A stretch of DNA of 64,000 bases, taken from positions 806,001 through 870,000 of the forward strand of contig SZXV01000002.1 of the NCBI GenBank assembly GCA_005862225.1. Direction: 5' to 3'. This stretch comes from Chlorobium sp. (lineage in GTDB: Bacteria; Bacteroidota; Chlorobiia; Chlorobiales; Chlorobiaceae). The translations under genes were made by a program, and so were the position numbers. Shown in pieces: positions 1-64,000 of the stretch (the stretch's first letter is position 1; each line of letters begins with the position of its first letter). The notes beneath the pieces were generated by a model. The model was not told the DNA's origin. It worked only from the letters and a program-made list of their open reading frames with translations, and made no database searches.

Positions 1-969
1 ATTATTCCTACATACAATGGTAGAGCTGATCTGGTACGTTTGCTGGACTCCCTTGAGAGTCAGACCGAACAGTTCGCTGTGTTCGTGGTCGATTCCAGCT
101 CGACGGATGGCTCTCAGGAACTTGCCAAAAAACGTGTGAATAAGGTCATCATTATTCCTGCAGATGATTTCAATCATGGAGGAACTCGGCAATTAGTGGT
201 CGACAAAAACCCTGGTTATGACATTTATGTTTTTCTTACTCAGGATACCTGCTTGGCGGATAATGGTGCCATAAAGCAAATTTTGGAACCATTTGCTGAT
301 CCTGAGGTTGGTGCTGTCTGTGGGCGGCAATTGCCACATCTGGATGCTACGCCTTTGGCTCAACATGCTCGGATGTTCAACTATCCGGATGGAGTGTGGA
401 TCAAGACGATGGATGACGTTGCCAGCTTTGGTATAAAGGCGGCCTTTATGTCGAACTCTTTTGCGGCTTACCGAGGAAAGACTTTAAGGGCTGTTGGTGG
501 GTTTCCGACACATGTTATCTTCGCCGAAGATATGTATGTTGCCGCAAAGATGCTGATGGGTGGCTGGAAAGTTGCCTATGCAGGAAATGCACAGTGTCGG
601 CACTCGCACAACTACACTGCGATGGATGAGTTCCGGCGCTATTTTGATATTGGTGTCTTTCATGACCGTGAATCCTGGATTCGCGAGAATTTCGGAGGCG
701 CTGGCGGCGAAGGAATGCGTTTTGTTAAATCGGAATTGAAGTTTCTCGGGCTCAGGCGTATTCTCTTGTGGCCCGCCGCTATCGTCCGTAATGTTGTAAA
801 GTTGGTCGGTTACAAGTTAGGGCAGCAGGAATCGATGCTGCCCATTAGGATCAAACGCAAACTTGGGATGCATCGCAGTTATTGGGATAGTCCATTTGCA
901 ATACAGGATACCAAAAAGGTTATTGGTGAGGCGGCGCAATCGCCACTTAAAACCTTGAATGATTCTTAA
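1..969 (+). CDS. Glycosyltransferase family 2, rhamnosyltransferase-like (5' partial)
   Basis: The frame is open from base 1. The first codons read IIPTYNGRADLV, the standard opening of a GT-A fold GT2 enzyme, so only a few N-terminal residues are missing and the TTG at 40 is not the real start. Visible motifs are VVDSSSTDGS (nucleotide-sugar binding), FNHGGTR, LTQDT and AEDMYVAAK (acidic catalytic region). The FNHGGTR/TQDT combination is typical of rhamnosyltransferases that build O-antigen or exopolysaccharide. It would act at the cytoplasmic face of the membrane. The Wzi-like gene follows after 39 bases, which fits an exopolysaccharide locus. The sugar donor cannot be read from sequence alone. 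Confidence 0.85.
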   Translation: MIPTYNGRADLVRLLDSLESQTEQFAVFVVDSSSTDGSQELAKKRVNKVIIIPADDFNHGGTRQLVVDKNPGYDIYVFLTQDTCLADNGAIKQILEPFADPEVGAVCGRQLPHLDATPLAQHARMFNYPDGVWIKTMDDVASFGIKAAFMSNSFAAYRGKTLRAVGGFPTHVIFAEDMYVAAKMLMGGWKVAYAGNAQCRHSHNYTAMDEFRRYFDIGVFHDRESWIRENFGGAGGEGMRFVKSELKFLGLRRILLWPAAIVRNVVKLVGYKLGQQESMLPIRIKRKLGMHRSYWDSPFAIQDTKKVIGEAAQSPLKTLNDS

Positions 970-1008
970 GAGAAACAATAACGGTGTTTTATTTAAGCAG
1001 GAACTACT

Positions 1009-2415
1009 ATGAAAAACCTCCCTACCATGTATATCCGTATTGTTCTTCTGCTTGCCGTGGCAATGTCGGCCTTTACCGCTCAGCATACCGCCAGAGCTGC
1101 CGACAAAAAACACTCGGAATGGTTGGACTCTCTGGTAGTTTCTACAGGAGCGATTTGGTCGACACAAGATAAGCAGACGTTCTGGCTACAGTCAAACCAG
1201 CACGGTCGATTTGGCAGAGAAGGAAATCTCTTTTTTAACCGTCTGCGCCTCGGTAAGCAAGATAACGATGAAAAGAAATTTGACTGGTCATACGGCCTCG
1301 ACCTAACAGGACGTTCCGGCAATGACTCGGATATTGCATGGACAGATGCTTATGCAGGCCTCAGATATAAAGACCTTAAACTAACTGTCGGGCGTAAATC
1401 GGAATTTTTCGGGCTTGCGGACTCCCTGCTTACAGCCGGGCCTGAGCTTTACAGCAGCAGGGCGCCAAACATTCCAAAAATTGCGTTGTCCACTAATGGT
1501 TTTGTTAATATATCGGAAGACTTTGCCATTAACGCATACCTTGCACACGGATGGCTGGGGGAAGAGCAGTACGTAAAAAACGCTTATCTGCATCAGAAGT
1601 TCTTCTATATGCGTTATGGCACCGAAAATACCTACGATGGAATCAACATCTATGCCGGTCTGCATCATGTTGTTGTCTGGGGAGGAACAGACAGGGTAAC
1701 TGGCTTCCGTTATCCGTCAGGCATCAATGATTTTGCTAAAATATTTTTCGGAAAAGCCGGAGGCAGTGATGCCTCATCAAATGACCAAGCCTATGCACTT
1801 GGCAACCATCTTGGCAGCATCGAGTATGCAATTCAGTTCAAGGGTTACGAACGCGATTGGTTTCTTTACGCTCAGACACTCTTTGAGGACAGCAGTGGCC
1901 TTGTTGGCGGAGGCCTTATCAAGCCCGGAGATTACCTGCTTGGCTTATCGCTCATCAATAAAGAACCTGATGCCACAATAAAGCGCATCAATCTTGAATA
2001 CCTCGATACCACCGGTGAGTCCATGAATTCGGATGGTTCCGGGAGTTATTTCAATCATGGCGAGTATTTTAGCGGCTGGACCTATGAGGGGTATGGCATC
2101 GGGCATCCATTTATAACATCTATTCCTGGCCAAGACTATCGCTGGTTTGCACAAAACTGGTTGAAGGGCGCAAATGTTGGCATGGCACTCGAATTCAGCG
2201 ATCTTGTTAATCCCACCATACGATTCGCATGGATCCGTCAAAAAGGAGTCATGTACGCTCCCCGCCCTGCGGAAGACACCTTTGCCTTTGCAATCAATAA
2301 CAGCAGCCGTATTGCCAGGAACTGGACATTCGAGCAGGCATTTTTCTTTGATGCGGGTAAAGCCATAGAGCCGAATGCAGCAATGCTCTTGAGTATAAGC
2401 AGATCGTTCTTTTGA
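1009..2415 (+). CDS. Capsule assembly Wzi family outer-membrane protein
   Basis: 468 residues. A signal peptide covers about residues 1-30, ending in TARA before ADKKH. The rest is rich in alternating aromatic and polar strands (WLQSNQHGRFG, YGLDLTGRSG, LKLTVGRKSEFFG) and ends in a terminal Phe (SISRSFF), as expected for an outer-membrane beta-barrel. The RLRLG and GRK..FFG patterns fit the Wzi family, which in Escherichia coli anchors group 1 capsule at the cell surface. The preceding glycosyltransferase supports a surface-polysaccharide role. The ATG at 1009 is preceded by AGGAAC. The family call is from recognition, not a search. Confidence 0.75.
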   Translation: MKNLPTMYIRIVLLLAVAMSAFTAQHTARAADKKHSEWLDSLVVSTGAIWSTQDKQTFWLQSNQHGRFGREGNLFFNRLRLGKQDNDEKKFDWSYGLDLTGRSGNDSDIAWTDAYAGLRYKDLKLTVGRKSEFFGLADSLLTAGPELYSSRAPNIPKIALSTNGFVNISEDFAINAYLAHGWLGEEQYVKNAYLHQKFFYMRYGTENTYDGINIYAGLHHVVVWGGTDRVTGFRYPSGINDFAKIFFGKAGGSDASSNDQAYALGNHLGSIEYAIQFKGYERDWFLYAQTLFEDSSGLVGGGLIKPGDYLLGLSLINKEPDATIKRINLEYLDTTGESMNSDGSGSYFNHGEYFSGWTYEGYGIGHPFITSIPGQDYRWFAQNWLKGANVGMALEFSDLVNPTIRFAWIRQKGVMYAPRPAEDTFAFAINNSSRIARNWTFEQAFFFDAGKAIEPNAAMLLSISRSFF

Positions 2416-2525
2416 GCCTATCGTGGGAGGTCATTTACAGTTTTCAAACGAACAAGGCAGGGATGCATTCAGGAAGCTATAGATCTTATCCTTTTCTCAG
2501 AGGTTCCTGAATACGCACGGGAACT

Positions 2526-3212
2526 TCAGAACCTGTAGGTAATACCTGCCGAAATAACCGGGTAGTATTTGAACGCATCAATTTCGTTTTTAATATTTTT
2601 TTCCTCTTGTCGCAAATTTTCTTGAAATGCAGGATCTGTAGCAACTGATCCTGTTGCTGCCATCGCAACATCTGGTTTACCCTGGAACGCTATCCCAAGA
2701 TCGAAAGAAAAGGATAGATGAGATTCTGCAGTAAATGGATTACCCCACCCAATCCCCACGTAAGGCGCGAACGTCCCGAATTTTACTTCACCGTTCAGCG
2801 TTCCCACCTGATCAGCCATATACACAACTCCTCCAATGTCATAACTGTCAGCCGGTTCAGCATTAGCATTATATTTATTATTGTTTATGATTACGCCCGA
2901 AGAAAACCGGAATCCAGAGCCGTCATCAAGTAGAAACCAGTCCAAAAGGACCGGAAGAGAGCGCAGGTTCAGGTTGTATGCAATCGGGAGCCCGCTTTTG
3001 TGTGTTGAAGCACCGTAACTGAATACATATACACCAGTCCTGAGGTTAAGGTCTGACGTGAGGCCAAGGGTTCCTTCAACTCCTGCGCCAAGGGTGCTCG
3101 CTTTTAATCCGCCAGCTATGTCTGCAGCGTTTGCGCTGGCTGGTGTAATAACGGCGGTACAGGCAAGCAATGAACATAACGTCGCAGTCCACTTGAAGAT
3201 GTTGAGAGGCAT
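2526..3212 (-). CDS. Small outer-membrane beta-barrel protein
   Basis: I place the start at 3212 (MPLNIFKW), giving 228 residues. A longer in-frame opening to 3545 would add about 111 low-complexity residues before an obvious signal peptide. The signal peptide spans about residues 1-30 (hydrophobic core CSLLACTAVIT, then SANA/AD). The mature part has alternating strands (GVEGTLGLTSDLNLRTGVYVF, APYVGIGWGNPF, SFDLGIAFQG) and ends in AGITYRF, a C-terminal Phe typical of proteins inserted by BAM. It looks like a pore-less 8-strand barrel of the OmpA/OmpW size class. It is convergent with the Wzi gene, 110 bases apart. The substrate or role is unknown. Confidence 0.65.
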   Translation of the reverse strand: MPLNIFKWTATLCSLLACTAVITPASANAADIAGGLKASTLGAGVEGTLGLTSDLNLRTGVYVFSYGASTHKSGLPIAYNLNLRSLPVLLDWFLLDDGSGFRFSSGVIINNNKYNANAEPADSYDIGGVVYMADQVGTLNGEVKFGTFAPYVGIGWGNPFTAESHLSFSFDLGIAFQGKPDVAMAATGSVATDPAFQENLRQEEKNIKNEIDAFKYYPVISAGITYRF

Positions 3213-3404
3213 AAGCGTTTTTTTTGAGTTATTAAAAAAATCAGTGTGAAAATGTACAAGATATTTCTTGTTCAAACAGTTTTTTTCTGTGATGTTACCT
3301 TTCTCTTTTGTGGCGGATTTCGAAATTTCATTGTTGCAGAAGCCGTCAAACAGATCGACTTTTCCGGGATTGCTAACGTAGCGCAAAAGCATGAACGAAC
3401 AATA

Positions 3405-3974
3405 ATGAAAAAAAACAATAACACGGATATGAGAAATATCAAGAATCGGGTGAATCTCTTTTTCATGACTCTTTTTTTCTGCCTTGTGTTGATTGATGCC
3501 GCTCAAGCAAAAGATGGTATTGAGACGGCAGGCGAAATATTGCACCTTGCTTTACCTGCCTCGGCTGCAGGGCTTACGTTGGTGTTTAAGGATCGGGAGG
3601 GTTTCGTGCAATTATCGGAGGCGGGTACGCTGACGCTTGGAGTCACGTATGGGATGAAATACGCTATTGATGTACGGCGTCCGAATGGTGGTGATCATTC
3701 GTTCCCGTCAGCGCATACATCAACCTCTTTCGCGACTGCTGAGTTTATTCGTGGACGGTACGGGTGGAGTTACGGGATACCTGCGTATGTTGTGGCTTCA
3801 TTTGTGGGGTACAGCCGGGTTAAGTCAAAACAGCATCATACGTGTGACGTGATTGCCGGAGCTGTTATTGGTATGGGCAGCGGTTATCTCTTTACAACAC
3901 CCTATAATGGCTGGCAAATTCAGCCGCTGGTTGGCAGTTCGTTTTATGGTATCGGTTTGAGTTGTGGATTTTGA
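3405..3974 (+). CDS. PAP2-family membrane phosphatase
   Basis: Start chosen at the ATG at 3405 (MKKNNNTD), giving 189 residues. The frame is open further upstream but reads as non-signal sequence. A signal or anchor segment lies at about residues 18-32. The three phosphatase motifs are present in order: KYAIDVRRP (about residue 85), PSAHT (about 101) and SRVKSKQHHTCD (about 137-148). These correspond to KX6RP, PSGH and SRX5HX3D. The family removes phosphate from undecaprenyl-PP, phosphatidate or related lipids at the membrane. Next to polysaccharide genes, lipid-carrier recycling is plausible but not shown. Confidence 0.8.
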   Translation: MKKNNNTDMRNIKNRVNLFFMTLFFCLVLIDAAQAKDGIETAGEILHLALPASAAGLTLVFKDREGFVQLSEAGTLTLGVTYGMKYAIDVRRPNGGDHSFPSAHTSTSFATAEFIRGRYGWSYGIPAYVVASFVGYSRVKSKQHHTCDVIAGAVIGMGSGYLFTTPYNGWQIQPLVGSSFYGIGLSCGF

Positions 3975-3999
3975 CTTTTTTATGAGAGGCTGTTGACTG

Positions 4000-4023
4000 T
4001 TATCATTATTTTGCAAATGATAA
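4000..4023. promoter_or_regulatory. Inverted repeat upstream of cysC
   Basis: Perfect 8-base arms TTATCATT (4000-4007) and AATGATAA (4016-4023) with an 8-base spacer. They are followed by a partly overlapping TGATAATCA. The AT-rich ATGATAATCA core resembles half-sites of a Fur-type box. The site lies about 130 bases upstream of the cysC start, in the only non-coding gap before that gene. Regulator identity is inference. Confidence 0.3.
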
Positions 4024-4151
4024 TCACTTTTTATTTGTGATGCCTACAGGCGCAAGCGTTCGAAAGGGGCTTTGGAGCTGGTTTCTCCGATGAGTAACGA
4101 TATTGTGGGGGCTGTAACTATTTTGGAAAACATCGATATACTGACTGTTCA

Positions 4152-4745
4152 ATGACTGAAAAACGTGAGGTCGTCTGGCATCAGGGGGAGGTGAGTTCTG
4201 CTGAGCGTCAAGCGTTGCCTGGATTTCGCCATCAACCCTTTGTCTTCTGGTTTACTGGTCTGTCAGGAGCAGGAAAGTCAACTATTGCCTTTGCACTGGA
4301 ACGACAGTTAATCAGTATGGGAATCGCCTGCTGTGTTCTTGACGGAGATAATATTCGGCATGGTTTGAACCGTGATCTTGGCTTTTCACCCCTTGACCGA
4401 AAAGAGAATATCCGTCGTGTGGCTGAAGTTGCCCGACTGATGATGCATGCCGGCCTGATAGTTATAACCTCTTTTATCTCGCCATTTCGGGATGATCGTT
4501 CCATGGCTCGTTCAATCATTGGAACAGAGCATTTTAGGGAGGTCTATCTGAATGCCTCTCTTGATGTCTGTGAAAGACGTGATATAAAAGGGCTTTACCG
4601 AAAAGCCCGATCGGGGGAGATTCCCGGTTTTACCGGTATCTCTTCCCCTTATGAACTCCCGGAAAATCCAGACATCACTATCGACACAAGTTTTCTCACT
4701 ATCGATTCCTGTGTCAAATCATTGCTTTCAAACGTAAGGTTATAA
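4152..4745 (+). CDS. cysC: Adenylylsulfate (APS) kinase
   Basis: 197 residues, the usual length for a stand-alone CysC. It phosphorylates adenylyl sulfate at the 3' position using ATP, making PAPS. The P-loop is GLSGAGKST (residues 36-44). The APS-binding segment DGDNIRHGLNRDLGF follows at about 63-77, and ERRDIKGLYRKARSGEIPGFTGI matches the family's lid and product site. No CysD/CysN lies beside it. PAPS can serve assimilation or act as sulfate donor for sulfotransferases, and two sulfotransferase genes lie at 8.0-9.6 kb. That functional link is inference. Confidence 0.93.
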   Translation: MTEKREVVWHQGEVSSAERQALPGFRHQPFVFWFTGLSGAGKSTIAFALERQLISMGIACCVLDGDNIRHGLNRDLGFSPLDRKENIRRVAEVARLMMHAGLIVITSFISPFRDDRSMARSIIGTEHFREVYLNASLDVCERRDIKGLYRKARSGEIPGFTGISSPYELPENPDITIDTSFLTIDSCVKSLLSNVRL

Positions 4746-5016
4746 GTTTGAGATTTTCGTGTCTGATGGCTAATTATTTTTCACCGTACCGAAAGGAATT
4801 GATGAGCTTGCCGCTACCGGTATTACCCTTCCTTTGATTATTGCAAAGAACATCAATGTCAGTCGCAAGAAAAAAGCTGACAAAAAGCGAATACAAATCT
4901 TTTAGTTGAATCGTAAACAACCACAAACATCAGCTCTTGCTGAGTTTCTTTGCAGAGGGATCCACTGTTCGAGCTTGGGAAGTAGAGAAAATGGGTCGAC
5001 CTCCCAAGCTCAACGA
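4746..5016. other. Decayed region with a serine-recombinase remnant
   Basis: No intact gene. At 4906-5020 two plus-strand frames together read TSALAEF, then TVRAWEVEKMGRPPKLNDQ. This matches the end of the catalytic domain of resolvase/invertase serine recombinases (LAEFER..RERT..G....A...GRPPKL) broken by a frameshift. A perfect 10-base inverted repeat (4971-4980 and 5002-5011, GAGCTTGGGA) sits in it. Upstream, an open stretch ends at 4905 with KKKADKKRIQIF; I do not recognise it. The remnant abuts the 3' end of precursor peptide A on the other strand. Confidence 0.5.
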
Positions 5017-5175
5017 TCAAATAAGACTACCAAGCGCCTCAACATCATCAGCCGTCACAATTTCCATAATAGCAGGGTCTTCTGTCCATTCACGCTTCTG
5101 TTGAATTTTTTCAATGTTTTCAGCATGTTGCTGGGAAGGATCAATGGCATTTGTCATATATCTTTTCGATATCAT
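5017..5175 (-). CDS. RiPP precursor peptide A (leader conserved, core doubtful)
   Basis: 52 residues, read directly from the minus strand. It starts MISKRYMTNAID and contains SQQHAENIEKIQQKREWTEDP. The shared leader signature with precursor B (9635-9820) is M-x-SK...I..SQQHAE....QKREW..DP. A strong ribosome-binding site, AAGGAG, lies 7 bases before the ATG. The start overlaps, out of frame, the 3' end of an HPr-kinase-like remnant. The C-terminus (IVTADDVEALGSLI) has no Gly/Ala/Cys/Ser start with an acid 7-9 residues on, so a lasso ring is not obvious. The core may have been lost at the junction with the recombinase remnant. No known peptide is matched. Confidence 0.55.
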   Translation of the reverse strand: MISKRYMTNAIDPSQQHAENIEKIQQKREWTEDPAIMEIVTADDVEALGSLI

Positions 5176-5344
5176 CTTTAACTCCTTTGGTTTTTAATTC
5201 ACATTGAAATATTACGGAATAATTTGTGGTTTTCCCAAATGATGATGCAACAGAGGACCGATTGGCACACCGCATCCCAAGACCGAATGGGACTGTATAC
5301 GAGAATATGTAATAGCTTTCACCATATCTTCTTATGAAAATCAA
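5141..5344 (-). pseudogene. HPr-kinase-like 3' remnant 1
   Basis: A 67-codon minus-strand frame ends FGKTTNY...GVKDDIEKIYDKCH. It aligns with the C-terminus of the intact kinase at 10053-11027 (FGKIANF...AVTDDIENIYAEIH), and the preceding RCANRSSVASS corresponds to RTNRFHVAAQ. The Walker A part is absent, so it cannot be a kinase. Its last 11 codons overlap the start of precursor A in another frame, the same geometry as at the intact kinase gene. It is best explained as the surviving tail of a duplicated kinase gene. The cyclase gene diverges from this point. Confidence 0.6.
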
Positions 5345-7058
5345 CAGTCAAGTGAAATGGGATTATGTTTCACTTTTCTCATGCATCCAAAGTCCAGAAG
5401 AAATCCCGGTCGTTTGGGGTGCCAGGGATGATGCAACCGTCCGCACGCTCATAGATTTTCTGCTGATGCAGCCACAAAGGAGGAACCCTCCTGATTTTAA
5501 ATGGGCAGCAGCAACTCAACGTTCTGATGCTGCAGTTGTTGCTACGGCTTCGACTATGCTTGGCAGTGGTTTGTATTGGTCAATAGATCATGATACAGCC
5601 AGTCGACCGTACCTGCTGATAGGAGTGAGCCCCGGCGATGTTGTCTTGCGGCGAAAAGGGTTGACTACGCTTAATCACAGTTATATCAGGGAGTATCTGT
5701 CTGGAGAGCGAAGCGATCGAAAGACCCCATACAATGAGGTACACAGGATACCGGCAGGTGTTTTTGCCGTCTGGAGTTCGATCGATACTCCTCCTGAGGA
5801 GACCGAATGGAGCGGTCCGGATGTTTGGGCCGAACCGTATCTGGAAGGCCGAGATGCCAGGGAGTCATACCTCAACATATTTGATGCAACCATTGCCAGG
5901 CTCATCGATGGCAATGCACCCCTTGCGTCAATGTTATCTGGCGGACTGGATTCATCTTTCGTTGTTGCGACCCTGGCACGTATGACCACACCTGATCGCC
6001 CTGTTCATGCCTTTGTACATGCACCTCACCCTGATGCACGCCTCAGCGCTATTGGTAATTGTGACCCTGATGACAGTGCATTCGCAAAAAAAATGGAGAC
6101 AGCACATCCTGGTAGTGTAGTGGTGACAAAAGTCATAAACACCGATTTAGTGCAACCACAGGATGCTGCATTAAGGGCTGCACGGCGTTCCTGGTTACCG
6201 TCCTTCAATCCTGGGAATCAGATATGGATAGATGCCATTGCTGAACAGGCTGCCGCCATTGGTGCACCAATGCTTTTTTCGGGGCAAAAAGGAAACGCTG
6301 CGTTCAGCCATGAGCATAGCTATGCAGCTTCCTATTACTTGCAACACGGTCGTCTTGATCAACTGGCAAAGATGGTATTCTCCAGAGCGGATTCCAATAT
6401 TTCTGTTTATCAGTCCGCAAGAAAAAGAGTACTGGGACCACTGATCCGTCCATGGAGATCACAAAAAAACAATCCGAATGCTGAGTATAAAAAACTGATT
6501 GGGGCTCCTGATTCAGCCAAAGTCAACGGCAGCTCGCAATCACAGGGTCGTCGGTACTTCCTGGAGTGGCTTTCACAGTCATACAGCGCACTTTTGGCAG
6601 CAGATTGTCCGGCTGGTTGGATTGTGCCGGTTGCTGATCCTTTTACTGCGAGTGCGGTTTTAGCGCTGGCGGCCTCGATCACTCCTTACCAGTGGTTGCA
6701 AGGGCCATATCCGCGTGGGTATGCACGTTCATTAGGTGAAGGTCGGGTTCCTGACGAGATCAGGCTTCGCACACGTCGTGGTGGTCAGGCCTGGGACACC
6801 TGGTTTGTGATTCGTAATCAGCGGGAGCGATACCTTGATGAGTTGGAGCTTGTTCATCGAAGCCCGGGCCTTGGAGGGTGGGTCGACACGTCAGAAATGA
6901 AAAAAAGAGCGGAGCAGTGGCCTTGGGGGGAAATCCATGGGCCGAGTCAAATTGAAGTCATTGCTCTCGACAGGTTGTTATCGCTGGCTGCGTTTGCGCG
7001 CATGACAGAGGAGAGATTGAAAACGATTTGTATAACAGAACGTTCAACTTCGGGTTAA
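5334..7058 (+). CDS. Asparagine-synthetase-like lasso peptide cyclase (protein C)
   Basis: 574 residues. The C-terminal synthetase domain has the PP-loop SGGLDSS at about residue 202, which binds ATP. In lasso biosynthesis this activates the side chain of an Asp/Glu in the core so that the N-terminal amine can close a macrolactam. The N-terminal half resembles the class II glutaminase fold (HRIPAGVFAVW) but lacks the Cys2 nucleophile: the protein starts MKINSQ. That loss is normal for lasso cyclases and argues against a true asparagine synthetase. Its stop overlaps the next gene (TAATG). The RRE and protease partners are 4-7 kb away on the other strand, so the cluster is rearranged. Confidence 0.8.
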   Translation: MKINSQVKWDYVSLFSCIQSPEEIPVVWGARDDATVRTLIDFLLMQPQRRNPPDFKWAAATQRSDAAVVATASTMLGSGLYWSIDHDTASRPYLLIGVSPGDVVLRRKGLTTLNHSYIREYLSGERSDRKTPYNEVHRIPAGVFAVWSSIDTPPEETEWSGPDVWAEPYLEGRDARESYLNIFDATIARLIDGNAPLASMLSGGLDSSFVVATLARMTTPDRPVHAFVHAPHPDARLSAIGNCDPDDSAFAKKMETAHPGSVVVTKVINTDLVQPQDAALRAARRSWLPSFNPGNQIWIDAIAEQAAAIGAPMLFSGQKGNAAFSHEHSYAASYYLQHGRLDQLAKMVFSRADSNISVYQSARKRVLGPLIRPWRSQKNNPNAEYKKLIGAPDSAKVNGSSQSQGRRYFLEWLSQSYSALLAADCPAGWIVPVADPFTASAVLALAASITPYQWLQGPYPRGYARSLGEGRVPDEIRLRTRRGGQAWDTWFVIRNQRERYLDELELVHRSPGLGGWVDTSEMKKRAEQWPWGEIHGPSQIEVIALDRLLSLAAFARMTEERLKTICITERSTSG

Positions 7059-7981
7059 TGTGTATGCCGTTATTCCACCAATCTGATCCGATACCAGTGC
7101 CGGTTATGAGTGCATGTCCCAATCAGGAATTATTACAATTTCTTCGTTCTGACATGGAGGAATTTCTCAGACAGTATGAGGGGTTGGATGTCTTTTACTA
7201 TCACCAACTCGGCAATGCAGGGGACTCATTAATAGCCGCTGCAACGTATCAGGCTTTTTCTCGTTGTAACGTCAGGATTCAACATATTAGTCATATTACT
7301 CCTGTTGTTGATGGTTCTGTTGTATTTCTCGGGGGTGGTGGCAATTTTGTGCCACTTTACTACGATATCAGGATTGCTTTCAAAAAGTTACTCGGCCGGG
7401 CGGAGAAAATCATTCTTTTGCCCCATACTATCCGCCAAAATGAAGCTATACTGCGTAGGCTTGACGAAAGATGTATTTTGTTTTGCCGGGATGTAGAGAG
7501 TTTTGAACATGTACGGAAAGTAAATCCATTTCTTGATGTCAGGCTTGCTCATGACATGGCGTTTCATCTCGATGTTGATGAACTGCTGAACGATCAGAAA
7601 CTTATGAGAGCGGGCCGAGCTGTGTTGAACAATAAACTTCATGAGGCAGGGCTTTCAAAGGAAATAATTCAATCCTGGCCAAACATTAATATGTTGCGTA
7701 TGGATCGAGAGTCAATACAAAGCCATCCATTTACAGACGTGGATATTTCGACTCTCCTCGCTATCGGGGTTGACCCTCTGAATGCACCCATTGCTGCATG
7801 GTGTTTTCTCACGGGCATTAGCATTGCTCATTTCGTCTATACAGACCGACTGCATGTGGGTATCGCGGCAGCCTTACTGGGCAAAGAGTGTATCCTGAGC
7901 GATAATTCGTACGGCAAGAACCGTGCAGTTTATCGACACAGTCTCACAGGTTTTCCGACTTTGCTCTTCAAGGCCGAGTAG
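7058..7981 (+). CDS. Polysaccharide pyruvyl transferase family protein
   Basis: Start chosen at the ATG at 7058, whose first base is the last base of the cyclase stop (TAATG). This gives 307 residues and suggests translational coupling. Visible features are HQLGNAGDSLIAAATYQAF, a GGGGNF loop after VVFLGG, and a C-terminal YTDRLHVGIAAALLGK segment. All are typical of PF04230 enzymes, which transfer pyruvate from PEP onto sugar hydroxyls as a ketal. Coupling to a RiPP cyclase is unusual. It could decorate a sugar placed by the GT17-like enzyme of the same locus, or simply be a leftover surface-polysaccharide gene. Confidence 0.75.
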   Translation: MCMPLFHQSDPIPVPVMSACPNQELLQFLRSDMEEFLRQYEGLDVFYYHQLGNAGDSLIAAATYQAFSRCNVRIQHISHITPVVDGSVVFLGGGGNFVPLYYDIRIAFKKLLGRAEKIILLPHTIRQNEAILRRLDERCILFCRDVESFEHVRKVNPFLDVRLAHDMAFHLDVDELLNDQKLMRAGRAVLNNKLHEAGLSKEIIQSWPNINMLRMDRESIQSHPFTDVDISTLLAIGVDPLNAPIAAWCFLTGISIAHFVYTDRLHVGIAAALLGKECILSDNSYGKNRAVYRHSLTGFPTLLFKAE

Positions 7982-8022
7982 AAATCACCGATTTTTTTCA
8001 GGTGGCTCATGCTCCAATGCGC

Positions 8023-8778
8023 TCAGAGGATATCAGCAATTGCAGTGTAATCGCATTTGTACCGGCATCGAAGTATATCAGTGACCTCTGGAGAAAGAAA
8101 GTCGTTGGCAGCAGGGAGGCGGCCGGTCAACTGGAAATTGTTGCGCAAATCACCAATGGTCATGTTATCCGCACCAGGGAAGGTGTTGTCAGGGCAAGCG
8201 TATGGTTGTGTGCCATGAGGACGAACCACAACAACGTCACACCCAACCAGGTCGGCAAGCTGACGTTGCCAATCAGAAATCTCCATGCTCAGTAAATGAT
8301 CGTGCTTGCGGCCAGCTAAAAACCAGGACTGTGACCTTAAATGGATCTCAAGATGTAGATCAGGTATGAGGGCTACAGCTCTGGAAAAATCGAGGAATGT
8401 CAGTTTTTCGATTTCAAGTTCACCCAAGGGCGACCCGTTAACCAATTCGGGCAGGGATAATCGAACAGAAGGGTGCCTGACTACAGAAAGCCATTCTTTC
8501 TGTAGAGGATGAGCCACTATTTTATCGAGGAAAGCAGATACAAATCTTCTGGCCGGATCGCGAATAACGACAAAAGAACGTCCTTGCTGGGTTTCATTGC
8601 ATAAATAAGCTTCGGCGAGTACAAGATGAACCTCATCAACATCCATCGGATTAACGCCAACCCCCTCCCGAAAAAGTAGGGTGGCCTTAACAGTCGAACA
8701 GGCATTCTTGGGAATAATCGTGTACCGGATGTTTGAGCCTGGAAAGTAAAGCAAGTTTTTCGGTTTTGGAATGTCCAT
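8023..8778 (-). CDS. Sulfotransferase family 2-type protein (copy 1)
   Basis: 251 residues. The 5'-phosphosulfate loop reads IIPKNACSTVKATLL (about residues 22-36), and the 3'-phosphate motif reads VIRDPARRFVSAFLDK (about 71-86). This is the PF03567/Sulfotransfer_2 pattern of Golgi-type carbohydrate sulfotransferases, which move sulfate from PAPS to a hydroxyl or amine. It is a close paralogue of the neighbouring copy at 8862-9635, with long identical blocks such as EIEKLTFLDFSRAVALIPD. The ATG at 8778 directly follows a fragment of an HPr-kinase-like gene. The acceptor may be the RiPP or a glycan; sequence does not decide. Confidence 0.8.
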   Translation of the reverse strand: MDIPKPKNLLYFPGSNIRYTIIPKNACSTVKATLLFREGVGVNPMDVDEVHLVLAEAYLCNETQQGRSFVVIRDPARRFVSAFLDKIVAHPLQKEWLSVVRHPSVRLSLPELVNGSPLGELEIEKLTFLDFSRAVALIPDLHLEIHLRSQSWFLAGRKHDHLLSMEISDWQRQLADLVGCDVVVVRPHGTQPYACPDNTFPGADNMTIGDLRNNFQLTGRLPAANDFLSPEVTDILRCRYKCDYTAIADIL

Positions 8779-8861
8779 TATTTTTTCGATGTCAGTAGGT
8801 TTGGTTGGGCATTCATTGTTCCGGGAAAGATGGAATAACGCAACGACAGGCTACTCCGGGT
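8779..8861 (-). pseudogene. HPr-kinase-like internal remnant 2
   Basis: The gap between the two sulfotransferase genes is not random. Read on the minus strand, it first matches the interior of the intact kinase gene (10290-10350; the shared stretch includes TTCCATCTTTCCCG) and then jumps to the kinase 3' end (CTGACATCGAAAA). The middle is deleted. The fragment leads straight into the ATG of sulfotransferase copy 1. It records an earlier kinase-precursor-sulfotransferase unit that collapsed. Confidence 0.55.
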
Positions 8862-9635
8862 TCAGCATATATCAGCAATTGCAACGTAATCACATTTATA
8901 CCGGGAGCGAAGGATATCAACAGCTTCTGGAGAAAGAAAGTCTTTGGCAGCAGGCAGGCGACCAGTCAACTGGAAATTGTTGCGCAATTCACCAATGGTC
9001 ATGGTATCAGCACCAGGGAAAGCGTTGTCAGGGCAAGCGTATTGTTGTGTGCCGTGAGGGCGAACCACAACAACCTCACACCCAACAAGTTCGCCAAGCT
9101 GACGTTGCCAGCCAGGGGAGTCAAAGCTGAGCATATAGTCGTGCTTACGACCAGCCAGATACCAAGACTGAGACCTGAAATGTTCATCGAGATGAACATC
9201 AGGTATAAGGGCTACAGCTCTGGAAAAATCGAGAAATGTCAGCTTTTCAATCTCAAGCCCATCCATCGACGAACTGTTAACCAATTTTGGCAGAGATAGC
9301 CGGGTTGAGGAGTGCATAACGACAGATATCCATACTGCCGGTCGGGGATTAGCCACTATTTTATCGAGAAAAGCGGATAAAAACCTTCTGATCGGATCAC
9401 GAACAACAGCAAGAGATCGTCCTTGCTTTGTTTCATTGCAGGCATAAGGTCGGACTAACTCACGATGAATCTCGTGAATATTCATCGGATTAACTCTAAC
9501 CCCCTCCCGAAAAAGCAGGGTGGCCTTAACCGTCGAATTGGCATTCTTGGGAACAGCCGTGTATCGGATGTTCGAGCCCGGAAAATAAAGCAAATTCTTC
9601 GGCTTCGCAATATTCGCAATATTCGCAATACGCAC
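8862..9635 (-). CDS. Sulfotransferase family 2-type protein (copy 2)
   Basis: 257 residues with a GTG start at 9635 that overlaps the TAG of precursor B by one base (TAGTG), so precursor and sulfotransferase are probably translationally coupled. The motifs match copy 1: VPKNANSTVKATLL for the PAPS 5' loop and VVRDPIRRFLSAFLDK for the 3' site. The first residues, MRIANIANIAKPK, come from a short 9-base tandem repeat absent from copy 1. Direct coupling to a RiPP precursor is the best evidence in the locus that the sulfate acceptor could be the peptide or something attached to it. Confidence 0.8.
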   Translation of the reverse strand: MRIANIANIAKPKNLLYFPGSNIRYTAVPKNANSTVKATLLFREGVRVNPMNIHEIHRELVRPYACNETKQGRSLAVVRDPIRRFLSAFLDKIVANPRPAVWISVVMHSSTRLSLPKLVNSSSMDGLEIEKLTFLDFSRAVALIPDVHLDEHFRSQSWYLAGRKHDYMLSFDSPGWQRQLGELVGCEVVVVRPHGTQQYACPDNAFPGADTMTIGELRNNFQLTGRLPAAKDFLSPEAVDILRSRYKCDYVAIADIC

Positions 9636-9820
9636 TAAACAACACTACCACAACCAGGCCCATCACCCGCAGGAGCACAGCCGTTACGCACAGCAGTAGC
9701 ATTCATAACTTCCGCCATTTCAGGATCAGCCCACTCACGCTTCTGGCTGCACTTTACATCTTTTTCAGCGTGTTGCTGAGAACTCTCAATGACACTTGTC
9801 ACATTTTTTTTCGATAACAT
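9635..9820 (-). CDS. RiPP precursor peptide B (lasso-like, two-Cys core)
   Basis: 61 residues. The leader MLSKKNVTSVIESSQQHAE...QKREWADPEMAEV is shared with precursor A. WADPEM fits the YxxP-x-hydrophobic signature that lasso leaders use to bind the RRE protein. The C-terminal part, AVRNGCAPAGDGPGCGSVV, is Gly/Pro/Cys-rich and unlike the leader. Thr42 could be the usual Thr(-2), giving a core at Val44 with Asp at position 10. If the core starts at Gly47, Asp53 is position 7. Neither choice is canonical. Ser59 near the end is a possible target of the kinase. A good AGGGGG site precedes the ATG, and the stop overlaps the sulfotransferase start. Confidence 0.7.
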   Translation of the reverse strand: MLSKKNVTSVIESSQQHAEKDVKCSQKREWADPEMAEVMNATAVRNGCAPAGDGPGCGSVV

Positions 9821-9940
9821 TTCTACCCCCTTTGGTTTGTGCCGTTTTCGAATTCAACTGTAGTTTTAGTGAACAATGTCGAGCTTTCCAAATCTGTGCT
9901 GCAACAAGTTTGATTTCTCACCGTTTTTATGGTAAAGCAA
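9821..9940 (-). pseudogene. HPr-kinase-like 3' remnant 3
   Basis: Minus-strand sequence immediately upstream of precursor B aligns with the kinase 3' end: GTTGCAGCACAGATTTGGAAA against GTTGCAGCTCAATTTGGAAA, then a diverged stretch. The end overlaps the precursor start, where the kinase frame would read VIEKKCDKCH and stop, parallel to DIEKIYDKCH in remnant 1. Upstream motifs are lost. It is the third copy of the kinase tail in front of a precursor gene. Confidence 0.55.
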
Positions 9941-9997
9941 CAGTTGATCGTTGACTGTTGATTGTCTCGATCCCTTTCCAGTCTTTTACTTGTTTTC

Positions 9998-10087
9998 TTA
10001 CTTCTGAACTTGTGTCAATGCACTGCCTAAAAACATTGGGCTGAAAGGACTCTCAATGGATTTCGGCATATATGTTTTCGATGTCAT
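9998..10087 (-). pseudogene. Decayed precursor peptide C
   Basis: A 29-codon frame starts inside the 3' end of the intact kinase gene (ATG at 10087) and reads MTSKTYMPKSIES, matching the first residues of precursors A and B. It ends in VQK and a stop where A and B continue QKREW. The leader start is conserved partly because the overlapping kinase frame constrains it. With no RRE motif and no core, this looks like an eroded precursor. Confidence 0.4.
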
Positions 10088-11027
10088 CAGTTACCGCCTC
10101 TGGAGTTTGACTCTGATCGTATCTTAACAAAAAATTGGCGATTTTTCCAAATTGAGCTGCAACGTGGAACCGATTGGTACGCCATTGGAAAGATTCTCGA
10201 TCAAGACCGATCGCGGTAGTTGCGGCCTGCGTCACCGCATTTACGGTGTCAAGCCGGGAAATGTAAGAGTTGGAAGAATGATTGGTTGAGTGTTCGTTGT
10301 TTCGGGAAAGATGGAACAAGGCCACGACAGGTCTCCATTCTGGTAAACACAACGCAGACTGTTCCACTTGCACCATAACTTTTCCATCAGCATAGCCCGA
10401 CAACAATGGGCCTGACAATTGCATTCGATTGGCAGCGTCAGCCCTCAGACGCGTCATTCCTCCCATCGGGATAACTTTTAGTTCTCCACCGGTAATTGAT
10501 GCCACGCAAGCGTCATCATCAAGGAGTATCCATCCGTGGCGACGAGCCAAGAGCTGGCCAAGCGTCGACTTCCCGATGCCACTCATCCCGGCAAGCAGTA
10601 CGTAGCCTTCAGGGGTTTTGAGTAATGCTGCGTGAAGCGGAACATCTCCCCACATCGAAGGCAGGCGGGATAAGAGGCCTGTCACAAGGGAGTTGACGAC
10701 ATCCCGGCAAGGCAGTGCCATCGTTTCATGGACAGCTAATTGGTTTACATCGGGATGCACTGTTAATCGGGTTCCACACTTTGGTACCCATACTACAAAA
10801 CCCGTGCGCGGCAAAACCGCCCAAACCCCTTCTGCTGCACGCAGAACGAAAATACCCCAATTCTCACGACCGGCACATAAGGGACCCTCAGGTAAAACCG
10901 GGTCAGATGACCATTCGAGCAGAACATCCCGATGGCCGGGCTCAATGTCATGGGTAACCCGATGGAGCAGTTTCAGCTCATGCGAACTGAAGATATGGCG
11001 GTCGAACAATCTATAGCAGTACAACAT
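10053..11027 (-). CDS. HPr-kinase-like protein of the RiPP locus
   Basis: 324 residues. The Walker A loop is GMSGIGKST at about residue 155. It is followed by WILLDDDACVASI, as in the C-terminal domain of HPr kinase/phosphorylase. The N-terminal half has no recognisable HPrK domain. Proteins of this type occur in lasso clusters, where members studied phosphorylate a C-terminal Ser of the precursor (paeninodin type, from memory). It lies 10 bases after the PqqD-like gene. Its 3' end occurs again three times in the locus as remnants next to precursor or sulfotransferase genes. Confidence 0.75.
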   Translation of the reverse strand: MLYCYRLFDRHIFSSHELKLLHRVTHDIEPGHRDVLLEWSSDPVLPEGPLCAGRENWGIFVLRAAEGVWAVLPRTGFVVWVPKCGTRLTVHPDVNQLAVHETMALPCRDVVNSLVTGLLSRLPSMWGDVPLHAALLKTPEGYVLLAGMSGIGKSTLGQLLARRHGWILLDDDACVASITGGELKVIPMGGMTRLRADAANRMQLSGPLLSGYADGKVMVQVEQSALCLPEWRPVVALFHLSRNNEHSTNHSSNSYISRLDTVNAVTQAATTAIGLDRESFQWRTNRFHVAAQFGKIANFLLRYDQSQTPEAVTDDIENIYAEIH

Positions 11028-11037
11028 TTTTATCCGT

Positions 11038-11301
11038 TTATGCCTTCACCAGAAACCCTTTTTCAAGAGCCTGCTTTAAAAAAGTTGCAACCGCAGTCTG
11101 ACAACGCTCAGGTTCTACATCGTACTCACCAACAAGTATTGCTATAATTCGTTCTTCAGACAATACACCGTCTGACAAAAGATCCCAAATCCTCTTTGCG
11201 ACGTCGTTAAATTCAAAATAAGCCAGCGATTCAACGTTCATAAGAATAAGGGAACCGTTAACTTCGGCATGCAATGCATCAGGACTTCGTTGATAGCTCA
11301 T
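11038..11301 (-). CDS. PqqD-family RiPP recognition element (lasso B1)
   Basis: 87 residues, the standard size of a stand-alone PqqD-like chaperone. The pattern LILMNVESLAYFEFNDVAKRIWDLLSDG, followed by a helical EYDVEPERCQTAVATFLKQALEKGFL, is characteristic of the winged-helix RRE that binds the leader peptide and presents it to the processing enzymes. Its ATG overlaps the stop of the GT17-like gene by one base. Together with the transglutaminase-like protein at 13756-14244 it forms the split B1/B2 protease of lasso pathways. Confidence 0.85.
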   Translation of the reverse strand: MSYQRSPDALHAEVNGSLILMNVESLAYFEFNDVAKRIWDLLSDGVLSEERIIAILVGEYDVEPERCQTAVATFLKQALEKGFLVKA

Positions 11302-12230
11302 CAGTGTTCCTCTGGATTGATTGATGAAAGTTTCAAATGAGAAGAGTTATGGAACCGTTCAAGTGCTTCTTGCATAAGGTGGTGACGCTCATTAAGCGAA
11401 GGGAGGTCGCCAAGCACAGTATCAGGATGACGTCGCGCAAGAAATTCAAGTTGACTCGGAACAGCGATTTGAGTAGCTCCCCACCAGCCATAAGGATGAA
11501 TTCCGGCAGCAAGGCAATGAATCATATAGTGACAATCTGCACCCAAATCCCAGTCGTGGGCTTGCCGTTGAAGTTTTCGTGATGGATCCTTTTCAGGTGA
11601 AAGCAGATGAAGCAAGTGCCAGCCTGCAACCTCGTCTGTTTTGGCAACGGGATGCGAGCGCCAGTATTGTACGCCAAGATTGGCAAGATCACGAATTGGT
11701 GCAATCACTCCACCGGGAAAGAGCCAGCCTGTTTCATGAGGTGGCCAATCGCCAACAGGCGTTGTAAGGTGTTTCAGGCAACAGTGCCAGTCAGGTGCAC
11801 GTCGGTCGAGGCCTCCATAACAAGGCAGCATAAACATGCGAGTAGGAACACTCACCGAATCGGCATGTGAGTCCAGCCAGTCAGGATCAACAAATTCGTC
11901 GGCATCGACGGCTATCAAGAGATCATCTGGTTGCATATCCCGTACACCCAAACCGATAGCATTGCGTTGCAGCATTTCCCGTTGGCGCATTGATGCACTA
12001 GGCGCGTTATCGTCCGGTAGATCAGTGACGACAGATCTGAACTGCTCTGGTTTCAGGGCAAGAAGATCTAACCAGCCCTCACCAAAAATTTCACGAGGTT
12101 TACCCTGAAATGTACGTCGCCCCTCAACAATAAGAACGCGATCAAGCTGGGGAAGCAACAACTCTATCATACCTCGAATGAGATCCACTTCTCCATCGGC
12201 AGTGATGGCAAGCGCGATTTTTCTTCTCAT
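11301..12230 (-). CDS. Glycosyltransferase, GT17-like
   Basis: 309 residues. The N-terminus reads LALAITADGEVDLIRGMIELLLPQLDRVLIVEGRRTFQGKPRE, and DDLLIAVDADEFVDPDWL follows in the middle. The VEx..TF.GKP motif and the DxDE motif resemble GT17 family transferases and related DUF proteins. No signal peptide or membrane segment is seen. It is coupled to the PqqD-like gene (TGATG) and so belongs to the RiPP operon. A role in glycosylating the peptide is possible, and the pyruvyl transferase at 7 kb would need such a sugar. The family call is moderate, and a different GT2 subfamily is the main alternative. Confidence 0.55.
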   Translation of the reverse strand: MRRKIALAITADGEVDLIRGMIELLLPQLDRVLIVEGRRTFQGKPREIFGEGWLDLLALKPEQFRSVVTDLPDDNAPSASMRQREMLQRNAIGLGVRDMQPDDLLIAVDADEFVDPDWLDSHADSVSVPTRMFMLPCYGGLDRRAPDWHCCLKHLTTPVGDWPPHETGWLFPGGVIAPIRDLANLGVQYWRSHPVAKTDEVAGWHLLHLLSPEKDPSRKLQRQAHDWDLGADCHYMIHCLAAGIHPYGWWGATQIAVPSQLEFLARRHPDTVLGDLPSLNERHHLMQEALERFHNSSHLKLSSINPEEH

Positions 12231-12275
12231 AACAACTTATACTCAAATAAGGATATTGTGATATCAAATTTTTTT

Positions 12276-13574
12276 TTATTGTCTACTGCACTTACCCGTT
12301 ACTGGTGGGTAAGCAGCATCTCCTTCCATCCAACTGTCTATGACCAGTATTCGCTCTTTTTCTGCCAAGACATCAGCGTTTTTAAGTGTAATAAAGAATA
12401 TTTTCGGTAGATGATGTCTGACCATTAAACCAATTCGTTTGAAGTAAAGCCAGCGGAAGCCTGGTGAGTTAACTGAAGTCATGAACTTGGTCGCTATTTC
12501 TTCCGATGCAGGGAAGATGCGCTTGTAAAACAGTGCGGTGCGCTTCAGGAGTGATCGCTCTTCTGCCAATCTGATAATGTTAATATGAAGCTTATTTGTC
12601 TTCGGCTGATCAAGAAATAGAGCATCCATAGCAATAGAATGGATAAATTGATCGTCGCTGCAGGAAGGGCAGAGTTCGTCTAAAACCGATTGAGGTACTT
12701 GCGAGCCGAGGTGTTTTCGGGTGAGGTCCAGCATCAGCCAAACGCCACGTTCCCAAGCCAGCTCCCGGGATCTTATAACCAGATCGTTCCAATCGATCTG
12801 GCGGGTCGGTTGAGCAATCAGGCTGGCAATATCAAGCAGCGCCCTCGGGCCAATGTAATTAAAGCGATGGTGAACGGCTGCATGAAAACAGAGATAGAGC
12901 AGGTGGTCTTCCACGCACAGGGTTCGGCAAGGCTTGCCCGCAATGGTGTAGATTTCTGAGCGTTGCCAAAACTTTTCTTCATCAACCGGTTTTTCGAAAG
13001 GCGAGAACGTCAGCGCCCAGTGGATGTCAAAAAAGGACTTCCGTGTTGGATGAACCAGTGGAAATTCATTTTTTGCTGGAGCAAGATCGCAAATATTGGC
13101 TGTATTCTTCGGTAAATCAAAGCCGTGCTCCAGGACAAGTTTCGTAAAACGAGGCATGTCCTCTAATCGCAGTAAAAGATCTATGTCACCGGTCGCACGG
13201 GCCTTCAAGTCACGGTATACCGCTTCACCCAACCACAGCCCTTTGAGCAGCATGACAGGAATATTTGCCTCTTTGAGGAGAGCAAGCATATCTCGCAAAT
13301 GTGCCTGCTTGCGGAGGTTATTCATCAGCGTCTTTCGAACTGTTTCGCCAAGCTGATCCAGGCAGACTTGTGGCACTGTGACGCGAAATTGAGATTTGGA
13401 ATCAAAAAACGCTTTTACCTGAAAGGCCATACGGTAACGAATTGTATCTGATGTAAATGCATGCCAATCATCAGAAGATAATGCAAATAACCGTGCAGGA
13501 TCGGGCAGTGACGGATCATTGTGAAGAATCTCCAGAAGGAGATTGCTGAATCTTGTGTTCACAGGAGTTGTCAA
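12276..13574 (-). CDS. Nucleotidyltransferase family protein (PF14907-type)
   Basis: 432 residues. The signature LLKGLWLGEAVYRDLKARATGDIDLLL (about residues 105-131) contains the GDIDLL metal-binding Asp pair of the Pol-beta-like fold. A helical region follows with HWALTFSPFEKP and LLYLCFHAAVHHRFN. This family is repeatedly found in lasso clusters beside HPr-kinase-like genes. Its chemistry is established in few cases, and sugar or nucleotide transfer to a phosphorylated C-terminus has been reported. It lies 45 bases upstream of the GT17-like gene, in the same orientation. Confidence 0.75.
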   Translation of the reverse strand: MTTPVNTRFSNLLLEILHNDPSLPDPARLFALSSDDWHAFTSDTIRYRMAFQVKAFFDSKSQFRVTVPQVCLDQLGETVRKTLMNNLRKQAHLRDMLALLKEANIPVMLLKGLWLGEAVYRDLKARATGDIDLLLRLEDMPRFTKLVLEHGFDLPKNTANICDLAPAKNEFPLVHPTRKSFFDIHWALTFSPFEKPVDEEKFWQRSEIYTIAGKPCRTLCVEDHLLYLCFHAAVHHRFNYIGPRALLDIASLIAQPTRQIDWNDLVIRSRELAWERGVWLMLDLTRKHLGSQVPQSVLDELCPSCSDDQFIHSIAMDALFLDQPKTNKLHINIIRLAEERSLLKRTALFYKRIFPASEEIATKFMTSVNSPGFRWLYFKRIGLMVRHHLPKIFFITLKNADVLAEKERILVIDSWMEGDAAYPPVTGKCSRQ

Positions 13575-13755
13575 AGGATATTCTTTAATCTCTAAAGGCT
13601 TAATTCTCGATCGCTTGCGGCGAAAACAAGCAAACTTTTTTTGAAAAAGAGACCCAACTGCATGCGGTGAAAAGTTTCATTATTCTTTTGTAATGCAAAG
13701 AATACCGTATTTCCAAGTATGCTAAAAAATATGTTGACGCAAATTAAGTACGTAA

Positions 13756-14244
13756 TCATTTGTTATTGAGGAGAATCTCATTGGCCGATAATCCACATGG
13801 AATCTCAAATACATTGGTTGGGGTGAATTCATGTGCATTTTCACCTCCAGTTACTGCTCCAAATTCTCCAAGTAACCAGGCATGAGCCTCCCAATTCTTG
13901 CCTGTCGATACAGGGTTCCGTCGCAATCCAATAACAACAACGCCACTGCGTCCACGGTGCCGGAGCATGATTTGCCCTGCTGAAGCCTGAGCAAGGCAGG
14001 TTGGTTTAAAAGGCAGGCGCTGGCAGGCCCTTCTTATTGCAATCGCAACTGCACGTTCCTTGATGTTGCTCCCTCTTTGCATGGTAATAGCCTTTTCTAC
14101 TCCTTGCCAGTGCTTTGGTATGTGGGCGTTGCGCCCCAAAACTCCAGACCACCATGACATTGGAATATAGCGCTGTGCAACGCCAAACACGACAAGGAAC
14201 CATAAAGCTTCTCCGGCACTTATGTAGTCACGCCAGTTATGCAT
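13756..14244 (-). CDS. Lasso leader peptidase (B2), transglutaminase-like
   Basis: 162 residues. The catalytic Cys is in FKPTCLAQA (Cys83) and the His in WEAHAWLLG (His121). The spacing and the PTCLxQA...RH...AHAWL pattern are those of PF13471, the cysteine protease that removes the leader from a lasso precursor before ring closure. Length is normal. It would be the first gene of the leftward operon, and 181 bases separate it from the nucleotidyltransferase gene. That gap shows nothing recognisable apart from A/T-rich sequence. Confidence 0.85.
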   Translation of the reverse strand: MHNWRDYISAGEALWFLVVFGVAQRYIPMSWWSGVLGRNAHIPKHWQGVEKAITMQRGSNIKERAVAIAIRRACQRLPFKPTCLAQASAGQIMLRHRGRSGVVVIGLRRNPVSTGKNWEAHAWLLGEFGAVTGGENAHEFTPTNVFEIPCGLSANEILLNNK

Positions 14245-14371
14245 AAAATTGGATATCCAAACCCTTAATAATAAAGTTATGCCTCTTGCCCCTGCCCCAT
14301 GCTTCGATTTTGCGCCTTGCAGTGTTCAGATGATGAAATCAGTTCACCGACACGCACTCATACCAATTTGG

Positions 14372-14572
14372 TCATGACATTATTGCCGAGTAGGCAGCTC
14401 CTGAAGCAAGAGATGTTATCAAGAGCGGAACAGAAGCCAGGGTGACCAGATGTCCGCCCCAGAAGGCGCCAGCCCAAAGCGTCGTCAGTACCGTAAGCAG
14501 GAACAGCCCCAGATGAAGAGGATAGTTCTGCCTGGCAGAAATGGCTTGTTTGGGAAAATTCAAAAGATTCAT
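14372..14572 (-). pseudogene. N-terminal remnant of an M50-type membrane protease
   Basis: A 66-codon frame starts MNLLNFPKQAISARQNYPLHLGLFLLTVLTTLWAGAFWGG, the typical first transmembrane segment of site-2 protease family proteins in this phylum. The HExxH metal site and everything after it are missing. The frame stops after SGAAYSAIMS, and no continuation was seen on this strand between 14245 and 14371. The rest of the 14245-14652 gap holds no gene I can support. Confidence 0.45.
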
Positions 14573-14652
14573 GAAAAAATATTACTCAAACTTCTGCCAG
14601 GCAGTTCTCTAAAGTGTACCCGCTCCTGCGGTCATGGCGTCAATTTACTGGG

Positions 14653-15141
14653 CTAATCGTTGTCCTTGTCTTTTTTTGAAGCGCTCTTTTTTTCTCCAAA
14701 AGTCGCCACCAGCCCATCGATCAACTCCTGTTTCTCCGCCGCATTCAGCTTGGCCTCTTTATGGGCAGGAAGGTATATAAACGGAGGCATTTTGCCTTTC
14801 CTTACCTCACCGGCAGCTTTCTCGCCTTCATTTTCCTCTTGACGTCCCCACTCGGAAACATTGAAAGTGTCCCGTCCCAAAGAGACATCAATCTGCGTCA
14901 GCCAAGATACAGGAGCCACAAAACTATACCATGGCCAGACAGTGTTATTCGAGTGACAATCCTTGCAGGCCCGGTTAAAAAGTTCTTGTGTGCGCGGAGA
15001 ATTCCATTGTGGTTCACCGGTGACAGGAGGGTTATTATGGTTTCTTCCATAAGGGATAACCTGAATGGCCACAAAAGCAAGTGCGCCCCCGATTAAAAAT
15101 TTTACAAGTTTCATTGAGCAGATGTCTTTTTTGTGAGTCAT
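14653..15141 (-). CDS. Haem-binding domain protein (c-type, CxxCH)
   Basis: Up to 162 residues; a start at 15114 (MKLVKFL) would give 153 and put the membrane anchor ([19 protein letters not shown]) at the extreme N-terminus. The haem motif is CKDCH (Cys59, Cys62, His63 in the longer form), followed by [17 protein letters not shown], which is diagnostic of the haem_bd domain (PF14376). A Met-containing [18 protein letters not shown] segment could give the second ligand. The tail is Lys/Asp-rich. It is probably periplasmic and membrane-anchored. A sensor or electron-transfer role cannot be chosen from sequence. Confidence 0.8.
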
Positions 15142-15211
15142 GAAAATTATAAGAATTCAGTAATATATAGTCAAATTCTCTCTATCTCCGAAAAGTTGAA
15201 AGCACCAATAC

Positions 15212-15724
15212 TCATGAACCCTGCAGAGTATTTTGCCGAGAGGCATCACTGATGATCTGGAGATGCAGTGGAATTCGGACTTCAGGAAGAAGGTGAGAAG
15301 CGTAAAAGCCTGCGTCAAACAGTTCATGGTTGATGGTAATGGTATCATCCTCCACAACGACCCTGTAGGCCAGAACCAGCAGTGAACCATACATTTCGAC
15401 CTCCCTGTGGTAAACGCCGATCAGTTGATCAATAGTGCCGTCAAGCGATGTCTCCTCCATAAGTTCCCGCAGACAGCCCTCATGCGGCTCTTCACCAGCC
15501 TCCAGAAAACCGCCAGGAAGCGCCCATTCATTAAAAGCCGGTTCATGCGCTCTTCGAATTACAAGAAGTTCGTTGTTTTTATTGACCGTATAGGCAACGG
15601 CAACCGGCAGAGGATTGATGTAATGCACCCATGAACATGACGGACAGAACATCCTGTCTCGACCATCGATCATAGCCGTGTCCAGTTTTGTCGTGCAAAG
15701 AGGACAAAATAAATAGTGTTTCAT
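15212..15724 (-). CDS. Nudix hydrolase with N-terminal zinc ribbon
   Basis: 170 residues. Two CxxC pairs, CPLC (7-10) and CPSC (28-31), form a zinc ribbon. The Nudix box GGFLEAGEEPHEGCLRELMEETSL follows at about 71-94 with all conserved Gly/Glu/Arg residues. This arrangement resembles NudC-like and related ADP-ribose or NADH pyrophosphatases, but it is shorter than NudC and lacks its SQPWPFPxS motif. The substrate is therefore open. It is divergent from the peroxiredoxin gene, with 87 bases between them. Confidence 0.85.
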   Translation of the reverse strand: MKHYLFCPLCTTKLDTAMIDGRDRMFCPSCSWVHYINPLPVAVAYTVNKNNELLVIRRAHEPAFNEWALPGGFLEAGEEPHEGCLRELMEETSLDGTIDQLIGVYHREVEMYGSLLVLAYRVVVEDDTITINHELFDAGFYASHLLPEVRIPLHLQIISDASRQNTLQGS

Positions 15725-15811
15725 CGGCGCCAGAAACTTTTTGCGATAGCTATTGATTTACTGAGAAGGGAACAGCACAGAACAATTTTAACAAGAGAAT
15801 AAGTTTCATTC

Positions 15812-16288
15812 ATGTCAATTGCAATTTTACAAGAGGGGGTTCCAGCTCCCGCAATTTCAGCCAAAGACCAGGAAGGGAAGCCTGTAACACTCGAAGAGTA
15901 TCGTGGGAAAAAGGTTGTGCTCTATTTTTATCCGAAAGATGATACTCCCGGATGCACTACGGAAGCTTGTGCTTTTCGTGATAATTTCCCTAAATTTAAC
16001 ACAGTGGGGGTTGAGGTTCTTGGTGTCAGTGTTGATGATGAAAAAAAGCATAAGAAGTTTGCAGAGAAGTATAATCTGCCCTTCAGACTGATTTCCGACG
16101 CCGACAAAAGCATTGTTGAAGCTTATGGCGTCTGGGGGCAAAAGAAATTTATGGGTCGGGAGTATATGGGAACAAGTCGGGTGACCTATCTTATTGATGA
16201 GCAGGGCGTGATTGAAAAAGTATGGCCAAAAGTCAGCCCTGACAAACATGCGGAAGAGTTGCTTGACTATTTGCAGCAAAAAACCTGA
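15812..16288 (+). CDS. bcp: Thioredoxin-dependent peroxiredoxin (Bcp/PrxQ)
   Basis: 158 residues, full length. The peroxidatic site is YPKDDTPGCTTEACAFRD, with the peroxidatic Cys in PGCTTE and the resolving Cys five residues on in EAC, as in PrxQ. It reduces H2O2 and alkyl hydroperoxides in the cytoplasm using thioredoxin. The start at 15812 is supported by the conserved N-terminus EGVPAPAISAKDQEGKPV. The YqgE gene follows after 9 bases, so co-transcription is likely. Confidence 0.93.
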   Translation: MSIAILQEGVPAPAISAKDQEGKPVTLEEYRGKKVVLYFYPKDDTPGCTTEACAFRDNFPKFNTVGVEVLGVSVDDEKKHKKFAEKYNLPFRLISDADKSIVEAYGVWGQKKFMGREYMGTSRVTYLIDEQGVIEKVWPKVSPDKHAEELLDYLQQKT

Positions 16289-16297
16289 GAGAAAAGA

Positions 16298-16861
16298 ATG
16301 GTAAACGAATTTAGAAAACTTAAAGCCGGAAAACTTCTGCTTGCTTCAGCAAACATGCTTGAATCTCATTTTAAGCGGACGGTATTGATTATGTGTGAAC
16401 ATAACGATCGCGGTTCTTTGGGTTTTATTCTGAATCGCCCGATGGAATTCAAGGTTTGTGAAGCTCTGGCCGGCTTTGAAGAGGTTGAAGAAGTGCTTCA
16501 TAAAGGTGGGCCTGTGCAGGCGGATACGGTGCATTTTCTGCATTCCAGAGGCGATCTTATCGAAGATTCTCAAGAGATTCTTCCTGGTGTATTCTGGGGA
16601 GGAGACAAGGATGAGTTGAGCTTTCTGCTCAATACCGGTGTTATGCAGCCGTCACAAATCCGTTTTTTCCTTGGTTATGCCGGCTGGAGCGCCGGGCAGC
16701 TTGAAGCCGAGTTTGAGGAAGGAGCATGGTACACGGCTGAAGCGTCGAGCAATATTGTTTTTGGCGATGCTTACGAGAGGATGTGGAGTCGCTCGGTTCG
16801 TTCAAAAGGAGGAGAGTACCAGCTTGTTGCCAACGCTCCCGAATTGCCGGGGTTGAACTGA
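16298..16861 (+). CDS. YqgE/AlgH family protein
   Basis: 187 residues, the usual length. Family hallmarks are KAGKLLLASANMLESHFKRTVLIMCEHNDRGSLGFILNRPM near the N-terminus, GGPVQADTVHFLH in the middle, and FFLGYAGWSAGQLEAEFEEGAW towards the end. The family is widespread and cytoplasmic, and its molecular function is not settled. The AlgH name comes from a proposed regulatory link to alginate in Pseudomonas. It is the second gene after bcp. Confidence 0.9.
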   Translation: MVNEFRKLKAGKLLLASANMLESHFKRTVLIMCEHNDRGSLGFILNRPMEFKVCEALAGFEEVEEVLHKGGPVQADTVHFLHSRGDLIEDSQEILPGVFWGGDKDELSFLLNTGVMQPSQIRFFLGYAGWSAGQLEAEFEEGAWYTAEASSNIVFGDAYERMWSRSVRSKGGEYQLVANAPELPGLN

Positions 16862-16929
16862 TCGTGTTTTGAGGGTAAGAGTGGCACTTGGATGCGTCTC
16901 TCATGAGGTGAAACATCAATTAAGAAAAG

Positions 16930-16955
16930 GTCCCGCAGGGGCCAAATATTGGTAG
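16930..16955 (+). repeat. Dispersed 26-base element, copy 1
   Basis: A GTCCCG-AGGGGC-TTGGTAG motif that recurs at 35040-35065 with 4 mismatches. Both copies lie in intergenic DNA. The rest of the 16862-17046 gap shows no gene. Confidence 0.4.
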
Positions 16956-17046
16956 AACAGGACGTAAAGGTGGCTTGACCAATGAATCTTGTTGCTCAAG
17001 TTGCGCAATAAATGATCTGAGTTTTCCGGATATAGGGGAATAATTG

Positions 17047-17075
17047 TTGATCTATTTCCTGAAAAAGTATATATA
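17047..17075 (+). promoter_or_regulatory. Probable tmRNA promoter
   Basis: TTGATC (17047-17052) and TATATA (17070-17075) are separated by 17 bases and lie about 23 bases upstream of the mature tmRNA 5' end. That fits a sigma-70 promoter with a short leader removed by RNase P. Confidence 0.4.
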
Positions 17076-17097
17076 GAAAATCGTTCTTTGATACTCT

Positions 17098-17497
17098 GGG
17101 GATGACAGGCTTTCGACAGGGTAGATGTGAGATGGAGTTGCACTCCGAGTTTCAGCATGGATGGACTCGTAAAAGAAGTCTATGCAACATTATATGCAGA
17201 CGATTATTCGTATGCAATGGCTGCCTGATTAGCACAAGTTAATTAATCAGCCATCGTTCGGTGGGGGAGGCGCTTACTCTGAAGCCACCGAATGGCATAA
17301 CCAGCGCTTGAGCTTCGGTTCGCGCAAGTAAGCCCCGACTGTTTTTGCCCGAAAAGGCAGGCGGGTGAAACAAAGAGGGATAGTGAACCAAACTTTACAG
17401 GTGTAGCACTGGTTCATGAAACAACGAACACCTGAGATGAGTGTGGTAGCTTTATTGAGCAATGTTCTGGACGCGGGTTCGACTCCCGCCATCTCCA
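17098..17497 (+). ncRNA. ssrA: tmRNA
   Basis: The RNA begins GGGGATGACAGGCTTTCGAC, the classic tmRNA 5' end, and closes with the T-arm GGTTCGACTCCCGCC and CATCTCC. The 7-base acceptor GGGGATG/CATCTCC pairs, with one G-U. The CCA is not encoded. The tag frame within 17180-17230 reads ATLYADDYSYAMAA and then TGA. The ADDYSYAMAA ending agrees with the Chlorobium-type tag from memory. It rescues ribosomes stalled on broken mRNA and tags the product for proteolysis. Its length of 400 bases is normal for the one-piece form. Confidence 0.95.
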
Positions 17498-17501
17498 CAT
17501 A

Positions 17502-17527
17502 AGGCCCGTTCGAAAGGATGGGCTTTT
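17502..17527 (+). terminator. Terminator of tmRNA
   Basis: A GCCC...GGGC stem-loop is followed by a run of six T, starting five bases after the tmRNA 3' end. Confidence 0.75.
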
Positions 17528-17688
17528 TTGTTTGTCTGAACCCGGTTTTGCTTTAATGCCGCAGGCATGCGATAGTGGTAGAAATCCCCCATAATTTCAG
17601 CGGCTTACCTTCCCCTTCATTTTCTTTTTCCCTGAGCATCAGCTATGTTGTATTTTATTTGAATATTTTGAAGTAACGCAACTGATGC

Positions 17689-20064
17689 ATGAACAAAAAG
17701 CAGCTCACCGAACGCGACATCTGCACCAAATACATCACCCCCGCCCTTGAACGGGCAGGTTGGGATATTTCTACCCAGATTCGCGAAGAGTTTCCGCTGA
17801 CAAAGGGGCGCATTATTGTTCGTGGCAAGCTGCATACCCGTGCTCAGCACAAGCGGGTTGATTATGTACTTTTCTTCAAACCCAATATTCCTATTGCCGT
17901 CATCGAGGCCAAAGAGAACAACCACTCTCTTGGCGATGGGATGCAGCAGGCTCTTGGTTATGCCGAAATGCTTCAGGTGCCCTTTGTCTTCAGCTCCAAT
18001 GGTGACGGATTCCTCTTTCACAACAAGACCGCCACTGACGGCATCATTGAGCGCGAGCTCTCTCTGGAAGAGTTTCCCACAGCCGAAGATCTCTGGCAAA
18101 GCTGGTTGGTGCATCGGGGAGTAACCGGACAGCAGGAGAAGCTGATCACGCAGGACTACTACAGCGACGGGAGCAACAAGAGCCCTCGTTACTATCAGTT
18201 TCTGGCCATCAACAAAACCATTGAGGCCATTGCGCAGGGCCAGAAGCGCATTTTGCTGGTGATGGCCACCGGAACCGGCAAAACCTTTACCGCATTTCAG
18301 ATTATCTGGCGCCTCTGGAAGTCAAAGGCAAAAAAACGAATCCTCTTTCTTGCTGATCGCAACATTCTGGTTGACCAGACCATCACCAACGATTTCAAGC
18401 CATTTGGTTCGGCCATGACCAAGATCAAAAAGCGGCAGGTCAACAAGTCGTTCGAGATCTACCTTTCCCTCTATCAGGCTGTTACCGGTACGGAAGAGGA
18501 GCAGAACATCTATCGGCAGTTCACCCCTGATTTTTTTGATTTGATTGTGGTGGATGAGTGCCACCGGGGCAGCGCCGCCGATGATTCAGCCTGGCGGCAG
18601 ATTCTTGAATATTTTGCCTCCGCAACACAGATAGGACTTACCGCCACACCCAGAGAGACGAAAGAGATTTCCAACAGCGATTACTTTGGCAAGCCGATCT
18701 ACACCTACTCACTCCGAAAAGGTATTGACGATGGGTTTCTGGCTCCGTACAAGGTGGTGCGAATTGATCTTGATAAAGATATGCAGGGGTGGCGGCCTGA
18801 TAAAGGGATGCTCGACAAACTTGGCAATGAAATAGAAGATCGCATCTACAACCAGAAGGATTTCGACAAAACTATGGTTCTGGAACAGCGAACCCTCCTT
18901 GTTGCAAAGAAAATCAGCGAATTTCTCCGCCAGACCAACTGCTTCGATAAAACCATCGTCTTCTGCGAAAACATTGATCATGCCGAGCGGATGCGGCAGG
19001 CACTGGTCAACGAAAACAGCGATCTGGTTGCAAAGAGTGCCCGTTATGTCGTCCGCATTACCGGCGACAGTGAAGAGGGCAAGGCTGAGCTTGATGACTT
19101 TATTTTTCCAGACTCGCCCTATCCGGTGATTGCCGTAACCTCCAAATTGATGTCAACCGGTGTCGATGCCCAGACCTGCAAGCTCATTGTGCTCGATCAG
19201 ACCATTCTGTCGATGACGGAGTTCAAGCAGCGCATCGGTCGCGGCACCCGCATCAACGAAGAGTATGGCAAATACTATTTCACCATCATGGACTTCAAAA
19301 AAGCTACCGAGCTGTTCGCCGATCCGGATTTTGACGGTGATCCCGTGCAGATTTACACTCCGCAGAACCCTGATGACTCTCCGGTTCCGCCGGATATGCC
19401 TGGCGATGAAGATTATGGAGAGGAGACACTCTATCCTGAATCTGGCGAAGAAGGCGGTGACTGGCAGCATGTCGCCAATAGCGATGATAATGAAGGTCCA
19501 CGAATCCGCCGTTATGTGGTCGATAGTGTGGAGGTGAAGGTTGTTGCCGAACGGGTACAATACTTTGATGCTGAAGGCAAGCTGATTACTGAATCGCTCA
19601 AAGACTATACCCGAAAAGCATTGTCGAAGGAGTTCGCTTCACTTGAAGAGTTTCTCATTCGATGGAACGGCGCAGAGAAGAAGCAGGTAATCATTGAAGA
19701 GCTGTCGCGGGAGGGAGTCTTTTTTGATGCACTCTCCGAAGAGATCAGCCTCGACCTCGACCCGTTTGACCTCATCTGCCACATCGCCTGGGACAAGCCT
19801 CCGCTTACCCGCAGGGAGAGGGCGGAGCAGGTCAAAAAACGCAACTACTTTACCCGCTACGGCGAGCAGGCGCGGCGAGTGCTGGAGGCCCTTCTCGACA
19901 AGTATGCCGACGAAGGCATTGTGCATATTGAAGCGCCGCAGATACTCTCTATTGCTCCTTTTACCGGATTTGGAACACCGGTCGAGATCATTCGTCTTTT
20001 CAATGGTTTTGAGAGCTACCAGCAAGCCATGCACGAACTCGAACAAGCGCTCTACAGCGCATAA
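17689..20064 (+). CDS. hsdR: Type I restriction enzyme, R subunit
   Basis: 791 residues. The N-terminal PD-(D/E)xK nuclease reads RVDYVLFF....[10 protein letters not shown] (about residues 57-76). The SF2 motor follows with [12 protein letters not shown] (Walker A, about 192-203), VVDECHRG (DEAH-like box, about 287), LTATPRE and, further on, QRIGRGTRI (motif VI). It translocates DNA and cuts it away from the recognition site. At about 800 residues it fits the shorter EcoEI-like group. It is the first gene of an R-M-S operon; the M gene follows after 12 bases. The tmRNA gene upstream is a common integration neighbourhood, but I found no attachment repeats. Confidence 0.93.
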
Positions 20065-20076
20065 TAAAAAAGTACT

Positions 20077-21540
20077 ATGCCGATTGGAACCCTGATCAAA
20101 ACCATACAGGATATCATGCGCAAGGATGTCGGCGTTGATGGCGATGCCCAGCGCATCAGCCAGATTGTCTGGCTCCTTTTTCTGAAAATATTCAACGATC
20201 GTGAGGAGGAGTGGCAGCTTACCATTCCCGATTATAAAACCCCGCTTCAGAGCCGGTATCGCTGGCAGAGTTGGGCAAAAGATCCCGAAGGAATAACGGG
20301 AGAAGAGCTGATCGATTTTGTCAATAATGAGCTTTTTCCCTCACTCAAGAGGTTGGCTTACGTTGCAGGGGTTTCCCCACACGGCAGGGTGATCGGTTCG
20401 GTCTTTGAGGATGCCTACAACTACATGAAGTCCGGCACCCTGCTCCGGCAGGTGATCAATACCATTGAAGAGGAGGTCGATTTCAACTCCTCCAGCGACC
20501 GCCACCTCTTCAACGACATCTACGAAAAGATTCTTGCTGACTTGCAGTCTGCCGGTAATGCTGGCGAATACTACACTCCTCGTGCTGTTACCCAATTTAT
20601 GGTGGAGATGCTCAACCCCCAACTTGGTGAATCGGTGCTCGACCCCGCTTGCGGCACCGGTGGCTTCCTCACCAACACCATTGAGCACCTCAAAGGGCAG
20701 GTGCACAATGCCGATGATCTGAAGAGTTTGCAGGAGAGCATTCACGGAGTGGAAAAGAAGCCCCTGCCGCACATGCTCGCCCTGACCAACATGATGCTGC
20801 ACGGTATTGACGTGCCCTCCAACATCATGCACGACAACACCCTCAGTCGTCCGCTCAAGGACTACGGCCCGAAAGAGCGTGTCGATATTATTGTCACCAA
20901 TCCGCCTTTCGGGGGAATGGAAGAGGATGGTATTGAAAACAACTTCCCCAAAAAGTACCAGACCCGCGAAACTGCCGATCTCTTTATGGCGATGATCATG
21001 CACCGGCTCAAGCAGAACACTGGTCGAGCTGCTGTGGTGCTGCCCGACGGTTTTCTTTTTGGAGAGGGAGTCAAAACCAACCTGAAGCGGGAGCTGCTTG
21101 AAGAGTTCAACCTGCACACCATCGTCCGATTGCCGAAAGGTGTTTTCAGCCCTTACACCAGCATCTCAACCAACATCCTCTTTTTTGAAAAGGGCGGCCC
21201 GACAAAAGAGGTCTGGTTCTTTGAACACCCCTATCCGGAGGGCTACAAAGCCTACTCCCGCACCAGACCGCTGACCATTCAGGAGTTTGACCGCGAAAAA
21301 GCGTGGTGGGGTGGTGCGGAGCGCAAAGGGCGCAAGGCTGACGAATGTGCATGGAAGGTTACTGTTGAGGATATTGCCGCTCGCAACTACAACCTCGACT
21401 GCAAAAATCCGCATGAAGTGGAGGTGAATCATCGCGACCCTGAAGAGCTGATGGAGGAGTACCAGGAGATTGTGAAGAAACTCGAAGCCGCTCAAGCGGC
21501 CCTGAAGCAGGAACTGATGCAGGCATTGGGAGGGAACTGA
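20077..21540 (+). CDS. hsdM: Type I DNA methyltransferase, M subunit
   Basis: 487 residues. The SAM-binding motif is VLDPACGTGGFL (about residue 187), and the N6-adenine methylase catalytic motif is IVTNPPFGG (about 275). The N-terminal helical domain has the usual IVWLLFLKIFNDREEEW. The C-terminus carries a coiled-coil-like stretch (ELMEEYQEIVKKLEAAQAALKQELMQAL) that contacts the S subunit. It modifies host sites and is needed for restriction. The small gap before hsdS contains a possible 45-codon ORF. Confidence 0.94.
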   Translation: MPIGTLIKTIQDIMRKDVGVDGDAQRISQIVWLLFLKIFNDREEEWQLTIPDYKTPLQSRYRWQSWAKDPEGITGEELIDFVNNELFPSLKRLAYVAGVSPHGRVIGSVFEDAYNYMKSGTLLRQVINTIEEEVDFNSSSDRHLFNDIYEKILADLQSAGNAGEYYTPRAVTQFMVEMLNPQLGESVLDPACGTGGFLTNTIEHLKGQVHNADDLKSLQESIHGVEKKPLPHMLALTNMMLHGIDVPSNIMHDNTLSRPLKDYGPKERVDIIVTNPPFGGMEEDGIENNFPKKYQTRETADLFMAMIMHRLKQNTGRAAVVLPDGFLFGEGVKTNLKRELLEEFNLHTIVRLPKGVFSPYTSISTNILFFEKGGPTKEVWFFEHPYPEGYKAYSRTRPLTIQEFDREKAWWGGAERKGRKADECAWKVTVEDIAARNYNLDCKNPHEVEVNHRDPEELMEEYQEIVKKLEAAQAALKQELMQALGGN

Positions 21541-21543
21541 AGG

Positions 21544-21681
21544 ATGGAAACTAACTGCGTTGAAACAAGAGCCATGAGGAGCCAGTCAAAGGCTCACTCC
21601 GTCACTCAGTGGATAAAACCGTTATGGGGGACTGTGGGAGAAACTGTGGGGAAGACTGTGGTGAAGGAAAGTCATGAATGA
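21544..21681 (+). CDS. Possible small protein between hsdM and hsdS
   Basis: A 45-codon ORF opens 3 bases after the hsdM stop. A strong GGGAGGGAA ribosome-binding site precedes its ATG, and the ORF overlaps the hsdS start by 8 bases. The end is repetitive (LWGTVGETVGKTVVKE). I do not recognise it. It may be a genuine small partner, a translational coupler for hsdS, or a leftover of a longer gene. Confidence 0.3.
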   Translation: METNCVETRAMRSQSKAHSVTQWIKPLWGTVGETVGKTVVKESHE

Positions 21682-23356
21682 AAACGTCAGGAGCAGGGCA
21701 CTGCTCGAACAGTATTTCGATATTGCCTTTGCTGTACCAGATGGCATCAAAAAACTGCGTGAGCTGATTTTAACCCTTGCCATGCAGGGCAAGCTCGTTC
21801 CGCAAGACCCGAACGATCAACCAGCAAGTGAACTGCTGAAAGAGATTGAGACAGAGAAAAGAAAGTTGGTTAAGGTTGGAAAAATCAGGGAACTGAAACC
21901 GCTGCAAGAGATCAATTCTGATGAAGTGCCTTGTGAGTTGCCTAACGGGTGGAGCTGGACTCGGCTGGGGGATGTGGTCGTTTCTATTATTGGCGGTGGT
22001 ACTCCGAGTAAAAACAATCCATCTTACTGGGGAGGAGATATTCCATGGGCAAGTGTCAAGGATCTAAATGTTGATATCTATCTTGAAAAAACCATTGATT
22101 CCATTACAAATGAAGGACTCGAAAATAGCAGTACCAATCTTATTCCTTCAGGAAGCATAATCGTTTGTACCAGAATGGGTCTGGGGAAAATTTGTATCAA
22201 TACTGTCGACATTGCTATTAACCAGGATTTAAAAGCTCTTACGGTTTCATCCAATGTTGATAAGATGTTTTTCTTTAAAAAGTATCAAAATTACGATATC
22301 AAAGGTCAAGGGGTTACAGTTAAAGGAATACGCCAAGATGAATTGTTGAGTTTATTTTTTCCTCTTCCTCCCCTTGCCGAACAGAAACGCATAGTCGCCA
22401 GAATTGACCAGCTCATGGCGCGTTGCGATGAACTGGAAAAGCTGCGATCTGAGTGTGAAGCGAAACGCCTGACCGTCCATATTTCTGCTCTGAACCGGCT
22501 GTTCGAAGCGCAGGGGAGCGACAGTTTTACCGATGCATGGCAGTTCATCAACCGCCACTTCAGTGAACTCTACGCAGTAAAAGCCAACGTGACCGAACTG
22601 CGCAAAGCCATCCTCCAGCTTGGTGTCATGGGCAAGCTGGTTCCGCAAGACCCAAACGATCAACCGGCCCGAGAATTGCTGAATGAGATCGAAGCAGAAA
22701 AACGGAGCTTGGTGAAGGAAGGGAAGATTAAGCCGCAAAAGCCTCTACCTGAGATCAAATCACAAGAACAGCCTTATGCACTGCCCGAAGGGTGGGTGTG
22801 GGTGCGGTTAGGTGAATTGGGTTTTACTCAGACAGGAACGACCCCGCCCAGCAAAGATCAAGAAAACTTTGGAAGCTATCTTCCGTTCATCGGACCAGGT
22901 AATCTCAAACATGGTAGCATTGATTACTCTGGTGACGGTATCTCTGAAATTGGTCTTTCTAAAAGTCGCCTTATTGAACAGAACTCAGTGCTAATGGTCT
23001 GTATAGGTGGAAGTATAGGCAAGCATGCTGTTAACAATAGAGATATTACTTGTAATCAACAGATAAATACTTTGACACCATATCAGCCTATTCAAGTAAA
23101 ATACATTTTTTATGCAATGGCATCAAAATCATTTCAAAATTTGGTTATTGTTCAAGCAGGAGGTTCTGCGACACCCATTATCAATAAGCAGAAGTGGTCT
23201 TCGATTCCAATTCCCATTCCACCTCTTCCTGAACAACATCGTATCGTTGCCAAAATTGACAAACTCATGGCTCTGCGTGACCAACTGGAACAGCAGATTG
23301 ATGCAACGGCTTGTAAACAATCCGTTCTGCTCAATGCTGTGATGTCCCGGATGTGA
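21674..23356 (+). CDS. hsdS: Type I specificity subunit, S
   Basis: 560 residues with two target-recognition domains, each flanked by conserved repeats. The first repeat pair is LAMQGKLVPQDPNDQPASELL and GVMGKLVPQDPNDQPARELL, near identical at residues 37 and 315. The second is PPLAEQKRIVARIDQLMARCDELE and PPLPEQHRIVAKIDKLMALRDQLE. TRD1 (about 85-230) and TRD2 (about 365-520) share little sequence, so a bipartite asymmetric site is expected. The site itself cannot be read from sequence. It follows hsdM in the same operon. Confidence 0.93.
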   Translation: MNENVRSRALLEQYFDIAFAVPDGIKKLRELILTLAMQGKLVPQDPNDQPASELLKEIETEKRKLVKVGKIRELKPLQEINSDEVPCELPNGWSWTRLGDVVVSIIGGGTPSKNNPSYWGGDIPWASVKDLNVDIYLEKTIDSITNEGLENSSTNLIPSGSIIVCTRMGLGKICINTVDIAINQDLKALTVSSNVDKMFFFKKYQNYDIKGQGVTVKGIRQDELLSLFFPLPPLAEQKRIVARIDQLMARCDELEKLRSECEAKRLTVHISALNRLFEAQGSDSFTDAWQFINRHFSELYAVKANVTELRKAILQLGVMGKLVPQDPNDQPARELLNEIEAEKRSLVKEGKIKPQKPLPEIKSQEQPYALPEGWVWVRLGELGFTQTGTTPPSKDQENFGSYLPFIGPGNLKHGSIDYSGDGISEIGLSKSRLIEQNSVLMVCIGGSIGKHAVNNRDITCNQQINTLTPYQPIQVKYIFYAMASKSFQNLVIVQAGGSATPIINKQKWSSIPIPIPPLPEQHRIVAKIDKLMALRDQLEQQIDATACKQSVLLNAVMSRM

Positions 23357-23506
23357 GAAATTGTTATGAGGTCACCATCATTGCAAAGGCGCCAGAAAAA
23401 AAGCTCAAGCAGGCTTTCTTTTTTTTTATCGGATTCTATTGAAAGTGTGAAAAAGATGTATATTTGCGAGTCTGGTTTGCTCAAGTTGTCTGGAGAATAA
23501 TGGAAA

Positions 23507-24400
23507 ATGACTCAAAAGATTATCCAGATACCAACGCTGAATGATACCCCGGAAGACTTTCAGCAACTTTTCGAGATGAGTAATCAGGTCAATGGTCTTT
23601 TTGAAGATGTTTGTTTCGATTTTTCTCATTGCTGGTTTCTGCGCTCCAACGCGGTAGCTTTTCTGGGTGGACTTGCCCGGCGTATCGAATCACTGGGGGG
23701 TTCGGTTTTTTTTGATTGGGACACTCTTCGAAGTAATTCCGTGAGGGCTAATCTTTGTCAGAATGGCTTTGCCGGAAATTTTGGTTACAATGCAAAAGCT
23801 TGGTCTGGCCATTCGATTCCATATCGGGAAGAAATGGAACCCGATATGAACGAAATTATGGATTATTTGACCTTCAGTTGGATTGGTAAATGGGTGAATG
23901 TCACCGACCGCTTGCGCGATGCCATCTCAGGCCGGATGTGGGAAATTTACAGCAACGCTTTTGAACATAGTGGCACGGAGGTTGGGGTGTTTACCTGTGG
24001 TCAGCATTTTTGGCATCGCAACGATTTGATTCTGACCGTTGTTGATTTTGGACTTGGTATTCCTGCGAAGGTGAAAGCATTTTTAAGCCAGTTCGTTGAT
24101 GAAGCTCGTGTTTCAAAACTTTCAGGTGCTGAATGTATGAAATGGGCTTTTGAACGGGGTAATACCACCAGTATGGGCGGAGTTGCCCGTGGTCTTGGTT
24201 TGGATCTGCTTAAGGAATTTGTTCGCGTCAATCAGGGGAAACTTGAAGTATATAGTAATGCTGGATATGCGATTATTGATAAAGAGGGTGAACGGTTTGA
24301 CAATTGCCCTATTTCTTTTCAGGGAACAGTTGTCCATATTACCCTTCGTTGCGATGAAAAGCTTTACCGATTTTACGATGAGACTGAAGAGTTGTTTTAA
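23507..24400 (+). CDS. STAS-like / GHKL ATPase fusion protein
   Basis: 297 residues. The N-terminal third (VCFDFSHCWFLRSNAVAFLGGLARRIESLGG) looks like a STAS-type fold. The C-terminal part is a GHKL ATPase: N box MWEIYSNAFEHS (about 145-156), G1 VVDFGLGIP (about 179-187) and G2 GGVARGLGLDLLKE (about 224-237). There is no histidine phosphorylation domain, so it resembles anti-sigma-factor kinases rather than sensor kinases. It lies 150 bases after hsdS. The next gene encodes a stand-alone STAS-like protein. Partner switching between the two is inference. Confidence 0.65.
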   Translation: MTQKIIQIPTLNDTPEDFQQLFEMSNQVNGLFEDVCFDFSHCWFLRSNAVAFLGGLARRIESLGGSVFFDWDTLRSNSVRANLCQNGFAGNFGYNAKAWSGHSIPYREEMEPDMNEIMDYLTFSWIGKWVNVTDRLRDAISGRMWEIYSNAFEHSGTEVGVFTCGQHFWHRNDLILTVVDFGLGIPAKVKAFLSQFVDEARVSKLSGAECMKWAFERGNTTSMGGVARGLGLDLLKEFVRVNQGKLEVYSNAGYAIIDKEGERFDNCPISFQGTVVHITLRCDEKLYRFYDETEELF

Positions 24401-24488
24401 ATCTCTATGGGTCATATTCCCCGCCTCTTGAGGCGTAACGTATTATAGAGTTGTCTTCAAAATACCCCGCTGCTTGCGGCGGGGTTCT
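24400..24488 (+). repeat. Palindromic dispersed element, copy 1
   Basis: Starts at the last base of the ATPase stop and ends before the STAS-like gene. It contains two hairpins: CCGCCTC-TTGAGGCG, and ACCCCGC-TGCTT-GCGGCGGGGT followed by TTCTTT. About 75 bases recur at 31403-31478 with few changes. The second hairpin may also terminate transcription. Confidence 0.75.
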
Positions 24489-24505
24489 TTATTGAGAGGA
24501 GAGTC

Positions 24506-24856
24506 ATGAAGCTATCTATAAAAGAGTGGGTTGGCCCGCGCTGCATCATCAAGGAAGATGGACAGAAGATTTATGAAGTAATTCACGGATTGTTAAAAAG
24601 CGGTCAGACTATTTCGCTTGATTTTAATGGGGTAAGCCAGTTTGCGTCACCGTTTTTCAATTTTGCGATAGGCCAATTACTTAACGATATATCTGAAGAT
24701 GAGTTGCGACGGCTACTGATCATTGAAAATCTCAATGAATCAGGGAGCCTGGTTGTTGATCGGGTCATCGAAAATGCCGCACAGTATCACGGTGACAAGG
24801 ATTACCAGAAAATAGTTGATGACATTCTGGAGCAACAGGCCAGAGAATCAGATTGA
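24506..24856 (+). CDS. STAS-like domain protein (DUF4325 type)
   Basis: 116 residues. The pattern GQTISLDFNGVSQFASPFFNFAIGQLLNDI (about 37-66) is the core of DUF4325/STAS-like proteins, which often pair with GHKL ATPases. No membrane segment is present. A ribosome-binding site, GAGAGGAGAG, precedes the ATG. Its stop overlaps the PIN gene start (TGATG), so these two are translationally coupled. By analogy with SpoIIAA/SpoIIAB the protein may be a phosphorylation-switched partner of the upstream ATPase. The conserved target Ser is not certain; a Ser sits in GVSQFASPFF. Confidence 0.65.
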   Translation: MKLSIKEWVGPRCIIKEDGQKIYEVIHGLLKSGQTISLDFNGVSQFASPFFNFAIGQLLNDISEDELRRLLIIENLNESGSLVVDRVIENAAQYHGDKDYQKIVDDILEQQARESD

Positions 24857-25479
24857 TGGCGATCAATTTTCTCATACGGGCCGAAGTGGTGGATCTCAGG
24901 AGCGATACCCCCAAATCTGAGGATGTGTTTTTGGTGGATACCAATGTTTGGTACTGGATGACATATTCGCGAGCAAGCTTTGGTGCACATCCTCCAGCGT
25001 ACTACCAGACTTCTCATTACCCCGGTTATACCAATGCGGTTCTTGGTGCAGGTGCCAAAATATTTCAGTCGGGTCTCACGCTTGCGGAGTTGGCTCATCT
25101 GATCGAAAAGGTTGAGCGAGAGATATATGAAGCTGCTCATGGTAGTATAAAACCAAAAGATTATCGCCATAATTTGTCGGTTGAGAGGATACGAGTGAAT
25201 GCGGAAATTCAGGCGGCGTATGGTCTTGTTCGTACACTTGCTGATCTGTTGGTTGTCAGCATTGACAATGTAACAGTTACGACAGCGCTTCATCGTTTAC
25301 AGACGGAACAGGTGGATGGATATGACCTTTTTATTCTTGAGTCTATGCGAAGCCATGGAGTGACGCAAGTCATCACTGACGACGGTGATTATACAACGGT
25401 TTCCGGTATTCGTGTTTTTACCGCAAATCAAAACGTTATCCAGGCTGCACGCACTCAGGGAAGACTGGTGACAAGATGA
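24856..25479 (+). CDS. PIN-domain protein
   Basis: 207 residues. Start chosen at the ATG overlapping the previous stop, not the TTG just before it. Acidic PIN residues are visible in VFLVDTNVWYW (about 30), SGLTLAELAHL, DGYDLFILESM (about 155) and VITDDGDY, in the right order for a PIN ribonuclease. At over 200 residues it is longer than VapC toxins (about 130) and has an insert around 45-75. It is coupled to a STAS-like protein rather than to a VapB-type antitoxin, which is unusual. Nuclease activity is inferred from the fold only. Confidence 0.7.
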   Translation: MAINFLIRAEVVDLRSDTPKSEDVFLVDTNVWYWMTYSRASFGAHPPAYYQTSHYPGYTNAVLGAGAKIFQSGLTLAELAHLIEKVEREIYEAAHGSIKPKDYRHNLSVERIRVNAEIQAAYGLVRTLADLLVVSIDNVTVTTALHRLQTEQVDGYDLFILESMRSHGVTQVITDDGDYTTVSGIRVFTANQNVIQAARTQGRLVTR

Positions 25480-25543
25480 ACCACCATCACTTTTGGATTA
25501 AACAATCTGAGGCACAGTCGCACCTTTTTTCTGTACACGTTAC

Positions 25544-26551
25544 ATGAACAACTCCGAACTACTCATTTACCAGGCCCCGGATGGTAGAATAAAAATAGAT
25601 GTACGACTCGAAGATGAAACGGTCTGGCTGACGCAGGATCACATGGCGCAGCTCTTCGGCAAAGCGAAGTCCACGATTAATGAACATATCAAGAATATTT
25701 TTGCTGAAGGGGAGCTGGTTGAAAGTCAGGTTATCAAGAGATTCGGAATTTCCGAATTTCAGCAAAAAGTCCCGTATTTCTACAATCTGGACGTGATCAT
25801 TTCAGTAGGCTACCGTGTCAAATCGCAACAAGGCACGCGGTTCCGCATCTGGGCCACACAGCGGCTGAAAGATTACATCGTCAAAGGTTTTGCGCTGAAT
25901 GATGAGCGGTTCAAGAGCGGCACTTCGATGAACTACTTCACGGAGCTGCAGGAGCGTATCCGCGAAATCCGGTTGTCGGAACGTTTCTTTTACCAGAAGA
26001 TCAAGGATATCTACACGACCAGCATTGACTATGACTCCAGCGCTGAAAGCACCATTGAATTTTTCAAAGTGGTGCAGAACAAATTGCTATGGGCAATCAG
26101 TCAGCAGACGGCAGCGGAACTGGTGTATCGTCGCGCTGATGCTTCACTGCCGCTGATGGGCATGCAATCTTTTGGCAAAGTGGGGGTTCCTGTTCGTAAG
26201 GGTGATGTGAGCGTTGCGAAAAATTATCTCAATGAGGATGAAATCAAATTGCTTGGCCTGCTGGTGGAGCAATACCTTGCTTTTGCGGAGGTGATGGCGC
26301 AGCAGCGAACGCCGATGTACATGAAAGACTGGATTCAGCGACTGGATTCGATTATTCAGCTCAATGGTCGCGAACTGCTTACCCACGCAGGTAAAATCAG
26401 TCACCAGACAGCGCTCGAAAAGTCTGCGCTGGAATACGACAGGTACAGGGAAGTCCAGAAACAGCCGCAGAAGGAAGAGAGCCTTCGGGAACTTGAGCGG
26501 GATATCAAACAACTCAAGTCCACACGAAATGTGGATGATAACGATGTGTGA
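25544..26551 (+). CDS. Virulence RhuM family protein
   Basis: 335 residues. The N-terminus LLIYQAPDGRIKIDVRLEDETVWLTQDHMAQLFGKAKSTINEHIKNIF is a BRO/KilA-like and helix-turn-helix region typical of RhuM (Salmonella SPI-3) homologues. The conserved YNLDVIISVGYRVKSQQGTRFRIWATQRLKDYIVKGF and the C-terminal coiled coil are also present. The family is widespread in accessory islands and often lies beside RM systems. Its function is unknown, and a Fic/Doc-related or regulatory role has been suggested. It has its own 64-base leader after the PIN gene. Confidence 0.88.
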   Translation: MNNSELLIYQAPDGRIKIDVRLEDETVWLTQDHMAQLFGKAKSTINEHIKNIFAEGELVESQVIKRFGISEFQQKVPYFYNLDVIISVGYRVKSQQGTRFRIWATQRLKDYIVKGFALNDERFKSGTSMNYFTELQERIREIRLSERFFYQKIKDIYTTSIDYDSSAESTIEFFKVVQNKLLWAISQQTAAELVYRRADASLPLMGMQSFGKVGVPVRKGDVSVAKNYLNEDEIKLLGLLVEQYLAFAEVMAQQRTPMYMKDWIQRLDSIIQLNGRELLTHAGKISHQTALEKSALEYDRYREVQKQPQKEESLRELERDIKQLKSTRNVDDNDV

Positions 26552-26644
26552 ACACCGTGCATGCTGGTTGACAAACAGCCCTGTTTTGCCTATAATGTAG
26601 AGACTGTTCATGTTGGCACTGGTAAAAGGACGAGGAAACACTCA

Positions 26645-26932
26645 ATGAGACTTAGCGAAACACAGCGGCAACGCATACTTGAGGTAACCCGGCAGAACTT
26701 CGGTGATGACGCGAAGGCTTGGCTGTTTGGCTCGCGTGTTGACTATACACGTCGAGGCGGTGATGTGGATTTATATATCGAGACGAGACAGAGCAATAAC
26801 CTGATGGCAGAATTGCGGTGCAAAATGGCGATCGAAGAGAGTCTGGATCTGCATGTTGATCTGGTTCCAAATGATTCCGAAAAAGATAACCCGGTCTACA
26901 AAATTGCAAAAAAGCAGGGCGTTCAATTATGA
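26645..26932 (+). CDS. MNT-type nucleotidyltransferase
   Basis: Start placed at the ATG at 26645 (MRLSETQRQ), 95 residues. The catalytic motif is AWLFGSRVDYTRRGGDVDLYIE: GS followed by DxD, with a third acidic residue in DLHVDLV. This is the minimal nucleotidyltransferase of MNT/HEPN toxin-antitoxin pairs, where it can adenylylate the HEPN toxin. The expected partner is not intact: an ATG overlapping this stop (ATGA) opens only a 17-codon frame, MIDPFVLFFPKSYINNR. The system is probably broken or solitary. Confidence 0.75.
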   Translation: MRLSETQRQRILEVTRQNFGDDAKAWLFGSRVDYTRRGGDVDLYIETRQSNNLMAELRCKMAIEESLDLHVDLVPNDSEKDNPVYKIAKKQGVQL

Positions 26933-27001
26933 TTGACCCGTTTGTATTATTCTTCCCGAAATCATATATTAACAATCGTTAATACGTTCTTTAATCCATT
27001 G

Positions 27002-27130
27002 CTGGTCATCAAGAAAGGCTGAGGGAATAGACCCGGTGAAGCCTTGACAACCGATTTCGTTCAGAACGGAACACGGTGCCACATTCTACTTTTGCTATCT
27101 ATGCGTCTGAATTTTTGTCAGATGAAGCAG
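27002..27130 (+). promoter_or_regulatory. SAM-I (S-box) riboswitch aptamer
   Basis: Conserved S-box blocks occur in order: ATCAAGAAAGG, CTGAGGGA, GACCCGGTGAAGCC, CAACC and CGGTGCCA. P1 is formed by CTG-TCATC (27002-27010) and GATGA-CAG (27121-27130). It is followed by a terminator hairpin at 27222-27262 and then the cystathionine gamma-synthase gene. SAM binding should favour termination, shutting off methionine synthesis when SAM is plentiful. Confidence 0.9.
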
Positions 27131-27221
27131 AAGAACGATGAGTGAAAAAGAGCGTTGTACAGCTTCTCTTTTCAAAACAGGCGGGTTGCTTTCAGCACGT
27201 GCCAGACAAGAACAGAATTGC

Positions 27222-27262
27222 AAAAAAACCTCTTCCATGCTCATCAGGGAAGAGGTTTTTTT
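27222..27262 (+). terminator. Riboswitch-controlled terminator
   Basis: Perfect 15-base arms with CCTCTTCC/GGAAGAGG at the core, an 11-base loop and a T7 tail, located 39 bases before the metB-like start. This is the expected expression platform of the upstream S-box. Confidence 0.85.
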
Positions 27263-27300
27263 GTTGTATTATCTTTTTCAAAGTTTTAACTGAGCAATTT

Positions 27301-28437
27301 ATGAGTTTCCAGACCGACACGATCCACGCTGGCGTGGGGCCTGACAAGGCTTATGGCGCTATTATGACCCCGATTTACCAGTCGTCAACTTTTGTGTTTG
27401 AGGACATCGGCAAGCACCGGGGATTTGACTATACCAGAAGCGGTAACCCGACCCGCAAGGCGCTTGAAGACAATCTGTGTGCTCTTGAGGGCTGCTCATC
27501 GGCAGTTGCTGTGACTACGGGCATGGCGGCGATTACCTCTACCCTGAGTATTTTTCATGCGGGTGACGAGATTATCTGCACCGATGACTGCTATGGCGGT
27601 ACTTCACGGTTGATGAAAACTGTTGAGGAGCATTTCGGAATCAAGGTTCATTTTGTGAACATGCAGGAGGCAACGAACATCCTCCCTTATGTGAATGAGA
27701 AGACGAAAGCAGTCTGGGTTGAAACACCCTCAAATCCTCTGCTGAATCTTGTGGACATTGCAGCCGTGTCGGCGCTTGCCAGAGAGCGTGGCCTTTTGAC
27801 TATTGTTGATAACACGTTTCTCTCTCCTTATGGGCAGAAGCCGTTCGAACTCGGGGCTGATATTGTGGTTCACTCGACAACCAAGTACCTGAATGGCCAT
27901 TCCGATGTGGTTGGTGGGGCGGTGTTGTCGAACAGTGAGGATCTTGATCTCAAGCTGAAATTTCTGGTTAATGCGCTTGGCACCTGTGCCCAGCCTTTCG
28001 ACTGCTGGCTGGTGCTTCGCGGCATCAAAACGTTGGTGGTTCGCATGAGAGAGCATGAGCGCAATGCCCTTGCGGTGGCGCAGTTCCTTGAGCAGCATCC
28101 GAAGGTAAAAAGGGTTTTTTATCCCGGTCTGGTGAATCATCCCCAGCATGAGCTTGCAAGGAAACAGCAGAAAAGTTTTGGCGGCATGGTCTCCTTTGAG
28201 CTTGATGGCACTCTTGAAGATGTCAACCGGGTTCTTACCGGCACAAAGCTCTTTGCGCTTGCTGAAAGTCTTGGTGGCGTTGAATCACTGATTGAGCATC
28301 CGGCATCCATGAGTCATGCTTCGATGGATAAAGAGCATCGTGAGGCGGCTGGAATTACGGATACCATTATCAGGTTGTCTGTGGGTATTGAGGATGGTGA
28401 CGATCTTGTTGCAGATTTAAAGAGCACGCTTGGTTGA
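27301..28437 (+). CDS. metB: Cystathionine gamma-synthase / gamma-lyase family enzyme
   Basis: Start at the ATG at 27301 (MSFQTDTIHAG); the longer open frame upstream runs through the riboswitch terminator. 378 residues, normal for the family. The PLP lysine is in VHSTTKYLNGHSD (about residue 197), with YGGTSRL and the GNPTR substrate region upstream. It joins an activated homoserine with cysteine (gamma-synthase) or cleaves cystathionine. The SAM riboswitch argues for the biosynthetic direction. The next gene overlaps by one base (TGATG). Confidence 0.88.
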   Translation: MSFQTDTIHAGVGPDKAYGAIMTPIYQSSTFVFEDIGKHRGFDYTRSGNPTRKALEDNLCALEGCSSAVAVTTGMAAITSTLSIFHAGDEIICTDDCYGGTSRLMKTVEEHFGIKVHFVNMQEATNILPYVNEKTKAVWVETPSNPLLNLVDIAAVSALARERGLLTIVDNTFLSPYGQKPFELGADIVVHSTTKYLNGHSDVVGGAVLSNSEDLDLKLKFLVNALGTCAQPFDCWLVLRGIKTLVVRMREHERNALAVAQFLEQHPKVKRVFYPGLVNHPQHELARKQQKSFGGMVSFELDGTLEDVNRVLTGTKLFALAESLGGVESLIEHPASMSHASMDKEHREAAGITDTIIRLSVGIEDGDDLVADLKSTLG

Positions 28438-29198
28438 TGAGTATTTTGTCTCATAATGCTGACAGGAGGAGTTTTCCTCCGCCCTATACCGTCCAGGTCA
28501 GTGCACGGGCGAAACATGCCCGCCTGAAGATGACTCCTCATGATGGACTGATTGTTGTGCTGCCTGAAGGCTTCAACAGGAAGCATATTTCAGACTTGCT
28601 GCTGCGTCATGAATTATGGATACAAAAGACCGCTGCGCAACTTGATGCTCAGCGGCAGGAGCCTTTTCCTGCAATGGATAATGGATTGCCCTGCTCGGTT
28701 ATCTTTCCCCATTTTGCTGAACAATGGGAAGTTGCTTATCAGCAGACGACAGCAACAGCAAACGGGCGGGGTGTTATTAAGGAGCGATCGGCAACCAGTC
28801 TGCTTGTTTCCGGTGACGTGGCCAATGATGCGCTCTGCCGCAAGCTTCTCTATTCCTGGTTGAAGCATCGGGCAGAAATGCTTCTTCTGCCCTTTTTTGG
28901 AAAACTTGCGGCATCACTTGCTTTTGATTATGGAGAGGCAAAGGTTCGTCTTCAGCACTCTCGCTGGGGGAGTTGCTCGTCAAATCGGGTCATAACACTG
29001 AACAACAAACTGCTTTTTTTACCCGAGCATCTTATCCGTCACATTATGGTTCATGAGCTGTGTCATACGGTTCATCTCAACCATTCTCGTGCTTTCTGGG
29101 CTCTTGTGCAGCAACACGATCCTCTCTGGCGAATCAACAACCGGGATATGAAGAGCGCCTGGAAATATGTCCCCGCTTGGGTATCCGCTAAAGGGTGA
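28437..29198 (+). CDS. YgjP-like M48/WLM-type metallopeptidase
   Basis: 253 residues from the ATG at 28437, which shares one base with the metB-like stop. The zinc site is MVHELCHTVHLNHSRAFW (about 203-220): HExxH plus a later His. The preceding RLQHSRWGSCSSNRVITLNNKLLFLPEHLIRHI is the signature of the DUF45/YgjP family. It is probably a cytoplasmic zinc protease of unknown substrate. Coupling to a methionine gene is likely only positional. Confidence 0.85.
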   Translation: MSILSHNADRRSFPPPYTVQVSARAKHARLKMTPHDGLIVVLPEGFNRKHISDLLLRHELWIQKTAAQLDAQRQEPFPAMDNGLPCSVIFPHFAEQWEVAYQQTTATANGRGVIKERSATSLLVSGDVANDALCRKLLYSWLKHRAEMLLLPFFGKLAASLAFDYGEAKVRLQHSRWGSCSSNRVITLNNKLLFLPEHLIRHIMVHELCHTVHLNHSRAFWALVQQHDPLWRINNRDMKSAWKYVPAWVSAKG

Positions 29199-29477
29199 AT
29201 CTTTTACGCAGAGTCAGTGCTCCAAACGATATGCTGCTATATCAGATGTAATCGTTATATTAGCCCGACCCGATTTCCCTCTTCAGGAGCGCTTTCTGCG
29301 GCTGGCAAAGAAAAACATTCCCGCATTTGTTAATAGATCGCTTGTTTCTCTTCTTCTCTACAGGGACATTTTATGCTGTGGAACGAAGGGTATACATGCT
29401 TGATGAGGAGAGCATCTTCAGAACAATCTGTCATGCTTTCAATAACCGTTCAATTCAATAAACATTATTCAGATACT

Positions 29478-30740
29478 ATGCAATTTCAGTCACTTGACAT
29501 CATTGATCCAATTTTAAAGGCGCTGCAGGAAGAGGGCTATACCACTCCAACACCGATACAGGCCGAAGCCATACCGATTATTTTACAAGGAACCGACTTG
29601 CTCGGTTGTGCACAGACAGGCACCGGAAAAACAGCCGCTTTCGCTATTCCCATCCTGCAATTACTGAGCGCCAACAAGGTGTACGATAAAAAACGAAAAA
29701 TACGAAGCCTCATCGTGACACCGACGAGAGAGCTGGCCATCCAGATAGGGGAAAGCATTAACGCTTACGGACGGCATACCGGCCTGACCAACACCGTGAT
29801 TTTTGGGGGTGTTAATCAGAATCCGCAGACCGCCGCATTGATTCGCGGTGTTGACATTGTCATCGCTACACCCGGCAGATTACTCGATCTTCTCAACCAG
29901 GGGTTTCTTCATTTGCGCGATGTTGAACTCCTTGTGCTGGATGAAGCCGATCGAATGCTCGATATGGGCTTTATTCACGACGTCAAAAAAATATTGTCTG
30001 TGATTCCGAAAAAGAGGCAATCCCTCTTTTTTTCGGCAACCATGCCGCCAGAAATTGTCACGCTTGCGGCTTCCATCTTGCACCACCCGGCGAAGGTCTC
30101 GGTAACACCGGTCTCCTCAACCGTGGAAATCATCAATCAATCGATCTATTTTGTTGATAAAGGCAATAAAAACGCCCTGTTAGTAGGCATTTTAAACGAT
30201 GAACAGATCAAAACAGCGCTGGTCTTTACCCGGACAAAGCATGGTGCCGATAAAGTGGTAAAAATCCTGTTGAAGCATAATATCACGGCAGAAGCGATTC
30301 ATGGTAACAAGGCCCAGAATGCCCGTCAGCGAGCCCTGAAAAATTTTAAGGCGCAAACAACGCGCGTGCTGGTGGCGACCGATATTGCTGCCCGGGGCAT
30401 TGATGTTGATGATCTGGAATATGTGATCAATTTTGAGATTCCCAATATTGCTGAAACCTATGTGCATCGTATCGGGCGAACGGGAAGGGCCGGGGCAAAA
30501 GGAACCGCACTTTCGTTTTGTGATGCCGAAGAGAAAGAGTACCTGCGCGACATTGAAAAACTGATAGCGAAAAAAATTCCGGTTATTGACAATCATCCGT
30601 TTCCGTTGATTGATCACAATCCGGTTAAAGCTCCAAAACAGCAGGGGAGAGGAAACTCGGGTCATCCCGGGCCGAAACCACCTGCAAGAAGCACCTCGAA
30701 CGCGACACGATGGTCTGCAAGACCAGGAAAAGGGCGTTAA
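29478..30740 (+). CDS. rhlE: DEAD-box RNA helicase, RhlE type
   Basis: Start at the ATG at 29478 ([13 protein letters not shown]), 420 residues; the frame is open 35 codons further up but without family similarity. Motifs in order are the Q motif ([11 protein letters not shown]), AQTGTGKT (about 45-52), PTRELA, DEAD (about 155-158), SAT (about 187) and HRIGRTGR (about 331-338). The C-terminal tail is basic and Gly/Pro-rich. It unwinds RNA duplexes, with roles in ribosome assembly and RNA decay at low temperature in other bacteria. Confidence 0.92.
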
Positions 30741-30749
30741 TGCAACGAT

Positions 30750-31193
30750 TCAGGGAACAAGCAGTTTAAATCCGGTTTGCAGGTCAAGCTGACGGGATGC
30801 CGTATTCTCAAGCAGCTCAGTCAGGATAATCTCCATGACCTGCCAGACCTTTACTCCAGTTCGAATACAGCCGGTCACCGTATTTTCCTCTCTGCCGCAC
30901 GCAAAGTGAGCATGCAGAACAGGGTTACCACTATCATCCGGAAAAATGGTGCCAGAGCCGGTAATTTCATGTGCATCGTACAGTTCGTGGGTCATCGGGG
31001 TGGTCGGGAATGTGCGGCTCTCTTCAGGGCCCACAACAAGCGTACTTCCCTTGTCGGCCCCGCCGACAGCAAAGAATGACGCCCGTTCAATAGCATGATC
31101 CCTGACGAACTGCTCAATGACGCTGTGCACGATCTCGCCATCTTCAAGCCGGATAACAAAGGTTCTGCCTTGTCTTGCTTCTGAATATTTCAT
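30750..31193 (-). CDS. PPC/DUF296-domain DNA-binding protein
   Basis: 147 residues. The conserved GRTFVIRLEDGEIVHSVIEQF, ASFFAVGGADKGSTLVV, VLHAHFACGRE and GCIRTGVKVWQVMEIILTEL segments match the PPC (PCC) domain, which in plants is fused to AT-hooks and in bacteria stands alone. HAHFACG supplies possible metal ligands. The molecular function in bacteria is not settled. It is convergent with rhlE, 9 bases apart. Confidence 0.8.
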   Translation of the reverse strand: MKYSEARQGRTFVIRLEDGEIVHSVIEQFVRDHAIERASFFAVGGADKGSTLVVGPEESRTFPTTPMTHELYDAHEITGSGTIFPDDSGNPVLHAHFACGREENTVTGCIRTGVKVWQVMEIILTELLENTASRQLDLQTGFKLLVP

Positions 31194-31402
31194 TGCAACT
31201 CTTTTTTTTGAAAAGGCTGACCTTTTCTGTTACAGGAGTAATAAAGCCGTTTACGGTCGGTTGTCACCGTTTGCACGCTGGCAGCCATTGCGGGAAAGAT
31301 CTGCCGGTTGTGCATTGAACCGCTTTCGATGCAATGTACAGAGAAATTGGAAAAAATGCTTCCTGGGCGTTGATGCTGAAGCGGAGATGGCGCCCATCCT
31401 TT
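31194..31402. other. Intergenic stretch without a supported gene
   Basis: A plus-strand frame (31117-31404) runs through here and stops where the palindromic repeat begins. Its first part is antisense to the DUF296 gene, and its residues match nothing I recognise. I see no RNA gene or promoter that I can defend. Confidence 0.3.
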
Positions 31403-31545
31403 AATCTCTATGGGTCATATTCCCCGCTTCTTGAGGCGTAAAGTATGATAGAGTTGTCTTCAAAATACCCCGCTGCTTGTGGTGAAGTTTGTTGAGCTTC
31501 TTCTAAAAAAAGATACCCCACAGCTTGTGGCGGTGAGCTTCACTC
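31403..31545 (+). repeat. Palindromic dispersed element, copy 2 plus a partial third unit
   Basis: Bases 31403-31478 repeat 24400-24475 almost exactly (ATCTCTATGGGTCATATTCC, TTGAGGCGTAA, TAGAGTTGTCTTCAAAATAC). A degenerate extra hairpin unit, ATACCCCACAGCTTGTGG, follows at 31512-31530. As in copy 1, the element starts right at a stop codon. Confidence 0.7.
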
Positions 31546-31553
31546 AAACCGCT

Positions 31554-31862
31554 TCAGTTGTTGAAAAACTCTATGCGCAGATTTTCATCGGCTTGCCCGA
31601 TAATATTGAACTGTCCTTTTTTGACGATAGAGAGTCCCATTCTATCACCAGCGGGGATAATGCTCTGCTCAATATTTTCTGCGTTGTGCTTCGGGCAGTT
31701 CTGGTTAAAGAAAAGGCTTAGCGCAGGACCTTCATTATTAAATTGAAGCAGGAAGTCGTTGTCATTGACGAAAACAAGGTCATCATAAGCATAGGTGACC
31801 TCGTGTCCAAGCTCCTCAAGAAGTTGTATAACCGTTCCAAGTGGACGAAATGAGGTTGTCAT
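31554..31862 (-). CDS. Conserved hypothetical protein next to an ArsC-like gene
   Basis: 102 residues. It starts MTTSFRPLGTVIQLLEELGHEVTYAYDDLVFVNDNDFLLQF and has one Cys in NQNCPKH. There is no signal peptide or membrane segment. It begins 3 bases after the nitrogenase-associated ArsC-like gene ends, so the two are co-transcribed and probably act together. I do not recognise the family. An alpha/beta fold with alternating strands is likely from the residue pattern. Confidence 0.6.
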   Translation of the reverse strand: MTTSFRPLGTVIQLLEELGHEVTYAYDDLVFVNDNDFLLQFNNEGPALSLFFNQNCPKHNAENIEQSIIPAGDRMGLSIVKKGQFNIIGQADENLRIEFFNN

Positions 31863-31865
31863 AGG

Positions 31866-32315
31866 TTACTCCGTTTTTTTGCATGAAAGGTTGTTGGTAT
31901 GAGGGCATGTATTCATGTCCATCAATGCTGAAGATTGTTCTCCCTGCTCTCCGCACTCAATCGGTTCAAGGCTGATCAGGGTACTCAGTGACGTGATATC
32001 AAATCCCTGAAGGTAATGGTTGCCGATTTTCATGAGAGGGCGTTTTATCAGCAGCGGCTCCTCTATCATCAAGGCAATTGCATCCTCTCTCATGAAACTG
32101 AAAGGGTCTATTTCGCCAGATTTTACTGTTGGTGCGGCCAGATTAAAACATTCGGAGACCGGTTTTGTTCCAAGATACTGTTCGAGCTCCTCTTTAGACC
32201 AGGGGTATTCAAGCAGATTGATGCATTCAACGATATGCCCTGAAGACTCAAGCATTGCTTTCTGTCGGGTATTGTTTATGCACCCGGGTTTTTCGTAAAA
32301 GAGTACCGTTGCCAT
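31866..32315 (-). CDS. ArsC/Spx-like nitrogenase-associated protein
   Basis: 149 residues. The N-terminus VLFYEKPGCINNTRQKAMLESSGH is a thioredoxin-fold opening with a single Cys, as in ArsC/Spx relatives. EPLLIKRPLMKIGN is the conserved cis-Pro region. The NNTRQK variant matches the group annotated as nitrogenase-associated protein (NifO-like). The C-terminus adds a Cys-containing tail (IECGEQ, NTCPHTNNLSCK). No nif genes are in this window. Green sulfur bacteria fix nitrogen, so the association is plausible. A long perfect palindrome lies 69 bases upstream. Confidence 0.7.
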   Translation of the reverse strand: MATVLFYEKPGCINNTRQKAMLESSGHIVECINLLEYPWSKEELEQYLGTKPVSECFNLAAPTVKSGEIDPFSFMREDAIALMIEEPLLIKRPLMKIGNHYLQGFDITSLSTLISLEPIECGEQGEQSSALMDMNTCPHTNNLSCKKTE

Positions 32316-32383
32316 AATGCGATCTTTGGATTTCTTGAATGAATGTCTTTGTTGAAGAATAAGAAAAAACTACCGTAATCAAA

Positions 32384-32421
32384 AATTAATTAGGTTATTA
32401 TGGTTATTAACCTAATTAATT
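32384..32421. promoter_or_regulatory. 14-base perfect inverted repeat upstream of the ArsC-like gene
   Basis: The arms AATTAATTAGGTTA and TAACCTAATTAATT are separated by 10 bases. It lies in the 232-base gap between the SulP gene end and the ArsC-like gene start. There is no T-run after either arm, so an operator is more likely than a terminator. The binding protein is unknown. Confidence 0.5.
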
Positions 32422-32547
32422 GACAGTAATATGAGCTTTTTCTCTTTATTGCGAAGGGAGGCTTTAGCTCAGGCGTGATGAATTGTTGCAGAAGAGATGG
32501 TTCTTCGGCAGTTGCACGTCATGCCTGAGTTTCTGGCAGGGCTTCTC

Positions 32548-34251
32548 TCATTTCTCCCGCTGAACGGTGGGGACAAAGTTTTGTTGGCGTCCAATTTTTG
32601 GCAGCCCAAGTATCTCTCGAGCATGGTCAAGCGCATCATCAATATTGCCAAAAATGTGCTCTTCACCGATGTCATCGTAAAGCCCGTATTGCTGAAGAGC
32701 AAATAACGGCTGAGCATGAACACCCGACAGAATCAATCTGGTTTCTGATTTCTTACAGTCTTTGAGAAGTTCCCGCATCATATTCAGGCCGGTTGCATCA
32801 ATAGTAAGAACGCTTCGCATTCGGATAATTCTGATTTTGGGCGCCTTTTCGACAATATGCATGGCCTCCCTGAACTTGCTGGCAGCGCCAAAGAAAAAGG
32901 GGCCGCTTATTTCAAACACCTCAACACCATCGGGCACCTTCCGGGTGACAATCGTATTGGGATCATCCTCCTCATCCCTGTCAGCGAGCTCTTTAGTAAT
33001 GACGCCGACATTGGAGAGCTGGGCCATGCGCTGCATGAAGAGGATAACCGCGAGCAACATGCCAATTTCAATGGCGAGCGTCAGATCAAAAACAACGGTC
33101 AGACTGAAGGTTGTCAGCAGAACGATAACGTCGCTTCTTGGACTTTTCAGAAGTTCCCGAAACACCTTCACCTCGCTCATGTTCCAGGCAACGACAATAA
33201 GAATTGCAGCCAGCGCAGGCATCGGGATGAGCTTTGCCCATTTGCCGAAGAGCAGCATGATCAGGAGCAGCGTTATGGCGTGAACTATCCCCGCCACCGG
33301 GGTTCTGCCGCCGTTCTTGACATTGGTCGCCGTTCGGGCAATAGCTCCGGTAACAGGGATACCGCCAAACAGGGGAGTAATGATATTTGCAGCCCCCTGG
33401 GCAATCAGTTCCATATTTGACTTGTGCCTGCTGCCGATCATGCCATCCGCCACAACAGCCGAAAGCAGCGCTTCAATGGCTCCAAGCAGGGCAATGGTTG
33501 TTGCAGGCATAATCAATTGCCTGATCGTCGCAAAATCAAACGAAGGGAGTGATGGGGCAGGAATGGTTGAAGGAATCTCTCCAAACCGGGAAGCAATCGT
33601 TGCAACATCAAGTTTAAAGTATTGTACGATCACCGTTGTGACAATAAGAGCAATGAGCGAGCCGGGAATTTTTCGTGACACCTTCGGCCAGAAAAGAATA
33701 ATCAGAAGAGCTGACATGCCGATCAAAAAGCTTGGCAGATCAAACGTCGGCAGCGTATAAACGTATGCGGTCCATTTGCCGATAAAATCAGCCGGAACAA
33801 CGGCAATATCAAGCCCAAGAAAATCCTTCACCTGACTGGAGAAAATGATGACTGCAATACCACTGGTAAAGCCGACAATCACCGGATAGGGAATAAACTT
33901 GATCAGGGAGCCGAACTGGGCAAAACCCATGATCATCAGAATCACACCCGACATGATTGTTGCCACCACAAGGCCATTAACGCCGTATTGCTGGACAATG
34001 CCGTACAGGATCACAATAAAAGCACCCGTTGGCCCTCCTATCTGCACCCTGCTTCCACCGAGAAAAGAGACAAGAAAGCCGCCAACAACTGCTGTAATAA
34101 GACCTTTTTCAGGAGATACCCCGGATGCAATGGCAAAAGCAATTGCCAGTGGCAGTGCCACAATGCCGACCATGACACCGGCAATGACATCCTTCATTAT
34201 CCGATCAGGGGTAAGTTCCGGTAAAATTGAAAACAGTTTTGGTTTGAACAT
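32548..34251 (-). CDS. SulP-family anion transporter with STAS domain
   Basis: 567 residues. About 10-14 membrane segments begin at [24 protein letters not shown]. The family motif [18 protein letters not shown] lies at about residues 65-82, and [38 protein letters not shown] in the middle. The C-terminal STAS domain starts near 435 ([20 protein letters not shown]...[20 protein letters not shown]). SulP carriers move sulfate, bicarbonate or other anions. This subgroup is often annotated as sulfate permease, but bicarbonate is equally possible. Confidence 0.9.
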
Positions 34252-34471
34252 AGTGAGCAGCAGAAAGAGAAAATGAACAATGAGCCCAAGGCGGGCTTTG
34301 AGTTTCTATATAATCTTTTTGCATTATTATATCAATGGATGGCCCGCTTCATACAAAAAAAGTTGAATTTACAGGCTAAAACGGCTTTTTGGGTGGTATT
34401 TGTCTTGTCGTGGGGCTTATCTTGAGAGGGAAAATCATTTTCATCATGAATAAAAAGGAGCAATAACCGTT

Positions 34472-34969
34472 ATGACAACAACAAAAGAGAATCTGAAAGA
34501 GGCATTTGCCGGTGAAAGTCAGGCTTTTCAGAAATATCTCGCTTTTGCAAAAGAGGCGGAACAGGCAGGTTTTGGCAATGTGGCAAAGTTGTTCCGGACG
34601 ACAGCCCAGGCCGAGCGTATCCATGCGGAAGGGCATTTTACGGCTCTCGGTGGCATAGGTTCAACTGCGGATAATCTGGAGGCAGCAATCGGAGGCGAAA
34701 CCTTTGAACATACCGAAATGTACCCGCCGATGCTTGAGCAGGCTGAAGCCGACGGGCATTCAGCCAAACGGATGTTTTCTTTTGCGCTCAAGGCGGAACA
34801 GGTTCATGCCAAACTGTATAAAAAAGCGCTTGAAGCAGTGCGAAATGGTCAGGATATGACAGCAACCGAGGTCTGGCTCTGTCCGATCTGTGGTCATATT
34901 GAGCTGGGGAATCCTCCAGAAAGCTGCCCGATCTGCGGTGCGAAAGCCGCTGTATTTGTTCAGGTATAA
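34472..34969 (+). CDS. Rubrerythrin
   Basis: 165 residues. The di-iron four-helix bundle shows E-x-x-Y/H ligands in FAGESQAFQKYLAFA, TAQAERIHAEGH, TEMYPPMLEQAEADGH and ALKAEQVHAKLY. The C-terminal rubredoxin-like domain has CPICGHIELGNPPESCPICGA. It reduces hydrogen peroxide using electrons from rubredoxin or NADH enzymes, a common oxidative-stress protein of anaerobes. A ribosome-binding site, AAGGAG, precedes the ATG. Confidence 0.93.
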   Translation: MTTTKENLKEAFAGESQAFQKYLAFAKEAEQAGFGNVAKLFRTTAQAERIHAEGHFTALGGIGSTADNLEAAIGGETFEHTEMYPPMLEQAEADGHSAKRMFSFALKAEQVHAKLYKKALEAVRNGQDMTATEVWLCPICGHIELGNPPESCPICGAKAAVFVQV

Positions 34970-35039
34970 GAACGATCTGTTTGAGAGCGATTTTTGGGTA
35001 AAGTGGGTTTTTCGTCTACCAATATGCCGCCCATTTCGA

Positions 35040-35065
35040 GTCCCGGAGGGGCGACATGTTGGTAG
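35040..35065 (+). repeat. Dispersed 26-base element, copy 2
   Basis: Same GTCCCG-AGGGGC-TTGGTAG motif as at 16930-16955, placed between the rubrerythrin gene and the small membrane-protein gene. Confidence 0.4.
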
Positions 35066-35083
35066 CGGGCGGGTACGCTTGCG

Positions 35084-35371
35084 TTATTCTCCGATATGAT
35101 CTTTTGTTGTCAGCAGAAGTGTGGCTGCGAGGAGGTCGATCGGTATCCATAGCTCTTTTGGGAGTGTGATTTCACTGACAGGGTTGAACAGTATGACGAA
35201 AAAGGCGTATCCCAATGGCAGGAGCAGTTTTTTCTGGCTGAAATTTTTGTAGGCACCCCACGCAAACGTGCCAGAAACAACAATGCGCAGCAGCTCATAA
35301 AATCCTGAAGGCAGAGGAATTATGGCAATACCAAGGAGTATGGCAGTGATATAGACGACTTGTAAAGGCAT
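35084..35371 (-). CDS. Small membrane protein (DUF6804-like)
   Basis: Start placed at 35371 (MPLQVVYI), 95 residues; the longer frame to 35407 would begin inside a terminator hairpin. Four hydrophobic segments are present (VVYITAILLGIAIIPL, LLRIVVSGTFAWGAY, LLPLGYAFFVILFN, WIPIDLLAATLLL). The PVSEITLPKELWIPIDLLAA block is conserved in a family of short bacterial membrane proteins of unknown role. Confidence 0.6.
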   Translation of the reverse strand: MPLQVVYITAILLGIAIIPLPSGFYELLRIVVSGTFAWGAYKNFSQKKLLLPLGYAFFVILFNPVSEITLPKELWIPIDLLAATLLLTTKDHIGE

Positions 35372-35391
35372 GGCAATTGGAGATGTGTCAT

Positions 35392-35427
35392 AAAAAAAGC
35401 CAGACAAACTTTCGTTCAGTCTGGCTT
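35392..35427 (-). terminator. Terminator of the RNA-binding protein gene
   Basis: Perfect 9-base stem AAGCCAGAC/GTCTGGCTT with a T7 tail on the minus strand, 21 bases after the stop of the RRM gene. Confidence 0.85.
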
Positions 35428-35447
35428 AAAGGTAAAAACCGAAAAGA

Positions 35448-35720
35448 TCAGTAGCGATCTCTTCTTGCTGGTCTCTCTTCGCGAGGTCTGGCTTCATTGA
35501 CCTTTATCGAGCGGCCGTTCAAATCTTTGTCATTCATTGATTCGATGGCTTCACGAGCTTCACTGTCATTAGGCATGTCAACAAATCCGAACCCTTTGGA
35601 ACGGCCTGAAAACTTGTCAGTTATGATGTTTGCGCTACTTACCTGCCCGAATTGGGAGAACGTATCACGAAGGTCATCTTCAGTAACAGTGTAAGCCAAA
35701 TTGCCGATGTAGATATTCAT
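35448..35720 (-). CDS. RRM-domain RNA-binding protein
   Basis: 90 residues: one RRM plus a short basic tail (RPREERPARRDRY). RNP2 is IYIGNL (residues 3-8) and RNP1 is SKGFGFVDM (about 41-49). This matches the cyanobacterial-type single-RRM proteins also found in Chlorobi, which are often cold-induced. A dedicated terminator follows. The upstream 200 bases are A/T-rich and include TGATTATCA-like runs, but no promoter stands out. Confidence 0.92.
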   Translation of the reverse strand: MNIYIGNLAYTVTEDDLRDTFSQFGQVSSANIITDKFSGRSKGFGFVDMPNDSEAREAIESMNDKDLNGRSIKVNEARPREERPARRDRY

Positions 35721-35958
35721 TGTTAGTTTCAGTGAATCAATTGCATTGATAGAAAAGATATACCTTCAAGTAACCAAGCAAAAATTACCTGAATAGCTAT
35801 CAGTCAACCATTGACTGATGTTTCAAGTTTAACGTAATTGATTATCATTTTCAAATAGATAATTCATGGGGTGAATAATTCTCAAAAATGGATTATTATC
35901 AGGGCGATATCCGCTATCGCTATCGATAAGCCTCTTTTCTGACTAACTATTTGTCTGT

Positions 35959-37698
35959 ATGCATAACGTTGATTTCCTTGGCGAGCTGGTGCTTATCGGA
36001 GCATTGGCGATTGCCATTATTCTGATTTTTCAGCGTCTGAAGATTCCGCCGGTGATAGGGCTTATTTTTACCGGCATTCTGCTTGGTCCTTCAGGTATTG
36101 GTGTTGTCTATGACCGGGGAATGATTTCAACGCTTGCCGAGCTGGGTGTTGTCTTGCTCCTCTTTACTATAGGCCTTGAGTTTTCAGTCGCCGACCTTAA
36201 AAAACTGAAAAAAATTGTGCTGGTTGGAGGAGTTGTCCAGATTCTTGTGACGGGTGTGGCTATCAGTTTTATTGCATGGTGGTTTATGCTTGCCATAGGC
36301 CAGAGCATCCCTGTTTCAGCGGCACTGTTTTTGGGTTTTACCTTTTCTGTCAGCAGTACGGCGATCTGTCTGAAAATTCTTACCGATCGTGATGAGCTTG
36401 CTCTGCCGCACGGCCGGATTGCGCTGGGAATTCTGATTTTTCAGGATATCGCCATTGTACCCTTGATGATCGGCATTAATCTTTTAAGTCCCAGGGCAGT
36501 CACCTCCTTTGAGATGGTGTTTAAAAAGGTCGCCATCATTGTGCTGTTCGCCACCGCCATTGTTATAGGATTCAGGCTTCTTATGCCGAAAATGGTTCGT
36601 CTCATTGCCTCTTTGCATGCCAGGGAGGTTCTGGTGATCGGGGCACTTGTTATCTGCTTTGGAGCTGCTTATCTGACCTCTCTGGCAGGCCTCTCGCTTG
36701 CACTTGGCTCCTTTATTGCGGGCATGATTATCGCAAGTACCGATGAAAGTCATCAGATAAGCGTGATTATCGATCCTTTTCGTGAGGCGTTCAGCAGCAT
36801 CTTTTTTATTTCAGTCGGGCTTTTGCTCGATGTTCAGATGCTTAATCTTCCTCTGTTCATCTCTCTTGCTCTTGTGGTGCTGTTGGTCAAGGGGTTGCTC
36901 GTTGCGGGGGTCTCTCTTTTTCTCGGGAACTCCCTGAGAGTGAGCATGATGGCTGGTATGGCGCTGGCGCAGATCGGAGAATTTTCCTTTGTTCTGGCAG
37001 AGGCTGGCTTGAAAAACACTCTTATCAATCATGAGGTGTTTCAGGCCATGCTGGCCATCATTGTGGTCACCATGATTGTTACTCCTGCCATGATAGCGAT
37101 TGCCCCAAAATTTGCCGACCAGGTTGCTCCTGCGCTCGGCTTTATCCCGCTTGTTTCAAGGGATTCTCCGTCATCCGTCACCCGTCCTCCTGACAGTACC
37201 ATTATTTGCGTAGGGGAAATTCATGCCGCAATTATCGGGTTTGGTATTAACGGACAGAATGTGGCCGCAGTGCTCAAGGCCACGAATATCTCCTATGCAG
37301 TGCTTGAAATTGACAGGGAAATGGTGAAAGTCATGAAAAGAAAGGGAGAGCCGATCTATTATGGAGATTGTACGGAGAAAAAAGCGCTCTTACGTGCAGG
37401 CATTGACCATGCCCGAGCTGTTGTGCTTGGTATTTCAGATGCCAAGGCAATACGCAACAGCATTGCGATGATCCGTGAAATCAATAAAAAAGCCTTCATC
37501 ATTGTTAGGGCCAGAACCCTTGACGATGTTGCGGCGCTCTACAAAGAAGGTGCTGATGTTGTTGTGACTGAAAAATTTGAAACATCCATCCAGATTTTCT
37601 CACTGTTGCTGAACCATTTTACGGTTGATCCGGAACTGATTCTCGAACAGCAGGAAATTATCAGACGAGAATGCGAAAAGATTTTTCTGAGAGGGTGA
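35959..37698 (+). CDS. CPA2-family cation/proton antiporter with TrkA-N domain
   Basis: 579 residues. About 12-13 membrane segments span residues 5-385, including the family signature LGFTFSVSSTAICLKIL and SLALGSFIAGMIIA. A soluble TrkA-N/RCK-like domain runs from about 415 to 530 with the Rossmann motif AAIIGFGINGQNVAAVL and YYGDCTEKKALLRAGIDHARAVVLGI. It is KefB/KefC-like and likely exports K+ or exchanges Na+/H+. Nucleotide binding to the RCK domain would control gating. It lies alone between divergent neighbours. Confidence 0.9.
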   Translation: MHNVDFLGELVLIGALAIAIILIFQRLKIPPVIGLIFTGILLGPSGIGVVYDRGMISTLAELGVVLLLFTIGLEFSVADLKKLKKIVLVGGVVQILVTGVAISFIAWWFMLAIGQSIPVSAALFLGFTFSVSSTAICLKILTDRDELALPHGRIALGILIFQDIAIVPLMIGINLLSPRAVTSFEMVFKKVAIIVLFATAIVIGFRLLMPKMVRLIASLHAREVLVIGALVICFGAAYLTSLAGLSLALGSFIAGMIIASTDESHQISVIIDPFREAFSSIFFISVGLLLDVQMLNLPLFISLALVVLLVKGLLVAGVSLFLGNSLRVSMMAGMALAQIGEFSFVLAEAGLKNTLINHEVFQAMLAIIVVTMIVTPAMIAIAPKFADQVAPALGFIPLVSRDSPSSVTRPPDSTIICVGEIHAAIIGFGINGQNVAAVLKATNISYAVLEIDREMVKVMKRKGEPIYYGDCTEKKALLRAGIDHARAVVLGISDAKAIRNSIAMIREINKKAFIIVRARTLDDVAALYKEGADVVVTEKFETSIQIFSLLLNHFTVDPELILEQQEIIRRECEKIFLRG

Positions 37699-37811
37699 TT
37701 ATCCAGCAGCCAGGGCGTCGTTTTAAATTCAGGTCAAAGGAAATATTTTTGTTATATTTTGTGTAAAAAAAAGAGACCGTATCTCTACTCACCTTTCAGT
37801 TGACATGCGTT

Positions 37812-38774
37812 ATGGCATACCAGTCATTACCACCCACACAGAAATTTATCAATTATCGACAAGAGCTTCTTGATCAACAGGCTGCGCCCGATAAAGCAGC
37901 AGCCAAACGTGCGACGTATGAGCTTTCTTTAATGGAGCACAGTTGTTTCATTGAGTTAAACGGTGTTGTTCATCATTTTCACGATTCTGGTCCGAGGGAT
38001 GCTGCGGAAACGGTGGTGTTGATTCATGGATGGGATTGCTGGTGGATGTGGTGGCACCATATTATCAAATATCTCAACAACAGGGGTGTTCGCACCATTG
38101 CTTACGATATGCGTGGTCATGGCTGGTCGGATAACGATCCTAATAACCACTATCATATCGATTTTTTTGCTCACGACCTGAATGATCTGGTTGTCAAACT
38201 TGAGCTTCGGCGCTTTCATATTGCGGCATTTTCGTTTGGGCCTTTTGTCGCCCTTGATTATGCCCGTACCCATCCCGGCCTTATTCGCTCAATGACCTTT
38301 TTCAATTTCGGATACCTGCCAAATAGCGCGTTTATTCAGGCATTTGCCACAAATTCCATTACGTTTGTTTTCAATAACCTGCTCCGCAAACTGACATGGT
38401 GGCTTCCTGCCTATATCTTTGCGCGTCTTGTTCTTGCAAAGAATACGGTCATGCTTCATGATATTCTGATCGGCTTTAAAAGCCTCGGACTCTGCGCTCC
38501 CGACGCCATCGATCAGACAACCCGACATATCACCTCCTTTGAAACAACAGACTCTGTGCCTGAAATGGTCAAGTCCGTCGATATGCCTATTCTTTTTGTA
38601 GCCGGAGAGGGTGATGCCATCATGACCTGCGAGAATACAAAAAAGCTGGTGGATCTTACTCACAAGGGGAGTTATGTTTGTGTGCCTGAATGCGGGCATC
38701 TGATCACCGTCGAACTGCCTGAGGTAGCCTCAGAGCTTATATGGGGACACATCAAGTCCAATAGCCTCACCTAA
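37812..38774 (+). CDS. Alpha/beta hydrolase
   Basis: 320 residues from the ATG at 37812 (a TTG lies 4 codons earlier). The oxyanion loop is LIHGWDCWWMWWHHI. The nucleophile elbow AAFSFGPFVALDYA has Ser with Phe and Gly around it, a variant of GxSxG. The acid may lie in VAGEGDAIM, and the catalytic His is in PECGHLITVELP. The fold is clear. The substrate is not, and no neighbour narrows it. It is convergent with trpF, with the ends overlapping by 4 bases. Confidence 0.8.
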   Translation: MAYQSLPPTQKFINYRQELLDQQAAPDKAAAKRATYELSLMEHSCFIELNGVVHHFHDSGPRDAAETVVLIHGWDCWWMWWHHIIKYLNNRGVRTIAYDMRGHGWSDNDPNNHYHIDFFAHDLNDLVVKLELRRFHIAAFSFGPFVALDYARTHPGLIRSMTFFNFGYLPNSAFIQAFATNSITFVFNNLLRKLTWWLPAYIFARLVLAKNTVMLHDILIGFKSLGLCAPDAIDQTTRHITSFETTDSVPEMVKSVDMPILFVAGEGDAIMTCENTKKLVDLTHKGSYVCVPECGHLITVELPEVASELIWGHIKSNSLT

Positions 38775-39418
38775 AGAAGTGCCTTTTGAACTGCCCGGAT
38801 AAAGGATTTGATTTTAGCAGAATCCTTTATGCCGGGTTCCTTTTCAACGCCACTTGCGGTATCGACTCCATAAGGATTGGTTTGTCTTATTGCCTCACCG
38901 ACATTTTTCTCGTTCAAGCCGCCGGCAAGGATGGCATAGCACGAATTTCCAAGTTGATCAAAGATCCGTGTCGCAAGTGAAGCATCAATACGCTCTCCGG
39001 TTCCACCCACCATATTGGGACGGTAAGCGTCAAACAGAAAGGTATTGATACCGCTGTTTTCCGCAAAGAGGCGCACTTGTTCGACAGAAAAATCTTTATC
39101 AGGATGAAATACCTTGATAACCTTTGCCACAGTGATTGAGCGTGCCTGTTCAGCACTATAGCGGTCGCTATGGAGTTGCGCAATCTGCAATCCGGAATGT
39201 CGGCAGATGGCCTCAATTTCTTCAGGGGAGTGTTCAACAAAGATACCTGCCGATTGAACAAATGGTGGCAGGTTTCTGATGATTTCCCTTGCTCTTTCAG
39301 GTGTAATCACCCGGGGACTCTTGTTGCTGAAATTAAATCCAAGCGCATCGGCACCAGCCTTGCAGGCATCAAGGGCGTCCTCAAGAGAGGTTATTCCACA
39401 GATCTTGATTTTAGTCAT
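38771..39418 (-). CDS. trpF: Phosphoribosylanthranilate isomerase
   Basis: 215 residues, normal length. The start MTKIKICGITSLEDALDACKAGADALGFNF contains the catalytic Cys (KICGI), and FLFDAY near 130 the catalytic Asp. Phosphate-binding loops are ILAGGLNEKNV and GVDTASGVEKEPGIKD. It converts phosphoribosylanthranilate to CdRP in tryptophan synthesis. No other trp gene is adjacent, so the pathway is dispersed. Confidence 0.94.
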   Translation of the reverse strand: MTKIKICGITSLEDALDACKAGADALGFNFSNKSPRVITPERAREIIRNLPPFVQSAGIFVEHSPEEIEAICRHSGLQIAQLHSDRYSAEQARSITVAKVIKVFHPDKDFSVEQVRLFAENSGINTFLFDAYRPNMVGGTGERIDASLATRIFDQLGNSCYAILAGGLNEKNVGEAIRQTNPYGVDTASGVEKEPGIKDSAKIKSFIRAVQKALL

Positions 39419-39565
39419 GGTCAGAATGACAGTTATGATGAAGAGAGCTCAACTTGACCGCTGTATGGAAGATAGCGTTTAATATGGAGTAACGCCATAT
39501 TGTTGTGATTCTCTCATATTGTGCTTATATTAAAAGCCGCATTTGATCAGGAGATACTGAAACAA

Positions 39566-39637
39566 TGGGGCGTCGCCAAGTGGTAAGGCATCGGCCTTTG
39601 GAGCCGACATCCGCAGGTTCGAATCCTGCCGCCCCAG
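39566..39637 (+). tRNA. tRNA-Gln (anticodon TTG)
   Basis: 72 bases. The acceptor TGGGGCG/CGCCCCA pairs perfectly. The anticodon stem is TCGGC/GCCGA with loop CTTTGGA, and the T arm is GCAGG-TTCGAAT-CCTGC. Beginning with U is typical for tRNA-Gln. CCA is not encoded. Confidence 0.95.
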
Positions 39638-39662
39638 CGCTAACAACAGAGATGCAGCACAT

Positions 39663-39695
39663 AAAAAAAGGCAACCCCGAAAGGTTGCCTTTTTT
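39663..39695. terminator. Bidirectional terminator between tRNA-Gln and ahcY
   Basis: The stem GGCAACC/GGTTGCC is flanked by an A-run and a T-run, so it can end transcription from both sides of this convergent pair. Confidence 0.85.
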
Positions 39696-39723
39696 ATGTT
39701 TTACCATTGTGACCGCTTATCCA

Positions 39724-41139
39724 TTAATAGCGATAATGCTCTGGCTTGTATGGCCCATCAAGAGGCACGCCGATATACTCAGCCTGCTCATCAGTAAGCC
39801 TCGTCAGTTTCACCCCGAGCTGTTCAAGGTGCAGCCTTGCGACCTCTTCATCAAGCTCTTTCGGGAGTCTGTAGACCCCGATGGCATACTCTTTGGTCCA
39901 AAGTTCAATTTGCGCAAGCGTCTGGTTGGTAAAGGAGTTGCTCATCACAAAGGATGGGTGTCCCGTTGCACATCCAAGATTAACAAGACGACCTTCAGCC
40001 AGCAGATAGATGCAGTTGCCATTTTCAAAGGTGTACTTGTCAACCTGAGGCTTGATATTGAGCCTTGTCGCCCCGGGATAAGCATAAAGCTGCTCAACCT
40101 GGATTTCGTTGTCAAAGTGGCCGATATTACAGACAATCGCTTCATCTTTCATCTGCTTGATATGCTCAAGAGTGATCACATCCTTGTTGCCGGTTGTGGT
40201 GACAAAAATGTTTCCCTCCTTGACAGCCTCATCCATTGTTGAGACCTCATAGCCCTCCATGGCTGCCTGCAAGGCACAGATTGGATCAATTTCCGTAACA
40301 ATAACCCTTGCGCCGTAAGCGCGCATCGACCGTGCAGAGCCCTTGCCTACATCGCCATAACCAAGCACCACAACAACTTTACCGGCAACCATGACGTCTG
40401 TTGCGCGCTTGATACCGTCAGCAAGTGACTCACGGCACCCGTACAGGTTGTCAAATTTTGATTTGGTCACCGAATCGTTGACGTTGATGGCCGGGAAAAG
40501 CAGTTCACCCTTTTCCATCATCTGGTACAGGCGGTGAACACCAGTTGTTGTCTCTTCCGAAACACCCTTCATCTCTGCGGCAACCTTGTGCCAGCGCTGG
40601 CTGTCCTCTTCAAAGACCTCCCGAAGCTGCTGGTACAGAGCTTTTTCCTCAGCATTGCCCGGAGTTTTATCGAGCATTTCGGGGTTATTCTCAATTTTGT
40701 AGCCAAGAATAATCATCAGGGTGGCATCGCCGCCGTCATCAACAATGAGGTTTGGCCCCTTGCCGCCTTCAAATTCAAGGATCTGACGAGTACACCACCA
40801 GTATTCATCAAGCGTTTCACCTTTCCATGCAAAGACCGGTACCCCGGCCTCTGCAATCGCGGCGGCAGCATGATCCTGTGTTGAAAAGATATTGCAGCTT
40901 GCCCAGCGGACTTCAGCGCCAAGCTCAACAAGCGTTTCAATCAACACGGCCGTCTGAATGGTCATGTGCAGTGAGCCAGCAATACGGGCGCCTTTCAGCG
41001 GATATTTGCCAGCATATTTGCGTCTTGTGGCCATAAGGCCCGGCATCTCTTTTTCAGCGACATCTATTTCCTTGCGTCCCCACTCGGCAAGAGAGATATC
41101 AGCTACTTTATAATCAAGCGCCTTTGCAACTGTTGTCAT
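39724..41139 (-). CDS. ahcY: S-adenosylhomocysteine hydrolase
   Basis: 471 residues. Conserved segments are [42 protein letters not shown] near the N-terminus, [21 protein letters not shown], the NAD-binding [17 protein letters not shown], and the C-terminal [12 protein letters not shown]-type ending. It cleaves S-adenosylhomocysteine to adenosine and homocysteine, closing the SAM cycle. It lies 35 bases after metK in the same direction, so the two form an operon. Confidence 0.96.
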
Positions 41140-41174
41140 ATTGTCTCTTTCTGGTTTTATAATGTTGAAATTGC

Positions 41175-42389
41175 TCAGGCCAGGTTCAACGCTTTTTTCA
41201 GTTCAGCAACCTTTTCGGTTTTTTCCCAGGGGAAAATGTCGCGACCGAAATGTCCATAGGCAGCAGTCTGCTGATAGCACCAGCCCTCTGGTTTGTTGAG
41301 GCTGAACCGTTTGATAATAGCCGCCGGACGAAGATCAAAGATGACTTCAGCCTTTTCCTGAATCTGCGCGTCATTGAGGCCATGCTTTGCTGTATCGTGC
41401 GTATTGATATAGATAGAGACAGGACGTGCGACTCCGATAGCATAAGAGACCTGAACAGTGCACTTGTCGGCAAGACCGGCAGCAACAATGTTCTTCGCCA
41501 CGTGACGGGCAGCATAAGCAGCGCTGCGGTCAACCTTTGAAGGATCCTTGCCGCTGAATGCACCACCACCGTGAGGAGCTGCGCCACCGTAGGTATCAAC
41601 AATAATCTTGCGGCCAGTCAAGCCGGTATCGCCGTGTGGTCCGCCAATAACAAAGCGACCAGTAGGATTAATATGAAATTTGGTATTTGCATCAATAAGG
41701 GAAGCAGGAATAACAACCTTGACAACATTTTCAATAATGTCGTTTTTAATCACTTCCTGCCATTCAGCTTCACTGACACCTTCCGGTTCAGGATCATGCT
41801 GGGTTGACACAACAACGGCATCAACACGCTTGACGATTTCATTCTCATATTCAAGAGTGACCTGACTCTTGGCATCAGGACGAAGGTAAGTCATAATTTT
41901 GCCTTCCTTGCGAATTTCAGCAAGCTTCTTGACAAGCTGCTGGGCAAACTGGATAGCGGCTGGCATCAGTTCAGGAGTTTCTGTGCAGGCATAGCCGAAC
42001 ATCATACCCTGATCACCGGCGCCAACACGATCAAACTCGTCGGCAATCTCTTCCTTGCGGTCAACACCACGATTGATATCGGGAGATTGACTGTGGAGAG
42101 CAGAAAGAACACCGCATGAATTTGCTTCAAACATGTATTCACCTTTGGTGTATCCGATCTCACTCACAACTTTGCGAGCTATGGTCTGGATATCAACGAT
42201 TCCTTTCGTTGTAACTTCACCGCCTACAACCACCTGTCCTGTCGTGACAAATGTTTCACAGGCAACACGTGAATTGGAATCCTGACGGAGAAAATCATCA
42301 AGGACGGCATCGGAAATCTGATCAGCAACCTTGTCCGGGTGTCCTTCTGATACTGATTCTGAGGTAAAGAAATACCTTTTCTGTGACAT
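41175..42389 (-). CDS. metK: S-adenosylmethionine synthetase
   Basis: 404 residues. The family opening [24 protein letters not shown] holds the ATP/methionine-binding His. [32 protein letters not shown] and [19 protein letters not shown] are all present. It makes SAM from methionine and ATP. It is followed by ahcY. The gap before its start (42390-42530) shows no S-box, so unlike metB it is not obviously riboswitch-controlled. Confidence 0.97.
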
Positions 42390-42532
42390 ATTTTCAATTA
42401 GGTTTTAGTTAAACGAATAACAATAACTGTACGAACAGAACAAACTGAACCAGTGAAGAGCTTTTCATTGATCTGAGAGGATTTCACGGGTTCAAAATGT
42501 AAACATTCGTGCACTTCTATGCAAAAATTCTC

Positions 42533-43510
42533 TTATCCAACTCTTATTTCAGAGAAATCGCCAATATTAATTTCATGAGGTTCCCCGGTAATACTGGCAT
42601 TGTTTCCAATGATCGACTTGTCAAGCATGATGTGAACAACCCTGGCCTGATAGCCGATAATGGAATTTTTGATGATGGCATCAGTAATAACAGCTCGTTT
42701 GCCAATCGTGGTATTTGGCCCGATGATGGCGTTTTCAAGGATGGCAGCTTCACCAATAAAAACAGGGTCAATAATAATACAACCCGGATACTTTTTTGTC
42801 TGACGATGATTCTGGAGAAGAATTTCATTCGTCGAGAGCAGTGTTTCGGACTTGCCGCAATCATACCATCCATTAACATGGAACGTGGTAAAAGTTTCTC
42901 CTCCTTCTATCATAAGCTGGAGAGCATCAGTAAGCTGATACTCTCCCTTTGTTTTGATCTCATTATCGATAAGGTAGTCAATATTGTCAAAAAGCGACTT
43001 TGAATGACGCAAAAAATAGAGGCCGACAACGGCAAGGTTGCTGATTGGCATATCAGGCTTTTCAATCAGTTTCAGAATTTTTTCACCATCAGTCACAGCG
43101 ACGCCGAATCGTCTTGAATCCTCGACCTCTTTCACGCCCAGTGTTGAACAGGGGCTTTTCAGGACAGTTTCAAGATCAACATCAAAAATGGTGTCACCGA
43201 GAATGATAAACAGGGGCTCATTGTCAACCACGAAGGGTTTGCACAACCAGATAGCATGAGCAAGCCCAAGAAGCTCTGATTGAGTGACAAAAGTAAATTT
43301 AATACTGTAATGAGTTGTCAGCCACTTTTCAACCATGTCACCAAGGTAGCCTACAATGACAATGGCCTCATCAATTCCTGCTACGATAAGTTTATCCATA
43401 ATATGGCCTATGATGGGTTTTCCGGCCACATTCAGTAATACTTTTGGATGTGAAAAAGTATGCGGACGCAAACGTGAGCCCACCCCTGCAACAGGAATAA
43501 TTGCTTTCAT
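42533..43510 (-). CDS. NDP-sugar pyrophosphorylase-type nucleotidyltransferase
   Basis: Start placed at 43510 (MKAIIPVAGVGSRLRPHT), 325 residues. The N-terminal nucleotidyltransferase signature is AGVGSRLRPHTFSHPKVLLNVAGKPIIGHIM, and the metal Asp is in FIILGDTIFDVD. The C-terminal part has hexapeptide-like turns (AAILENAIIGPNTTIGKRAVITDAIIKNSIIG), forming a left-handed beta-helix. It activates a sugar-1-phosphate with NTP. The sugar (glucose or mannose are likely) is not determined. Confidence 0.88.
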   Translation of the reverse strand: MKAIIPVAGVGSRLRPHTFSHPKVLLNVAGKPIIGHIMDKLIVAGIDEAIVIVGYLGDMVEKWLTTHYSIKFTFVTQSELLGLAHAIWLCKPFVVDNEPLFIILGDTIFDVDLETVLKSPCSTLGVKEVEDSRRFGVAVTDGEKILKLIEKPDMPISNLAVVGLYFLRHSKSLFDNIDYLIDNEIKTKGEYQLTDALQLMIEGGETFTTFHVNGWYDCGKSETLLSTNEILLQNHRQTKKYPGCIIIDPVFIGEAAILENAIIGPNTTIGKRAVITDAIIKNSIIGYQARVVHIMLDKSIIGNNASITGEPHEINIGDFSEIRVG

Positions 43511-43688
43511 GATCGACTTCTGTGGATTGAGTTGAAAAAACAAACCACAATATGCCTTTTTTCTTACTTTACAAACAGGAATTCATAAAATTAACGATAC
43601 AAGTTGAGCGTTGATAGCGGTTTAATTCGAAAATCGGTGTTATTTTGAGGAAAAAGCAGTTCAGCATTTTAATGCAACGAAAAATTCG

Positions 43689-44093
43689 ATGAGCCGAAGG
43701 ACAAAAGCGATTTTAAAGCAGTCCGGTGTTATCCCGGTTCTTGACAACAGAGTGGTCCTCATTACCTCCAGAAAATCTGACAGGTGGATTATTCCCAAGG
43801 GATATGTTGAAAAAGGGTTATCCGCCGCAGATTCAGCAGCCAAAGAGGCTTATGAAGAGGCAGGGTTAGTAGGAGTTGTCCACACCAAAAAGGCAGGTCA
43901 ATACCGGTATCGCAAGTTTGACAAACTTTTTTCGGTTCAGGTCTATCCATTATTCATAGAGACCATGCTTGAAGAGTGGGATGAGATGCATGACCGTCAG
44001 CGAAAGCTGGTGACTCCCGAAGAGGCAGTTGAAATGGTTTGCCATGGAGAACTCAGGCGAATTATTGCCGATTATTTCATGACGAGCCGGTAG
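43689..44093 (+). CDS. Nudix hydrolase
   Basis: 134 residues. A Nudix box variant, KGYVEKGLSAADSAAKEAYEEAGLVG (about 38-63), has the EAxEExG core. The opening SRRTKAILKQSGVIPVLDNRVVLITSRKSDRWIIPKG resembles diphosphoinositol polyphosphate or diadenosine-polyphosphate hydrolases. It is a single-domain cytoplasmic protein. Substrate unknown. Confidence 0.87.
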   Translation: MSRRTKAILKQSGVIPVLDNRVVLITSRKSDRWIIPKGYVEKGLSAADSAAKEAYEEAGLVGVVHTKKAGQYRYRKFDKLFSVQVYPLFIETMLEEWDEMHDRQRKLVTPEEAVEMVCHGELRRIIADYFMTSR

Positions 44094-44158
44094 CGCCCCT
44101 ATAATTATTATTTTGAAATTAATGTTCTTGTACTATATTGGGCCTTCCGTTAAGGTGA

Positions 44159-44231
44159 CGGGGTGTGGCGCAGTTGGTAGCGTGCCTGCTTTGGGAGCAG
44201 GAGGCCCCGAGTTCGAGTCTCGGCACCCCGA
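44159..44231 (+). tRNA. tRNA-Pro (anticodon TGG)
   Basis: The acceptor CGGGGTG/CACCCCG pairs. The anticodon stem CTGCT/AGCAG has loop TTTGGG-like with TGG at the centre. The T arm is CCGAG-TTCGAGT-CTCGG. It is the first of four tandem tRNA genes in front of pheT. Confidence 0.93.
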
Positions 44232-44259
44232 CAGGTAAAGGTTCTGGCGATTGGAAGCT

Positions 44260-44332
<73 letters not shown>

Positions 44333-44358
44333 CAAGTTAAAGTCCGTACGATGTCCAC

Positions 44359-44433
44359 GGTGATTGTAGCTCAGTTGGTTAGAGCGCCAGGTTGTGGCCC
44401 TGGAGGCCGGGGGTTCGAGTCCCCTCATTCACC
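44359..44433 (+). tRNA. tRNA-His (anticodon GTG)
   Basis: Includes the extra G(-1) paired with C73 typical of tRNA-His. The anticodon loop is TTGTGGC (GTG) in stem CCAGG/CCTGG. The acceptor GTGATTG/CATTCAC has one internal T-T mismatch, which is unusual but does not affect the call. Confidence 0.9.
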
Positions 44434-44440
44434 CATATAA

Positions 44441-44512
44441 GGCCCCATCGACTAGTGGTTAGGTCATCACCCTTTCAAGGTGGTAGCACGGGTTCGAATC
44501 CCGTTGGGGTCA
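44441..44512 (+). tRNA. tRNA-Glu (anticodon TTC)
   Basis: The acceptor GGCCCCA/TGGGGTC has one G-T wobble. The anticodon loop is CTTTCAA (TTC) in stem TCACC/GGTGG, and the T arm is ACGGG-TTCGAAT-CCCGT. It lies 73 bases before pheT. Confidence 0.93.
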
Positions 44513-44584
44513 CACTACAAAGCTCTGTTCGTTGCCGGCACAGGGCTTTTTTTGTTCAAGAAAGCAGATTATCACTCTTTTCTT

Positions 44585-46999
44585 ATGAAAATATCTGTCA
44601 GTTGGCTTAAAGATTTTCTTCCTTCATTTTCTTCCGATACCTCTTCACTTGTTGAAAAACTGACGTTTCTCGGGTTTGAAGTTGAGGAGGTACAGGAGTC
44701 TGCCCTTCCTGACGATCTTGTGGTTGTGGGAAGAATTGAGGAGGTTATGCCGCACCCCAATGCCGAACGATTGACACTCTGCAAGGTGGATATTGGCCGG
44801 GAAGCCCCACTTCAGATTGTGTGCGGTGCTCCGAACGTCAAAGCCGGAATGCTTGTGCCTGTTGCGACTGAAAAGGCAAAACTTCAGCTTCCTGATGGTC
44901 AGGCCATTGTCATCAAACCCTCCAAAATACGAGGAGAACGCTCGTTCGGGATGATTTGTGCCTCAGACGAGCTTGGACTTTCAGATGACCATTCGGGCGT
45001 TATGGAGCTTGACCAGGCATGCACCATCGGGGTGCCGCTTTCCCGTTACCTTGATGGTGATGTGGTGCTTGATATTGCCGTGACGCCGAACAGGCCGGAT
45101 GTCCTTTCTCACCTCGGCGTGGCAAGAGAGCTGGCAGGACGCGATCGCATTCACTATCCCTTGCGGCAGGCAATCGCATTTTCAGCAACCGCCCCACTGG
45201 TCCAGGTTCTGGATGAAACAGCCTGCCCATACTATGCAGGCGTTGTCATACGCGGCATAACCGTTGGCGACTCTCCGGCATGGCTGCGTCAAAGGCTTGA
45301 AAGCATTGGTCTGCGACCAAAAAACAACATCGTCGATATCACCAACTATATTCTTCATGGCCTTGGTCAGCCTCTCCATGCCTTCGATCTTGGAAAGCTT
45401 GTCGGTGAGCGGGTTGTTGTCAGAAGTGATCGGCAAGGCGATTTTCTGGCTTTGAACAATATTAAGTATGGAATAAAGCCAGGCATGGCCACCATTTGCG
45501 ATGGAGAGGGAAATGTTGCTGCAGTTGCCGGTATTATGGGAGGATTTCACTCCGCAGTCAGTGAATCGACAACTGATATTCTCCTCGAATCTGCCTTTTT
45601 TAATGCCTCATCAGTACGTAAAACATCAAAAGAGCTTCTTCTTTCCACAGATGCCTCCTACCGTTACGAACGCGGTATTGATGCGCACAATGTCAGAAGG
45701 GCAGCAGAGTGCGCCGTCGCTTTGATACTGGAGCTTGCCGGGGGCCAAATTGACGAGGCACAGGAGTTTAATGCCTTACCCGATGCATTACGGACCATCA
45801 CATTTCGTCCAGCCCGGGTCAATGCCCTGCTTGGCACTTCCATAAGTGCCACCGACATGGTGGAGATGCTTGAGCGGATAGGATTTTCAGCCGAGGGAAA
45901 GGACGGAGAATCGATACCGGTTGAGGTACCCTCCTTCAGGGTTGATGTTTCCGGAGAGATTGATCTTGTCGAAGAGGTGGCCCGTCTCTATGGCTACGAC
46001 AATATTCAGTCATCAACACAGATGGTGACTATTTATCCCGAGTCACGCAAACATCCGGAATTTTTTCCCGATTTTCTCCGTGGTATCATGGTCGGTCTGA
46101 ATTTCAGGGAAATTCTAACGAATCCCCTGATGAAACGGGAGGATGCAGGATTGTTCAGTGACAGGCTGGTCGGGGTGCTCAATCCCATCAGTGAAGGGCT
46201 TGAGGTGCTCCGGCCTGGACTTGTGCCCGGATTACTCAAAGTTGTAAGCCATAATATCAGGCATGGAAACCGTGATCTGAAACTTTTTGAAGTTGCCAGG
46301 GGATTCAGAAGTATTTCAGAGAGCGAATGTTGTGGAGCCTCACCGCTTGATGGCTACTGCGAGCAGGAGGATCTTGTTATGGCCATGACAGGCAGCCGTT
46401 TTCCGAGAGCCTGGAATCAGTCGCAGGAAAAGACTGATTTTTATGATCTTATGGGCGCTGTCGAGATGCTGCTTGAGAAGCTGAATTTACTTGATAAATC
46501 AGCGGTTAATATTTATAATGAAAAAACTGTCAGCATAGATGTTCTGTTGACAGCAAAAGGAAAGGCCCGCTCGTTCAGAGTGGGGGTGGTTCAGCAGGTT
46601 GATTCAGAGCTTCTGAAAAAATTTGATATTGCACAAGACGTTTATGTTGCTGAAATTGATGCGGCAGTGCTGGAATGCTGTTTCAATCCTGATGTCACGT
46701 ATGAGCCGCCGTCCAGATTTCCAGTTGTTCTGAGAGATATATCGCTTATTCTGCCGCAGAGTGTTACTGTGCAGTCGCTTGTAGAGCTTGTGCGTTCAAG
46801 TGACTCCCTGATCAGGAACGTCTCGGTTTTTGATCTGTTCGAGCGTGCCAGTGAAAATGGAGGAGAGCGCAGTGTTGCACTCTCACTTGAAATTTCCGAT
46901 CACAGCGGCACGTTGCAGGAGGAGCGAATCAGTGATATTCTTTCAAAAATCGGCAGTGATGCCGAGAGTAAGCTTGGTGCGGTAATTCGACAAGTCTGA
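44585..46999 (+). CDS. pheT: Phenylalanyl-tRNA synthetase beta subunit
   Basis: Start at the ATG at 44585 (MKISVSWLKDFLP), 804 residues, normal for PheT; an upstream in-frame opening runs into tRNA-Glu. Domains in order are the tRNA-binding EMAP-like fold (about 40-150, VVGRIEEVMPHPNAERLTLCKVD), B3/B4 editing (about 210-370), B5 (about 400-470), a catalytic-like core, and the C-terminal anticodon-binding FDX-ACB domain starting near YEPPSRFPVVLRDISLI. It charges tRNA-Phe as an alpha2-beta2 tetramer. pheS is not in this window. Confidence 0.96.
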   Translation: MKISVSWLKDFLPSFSSDTSSLVEKLTFLGFEVEEVQESALPDDLVVVGRIEEVMPHPNAERLTLCKVDIGREAPLQIVCGAPNVKAGMLVPVATEKAKLQLPDGQAIVIKPSKIRGERSFGMICASDELGLSDDHSGVMELDQACTIGVPLSRYLDGDVVLDIAVTPNRPDVLSHLGVARELAGRDRIHYPLRQAIAFSATAPLVQVLDETACPYYAGVVIRGITVGDSPAWLRQRLESIGLRPKNNIVDITNYILHGLGQPLHAFDLGKLVGERVVVRSDRQGDFLALNNIKYGIKPGMATICDGEGNVAAVAGIMGGFHSAVSESTTDILLESAFFNASSVRKTSKELLLSTDASYRYERGIDAHNVRRAAECAVALILELAGGQIDEAQEFNALPDALRTITFRPARVNALLGTSISATDMVEMLERIGFSAEGKDGESIPVEVPSFRVDVSGEIDLVEEVARLYGYDNIQSSTQMVTIYPESRKHPEFFPDFLRGIMVGLNFREILTNPLMKREDAGLFSDRLVGVLNPISEGLEVLRPGLVPGLLKVVSHNIRHGNRDLKLFEVARGFRSISESECCGASPLDGYCEQEDLVMAMTGSRFPRAWNQSQEKTDFYDLMGAVEMLLEKLNLLDKSAVNIYNEKTVSIDVLLTAKGKARSFRVGVVQQVDSELLKKFDIAQDVYVAEIDAAVLECCFNPDVTYEPPSRFPVVLRDISLILPQSVTVQSLVELVRSSDSLIRNVSVFDLFERASENGGERSVALSLEISDHSGTLQEERISDILSKIGSDAESKLGAVIRQV

Positions 47000-47012
47000 T
47001 ACTCTATGTTCT

Positions 47013-47324
47013 ATGCAAGATTTTGACGGGCAAAACATCAAGGTTGACGTCAACCTTCTTGAGAAAAATATTGATCTGCTTATAGTCCAGTTGAGTGACT
47101 GCCGTAAAGAGAATGAAGTATTACGATCTGAACTCTCCAGTCTGCAGAATATCCTCAGGTCATGCAAGTTGCCCGGAACACTTGGTTCCACAGCCACCGC
47201 TACAGACAGTGGCGCTATACTTGATGGAGTGTTTGCCTATGCCGAAAAAGTGCAGGTAAAACAGAAGTTGGTCATGATGTTGCAGAAAATAGAGATAGAA
47301 CTCAGAAACAGTCAGACCTTGTAA
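47013..47324 (+). CDS. Small coiled-coil protein upstream of zapA
   Basis: 103 residues. A coiled coil at about 12-52 (VDVNLLEKNIDLLIVQLSDCRKENEVLRSELSSLQNIL) is followed by a short helical tail. It lies between pheT and zapA, each within 15 bases, so an operon is likely. Its size and coiled coil recall ZapB-type division proteins, but the sequence is too short on specific residues to claim that name. No membrane segment. Confidence 0.65.
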   Translation: MQDFDGQNIKVDVNLLEKNIDLLIVQLSDCRKENEVLRSELSSLQNILRSCKLPGTLGSTATATDSGAILDGVFAYAEKVQVKQKLVMMLQKIEIELRNSQTL

Positions 47325-47332
47325 GTAATGAG

Positions 47333-47596
47333 ATGGAAAAAATTGATGTTAATGTTTATGGCGACAGTTATCCTCTAAGATCCGGACGCCGGGAATTGAC
47401 CGAAAAAGCCGCCCGTGATGTCGATGGGGTGATGAGGCTTTTTGCTGAAAAGGCTCCGACATTTGGATCTGCAAAACTGGGGGTTCTTGCTGCAATTCAG
47501 TTTGCGGAAAAGAAAATAGAACTTGAAGAGGAGATGGCGTCGCTCAGGCAGATTATTGCCCGTCTTAACGTTTTAATTGGGCAAAATCTGCAATAA
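47333..47596 (+). CDS. zapA: Cell division protein ZapA
   Basis: 87 residues. The ZapA opening is IDVNVYGDSYPLRSGRRELTEKAARDVDGVMRLFAEKAP, and the C-terminal coiled coil is AAIQFAEKKIELEEEMASLRQIIARLNVLIGQNL. It binds FtsZ and bundles protofilaments at the septum. A probable 6S RNA follows, the same arrangement as zapA-ssrS in Escherichia coli. Confidence 0.9.
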   Translation: MEKIDVNVYGDSYPLRSGRRELTEKAARDVDGVMRLFAEKAPTFGSAKLGVLAAIQFAEKKIELEEEMASLRQIIARLNVLIGQNLQ

Positions 47597-47624
47597 ACCG
47601 TTACATTACAAGAGAAAGAATTAT

Positions 47625-47859
47625 CCGCACCGGTTGATTGAGGGGTTGTACAGGTACAAGAACTAACACTAAAAAAACAGGGAGCCAAACTCTTCTTTTT
47701 GATTGCAGGCCTTGTTGGACTGTTTCTGATGTTGAATGCAGGCAGTTCAAGAACAGTGGAAGCATTGTTCCATTGGAAGCAAAAAATCTGAAGGAGGTAC
47801 CCACCGTGTCACACGGGTTCTTGAATCTTGCTCCCCTTGTCAGAGGTGCGGTTTTTTTT
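47625..47859 (+). ncRNA. ssrS: Probable 6S RNA
   Basis: The gap after zapA folds as one long rod. CCGCACC (47625) pairs with GGTGCGG (47845), AGGGG with CCCCT, and CAAGAAC with GTTCTTG, leaving a central region of about 130 bases. A T8 run follows at once and serves as terminator. Size (about 230 bases), closing stem and position between zapA and rny all fit 6S RNA, which binds the sigma-70 RNA polymerase by mimicking an open promoter. The central bubble was not modelled. Confidence 0.7.
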
Positions 47860-47915
47860 GTTTAAAACGGTGCATCTTGTACGGTGTTACAAGAGCATGA
47901 AAATGGAGGTATTTA

Positions 47916-49490
47916 ATGGGAATAGTGATAAACCTGTTTTTAATTGTTTTTGCGTCAGTAATTTTTTTTGCAGCAGGTTTTTTGATTGGGCGTTTTTTCC
48001 TTGAACGAATAGGAACAACCAAAGTCCTTGAAGCCGAAGAACGTGCCGTGCAAATAGTGCAGGAAGCGCAGAAAGAGGCTAATGAGTACAAGGAACTCAA
48101 AGTCAGTGAAGTAAACCAGGAGTGGAAAAAGAAGCGCAGGGAGTTTGACCAGGAGGTCATCATCAAGAACAACAAGTACACCCAGTTGCAGAAACAGACT
48201 CAGCAAAAAGAGGCCCAGTTGAAAAAACAGAGTCAGGATGTCAAAGATCTTGAACGCAAACTCCAGGAACAGCGCAAGCAAATTGAGCAGAACGCCGAGT
48301 CAGTCTCGCTTCGTTCATCCGAACTCGAACGGATTATTTCAGAACAGAACCAGCGCCTTGAAAGCATCAGCAATCTTCAGGCTGAGGAGGCTCGGCAGAT
48401 GTTGATCGACAACATGGTTGCCAAAGCGCGTGAAGAAGCGACTGAGACCATCCACCAGATTCACGAAGAGGCTGAACAGAAAGCCGGTCGCCTTGCCGAA
48501 AAGACCCTTCTGACAGCTATTCAGCGGATCTCTTTTGAGCAAACCACCGAAAATGCCCTCTCCGTCGTTCATATCCAGAGCGATGAACTCAAAGGTCGCA
48601 TTATTGGTCGTGAAGGTCGAAACATCAAGGCGTTTGAAAACGCAACAGGCGTCGATATCATTGTTGACGATACTCCTGAGGTGGTTATTCTCTCATGCTT
48701 CGACCCACTGCGTCGCGAGCTTGCCAAGCTTACCCTTCAGAAGCTTCTCGTCGATGGCATTATCCATCCGGTAGCCATCGAAAAAGCCTATGCCGACGCT
48801 CAAAAAGAGATTGATGAGGTGATCATCAGTGCTGGCGAAGAGGCGCTTTCCTCCCTGCAGATTTCTGATCTGCCAGCCGAGATTATCCAGCTTGTCGGTA
48901 AAATGAAATTTTATACCGTTTACGGCCAGAACCTTCTGCAGCACAGTCGTGAAGTGGCCATGCTCTCCGGACTGATGGCGGCAGAACTCAAGCTTGACGC
49001 CCGACTTGCCAAGCGAGCCGGTCTTCTGCACGACATAGGACTGGTGCTGCCTGAAAGCGACGAACCCCATGCCATTACCGGAATGACCTTTATGAAGCGA
49101 TTCAATGAGTCTCCTGTGGTGCTTAATTCTATTGCGGCGCATCATGGTGATGTCGAGAGGGAATCGCCAATAGCAGAGCTGGTTGATGCCGCAAATGTTA
49201 TCTCGCTCTCCCGGCCTGGCGCCCGTGGCGCTGTAACTGCCGACGGCAACGTCAAGCGCCTTGAGAGTCTCGAAGAGATCGCCAAAGGGTTCCCAGGGGT
49301 TTTGAAGACCTACGCTTTGCAAGCAGGACGTGAAATCAGAGTGATTGTTGAAGGCGATAACGTCAGCGATTCACAGGCAGATGTTCTTGCCCATGATATC
49401 GCTCACAAAATCGAAGCAGAAGCACAGTATCCCGGACAGATAAAAGTCTCCATTATTCGGGAAAAACGCTCTATTGCCTACGCAAAATAA
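47916..49490 (+). CDS. rny: Ribonuclease Y
   Basis: 524 residues. A membrane anchor spans residues 3-24, and a long coiled coil about 35-180 (QKQTQQKEAQLKKQSQDVKDLERKLQEQ). The KH domain has LKGRIIGREGRNIKAFENATGVDI (about 230). The HD domain has HSREVAMLSGLMAAELKLDARLAKRAGLLHDIG (about 345-377) and a later HHGD. It is an endoribonuclease that starts mRNA decay. The start at 47916 is preceded by GGAGG. Confidence 0.95.
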   Translation: MGIVINLFLIVFASVIFFAAGFLIGRFFLERIGTTKVLEAEERAVQIVQEAQKEANEYKELKVSEVNQEWKKKRREFDQEVIIKNNKYTQLQKQTQQKEAQLKKQSQDVKDLERKLQEQRKQIEQNAESVSLRSSELERIISEQNQRLESISNLQAEEARQMLIDNMVAKAREEATETIHQIHEEAEQKAGRLAEKTLLTAIQRISFEQTTENALSVVHIQSDELKGRIIGREGRNIKAFENATGVDIIVDDTPEVVILSCFDPLRRELAKLTLQKLLVDGIIHPVAIEKAYADAQKEIDEVIISAGEEALSSLQISDLPAEIIQLVGKMKFYTVYGQNLLQHSREVAMLSGLMAAELKLDARLAKRAGLLHDIGLVLPESDEPHAITGMTFMKRFNESPVVLNSIAAHHGDVERESPIAELVDAANVISLSRPGARGAVTADGNVKRLESLEEIAKGFPGVLKTYALQAGREIRVIVEGDNVSDSQADVLAHDIAHKIEAEAQYPGQIKVSIIREKRSIAYAK

Positions 49491-49517
49491 GAGAACCCAA
49501 CCACACCAGGGGAGAGC

Positions 49518-50120
49518 TCAAAGCTTTCCCTTGGTTGAGGGGATATCTGTTCCGGTTATTGCGACCGCCGCCTTCATGGCATAAGCAAAAGACTTGAACA
49601 GCGCCTCAATCTTGTGATGTGTATTCTCTCCCTCAAGAATAGCAAGGTGGATATTGGCCTTCAGGGTGTTCGAAAGCGACAGAAAGAAATGCTCGACCAT
49701 CTCGGTTGAAAAATTCTGAATGACCGGTCGCAGGAACTCCGCTTTAAAAACACAATAACTTCTTCCACCCAGGTCAAGCGCACACCGGGCCAAAGCATCA
49801 TCCATAGGAATAATTGCCCATCCGTATCGCTGAATCCCCCGCTTGTCACCGAGCGCCTTGTCAATGGCGCTGCCGATGACAAGCGCAATATCTTCAATAG
49901 TATGATGGTCATCAATCTCAAGGTCACCCCTGCACTCCAGTGTAAGGTCAAAACCGGAATGCTTGCTGAAATTGGTCAGCATGTGGTCAAGAAACACCAC
50001 CCCGGAGTTGACTGAACTTGTTCCAGTTCCGTCAATTGTCACCGATGCGGTAATATCAGTCTCTTTTGTTGTTCTGCTTACCGTTGCGCTACGGGGGGCT
50101 CGGTTTATTGCTTCTGGCAT
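49518..50120 (-). CDS. hisB: Imidazoleglycerol-phosphate dehydratase
   Basis: 200 residues, the monofunctional form without the N-terminal phosphatase. Metal ligands are visible in [30 protein letters not shown] and [10 protein letters not shown], with the matching [18 protein letters not shown] at the C-terminus. It removes water from IGP in histidine synthesis. It is convergent with rny, and its stop region overlaps a GC-rich hairpin. Confidence 0.95.
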
Positions 50121-50127
50121 GGATCGT

Positions 50128-50421
50128 TTAACGGATAAATTTAGTGAAAAGATAGAGTATCAGACTGAGCAGAAGAGAGAGCAGCACTGACGAACCAATT
50201 GGAAAATATAACCGGAAGTTATCCTTTTCAATCTTCAAGTCAAGCGGAAGGTTTCCGAACCAGTTAAACAGATTCCATGAACCGGTTTTGCCGGAAGCCA
50301 TCAGGAGCAGACCAAAACCGACGGTCACCAGACCAGCTATGACAACCATTTTCCCGGCATCAGTAAACACGATGTTTGGATAATTTTTAAAAGTTGCTAA
50401 ATTGTTGCCTTCTTCAGGCAA
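50128..50421 (-). CDS. DUF2905-type membrane protein
   Basis: Up to 97 residues; an internal Met at residue 25 (MVVIAGLV) could be the real start. Two hydrophobic helices flank the conserved [35 protein letters not shown] block, which defines this family of unknown function. It is divergent from secG and adjacent to hisB by 7 bases. Confidence 0.8.
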
Positions 50422-50460
50422 GATAAGAAGATATTTACAAATTTATTAAAGCTGCCAGGA

Positions 50461-50811
50461 ATGCATCTCTTCATTGTTGTCATCGGTTTGCTTGCATCGA
50501 TTCTGCTAATAGGGGTTATTTTGCTCCAAAGCCCAAAAAGCGGCAGTGGACTGACCGGCGGGATGGCCAGCCTTGGAACCGTGCAGACTCTTGGAGTCAG
50601 ACGCACTGGTGATTTCTTGAGCAAAACAACAGCCATTCTTGCAGCAGTTGTTATGGGGCTTTGCTTTATTGCCCAGTTTACCCTTCCCGGCAAACAGTCT
50701 GACAAGGCAGCTTCAGAAAGTATTCTTCAGCGCAACGTTCCGGTTCAGCCAGCAGCTCCGGCAAATACCATACCTTCCGCACCGTCGCTTCCTGCAGTTC
50801 CGGCGAAATAG
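50461..50811 (+). CDS. secG: Preprotein translocase subunit SecG
   Basis: 116 residues. Two membrane helices ([21 protein letters not shown] and [18 protein letters not shown]) surround the cytoplasmic loop [32 protein letters not shown]. This loop is the most conserved part of SecG. A Pro/Ala-rich tail follows. It assists SecYE in protein export. A tRNA-Lys gene follows. Confidence 0.93.
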
Positions 50812-50819
50812 AAACACAT

Positions 50820-50895
50820 GCACCCGTGGCTCAATCGGTAGAGCAATTGACTCTTAATCAATGGGTTGGAGGTTCGAGTCCTCCCGGGTGCACCA
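50820..50895 (+). tRNA. tRNA-Lys (anticodon CTT)
   Basis: The acceptor GCACCCG/CGGGTGC pairs. The anticodon loop is CTCTTAA (CTT), and the T arm is GGAGG-TTCGAGT-CCTCC. Unlike the other tRNAs here, the CCA is encoded (50893-50895). Confidence 0.94.
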
Positions 50896-50905
50896 TAATA
50901 AACAG

Positions 50906-50945
50906 AAAGACTTACAGGCAAAAACTTGTAGGTCTTTGTTTTTTT
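50906..50945 (+). terminator. Terminator after tRNA-Lys
   Basis: The 11-base stem AAAGACTTACA/TGTAGGTCTTT (one G-T) is followed by a T-run. Confidence 0.8.
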
Positions 50946-51101
50946 ATCTCTTTGCGGGGGGCTTGCAGTGGCGTTTCACCGTGAAGGCCTCTGTTCATGT
51001 TCCGCTCTTTCAGCATCCGAAGCATTTCTTTCGATGATTTGTGCCAGGTTCAATGCTATATTTACTGAGACAACTGAAACGATGGAAAGAGAGCATCCTG
51101 T

Positions 51102-52424
51102 ATGAAAATCATCGATCGTTATATTCTCAAAACACATATTGGCCCCTTCCTGTTTGCTTTTTTTACCCTCATTTTTGTTCTGATACTCCAGTTTTTTGCC
51201 ACGTTTGCCGATCGCTTTATCGGTAAAGGCATTGGATTTTCTGCAATTGCAGAGCTTATTGTGCTCCAGTCAGCATGGATGATCGGGCTTGCGGCCCCCA
51301 TGGCGGTGCTTGTTGCCGTCGTCATGGCATTCGGTTCACTGACCACCACGTCGGAAATGACCGTTTTCAGGGCATCCGGCATCTCCCTCTACCGGCTCAT
51401 GATTCCTGTTCTTGTTGCCGGACTGCTTCTGTCAGCGCTTGTCGAACGCTTCAATAACATTGTGCTGCCCCAGTCAAACTATTACGCCAAATCAATGATG
51501 GCCGATATTGCCCGGTCGAAACCGGCATTTGGCTTGACCGAAAACGCCTTCTCAACCCTTGTGGACGGATATTCCATTTTTATCCGCAAATCAGATGATC
51601 GCCTCAAAGAACTGTATGGTATTGTTATTTATGATGCTACCAGGCCTGATTACAGCACCATGGTCACGGCTGAAAAGGGGAGTATTGATTTTACCTCCGA
51701 TTACCAGTATCTGGTGATGACGCTCTATAACGGCGAGGTTCACCAGACAAGTCAACCGGGCCACAAAAGCTATCGACAGATGAGTTTCGGCAAACAACGC
51801 TTTGTGTTTGAATCATCAGGGTTTGGTTTCGCTCGCACTTCGGCAAGCAGGATGCGTTCAGGGGACAACGAGCTGTCAGCAAGCGAACTCTTGTTAATTG
51901 GCAATGAATTCAGGGAGAGGATTACGGCATCTGAACAGCGGATTCGCAAGCCACTTGACAATCTGGAAAAGAGCCTGTCGCACATCCATGCTGATGCACC
52001 GGGCACCAGTCTGAAAAAAATACCCACCCCATTGATGATGAGCGCTGCCGCTGAATCTCTTGACCGTCAGATTGAACAGCTCAACAGCGATCTCAAGAGC
52101 ATCGAAGCCAACACGAACATGAACAACAAATATATGGCAGCGTATCATAAAAAATATGCCCTCTCACTTGCCTGCTTTGTCTTTGTGCTTGCAGGCGCCC
52201 CCCTTGGAGTTCTTGCGCGTCGTGGCGGTTTTGGCGTAGGAGCTTCCATATCGCTGCTTTTTTTCGTCTTCTACTGGGTGCTTATGATTGCGGGAGAAAA
52301 AATTGCAGAACGCGGATTGCTCGATCCAATGATTTCGATGTGGATGGGTAATATTGTCATTGCCCTTATCGGCGTCGGGCTTGTTATCAGTCTGACCAGT
52401 GCGGTCTTCAATACTTCAAGATAA
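51102..52424 (+). CDS. LptF/LptG-family permease
   Basis: 440 residues. The N-terminus IIDRYILKTHIGPFLFAFFTLIFVLILQFFATFADRFIGKGIG is the classic YjgP/YjgQ opening. Three N-terminal and three C-terminal membrane helices flank a large periplasmic beta-jellyroll domain (about 140-300). It is a membrane half of the LptB2FG transporter that extracts LPS from the inner membrane. F and G cannot be separated here with confidence. The C-terminal helices hold FVLAGAPLGVLARRGGFGVG. Confidence 0.9.
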   Translation: MKIIDRYILKTHIGPFLFAFFTLIFVLILQFFATFADRFIGKGIGFSAIAELIVLQSAWMIGLAAPMAVLVAVVMAFGSLTTTSEMTVFRASGISLYRLMIPVLVAGLLLSALVERFNNIVLPQSNYYAKSMMADIARSKPAFGLTENAFSTLVDGYSIFIRKSDDRLKELYGIVIYDATRPDYSTMVTAEKGSIDFTSDYQYLVMTLYNGEVHQTSQPGHKSYRQMSFGKQRFVFESSGFGFARTSASRMRSGDNELSASELLLIGNEFRERITASEQRIRKPLDNLEKSLSHIHADAPGTSLKKIPTPLMMSAAAESLDRQIEQLNSDLKSIEANTNMNNKYMAAYHKKYALSLACFVFVLAGAPLGVLARRGGFGVGASISLLFFVFYWVLMIAGEKIAERGLLDPMISMWMGNIVIALIGVGLVISLTSAVFNTSR

Positions 52425-52446
52425 AAAGCCCTTGCAGGAAAACGTC

Positions 52447-52839
52447 TCAGATGCAGCTCTTGTCCGCACCAGCTTTTTTGTGCCCACAGCACAACGGCTT
52501 TTTGACTCCCTTTTCGTCAAGGCAGACAAACGTTATATTCGTACTGAACGCCAGAATTCTTTCACCGGTTTCAATACTTTTCTTGTACACATGGACGGTG
52601 TACTCAATGGAGGTATTGCCGATTTTGCTTTTTTCAGTCACAAAACAGAGAATAGATCCCCCACGGATACTTTTTTTGAACTCCACCTTGTCCAAACCCA
52701 CCGTAACAAAGTTACATCCCGGATAATCAAGCGATACAGCGATATAGCTTATCTCATCAATCCATTTCATCAAATTTCCGCCGAAAAGAAAGCCGTAATG
52801 GTTAAGATGTTCCGGCAAAACAAGTTTATATGTCTCCAT
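52447..52839 (-). CDS. Acyl-CoA thioesterase (hot-dog fold)
   Basis: 130 residues. The motif [27 protein letters not shown] (about 9-35) is the HxxGxxxGGxLMxWxD signature of YciA/BFIT-type thioesterases, followed by [20 protein letters not shown]. It hydrolyses acyl-CoA. Chain-length preference is not readable. The Cys-rich tail ([14 protein letters not shown]) is unusual for the family and might bind metal. Confidence 0.85.
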
Positions 52840-53015
52840 AATAATAAATAAAGGTTGGCATAAGGCTCGGACCGGAGCAACTTACGGATAAAAAACCACA
52901 CCCGAAAACGCATTATCCCTGAAGAAAAGGAGGCCCCATTGTATGAACCCGATCTTTTTCCTTACCTTAAAAAAAAAGTAGACTTATTTCTGCAATGTAA
53001 TTTTGAAGAACAACT

Positions 53016-53549
53016 ATGTCCGAAGAAACAAAAGAAAGGTGCTGCTGCCCGGCTGAAGATAGAGCAGGATCTTCAGACAACGAAAAGCGACTCGGCTGGC
53101 ATGAATACTTTATGAGTGTTGCCCATCTTATTTCTCGCCGGGCAACCTGTAGCCGTGGCCATATCGGAGCTGTTATCGTCAGGGAAAACAACATTCTTTC
53201 AACCGGCTACAACGGCGCACCATCCGGACTTCCTCACTGTAACGACGGTAACTGTCGTATTTACAAAAGCATTCATCCAGACGGAACGGTTGAGGAGAAT
53301 TGTGTCAACACCATCCATGCAGAAATCAATGCCATCGCCCAGGCGGCAAAACATGGCGTTTCAATCAGGGATTCCGATATCTACATTACCGCCAGCCCCT
53401 GTATTCACTGCCTGAAAGTGCTGATCAACGTCGGCATCAAGACCATTTACTACGATAAACCCTATAAAATCGAACATATCGACGAACTTCTCCGACTTTC
53501 CAGTATCAGGCTGGTACAGGTAACAATGGCCGCCAGGCCGAAGGAGTAA
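53016..53549 (+). CDS. Deoxycytidylate deaminase-type protein
   Basis: 177 residues. The zinc site is [14 protein letters not shown] (HAE), with [14 protein letters not shown] (PCxxC) following. Other typical parts are [16 protein letters not shown] and a long nucleotide-binding insert with HCNDGNC that may hold a second zinc. It deaminates dCMP to dUMP for dTMP synthesis. The N-terminal [10 protein letters not shown] run of Cys is odd. The ribD start follows after 2 bases. Confidence 0.88.
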
Positions 53550-53551
53550 CC

Positions 53552-54652
53552 ATGCCTTTTCGCGATGATGCTTTTTTTATGAAGCGCGCCCTTCAGCTTG
53601 CTGTGCAGGGAGCGGGCAGTGTCAGCCCGAACCCCATGGTTGGTGCGGTTATTGTTGACAACGGAGAGATTATCGGCGAAGGGTGGCACCAGCAGTTTGG
53701 TGGCCCCCATGCCGAAGTCAATGCCATTGCGTCAGTTGCTGACGAACATAAGCTTCGCGATGCAACACTCTATGTGACGCTCGAACCGTGCACTCATTTC
53801 GGCAAAACTCCCCCATGCTCTGATCTGATCATTCAAAAGGGGATTTCGCATGTTGTCATCGGGTGCCGCGATCCCTATGTCGAAGTTGCCGGAAAAGGCA
53901 TCGTACAGCTTCGGGCAGCGGGGATTACCGTCACTGAAGGAGTGCTCGAAAAAGAGTGCATGCAATGCAACGAAGCATTCATCAAAAGCCACACCACAGG
54001 GCTGCCCTTTGTAACCATAAAACTGGCCCAGACCCTTGACGGCAAAATTGCAACCTCGCTCGGCGCATCCCACTGGATTACGGGTGAAGAGGCAAGGCGC
54101 GAAGTACATCGCCTCCGGAGCATAAACGACGCCGTGCTTATCGGCGAAGCCACTGTTCGGGCAGACGATGCCCGTCTTACTGTCAGGCATTGTGAAGGGC
54201 GCAATCCACTGCGTGTTGTGCTTGACAGTCGGCTCAGTCTGCCTCCCGAAACAACAATTTTCAACGATGATGCGCCGACCCTTGTCTTTGCTTCATCCTC
54301 ATGGGCACGATTGCCAAAAGTTGAGCTGTTGCAGAAAAAAGGGTTGACCGTGCTGTTTGTCCATGAACATGAAGGAGAGCTGGATCTGCGGCAGGTACTT
54401 CAGGAGCTGCACAAACGGCAGGTACTTTCTGTTATGGTCGAAGGGGGAAGCCGGTTATCCGCATCTTTCATTCGATCGAAACTTGCGGATAAAATCAGCA
54501 TGTTTATAGCGCCGAAGCTTTTTGGAGGCGACGGACTGAGCGCCTTTGCCCCTCTCGACATCAGTATGCCAGACCAGGCCGTGAACCTGCGCTTCGAATC
54601 ACCGCAGTTTTTTGGGCGTGATGTGCTTCTGGAGGCTTATATTGAATATTGA
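53552..54652 (+). CDS. ribD: Riboflavin biosynthesis deaminase/reductase
   Basis: 366 residues, two domains. The deaminase (1-145) has GPHAEVNAIAS and LEPCTHFGKTPPC zinc motifs. The reductase (150-366) has TIKLAQTLDGKIATSLGASHWITGEEAR and VMVEGGSRLSASF. It carries out two steps converting the GTP-derived pyrimidine to ArPP in riboflavin synthesis. The dCMP deaminase gene precedes it by 2 bases, and ribE follows 0.7 kb on. Confidence 0.95.
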   Translation: MPFRDDAFFMKRALQLAVQGAGSVSPNPMVGAVIVDNGEIIGEGWHQQFGGPHAEVNAIASVADEHKLRDATLYVTLEPCTHFGKTPPCSDLIIQKGISHVVIGCRDPYVEVAGKGIVQLRAAGITVTEGVLEKECMQCNEAFIKSHTTGLPFVTIKLAQTLDGKIATSLGASHWITGEEARREVHRLRSINDAVLIGEATVRADDARLTVRHCEGRNPLRVVLDSRLSLPPETTIFNDDAPTLVFASSSWARLPKVELLQKKGLTVLFVHEHEGELDLRQVLQELHKRQVLSVMVEGGSRLSASFIRSKLADKISMFIAPKLFGGDGLSAFAPLDISMPDQAVNLRFESPQFFGRDVLLEAYIEY

Positions 54653-54785
54653 ATCGTGAGAGCACTATATGCCTCCAAGCTGTGCTTCGTGAAGTATCCT
54701 GACCATGAAGGGTCGTTGATGAGTGACACCGAATATTACTATTTATTGCAGCAGCATCTTTTTTAACAGAAAACATTCCATCGTT

Positions 54786-55286
54786 ATGGCACAGATCACC
54801 TTGAAAGGCAACCCGTTTGAAACCGTCGGAACACTTCCCGCAAAAGGCACCGAAGCTCCCTTTTTCTGTCTGGTAAAAACCGACCTTTCCGAAGCAGGCC
54901 CAGCCGACTTTGCCAGCAAAAGATTGGTTCTGAACATCTTTCCGAGCCTTGATACCCCTGTCTGCGCATCATCTGTCAGGCGTTTCAACCAGGAAGCTTC
55001 AAGTCTCGACAACACTGTCGTTCTCTGCATCTCCGCCGATCTTCCTTTTGCGCACAGTCGTTTCTGTGAGACCGAAGGGTTGAAAAATGTTGTTTCACTC
55101 TCAACCTTCCGCTCCCCTGAGTTTGGCATTAATTATGGCGTCACCATTGCCAATGGTCCACTCAAAGGACTGCTCTGTCGAGCCATTGTGGTTGTCGATG
55201 CCGACGGAATCGTGCGTTACACCGAACTGGTGCCTGAAATTGTCCAAGAGCCAGACTACAGCGCCGCCCTCAAGGCACTTGCGTAA
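54786..55286 (+). CDS. tpx: Thiol peroxidase
   Basis: Start at the ATG at 54786 ([15 protein letters not shown]), 166 residues. The peroxidatic Cys60 lies in [15 protein letters not shown], and a second Cys about 34 residues on ([10 protein letters not shown]) fits the Tpx resolving position. It reduces peroxides using thioredoxin. It is inserted between ribD and ribE, 25 bases before ribE, so it is probably co-expressed with them. Confidence 0.93.
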
Positions 55287-55311
55287 AAAAGAAACACGAA
55301 CTGAATCTGCA

Positions 55312-55968
55312 ATGTTTACCGGAATTATCAAGGATGTAGGAAGGGTTAGGGGAGTGACACGGCGGCAGGGCGGCTTGCGGCTCAGGGTGGAGTACAGTAA
55401 CACCACAGAGTTCAGCAACCTCTCCGTCGACGAAAGCATCAGCATCAACGGTGTCTGCCAGACCGTTGTTGCTCTTGGCGAAGGGTGGTTTGAGGTCGAT
55501 ACCGTTGAGGAGACCCTTGCCAAAACAACGCTGGGCTCCCTGCAGAACGGAGCGCTCGTGAACCTTGAACGGGCACTCCGTCCACTTGATCGTCTTGGTG
55601 GCCATTTTGTGCTTGGTCATGTTGACTGCGCAGCAACTGTACTTGAGATCAGGGAACTTGGATCCAGCCGCGAGTTCTGGATAGCTTTTCCGGAAGCCTT
55701 CAGCCCCTTTATTGTTTCAGCAGGATCCATAACCATCGATGGCATCAGCCTGACCGTCGCAAAGCTCAAGGAACAGCTTTTTGCCGTAGCGGTTATTCCC
55801 TTCACTTTTGCCCATACCACCATCAATGAGCTAAGGCCGGGCCGACAGGTAAACCTTGAATTCGACATACTTGGCAAATATGTTGCCCGCCAGCTTGGAA
55901 ACGCATCCTCTTCCGGGCAGTCAGATTCAAAAATCAGCGAAACGTGGCTTCAGGAACACGGATTTTAA
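55312..55968 (+). CDS. ribE: Riboflavin synthase alpha chain
   Basis: Start at the ATG at 55312 ([12 protein letters not shown]), 218 residues. The two homologous lumazine-binding barrels begin at MFTGII and HFVLGHVDC and share [10 protein letters not shown] / [10 protein letters not shown]. It dismutates two lumazine molecules to riboflavin. Its stop overlaps the rarA start (TAATG). Confidence 0.94.
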
Positions 55969-57311
55969 TGGCTGAGAGCGACCACATCCAGTCCGATCTT
56001 TTCGGCTTTTCCGATGCTCCTGTCAAAAAAGAGTATTTTCAGCCTCTCGCCGAGCGCGTTCGTCCTCGCACACTCGACGATATGGCCGGGCAGGAACATT
56101 TGGTTGGCCAAAACGGACCGCTTCGAAAGTTTCTTTCGAGCGGTCAAATGCCCTCCATGATTTTCTGGGGTCCACCCGGTTCAGGAAAAACCACCCTTGC
56201 CGAAATTTGCGCCACCTCACTGAACTACCGGTTCGAGCAGCTTTCAGCAATCGACTCCGGCGTCAAGGAGGTACGAAAGGCGCTGGAAAACGCCGAAAAA
56301 GCAAGAAGGGCAGGGCAGAGAAGCATCCTGTTTATTGACGAAATTCACCGATTCAACAAAGGCCAGCAGGATACGCTGCTCCATGCCATTGAACAGGGGC
56401 TGATTGTGCTTATCGGCGCCACCACCGAAAACCCATCCTTTGAAGTCAACGGCGCGCTTCTGAGCAGAATGCAGGTCTATATTCTTAAGCCGCTCACACC
56501 CGGCGACATAGAGTCAGTCATCAGGAGGGCACTGACGCAGGACAAACTCTTCAGTGAGCGCAGCATCGAGATCACCGGGCTTGATTTTTTATTGGAGTTT
56601 TCGGGAGGAGATGCGCGAAAAGCCCTGAATGCTGTCGAAGCAGCCATCTCACTGTTGCCATCGGATGCAAGCCCGGCGCTCCTGAACAGAGAGCTGCTTG
56701 AAGCTGCTCTGCAGCACAAGGCGCCCAACTATGACAAAGGCGGCGAAAACCACTACGACATCATCTCCGCCTTTATCAAATCCATGCGTGGTTCCGATCC
56801 TGATGCCGCGCTTTTCTGGCTTTCAAGAATGATAGAGGGAGGCGAAGATCCAAAATTCATAGCACGACGGATGGTCATTTTTGCAAGCGAAGACATTGGT
56901 AACGCCGATCCCTACGCCATCACCCTTGCCGTCTCGGTGTTTCAGGCCGTCACCGTGATCGGAATGCCCGAAGCAAGAATCAACCTTGCCCAGGGAGTCA
57001 CCTATCTTGCCTCCGCCCCCAAATCCAATGCAAGCTATCAGGCGCTCGGTGAGGCCATGAGCGAAGCAAAAACAGAGCAGGATCTTGGCGTGCCGCTCCA
57101 TTTGCGCAACGCACCCACCAGGCTCATGAAAACCGAAGGATACGGCGCCGGGTATTGCTATCCCCACAACTATCCCGAACATTTTGTCGCGCAACACTAC
57201 TTCCCTGAAGGGATGGAGGCAAAAGCCTATTACCGACCCACCGATGAAGGGCGGGAAAAATATATCAGGGAACGTCTCAGCCACCTCTGGGACGAACGTT
57301 ACAAGTCATGA
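55968..57311 (+). CDS. rarA: Replication-associated recombination protein A
   Basis: 447 residues from the ATG at 55968. It opens [38 protein letters not shown]. Walker A is [12 protein letters not shown] (about 68-79), Walker B is [15 protein letters not shown] (about 121-135), and sensor residues are in [12 protein letters not shown]. The C-terminal tetramerisation domain has [29 protein letters not shown]. It is a clamp-loader-like AAA+ ATPase acting at stalled forks. Confidence 0.95.
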
Positions 57312-57407
57312 TTGCTGTGAAACCCCCAAGCTCTTTGTATATTACACAACAATGAACTTCAAGGTTCACGGGCAGTCAGACTTTTTTCATCAAAGACAAA
57401 ACCCTTT

Positions 57408-58787
57408 ATGAACAGGACAAGACCGATATTGTTATTAACGCTGTTGTTTCTGACACTTTCACTCCCTTTACGGTTGCACGCCGCAGCTCCGGAAAACACC
57501 ACATCGCTCTCCCTTGACGACGCCGTCCGTATCGGGCTCGATACAAGCCGAAACCTTGAAATCGCCCGACTTGATCGCGATATGGCGGGCCAGAAAATCC
57601 GGCAGACATGGTCTGAGGTGCTGCCCCAGATTTCCACGTCATTCACCTATACCCGGACACTGAAGCCATCCGTGCTGCTGCTTCCTCCAAACCAGGGCTT
57701 TCCCAGTACCCTCGAAACCAGTTCCGACAATGCCGGACATGCCACCATTGACCTTCATCAGCCACTGTTCAATGCCTCTGCCTTTGCAGGAATAAAGGCG
57801 GCAAGTATTGTTCGCAAAATGAGCGAAGAGGCCTACAAAAGCGCCGAAGCCGCTGTTGTTGCCGATATCAAACTCTCCTATTTCGATGCACTCATAGCAA
57901 AACAGCAGTTGACGCTGATAGAGCAGAGCATTGCGCGCTGGGAGCAATCCAGAAAAGATACCCGAGCCATGTTCAGGCAGGGTGTTGCCGCTGATATTGA
58001 TACCCTCAAGGCATTTCTCTCAGTTGAAAATCTTCGTCCCGAGCAGATTCAGGCCGAAAGCCGGGTAGCAATTACCCTGACAAAACTGAAAAATGCCATG
58101 GGTATTTCCGGCGAAAGCGCAGTCGGCCTGAGCGGAAAACTTGAGCTGCCTCGTGTATCTTACCCGACAGATATCAATGAAGCATATCGTGAAGCTCTTG
58201 AGTCAAGACACGATCTTCGCCAGCTTGATTTTCAGATACAAGCCGAAAGTGAAAAAATAAGTTCAGCCCGTGCCGAGCGTTTTCCGGTTCTCTCGGCCTA
58301 TGGCAAGCTGGAGTCGCAGACCGCCTTCAATGACGGCGTCAAACCATCCGAATCACGATGGCCAGCCTCCTCTTCAGTAGGCCTTCAGTTCACCATGCCG
58401 CTCTTTACCGGTTACCGCATCAGCTCCCAGGTTGCTCAGGCACGGATAGGGCAAATGCAAACCCGAACACGGCTTGAAGATCTCAAAGCCAATATCAGGG
58501 CTGAACTTGAGGTACGAATCATGAATGTCAGGGAATCACAAAAAAGAATCGAAGTACAGTCCAAAACCATCAGCGTTGCAGAGCGGAGCTACAACATCTC
58601 GCTTCTGCGCTTCAAGGAGGGGATTGGTTCCCGACTTGAGCTGACCGACGCCGAACTGCAGCTCAACAAGGCCAAAACCAACTATTTACAGGCAGTGTAC
58701 GACTATCTGGCAGCAACCACCCTGCTTGACAAGGCATTAGGACGGAGAGTGGCAAAATATACCACCCCGGCGGCTTCCAAAGGGTAA
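57408..58787 (+). CDS. TolC-family outer-membrane efflux protein
   Basis: 459 residues. A signal peptide spans about 1-25 (LLLTLLFLTLSLPLRLHAAA). Two OEP repeats start at LSLDDAVRIGLDTSRNLEIARLD and INEAYREALESRHDLRQLDFQIQAE, with long helical hairpins. It forms the trimeric channel of a tripartite exporter or type I secretion system. No membrane-fusion or pump gene lies beside it. Its 3' end overlaps the convergent methyltransferase gene by 85 bases. Confidence 0.9.
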   Translation: MNRTRPILLLTLLFLTLSLPLRLHAAAPENTTSLSLDDAVRIGLDTSRNLEIARLDRDMAGQKIRQTWSEVLPQISTSFTYTRTLKPSVLLLPPNQGFPSTLETSSDNAGHATIDLHQPLFNASAFAGIKAASIVRKMSEEAYKSAEAAVVADIKLSYFDALIAKQQLTLIEQSIARWEQSRKDTRAMFRQGVAADIDTLKAFLSVENLRPEQIQAESRVAITLTKLKNAMGISGESAVGLSGKLELPRVSYPTDINEAYREALESRHDLRQLDFQIQAESEKISSARAERFPVLSAYGKLESQTAFNDGVKPSESRWPASSSVGLQFTMPLFTGYRISSQVAQARIGQMQTRTRLEDLKANIRAELEVRIMNVRESQKRIEVQSKTISVAERSYNISLLRFKEGIGSRLELTDAELQLNKAKTNYLQAVYDYLAATTLLDKALGRRVAKYTTPAASKG

Positions 58788-59665
58788 AGAACGCTCCTGC
58801 AAGCATCCACTGCGCCACGGCACAGCGCTGCGCCGATTCGATGCTGATCAAATGGTCGCGCTTTCCGTTCACAGCAGAGCTTTTCGCTGTACAACGCATT
58901 ATACACGGCATCCGGCGCGTAGGCGATACGTTTAAAGAGATGCAGGTTATGCCGTTCAAGCAGCTTTGCAAGAGTTCCCGGCAGAAAATGATACAGATGG
59001 CGCGGGGCATCCCAGGCAACCCAGTTCTCACCATAATATTTGGTTCCTGAACACGTAGCATTGGGCAGCGCCACAACAAGCACGCCGTCCGGGGCAAGCA
59101 GATGAGCAACAGCGTGGAGCGTTTCATTGAGAGCGTGAATATGCTCAAGCGTATGCCACAACACAATACGGTCAAACGTTTCGCCATACTCACCCTCCAG
59201 TAACGAAGAGACCCGCAACCCGAAATTTTCCCTTGCATAAGCCGCAGAGGCGCTATCAGGCTCCACACCGGCCAGATGAGCAAGCGGCACACCCGTGCTG
59301 CGGTGAAAAAAGTTCAGAAGATCACCCGTAGAACAGCCAATTTCAAGGATCGAAAGCTCCCGAAAAGGTTTGGCAGCTCCATGCAGAACCAGATGAGCCC
59401 TGTAGCCAAGCAACTGCGATCGTGCAGCAAGATAGAGTCGCTCACTCAGGGCGGCACCTTTGCCTTGATGCAGATAGGGATCATAACAACCGCTTCGGTA
59501 ATGGGCGGCAATTTCAGAGCTGTCGGGACGAGGATTCAGCATCACTAGGCCCGAAGCAGAGGATTGGACAAGCTGCCATCGCAGAGAAGGGTCAAACCTG
59601 TCTGGTACCTGCATGAAAGGGGTAAACTCCAGCGAGTTGCTTATGGGGCAGGGAACAGTTTCCAT
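58703..59665 (-). CDS. Class I SAM-dependent methyltransferase
   Basis: 320 residues. Motif I is LSILEIGCSTGDLLNFF (about 105-121), then VEPDSASAAYARENFGL, and FDRIVLWHTLEHIHALNETL with PDGVLVVALPN. The pattern is of the Methyltransf_23 type often found with polysaccharide genes. The C-terminal 70 residues are amphipathic and may contact a membrane (VYFATLRPNALSSRV). Acceptor unknown. The last 85 bases are antisense to the TolC gene end. Confidence 0.85.
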   Translation of the reverse strand: METVPCPISNSLEFTPFMQVPDRFDPSLRWQLVQSSASGLVMLNPRPDSSEIAAHYRSGCYDPYLHQGKGAALSERLYLAARSQLLGYRAHLVLHGAAKPFRELSILEIGCSTGDLLNFFHRSTGVPLAHLAGVEPDSASAAYARENFGLRVSSLLEGEYGETFDRIVLWHTLEHIHALNETLHAVAHLLAPDGVLVVALPNATCSGTKYYGENWVAWDAPRHLYHFLPGTLAKLLERHNLHLFKRIAYAPDAVYNALYSEKLCCERKARPFDQHRIGAALCRGAVDACRSVLYPLEAAGVVYFATLRPNALSSRVVAAR

Positions 59666-59679
59666 GAAAGCAAAAGAGG

Positions 59680-60198
59680 CTATTGCTCTTGTGCCCTGAG
59701 AAGATGAGTAAACGCTTTTCTCAGATTCTTGTAGGTGGAGACCATATCATTGCTGAGCACCTTGGCATCTGCAAGAACAGGCATAAAATTGGTGTCACCT
59801 TCCCAGCGGGGCACAATATGAAAATGGATATGGTTGTCCACACTTCCGCCTGCAACCCGTCCAAGATTGGCTCCGACATTGAAACCCTGCGGCCTCAGGG
59901 TAAGCTTCAGTGCCTTCATCGAAAGGTCGGTCAGCTCCATGACCTCAAGTTTCGTCGCCTTGTCAAGCTCTGAAAAATCAGCAGTTTGCATGTAGGGAAT
60001 CACCATGAGGTGACCGCAGTTGTAAGGGTAGAGGTTCATGATAATAAAGCATGTCAATCCCCGATGCAGGACAAAACGCTTCTCATCATCTTCAGGCGCA
60101 ATATCGGCAAAAACCGATTTTCCATCCTCACCGGCGGGCTTGTCATCCTTGAAGGACTGCATGTAGACCTCTCGCCAGGGCGAGTACATTCTGTTCAT
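59680..60198 (-). CDS. HIT-family protein
   Basis: 172 residues. The histidine triad is in GGSVDNHIHFHIVPRWEGDTNF (about 121-142), and the preceding FIIMNLYPYNCGHLMVIPYMQTADF is family-typical. HIT proteins hydrolyse or phosphorylyse dinucleoside polyphosphates, and this one resembles the AP4A phosphorylase-like or Fhit-like group. It lies 14 bases upstream of the methyltransferase gene. Confidence 0.9.
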   Translation of the reverse strand: MNRMYSPWREVYMQSFKDDKPAGEDGKSVFADIAPEDDEKRFVLHRGLTCFIIMNLYPYNCGHLMVIPYMQTADFSELDKATKLEVMELTDLSMKALKLTLRPQGFNVGANLGRVAGGSVDNHIHFHIVPRWEGDTNFMPVLADAKVLSNDMVSTYKNLRKAFTHLLRAQEQ

Positions 60199-60237
60199 GA
60201 AGAGAGTGCTCCGCTACATTACTTGTTCAGGTTATCG

Positions 60238-60322
60238 TACCAAAGATGGGAATCGAACCCACACGAGTTATTCACTCACTGGATTTTGAGTCCAGCGCGT
60301 CTACCAGTTCCGCCACTTTGGC
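60238..60322 (-). tRNA. tRNA-Leu (anticodon CAA)
   Basis: 85 bases with the long variable arm of a class II tRNA. The acceptor GCCAAAG/CTTTGGT has one wobble. The anticodon loop is CTCAAAA (CAA), and the T arm GTTCGATTCCC is present. CCA is not encoded. Confidence 0.93.
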
Positions 60323-60335
60323 CTGTTTCGAGTGG

Positions 60336-60417
60336 TGCGAGAGAAGGGAATCGAACCCTCACGCCTCACGGCACTAGTTCCTAAGACTAGCGTGTATACC
60401 AATTTCACCACTCTCGC
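60336..60417 (-). tRNA. tRNA-Leu (anticodon TAG)
   Basis: 82 bases, class II. The acceptor GCGAGAG/CTCTCGC is perfect. The anticodon loop is CTTAGGA (TAG) in stem CTAGT/ACTAG. It lies 13 bases upstream of tRNA-Leu(CAA) in the same orientation. Confidence 0.93.
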
Positions 60418-60532
60418 AACTCAATAGTTAATAATATACGTGGTTTTTATTCTAATAAAAACTATCTTTAAAGATACTTTTTGCGGCGTATGACGCTGAA
60501 ATTCTCATTTCGTTTTCTCCGTTTTTAAGCTT

Positions 60533-61126
60533 ATGCCGTTTAAATTACAGCACATTGCAGACGTTATTTCATGGGTCATCAGCCCGGTTGTCGTTGCGCC
60601 TGCCGCCTATATTGTGATTGTGCTGCTCGGGTACGGCAATGACATCAACCGTCTGGCATACCTGATGGTACTTTTTTCCGCCAGCACTCTTGCCCCTGTT
60701 CTTCTGATCTCCGGCTTGAAGAAAACAGGAAAAATTTCTGATTACAATATCACCTTCCGCGAACAGCGATTTCTGCCACTCCTCTTCCTTGTTGCAGTCA
60801 ATGTCGTTGGCTATGAGTTTATGAAGCAGCTCCATCCTCCGAGGCTTCTCACCGGCATTCTGCTTTTCAATGCCGTCAATACCGTCTTTATCCTCCTGAT
60901 CACCCTCCAGTGGAAAATCAGTATCCATCTCTTTATCTTCTCTTCATCAGTCGCATTACTGTTTATACAATTTGGTGTTGTCGCCCTCTGGCTGCTGCTG
61001 TTGGTTCCGGTGCTGATGTGGTCGCGAATTTTTCTGAGAGCCCATAATTTCATGCAGACACTTGTTGGCGGAGTGGTCGGTTTTGCCGTGATGGTTCTTG
61101 AGTTAAAATGGTGGACTGGATTGTGA
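60533..61126 (+). CDS. Polytopic membrane protein, PAP2-like without catalytic motifs
   Basis: 197 residues with about six hydrophobic segments (VISPVVVAPAAYIVIVLLGYG, LAYLMVLFSASTLAPVLLISGL, FLPLLFLVAVNVVGYEF and others). The arrangement resembles a PAP2-superfamily fold with short loops, but the KX6RP and SRX5HX3D residues are not present. It may be a degenerate relative. Its end overlaps the start of the ferrochelatase-like gene by 19 bases. Function unknown. Confidence 0.65.
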   Translation: MPFKLQHIADVISWVISPVVVAPAAYIVIVLLGYGNDINRLAYLMVLFSASTLAPVLLISGLKKTGKISDYNITFREQRFLPLLFLVAVNVVGYEFMKQLHPPRLLTGILLFNAVNTVFILLITLQWKISIHLFIFSSSVALLFIQFGVVALWLLLLVPVLMWSRIFLRAHNFMQTLVGGVVGFAVMVLELKWWTGL

Positions 61127-62172
61127 GACGCAAGCGATATGCCGTTGTTGTCACCACGTATGGGGAGGTAGAAAAGGTTACCGTCAGGAGCCTTTGGCCA
61201 TGTTCCAGAAGAATCCTGAAGGCAGTGACCCGCCAGATTGCAAAAATACCCACGCCGCTGATTTTTTTTATTGCGGATTACCGTTCAACGAGGCATTACA
61301 TCGACTGGAAACTCAACCATTACCACTCATCACTGGTCTCTATCAACCATGCCCAGAAAGAGCGTCTTGCCGCCTGCATAGCATCAAGCGGCCACCCGCT
61401 GCTCTCAGAAGTTGATATTGACCTCTATGATGCCTGCTATTTTGTGCCGCCCTATTTCGAAGAGACGATTCAGGAGTTGCAGCACACCTGTGACGGCATT
61501 GTTGTTGTGCCGATGTTTCCGGTAGAATCAGCATTTTCATGCGGTGTCGCCTGCCAGATGGTCATCGACAGGTTTGATGACAACATGTTCAGCAAGGTGA
61601 GCGTGATAAGCAAACTCTGGAAAGAGGATCAGCTTCACCAAATTTATATCGATTATCTTTTCGGGCAGCTTTTACCAGCAATCCGTCTCCGCAAAGGGGG
61701 CAAAATCGGTCTTGTGCTGGTCATTCACGGCACCCTCGTCAGGGATAATGAGGGCAACCCGCCAACTCTTTTTACCGGACTTGACGAAACCATGGCATTT
61801 TTCGACCTGATGAAACGAAAAATTATGGCCGATCCGAACAATATCTTTACCGATGTGCGCCAGGGCTGCATGAACCATTCCCGGGGAGGGGAGTGGACTG
61901 CCGATACCATCGAAAAAGCCTTCACAGAGTTCAGGACTGAAGGTTATGAAGGCGTGGTCATGTTTCCCTACGGTTTTTTTGCCGATAACAGCGAGACCGA
62001 ATACGACGCATACAAAAAGCTTGAACAAGCCGGATTTCCGCTGTTCCAGTATATCAGATGTATCAACGACTCGGCGCCATTTGGCCAGTGGCTCTCCGGT
62101 CAGGTCCTTTTCAGGCTCCAGGCGCTCAACAACCTGCAGAACGCCCTTGAAACTCTTGAGCATAACCCGTAA
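61108..62172 (+). CDS. hemH: Ferrochelatase-like protein
   Basis: 354 residues. IGLVLVIHGTLVRDNEGNP carries the catalytic-type His after a beta strand, and GFPLFQYIRCINDSAPFGQWLSGQV is a ferrochelatase-like C-terminus. The N-terminus RYAVVVTTYGEVEKVTV and DGIVVVPMFPVESAFSCGVACQMVIDRF fit the chelatase fold. It would insert Fe2+ into protoporphyrin, with cytochrome haem as the product. In a chlorophyll-making bacterium other chelatases occur, so the metal is not certain. The upstream gene overlaps by 19 bases. Confidence 0.7.
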   Translation: MVDWIVRRKRYAVVVTTYGEVEKVTVRSLWPCSRRILKAVTRQIAKIPTPLIFFIADYRSTRHYIDWKLNHYHSSLVSINHAQKERLAACIASSGHPLLSEVDIDLYDACYFVPPYFEETIQELQHTCDGIVVVPMFPVESAFSCGVACQMVIDRFDDNMFSKVSVISKLWKEDQLHQIYIDYLFGQLLPAIRLRKGGKIGLVLVIHGTLVRDNEGNPPTLFTGLDETMAFFDLMKRKIMADPNNIFTDVRQGCMNHSRGGEWTADTIEKAFTEFRTEGYEGVVMFPYGFFADNSETEYDAYKKLEQAGFPLFQYIRCINDSAPFGQWLSGQVLFRLQALNNLQNALETLEHNP

Positions 62173-62184
62173 AATTCCGAACCA

Positions 62185-62793
62185 TTGAAAGCAGAACAAG
62201 AGAGAGCGAAAAAGGAGGCTGTGTTACAGCAGGATCCCGATAACTCGCAGAGACAGTACGAACTGGCGCTGGTCTGTATAGAGGAACACCGCAACAGCGA
62301 AGCGCTCGAGTTGCTCGACCGCTGCATTGCCGAAAGGCGCCGTGATCCGCAAGCGCTCTACGCACGTGCCGTTACCAACATAGCCATGGGCATCTACCGC
62401 AACGCTGCGTGCGACCTGCTGAAAGCCATTGTGCTTGAGCCAGGCAGTCTGCACGCCTACAAACACCTTGGCTTTGTGCAGTTTATGCTCGGCAAAGAGG
62501 AAGCTGCCCTCAAAACCCTTCACAAAGGACTTGCGATCAATCCGGACTATACCGATATTTACTGTGTTCTGGGCGATATCCACCTTGATCTCGGAGATTT
62601 TGACAAAGCAAGAGAGGCATTTGAAAAAGCGCTCGCTCTCGAGCCCGACAAACCTGAACCTCACAGCAAGATAGCCATGTATTACCTTGCCCGGGGCGAT
62701 ATGAAAGGGCTAAAAAAAGAATATGATATTTTAAAAACGCTCGATGCCGAATTGGCCGGACAAATTGGAAGCCTTTTTTTTGACACACCATGA
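62185..62793 (+). CDS. Tetratricopeptide-repeat protein
   Basis: 202 residues from a TTG start; no ATG fits before residue 69. At least four TPR units are visible, e.g. QYELALVCIEEHRNSEALELLDRCI, GSLHAYKHLGFVQFMLGKEEAALKTL, TDIYCVLGDIHLDLGDFDKAREAFEKALAL and EPHSKIAMYYLARGDMKGLKKEY. No signal peptide, so it is cytoplasmic. TPRs mediate protein contacts; the partner is unknown. The next gene overlaps by 4 bases (ATGA). Confidence 0.8.
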   Translation: MKAEQERAKKEAVLQQDPDNSQRQYELALVCIEEHRNSEALELLDRCIAERRRDPQALYARAVTNIAMGIYRNAACDLLKAIVLEPGSLHAYKHLGFVQFMLGKEEAALKTLHKGLAINPDYTDIYCVLGDIHLDLGDFDKAREAFEKALALEPDKPEPHSKIAMYYLARGDMKGLKKEYDILKTLDAELAGQIGSLFFDTP

Positions 62794-63050
62794 AACTTTT
62801 TCCTGATCCTGAAACGAAGAAACGGTTTATGAAAACCGGTCTTCCCGTTATTCTCGGTATTGCATGGTCTCCGATTATCTGGATTATGATGATGTCCACA
62901 GTCGGAACGCTTTTTTTTCGCCTCACAGGCTCATGGCCAGTCACACAGGTGGTCATCCTTCTCATGGTTGTGGTGGTGACCTTTTTCCTGTTACAGTTTT
63001 TTATGCGTCTTGGCCGAAAATTTGGCAATCAGCATCCCGAAAAGAGCTGA
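62790..63050 (+). CDS. Small two-helix membrane protein
   Basis: 86 residues. Two helices (LPVILGIAWSPIIWIMMMSTVGTLFF and TQVVILLMVVVVTFFLLQFFM) lie between charged ends. The ATG overlaps the TPR stop, so translation is coupled. No family recognised. It could be a membrane anchor for the TPR protein. Confidence 0.6.
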   Translation: MKLFPDPETKKRFMKTGLPVILGIAWSPIIWIMMMSTVGTLFFRLTGSWPVTQVVILLMVVVVTFFLLQFFMRLGRKFGNQHPEKS

Positions 63051-63176
63051 AGAGTGATTTTTTCATTATGCCCGTAGATTTTTTTTTATATATTTGCGCA
63101 CCTGTTACAAAGCATACAGATACAGGAGTGAATCAGTTTTTATGTCAGACCCCGAATTAACTCAAAATGGCGTTTC

Positions 63177-63617
63177 ATGGATCAGACTCTGAGTAATTTT
63201 GGCAACGTTTTTGCTTTCCTCACCCTCGGTGTCATTTTTGTTGCTGGCGGATATCTGACAGCCCGCCTTCTGCGCCCGAGCCGACCGAATCCTGCAAAAA
63301 ATTCAACCTACGAATGCGGCGAAGAGGCAATCGGCAGCGCATGGGTCAAGTTCAATATCAGGTTTTATGTTGTCGCCCTTATCTTTATCATTTTTGATGT
63401 TGAGGTTGTTTTCCTTTTTCCATGGGCAACCATATTCAAGCCTCTTGGAGCATTTGCGCTTGTTGAGGCGCTTGTCTTTGCCGGTATTCTCATTCTTGGT
63501 CTTGCCTACGCATGGGTGAAGGGTGATCTTGACTGGGTAAGACCAACTCCCAATATTCCGAAAATGCCGGAATTGCCGGAACTGCCGTCTGCGAAATCCT
63601 CCTCACCGAGGGGCTAA
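63177..63617 (+). CDS. nuoA: NADH-quinone oxidoreductase subunit A
   Basis: 146 residues. Three membrane helices. The conserved loop [43 protein letters not shown] is the hallmark of NuoA/ND3, with the Cys-containing loop on the cytoplasmic side. The C-terminus is Pro-rich ([16 protein letters not shown]). It is the first gene of a complex I operon and is followed by nuoB after 28 bases. In green sulfur bacteria this complex often lacks the NADH module (NuoEFG), which this window cannot show. Confidence 0.95.
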
Positions 63618-63645
63618 CATACTATTCACCATTCATTAGATCGTT

Positions 63646-64000
63646 ATGGGTTTACTTGATGCCGGGATAACACAGCATAACGTGCTGGTAACATCGGTTG
63701 ACAATGTTCTGAACTGGGCTCGCCTCTCATCACTCTGGCCGATGGGTTTCGGACTTGCCTGCTGCGCTATCGAAATGATGGCCACCAACGCCTCCAATTA
63801 CGATCTTGAACGCTTCGGCATTTTCCCACGCTCATCTCCCCGCCAGTCCGACCTGATGATTGTTGCCGGTACCGTGACCATGAAAATGGCCGAAAGAGTT
63901 GTGCGCCTTTACGAGCAGATGCCGGAACCACGTTACGTTCTCTCCATGGGAAGCTGTTCCAACTGCGGAGGCCCCTACTGGGAGCACGGATACCACGTCC
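63646..64000 (+). CDS. nuoB: NADH-quinone oxidoreductase subunit B (3' partial)
   Basis: 118 codons before the window edge. The sequence begins [46 protein letters not shown], and later [12 protein letters not shown] appears. These give the CC and CxxC-type ligands of the N2 [4Fe-4S] cluster. It holds the last iron-sulfur centre before quinone in complex I. Confidence 0.97.

Follow-up and report, generated by a model that had tools for sequence, protein, structure and literature searches.

A lasso-type RiPP locus of Chlorobium in which precursor and sulfotransferase genes are coupled

Introduction

In the pseudomycoidin system, a kinase and a nucleotidyltransferase give phospho-Ser carrying hexoses (PMC9266682, PMC8498205). 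Sulfotransferase genes have been recorded in lasso clusters of Firmicutes (PMC8498205) and of anaerobes (PMC4289311), sulfotransferase gene families have been numbered beside those of lasso B2 and PqqD in Pontixanthobacter (PMC10040529), and the sequence records of Thalassobaculum and Tistrella plasmids contain sulfotransferase genes as well. In the literature searched, which covered few subscription papers, neither a sulfated lasso peptide nor a pyruvyl transferase in a lasso cluster is reported.

Here, we analyze a locus within a 64,000-nucleotide stretch of Chlorobium sp. DNA (the window) and compare it with these systems. A preliminary description of the same DNA had proposed a lasso-type pathway with sulfotransferases and a pyruvyl transferase, and this part of its interpretation holds. 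It overstated the rarity of sulfotransferases, which it took to be unfamiliar in lasso pathways: such genes are already recorded in clusters of Firmicutes and Proteobacteria, while the literature searched contains no sulfated lasso peptide. Uncharacterized sulfotransferase genes in lasso clusters are therefore already known; what is new is the coupling of precursor and sulfotransferase genes, the Sulfotransfer_2 type of the enzyme and the pyruvyl transferase.

Comparison with described systems

The Chlorobium locus resembles that of pseudomycoidin, and for the kinase that of paeninodin, in its B1, B2, C, HPr-kinase-like and nucleotidyltransferase genes and in a tail Ser as the likely target (PMC9266682, PMC8498205). 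It differs from them in the position of this Ser, which is two or three residues from the C-terminus and not the last residue, in the additional GT17-like glycosyltransferase, sulfotransferase (ST) and pyruvyl transferase (PPT) genes, in a very diverged C, and in the lack of an exporter in the locus. The bsf cluster of Bradymonas sediminis is likewise a kinase-containing lasso cluster with a residue other than Thr at −2 and a kinase target Ser that is not the last; however, the phosphorylated residue there is Ser3 in the ring, and the paper mentions no sulfotransferase (PMC10368454).

Two plasmids come closer in gene content. Tistrella mobilis pTM1 (NC_017957.2, 603537-624340) encodes a GT17-like protein, an HPr kinase and two sulfotransferases, and two small ORFs between the GT17 and sulfotransferase genes show W-x-x-P-x-L together with DG-x-GC-x-S (DGIGCVS) or DGNC-x-S (DGNCGS). 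In contrast to the Chlorobium locus, its sulfotransferases are of the Sulfotransfer_1 and not the Sulfotransfer_2 type, its nucleotidyltransferase is NTP_transf_6, its precursors have Thr at −2 and a C-terminal Ser, and no C or B2 was found in the 603537-624340 stretch. The lasso cluster on a plasmid of Thalassobaculum sp. OXR-137 (NZ_CP139716.1, 45.7-59 kb) brings together B2, PqqD, nucleotidyltransferase, kinase-like, C and sulfotransferase genes, although the sulfotransferase is again Sulfotransfer_1, C is of canonical length, an ABC transporter is present, and no GT17-like or pyruvyl transferase gene was seen.

Organization of the locus

The genes and gene relics are listed in Table 1. All genes named in the preliminary description are present as full-length ORFs where it had placed them, and profile searches agree with its assignments. 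Two of the labels, GT17 and HPr kinase, are weak by themselves and score below the cut-off (17.5 bits against 33 for HPr kinase); the other named families score above theirs. K is homologous to the annotated HPr kinase on Tistrella pTM1 (1.5e-7), and the GT17 label is supported by homology to a Tistrella GT17 protein that scores above the cut-off (60 bits). ST1 and ST2 are 76% identical; in the profile search the two score 43 and 50 bits against the Sulfotransfer_2 cut-off of 22, and PAPS-binding loops (PKNANSTVK and RDPIRRFLSAF) are visible on inspection. A PDB sequence search returned nothing for C and noise alone for ST, and the AlphaFold models of ST1 and C were unusable (pLDDT 33 and 31, from alignments of 4 and 3 sequences, respectively).

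The APS kinase gene, which lies just outside the range of the preliminary description, was not named there, nor were precursor A1, the A1-ST coupling and the module duplications. A1 is the real precursor; the 52-aa ORF A2 is a paralogue of it that lacks the core motif and is flanked by kinase and sulfotransferase relics. A 67-aa ORF at 5141-5344 was rejected as a separate gene, being the kinase-gene relic that overlaps A2. The reported absence of an exporter is borne out among the genes inside the locus, and a search of the window's genome at E 1e-20 with the exporter that adjoins C in a relative gave no match.

Table 1. Genes and gene relics of the locus, in window coordinates
Feature	Position	Strand	Evidence
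CysC (APS kinase), predicted PAPS source for the sulfotransferases	4152..4745	+	PF01583 227 bits, cut-off 21
Relic of a third sulfotransferase gene, ~25 codons	4883..4957	-	71 nt, 66-72% identity to ST1 and ST2; tblastn 60% over 25 aa, 6e-7
A2, vestigial or diverged precursor, 52 aa	5017..5175	-	leader homology to A1, E 4e-7; DG-x-GC-x-S lost
Relic of kinase gene 3'-end, overlaps A2 as at intact loci	5144..5263	-	tblastn, K residues 285-324, 3e-7
C, diverged lasso-type macrolactam synthetase	5334..7058	+	PF00733 4e-17, 63 bits, cut-off 21
PPT, polysaccharide pyruvyl transferase-like, overlaps C end	7028..7981	+	PF04230 (PS_pyruv_trans) 3e-18, 67 bits, cut-off 25
ST2, Sulfotransfer_2	8023..8778	-	PF03567 8e-11
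Kinase gene relic between ST1 and ST2	8794..8850	-	57 nt, 81% identity to 10275-10331; K residues 233-248, 3e-7
ST1, Sulfotransfer_2	8862..9635	-	PF03567 4e-13; GTG start overlaps A1 stop (TAGTG)
A1, precursor peptide, 61 aa	9635..9820	-	W-x-x-P-x-M leader; core end = NGCAPAGDGPGCGSVV
K, HPr-kinase-like P-loop protein	10053..11027	-	HprK_rel_A 1.9e-6, Hpr_kinase_C 0.003, both below cut-off
B1, PqqD-like RiPP recognition element	11038..11301	-	PF05402 2.5e-16, 60 bits, cut-off 23; NF033536 3e-13
GT17-like glycosyltransferase	11301..12230	-	PF04724 4.7e-4, 19.8 bits, cut-off 26 (below)
NT, nucleotidyltransferase, NTP_transf_5	12276..13574	-	PF14907 3.5e-44, 152 bits, cut-off 31
B2, transglutaminase-like lasso leader peptidase	13756..14244	-	NF033537 4e-15, 56 bits, cut-off 33; PF13471 3e-14

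Related loci in the family

We searched 86 genomes of the family and a 394-genome sample of the phylum for relatives of this locus; the genome of the window itself measures 2.5 Mb. Among the 86 family genomes, close relatives of C occur only in two MAGs, JABDHK010000052 (Chlorobiaceae; G037, 81% identity) and SZXZ01000140 (Chlorobium sp. L227-2013-56; G034, 79%), and the phylum sample contains no other. A contig scan with the cyclase and narrow patterns also returned these two as the sole relatives. The search for the gene set in other Chlorobiaceae, as the preliminary description had advised, thus places the locus in two further Chlorobium genomes.

In G037 the genes run B2-NT-GT17-B1-K-A-ST, and beyond them PPT and C lie on the other strand. 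In G034 the order is GT17-B1-K-A-(ST relic)-A-ST, again with C beyond it on the other strand; the contig ends inside GT17, PPT is absent, and an NRPS and two ABC exporters of the cyclic-peptide family lie upstream of C. The locus thus normally has C facing the other genes. Since this orientation is common to the three genomes that have the cyclase, we rejected the inverted C as the mark of a broken locus, and what had been called a rearranged locus shows the normal order. PPT, which the preliminary description took to be coupled to the cyclase, overlaps C in the window and, being found in two of the three loci, is accessory. Its G037 copy is 84% identical to that of the window, and its dS between the two (0.30) falls below the 0.51-0.70 of the other genes in the locus, a difference that suggests a more recent exchange. 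Pairwise dN/dS values of 0.10-0.35 for C (0.15), PPT, ST, K, B1, GT17, NT, B2 and CysC show that the genes are kept under purifying selection.

Partial loci are found in three other genomes. G061 retains B2-NT-GT17-B1-K up to the contig end, and the G058 contig carries B2 alone near its end. In G065, B2-NT-GT17-B1-K-A is present without ST, and what comes next is a stretch of 28 residues, in antisense orientation, left from the beginning of C; this suggests that ST and PPT were lost along with most of C. Directly before this locus, G065 has a separate kinase-type lasso cluster in which C is followed by a PS_pyruv_trans protein. Phmmer detected no similarity between this protein and PPT of the window; thus, the genus has two distinct clusters in which a gene of the pyruvyl transferase family stands beside a lasso cyclase.

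The precursor and its coupling to the sulfotransferase

In the window, G037 and G034, ST begins −4 to +3 nt from the precursor stop, and in all three genomes the ST gene lies between precursor and cyclase. On the other side, the precursor start lies inside the kinase gene, in its final 35 nt, in G037, G034, G065 and the left-hand window module, and the gap between K and A1 in the intact window module is 232 nt. The window contains one intact K-A-ST module and two damaged ones, and in G034 a second precursor is followed by a disabled ST. These kinase relics, A2 and the ST relics indicate that the kinase end, the precursor and ST were duplicated together, and repeatedly. The coupling at the junction and the joint duplication tie ST to the precursor more tightly than mere proximity would.

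A1 has orthologues in G037, G034 (two) and G065. The usual lasso leader motif is Y-x-x-P-x-L near −17 to −12, and Thr at −2 is usual, not universal. The five Chlorobium leaders share K-R-x-W-x-DP-x-M-x-EVM, A2 alone having one inserted residue, and the W-x-x-P-x-M found in all five is a conservative variant of the usual motif. With W at −16, residue −2 is Val or Ala and not Thr. Because exceptions with Ile or Val at −2 have been published in phosphorylated lasso precursors (PMC10368454), the missing Thr was not taken as excluding a lasso peptide.

The four complete Chlorobium cores share DG-x-GC-x-S, one G034 core having two extra residues before the Cys, and the motif is common to the Chlorobium and Tistrella precursors. 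In Chlorobium its Ser is followed by VV, AA, GA or IGC and is thus not C-terminal, so we compare the locus with the pseudomycoidin type without assigning it to that type. The unmodified cyclized A1 product would be expected as NGCAPAGDGPGCGSVV or GCAPAGDGPGCGSVV minus water. Whichever residue after the leader Thr begins it, the A1 core contains just one side-chain hydroxyl, that of the Ser in GC-x-S, and no Tyr or Thr. This leaves no room for both phosphate and sulfate to be attached directly to hydroxyl side chains: if K uses the Ser, ST must act elsewhere, and a sugar placed by NT and the GT17-like enzyme would be the simplest acceptor for both ST and PPT.

Proposed pathway

On balance, we favour a working lasso-type RiPP locus with a sulfated product, for which we infer the catalytic steps, their order, the sugar acceptor and the threading. 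First, B1 would bind the W-x-x-P-x-M leader of A1, and K would phosphorylate the conserved Ser of the tail motif DG-x-GC-x-S. NT and the GT17-like enzyme may then place a sugar on the phosphate. ST1 and ST2 would move sulfate from PAPS, made by the adjoining CysC, to the product, most likely to the sugar, to which PPT could add a pyruvyl ketal. B2 would remove the leader, and C would link the N-terminus freed in this way to the conserved Asp at core position 7 to 9, with a short tail remaining; the ring Cys and the tail Cys could form a disulfide. The product is probably a heavily decorated peptide of a type unreported in the literature searched. A bolder form of the proposal, in which the phosphate-linked sugar on the tail Ser is both sulfated and pyruvylated and the precursor-ST pair evolves as one, giving the first sulfated and the first pyruvylated lasso peptide, is less likely than not.

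Alternatively, the lasso-type peptide might be sulfated directly on Ser or Tyr, with the kinase and the glycosylating enzymes acting elsewhere or competing. A Tyr stands within two residues of the Asp in G037 and both G034 cores (YSD, YND and KYD), and it is the precursor gene, not the glycosyltransferase gene, to which the ST gene is coupled. Hydroxyl residues besides the Ser in the G034 and G037 cores, these Tyr among them, count against the sugar as acceptor, and direct sulfation of the peptide is possible there. However, the window keeps an intact ST under purifying selection beside an A1 core that offers one Ser, and characterized Sulfotransfer_2 members elsewhere act mostly on carbohydrates. 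We consider direct sulfation unlikely and retain the sulfated sugar.

Ring size and the cyclase

The ring Asp or Glu of lasso peptides stands at core position 7-9. If the leader Thr is taken as −2, the Asp would occupy core position 10 or 11, beyond this range. With the distance from Trp to core of Tistrella, in which Thr is at −2 (core 16 residues after Trp = 1), the Asp of the four complete cores is at 8 (A1 and G037) or 9 (G034), and with the published −17 spacing it is at 7 or 8; either spacing would give a ring of lasso size.

C retains an intact SGGLDSS loop, and it has no Cys at position 2 and no recognizable glutaminase domain. Its match to the lasso cyclase model NF033535 (3.5e-7) reaches 29 bits, below the cut-off of 525. 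In a tree of 14 sequences, the three Chlorobium cyclases group with the Tistrella lasso cyclase (support 98/96) and fall outside the AsnB sequences (100/99), on a long branch of 3.1 changes per column. This position, which the preliminary description had proposed to check against primary asparagine synthetases, argues against an ordinary asparagine synthetase without proving lasso activity.

The divergence of C and the long branch count against the proposed pathway, as does the missing Thr at −2. Together with an Asp at 10 or 11, the highly diverged C without glutaminase domain would suit an unthreaded cyclic peptide, or one of unusual ring size, made by B1, B2 and C. The Tistrella spacing and the record of Val at −2 in phosphorylated lasso precursors (PMC10368454) speak against this reading, and we regard an unthreaded or odd-sized ring as rather unlikely.

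Sulfotransferase distribution and PAPS supply

PF03567 is found in 4 of the 86 family genomes: the three that have this cyclase, where every copy is inside the locus, and G005, where it is in an unrelated place. Sulfotransfer_2 in the family tracks the lasso cyclase, contrary to the refuting outcome named in the preliminary description, with sulfotransferase and pyruvyl transferase in unrelated neighbourhoods and the lasso genes alone. PF00685 and PF13469 have no match in the genome of the window in a profile search in which positive controls gave signal, and tblastn with ST1 against the plasmids gave no match.

The CysC of the window is the only full-length APS-kinase domain found in its genome, the other clear match being a partial domain fused to CysN. 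cysC is found in 28 of the 86 genomes, and none was seen in G034 (88% complete), which, like the absence of PPT from that genome, counts against the proposed pathway. In G037, cysC abuts the cluster divergently from B2, at the other end than in the window, and the dS of CysC between the two is 1.5, compared with 0.3-0.7 for other genes. The two copies were therefore probably acquired separately, and we rejected CysC as part of the lasso operon, arguing for a functional link alone. In the window, cysC has genes for an O-antigen ligase, WbsX and Wzi immediately upstream, so CysC may serve other needs too.

This polysaccharide border also counts against the pathway and, along with a CysN-CysC fusion in a polysaccharide locus of G059 and the mainly polysaccharide-acting nature of PF03567 and PF04230, raises the question of whether the sulfotransferases, CysC and PPT serve cell-surface polysaccharide synthesis and stand beside the lasso genes by chance. 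The constant position of ST between precursor and cyclase, coupled to the precursor, the single occurrence of other Sulfotransfer_2 genes in the 86 family genomes, and the different flanks (cobalamin genes in G037, NRPS and ABC exporters in G034) make this improbable. Equally improbable is that the locus is decaying and has stopped making a product, which would account for the damage to two of the three K-A-ST modules in the window, the C relic and missing ST of G065 and the lack of an exporter in the locus, but not for main genes that are all intact at the dN/dS values given above.

Significance

Reports of sulfotransferase genes in lasso clusters go back to 2014, with neither product nor mechanism in the literature searched. 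In the Chlorobium locus, the coupling in three genomes, the adjoining PAPS gene and the single-hydroxyl core allow a clear test between sulfate on the peptide and sulfate on a sugar built on phosphoserine. A lasso-type product of this kind would bring pyruvyl transferase into lasso chemistry and kinase-type lasso loci into the green sulfur bacteria.

Genomic surroundings of the lasso-type loci

In one Chlorobiaceae genome with an orthologous locus (G034), the lasso cyclase gene is directly abutted by a stretch that encodes NRPS proteins together with a tandem pair of ABC transporters of the cyclic-peptide-export type; the transporters match TIGR01194 above cut-off and could either export the peptide or form part of the NRPS system. 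In a second such genome (G037), a SynChlorMet cassette, whose ScmC, ScmE and ScmF all score above cut-off, adjoins the lasso-type locus, and an extra NTP_transf_5-like gene lies between the two. In G037 a frameshift interrupts the kinase gene, reflecting either an assembly error or real decay. In the window, three neighbouring ORFs resemble type I restriction–modification R, M and S genes as judged by eye.

Features and their positions
Feature	Source	Position
NRPS genes and ABC transporters	G034:C81 (L014)	1-9351
SynChlorMet cassette	G037:C52 (L079)	5828-9170
NTP_transf_5-like gene	G037:C52	9763-11016
Frameshifted kinase gene	G037 (L013)	5599-6563
Restriction–modification-like ORFs	Window	17689-23356
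Partial APS-kinase domain within CysN	G000:C12	89710-91278
Paired lasso-type clusters	G065:C116 (L073)	7087-17448

Related loci and genes

CysN of the window's own genome contains a partial APS-kinase domain, and frames of ~600 aa resembling it, also with the partial domain, occur in four genomes (G037, G060, G070 and G072). Further kinase-containing lasso loci are carried by the Tistrella mobilis megaplasmids pTM3 and pTM1 (L083 and L096), the pTM1 locus being followed downstream by a sigma factor, FecR and a TonB receptor. A single Chlorobium genome (G065) holds a pair of directly adjoining lasso-type clusters. In the first, a PS_pyruv_trans gene lies 3′ of the cyclase gene; the second points to loss of its cyclase and sulfotransferase.
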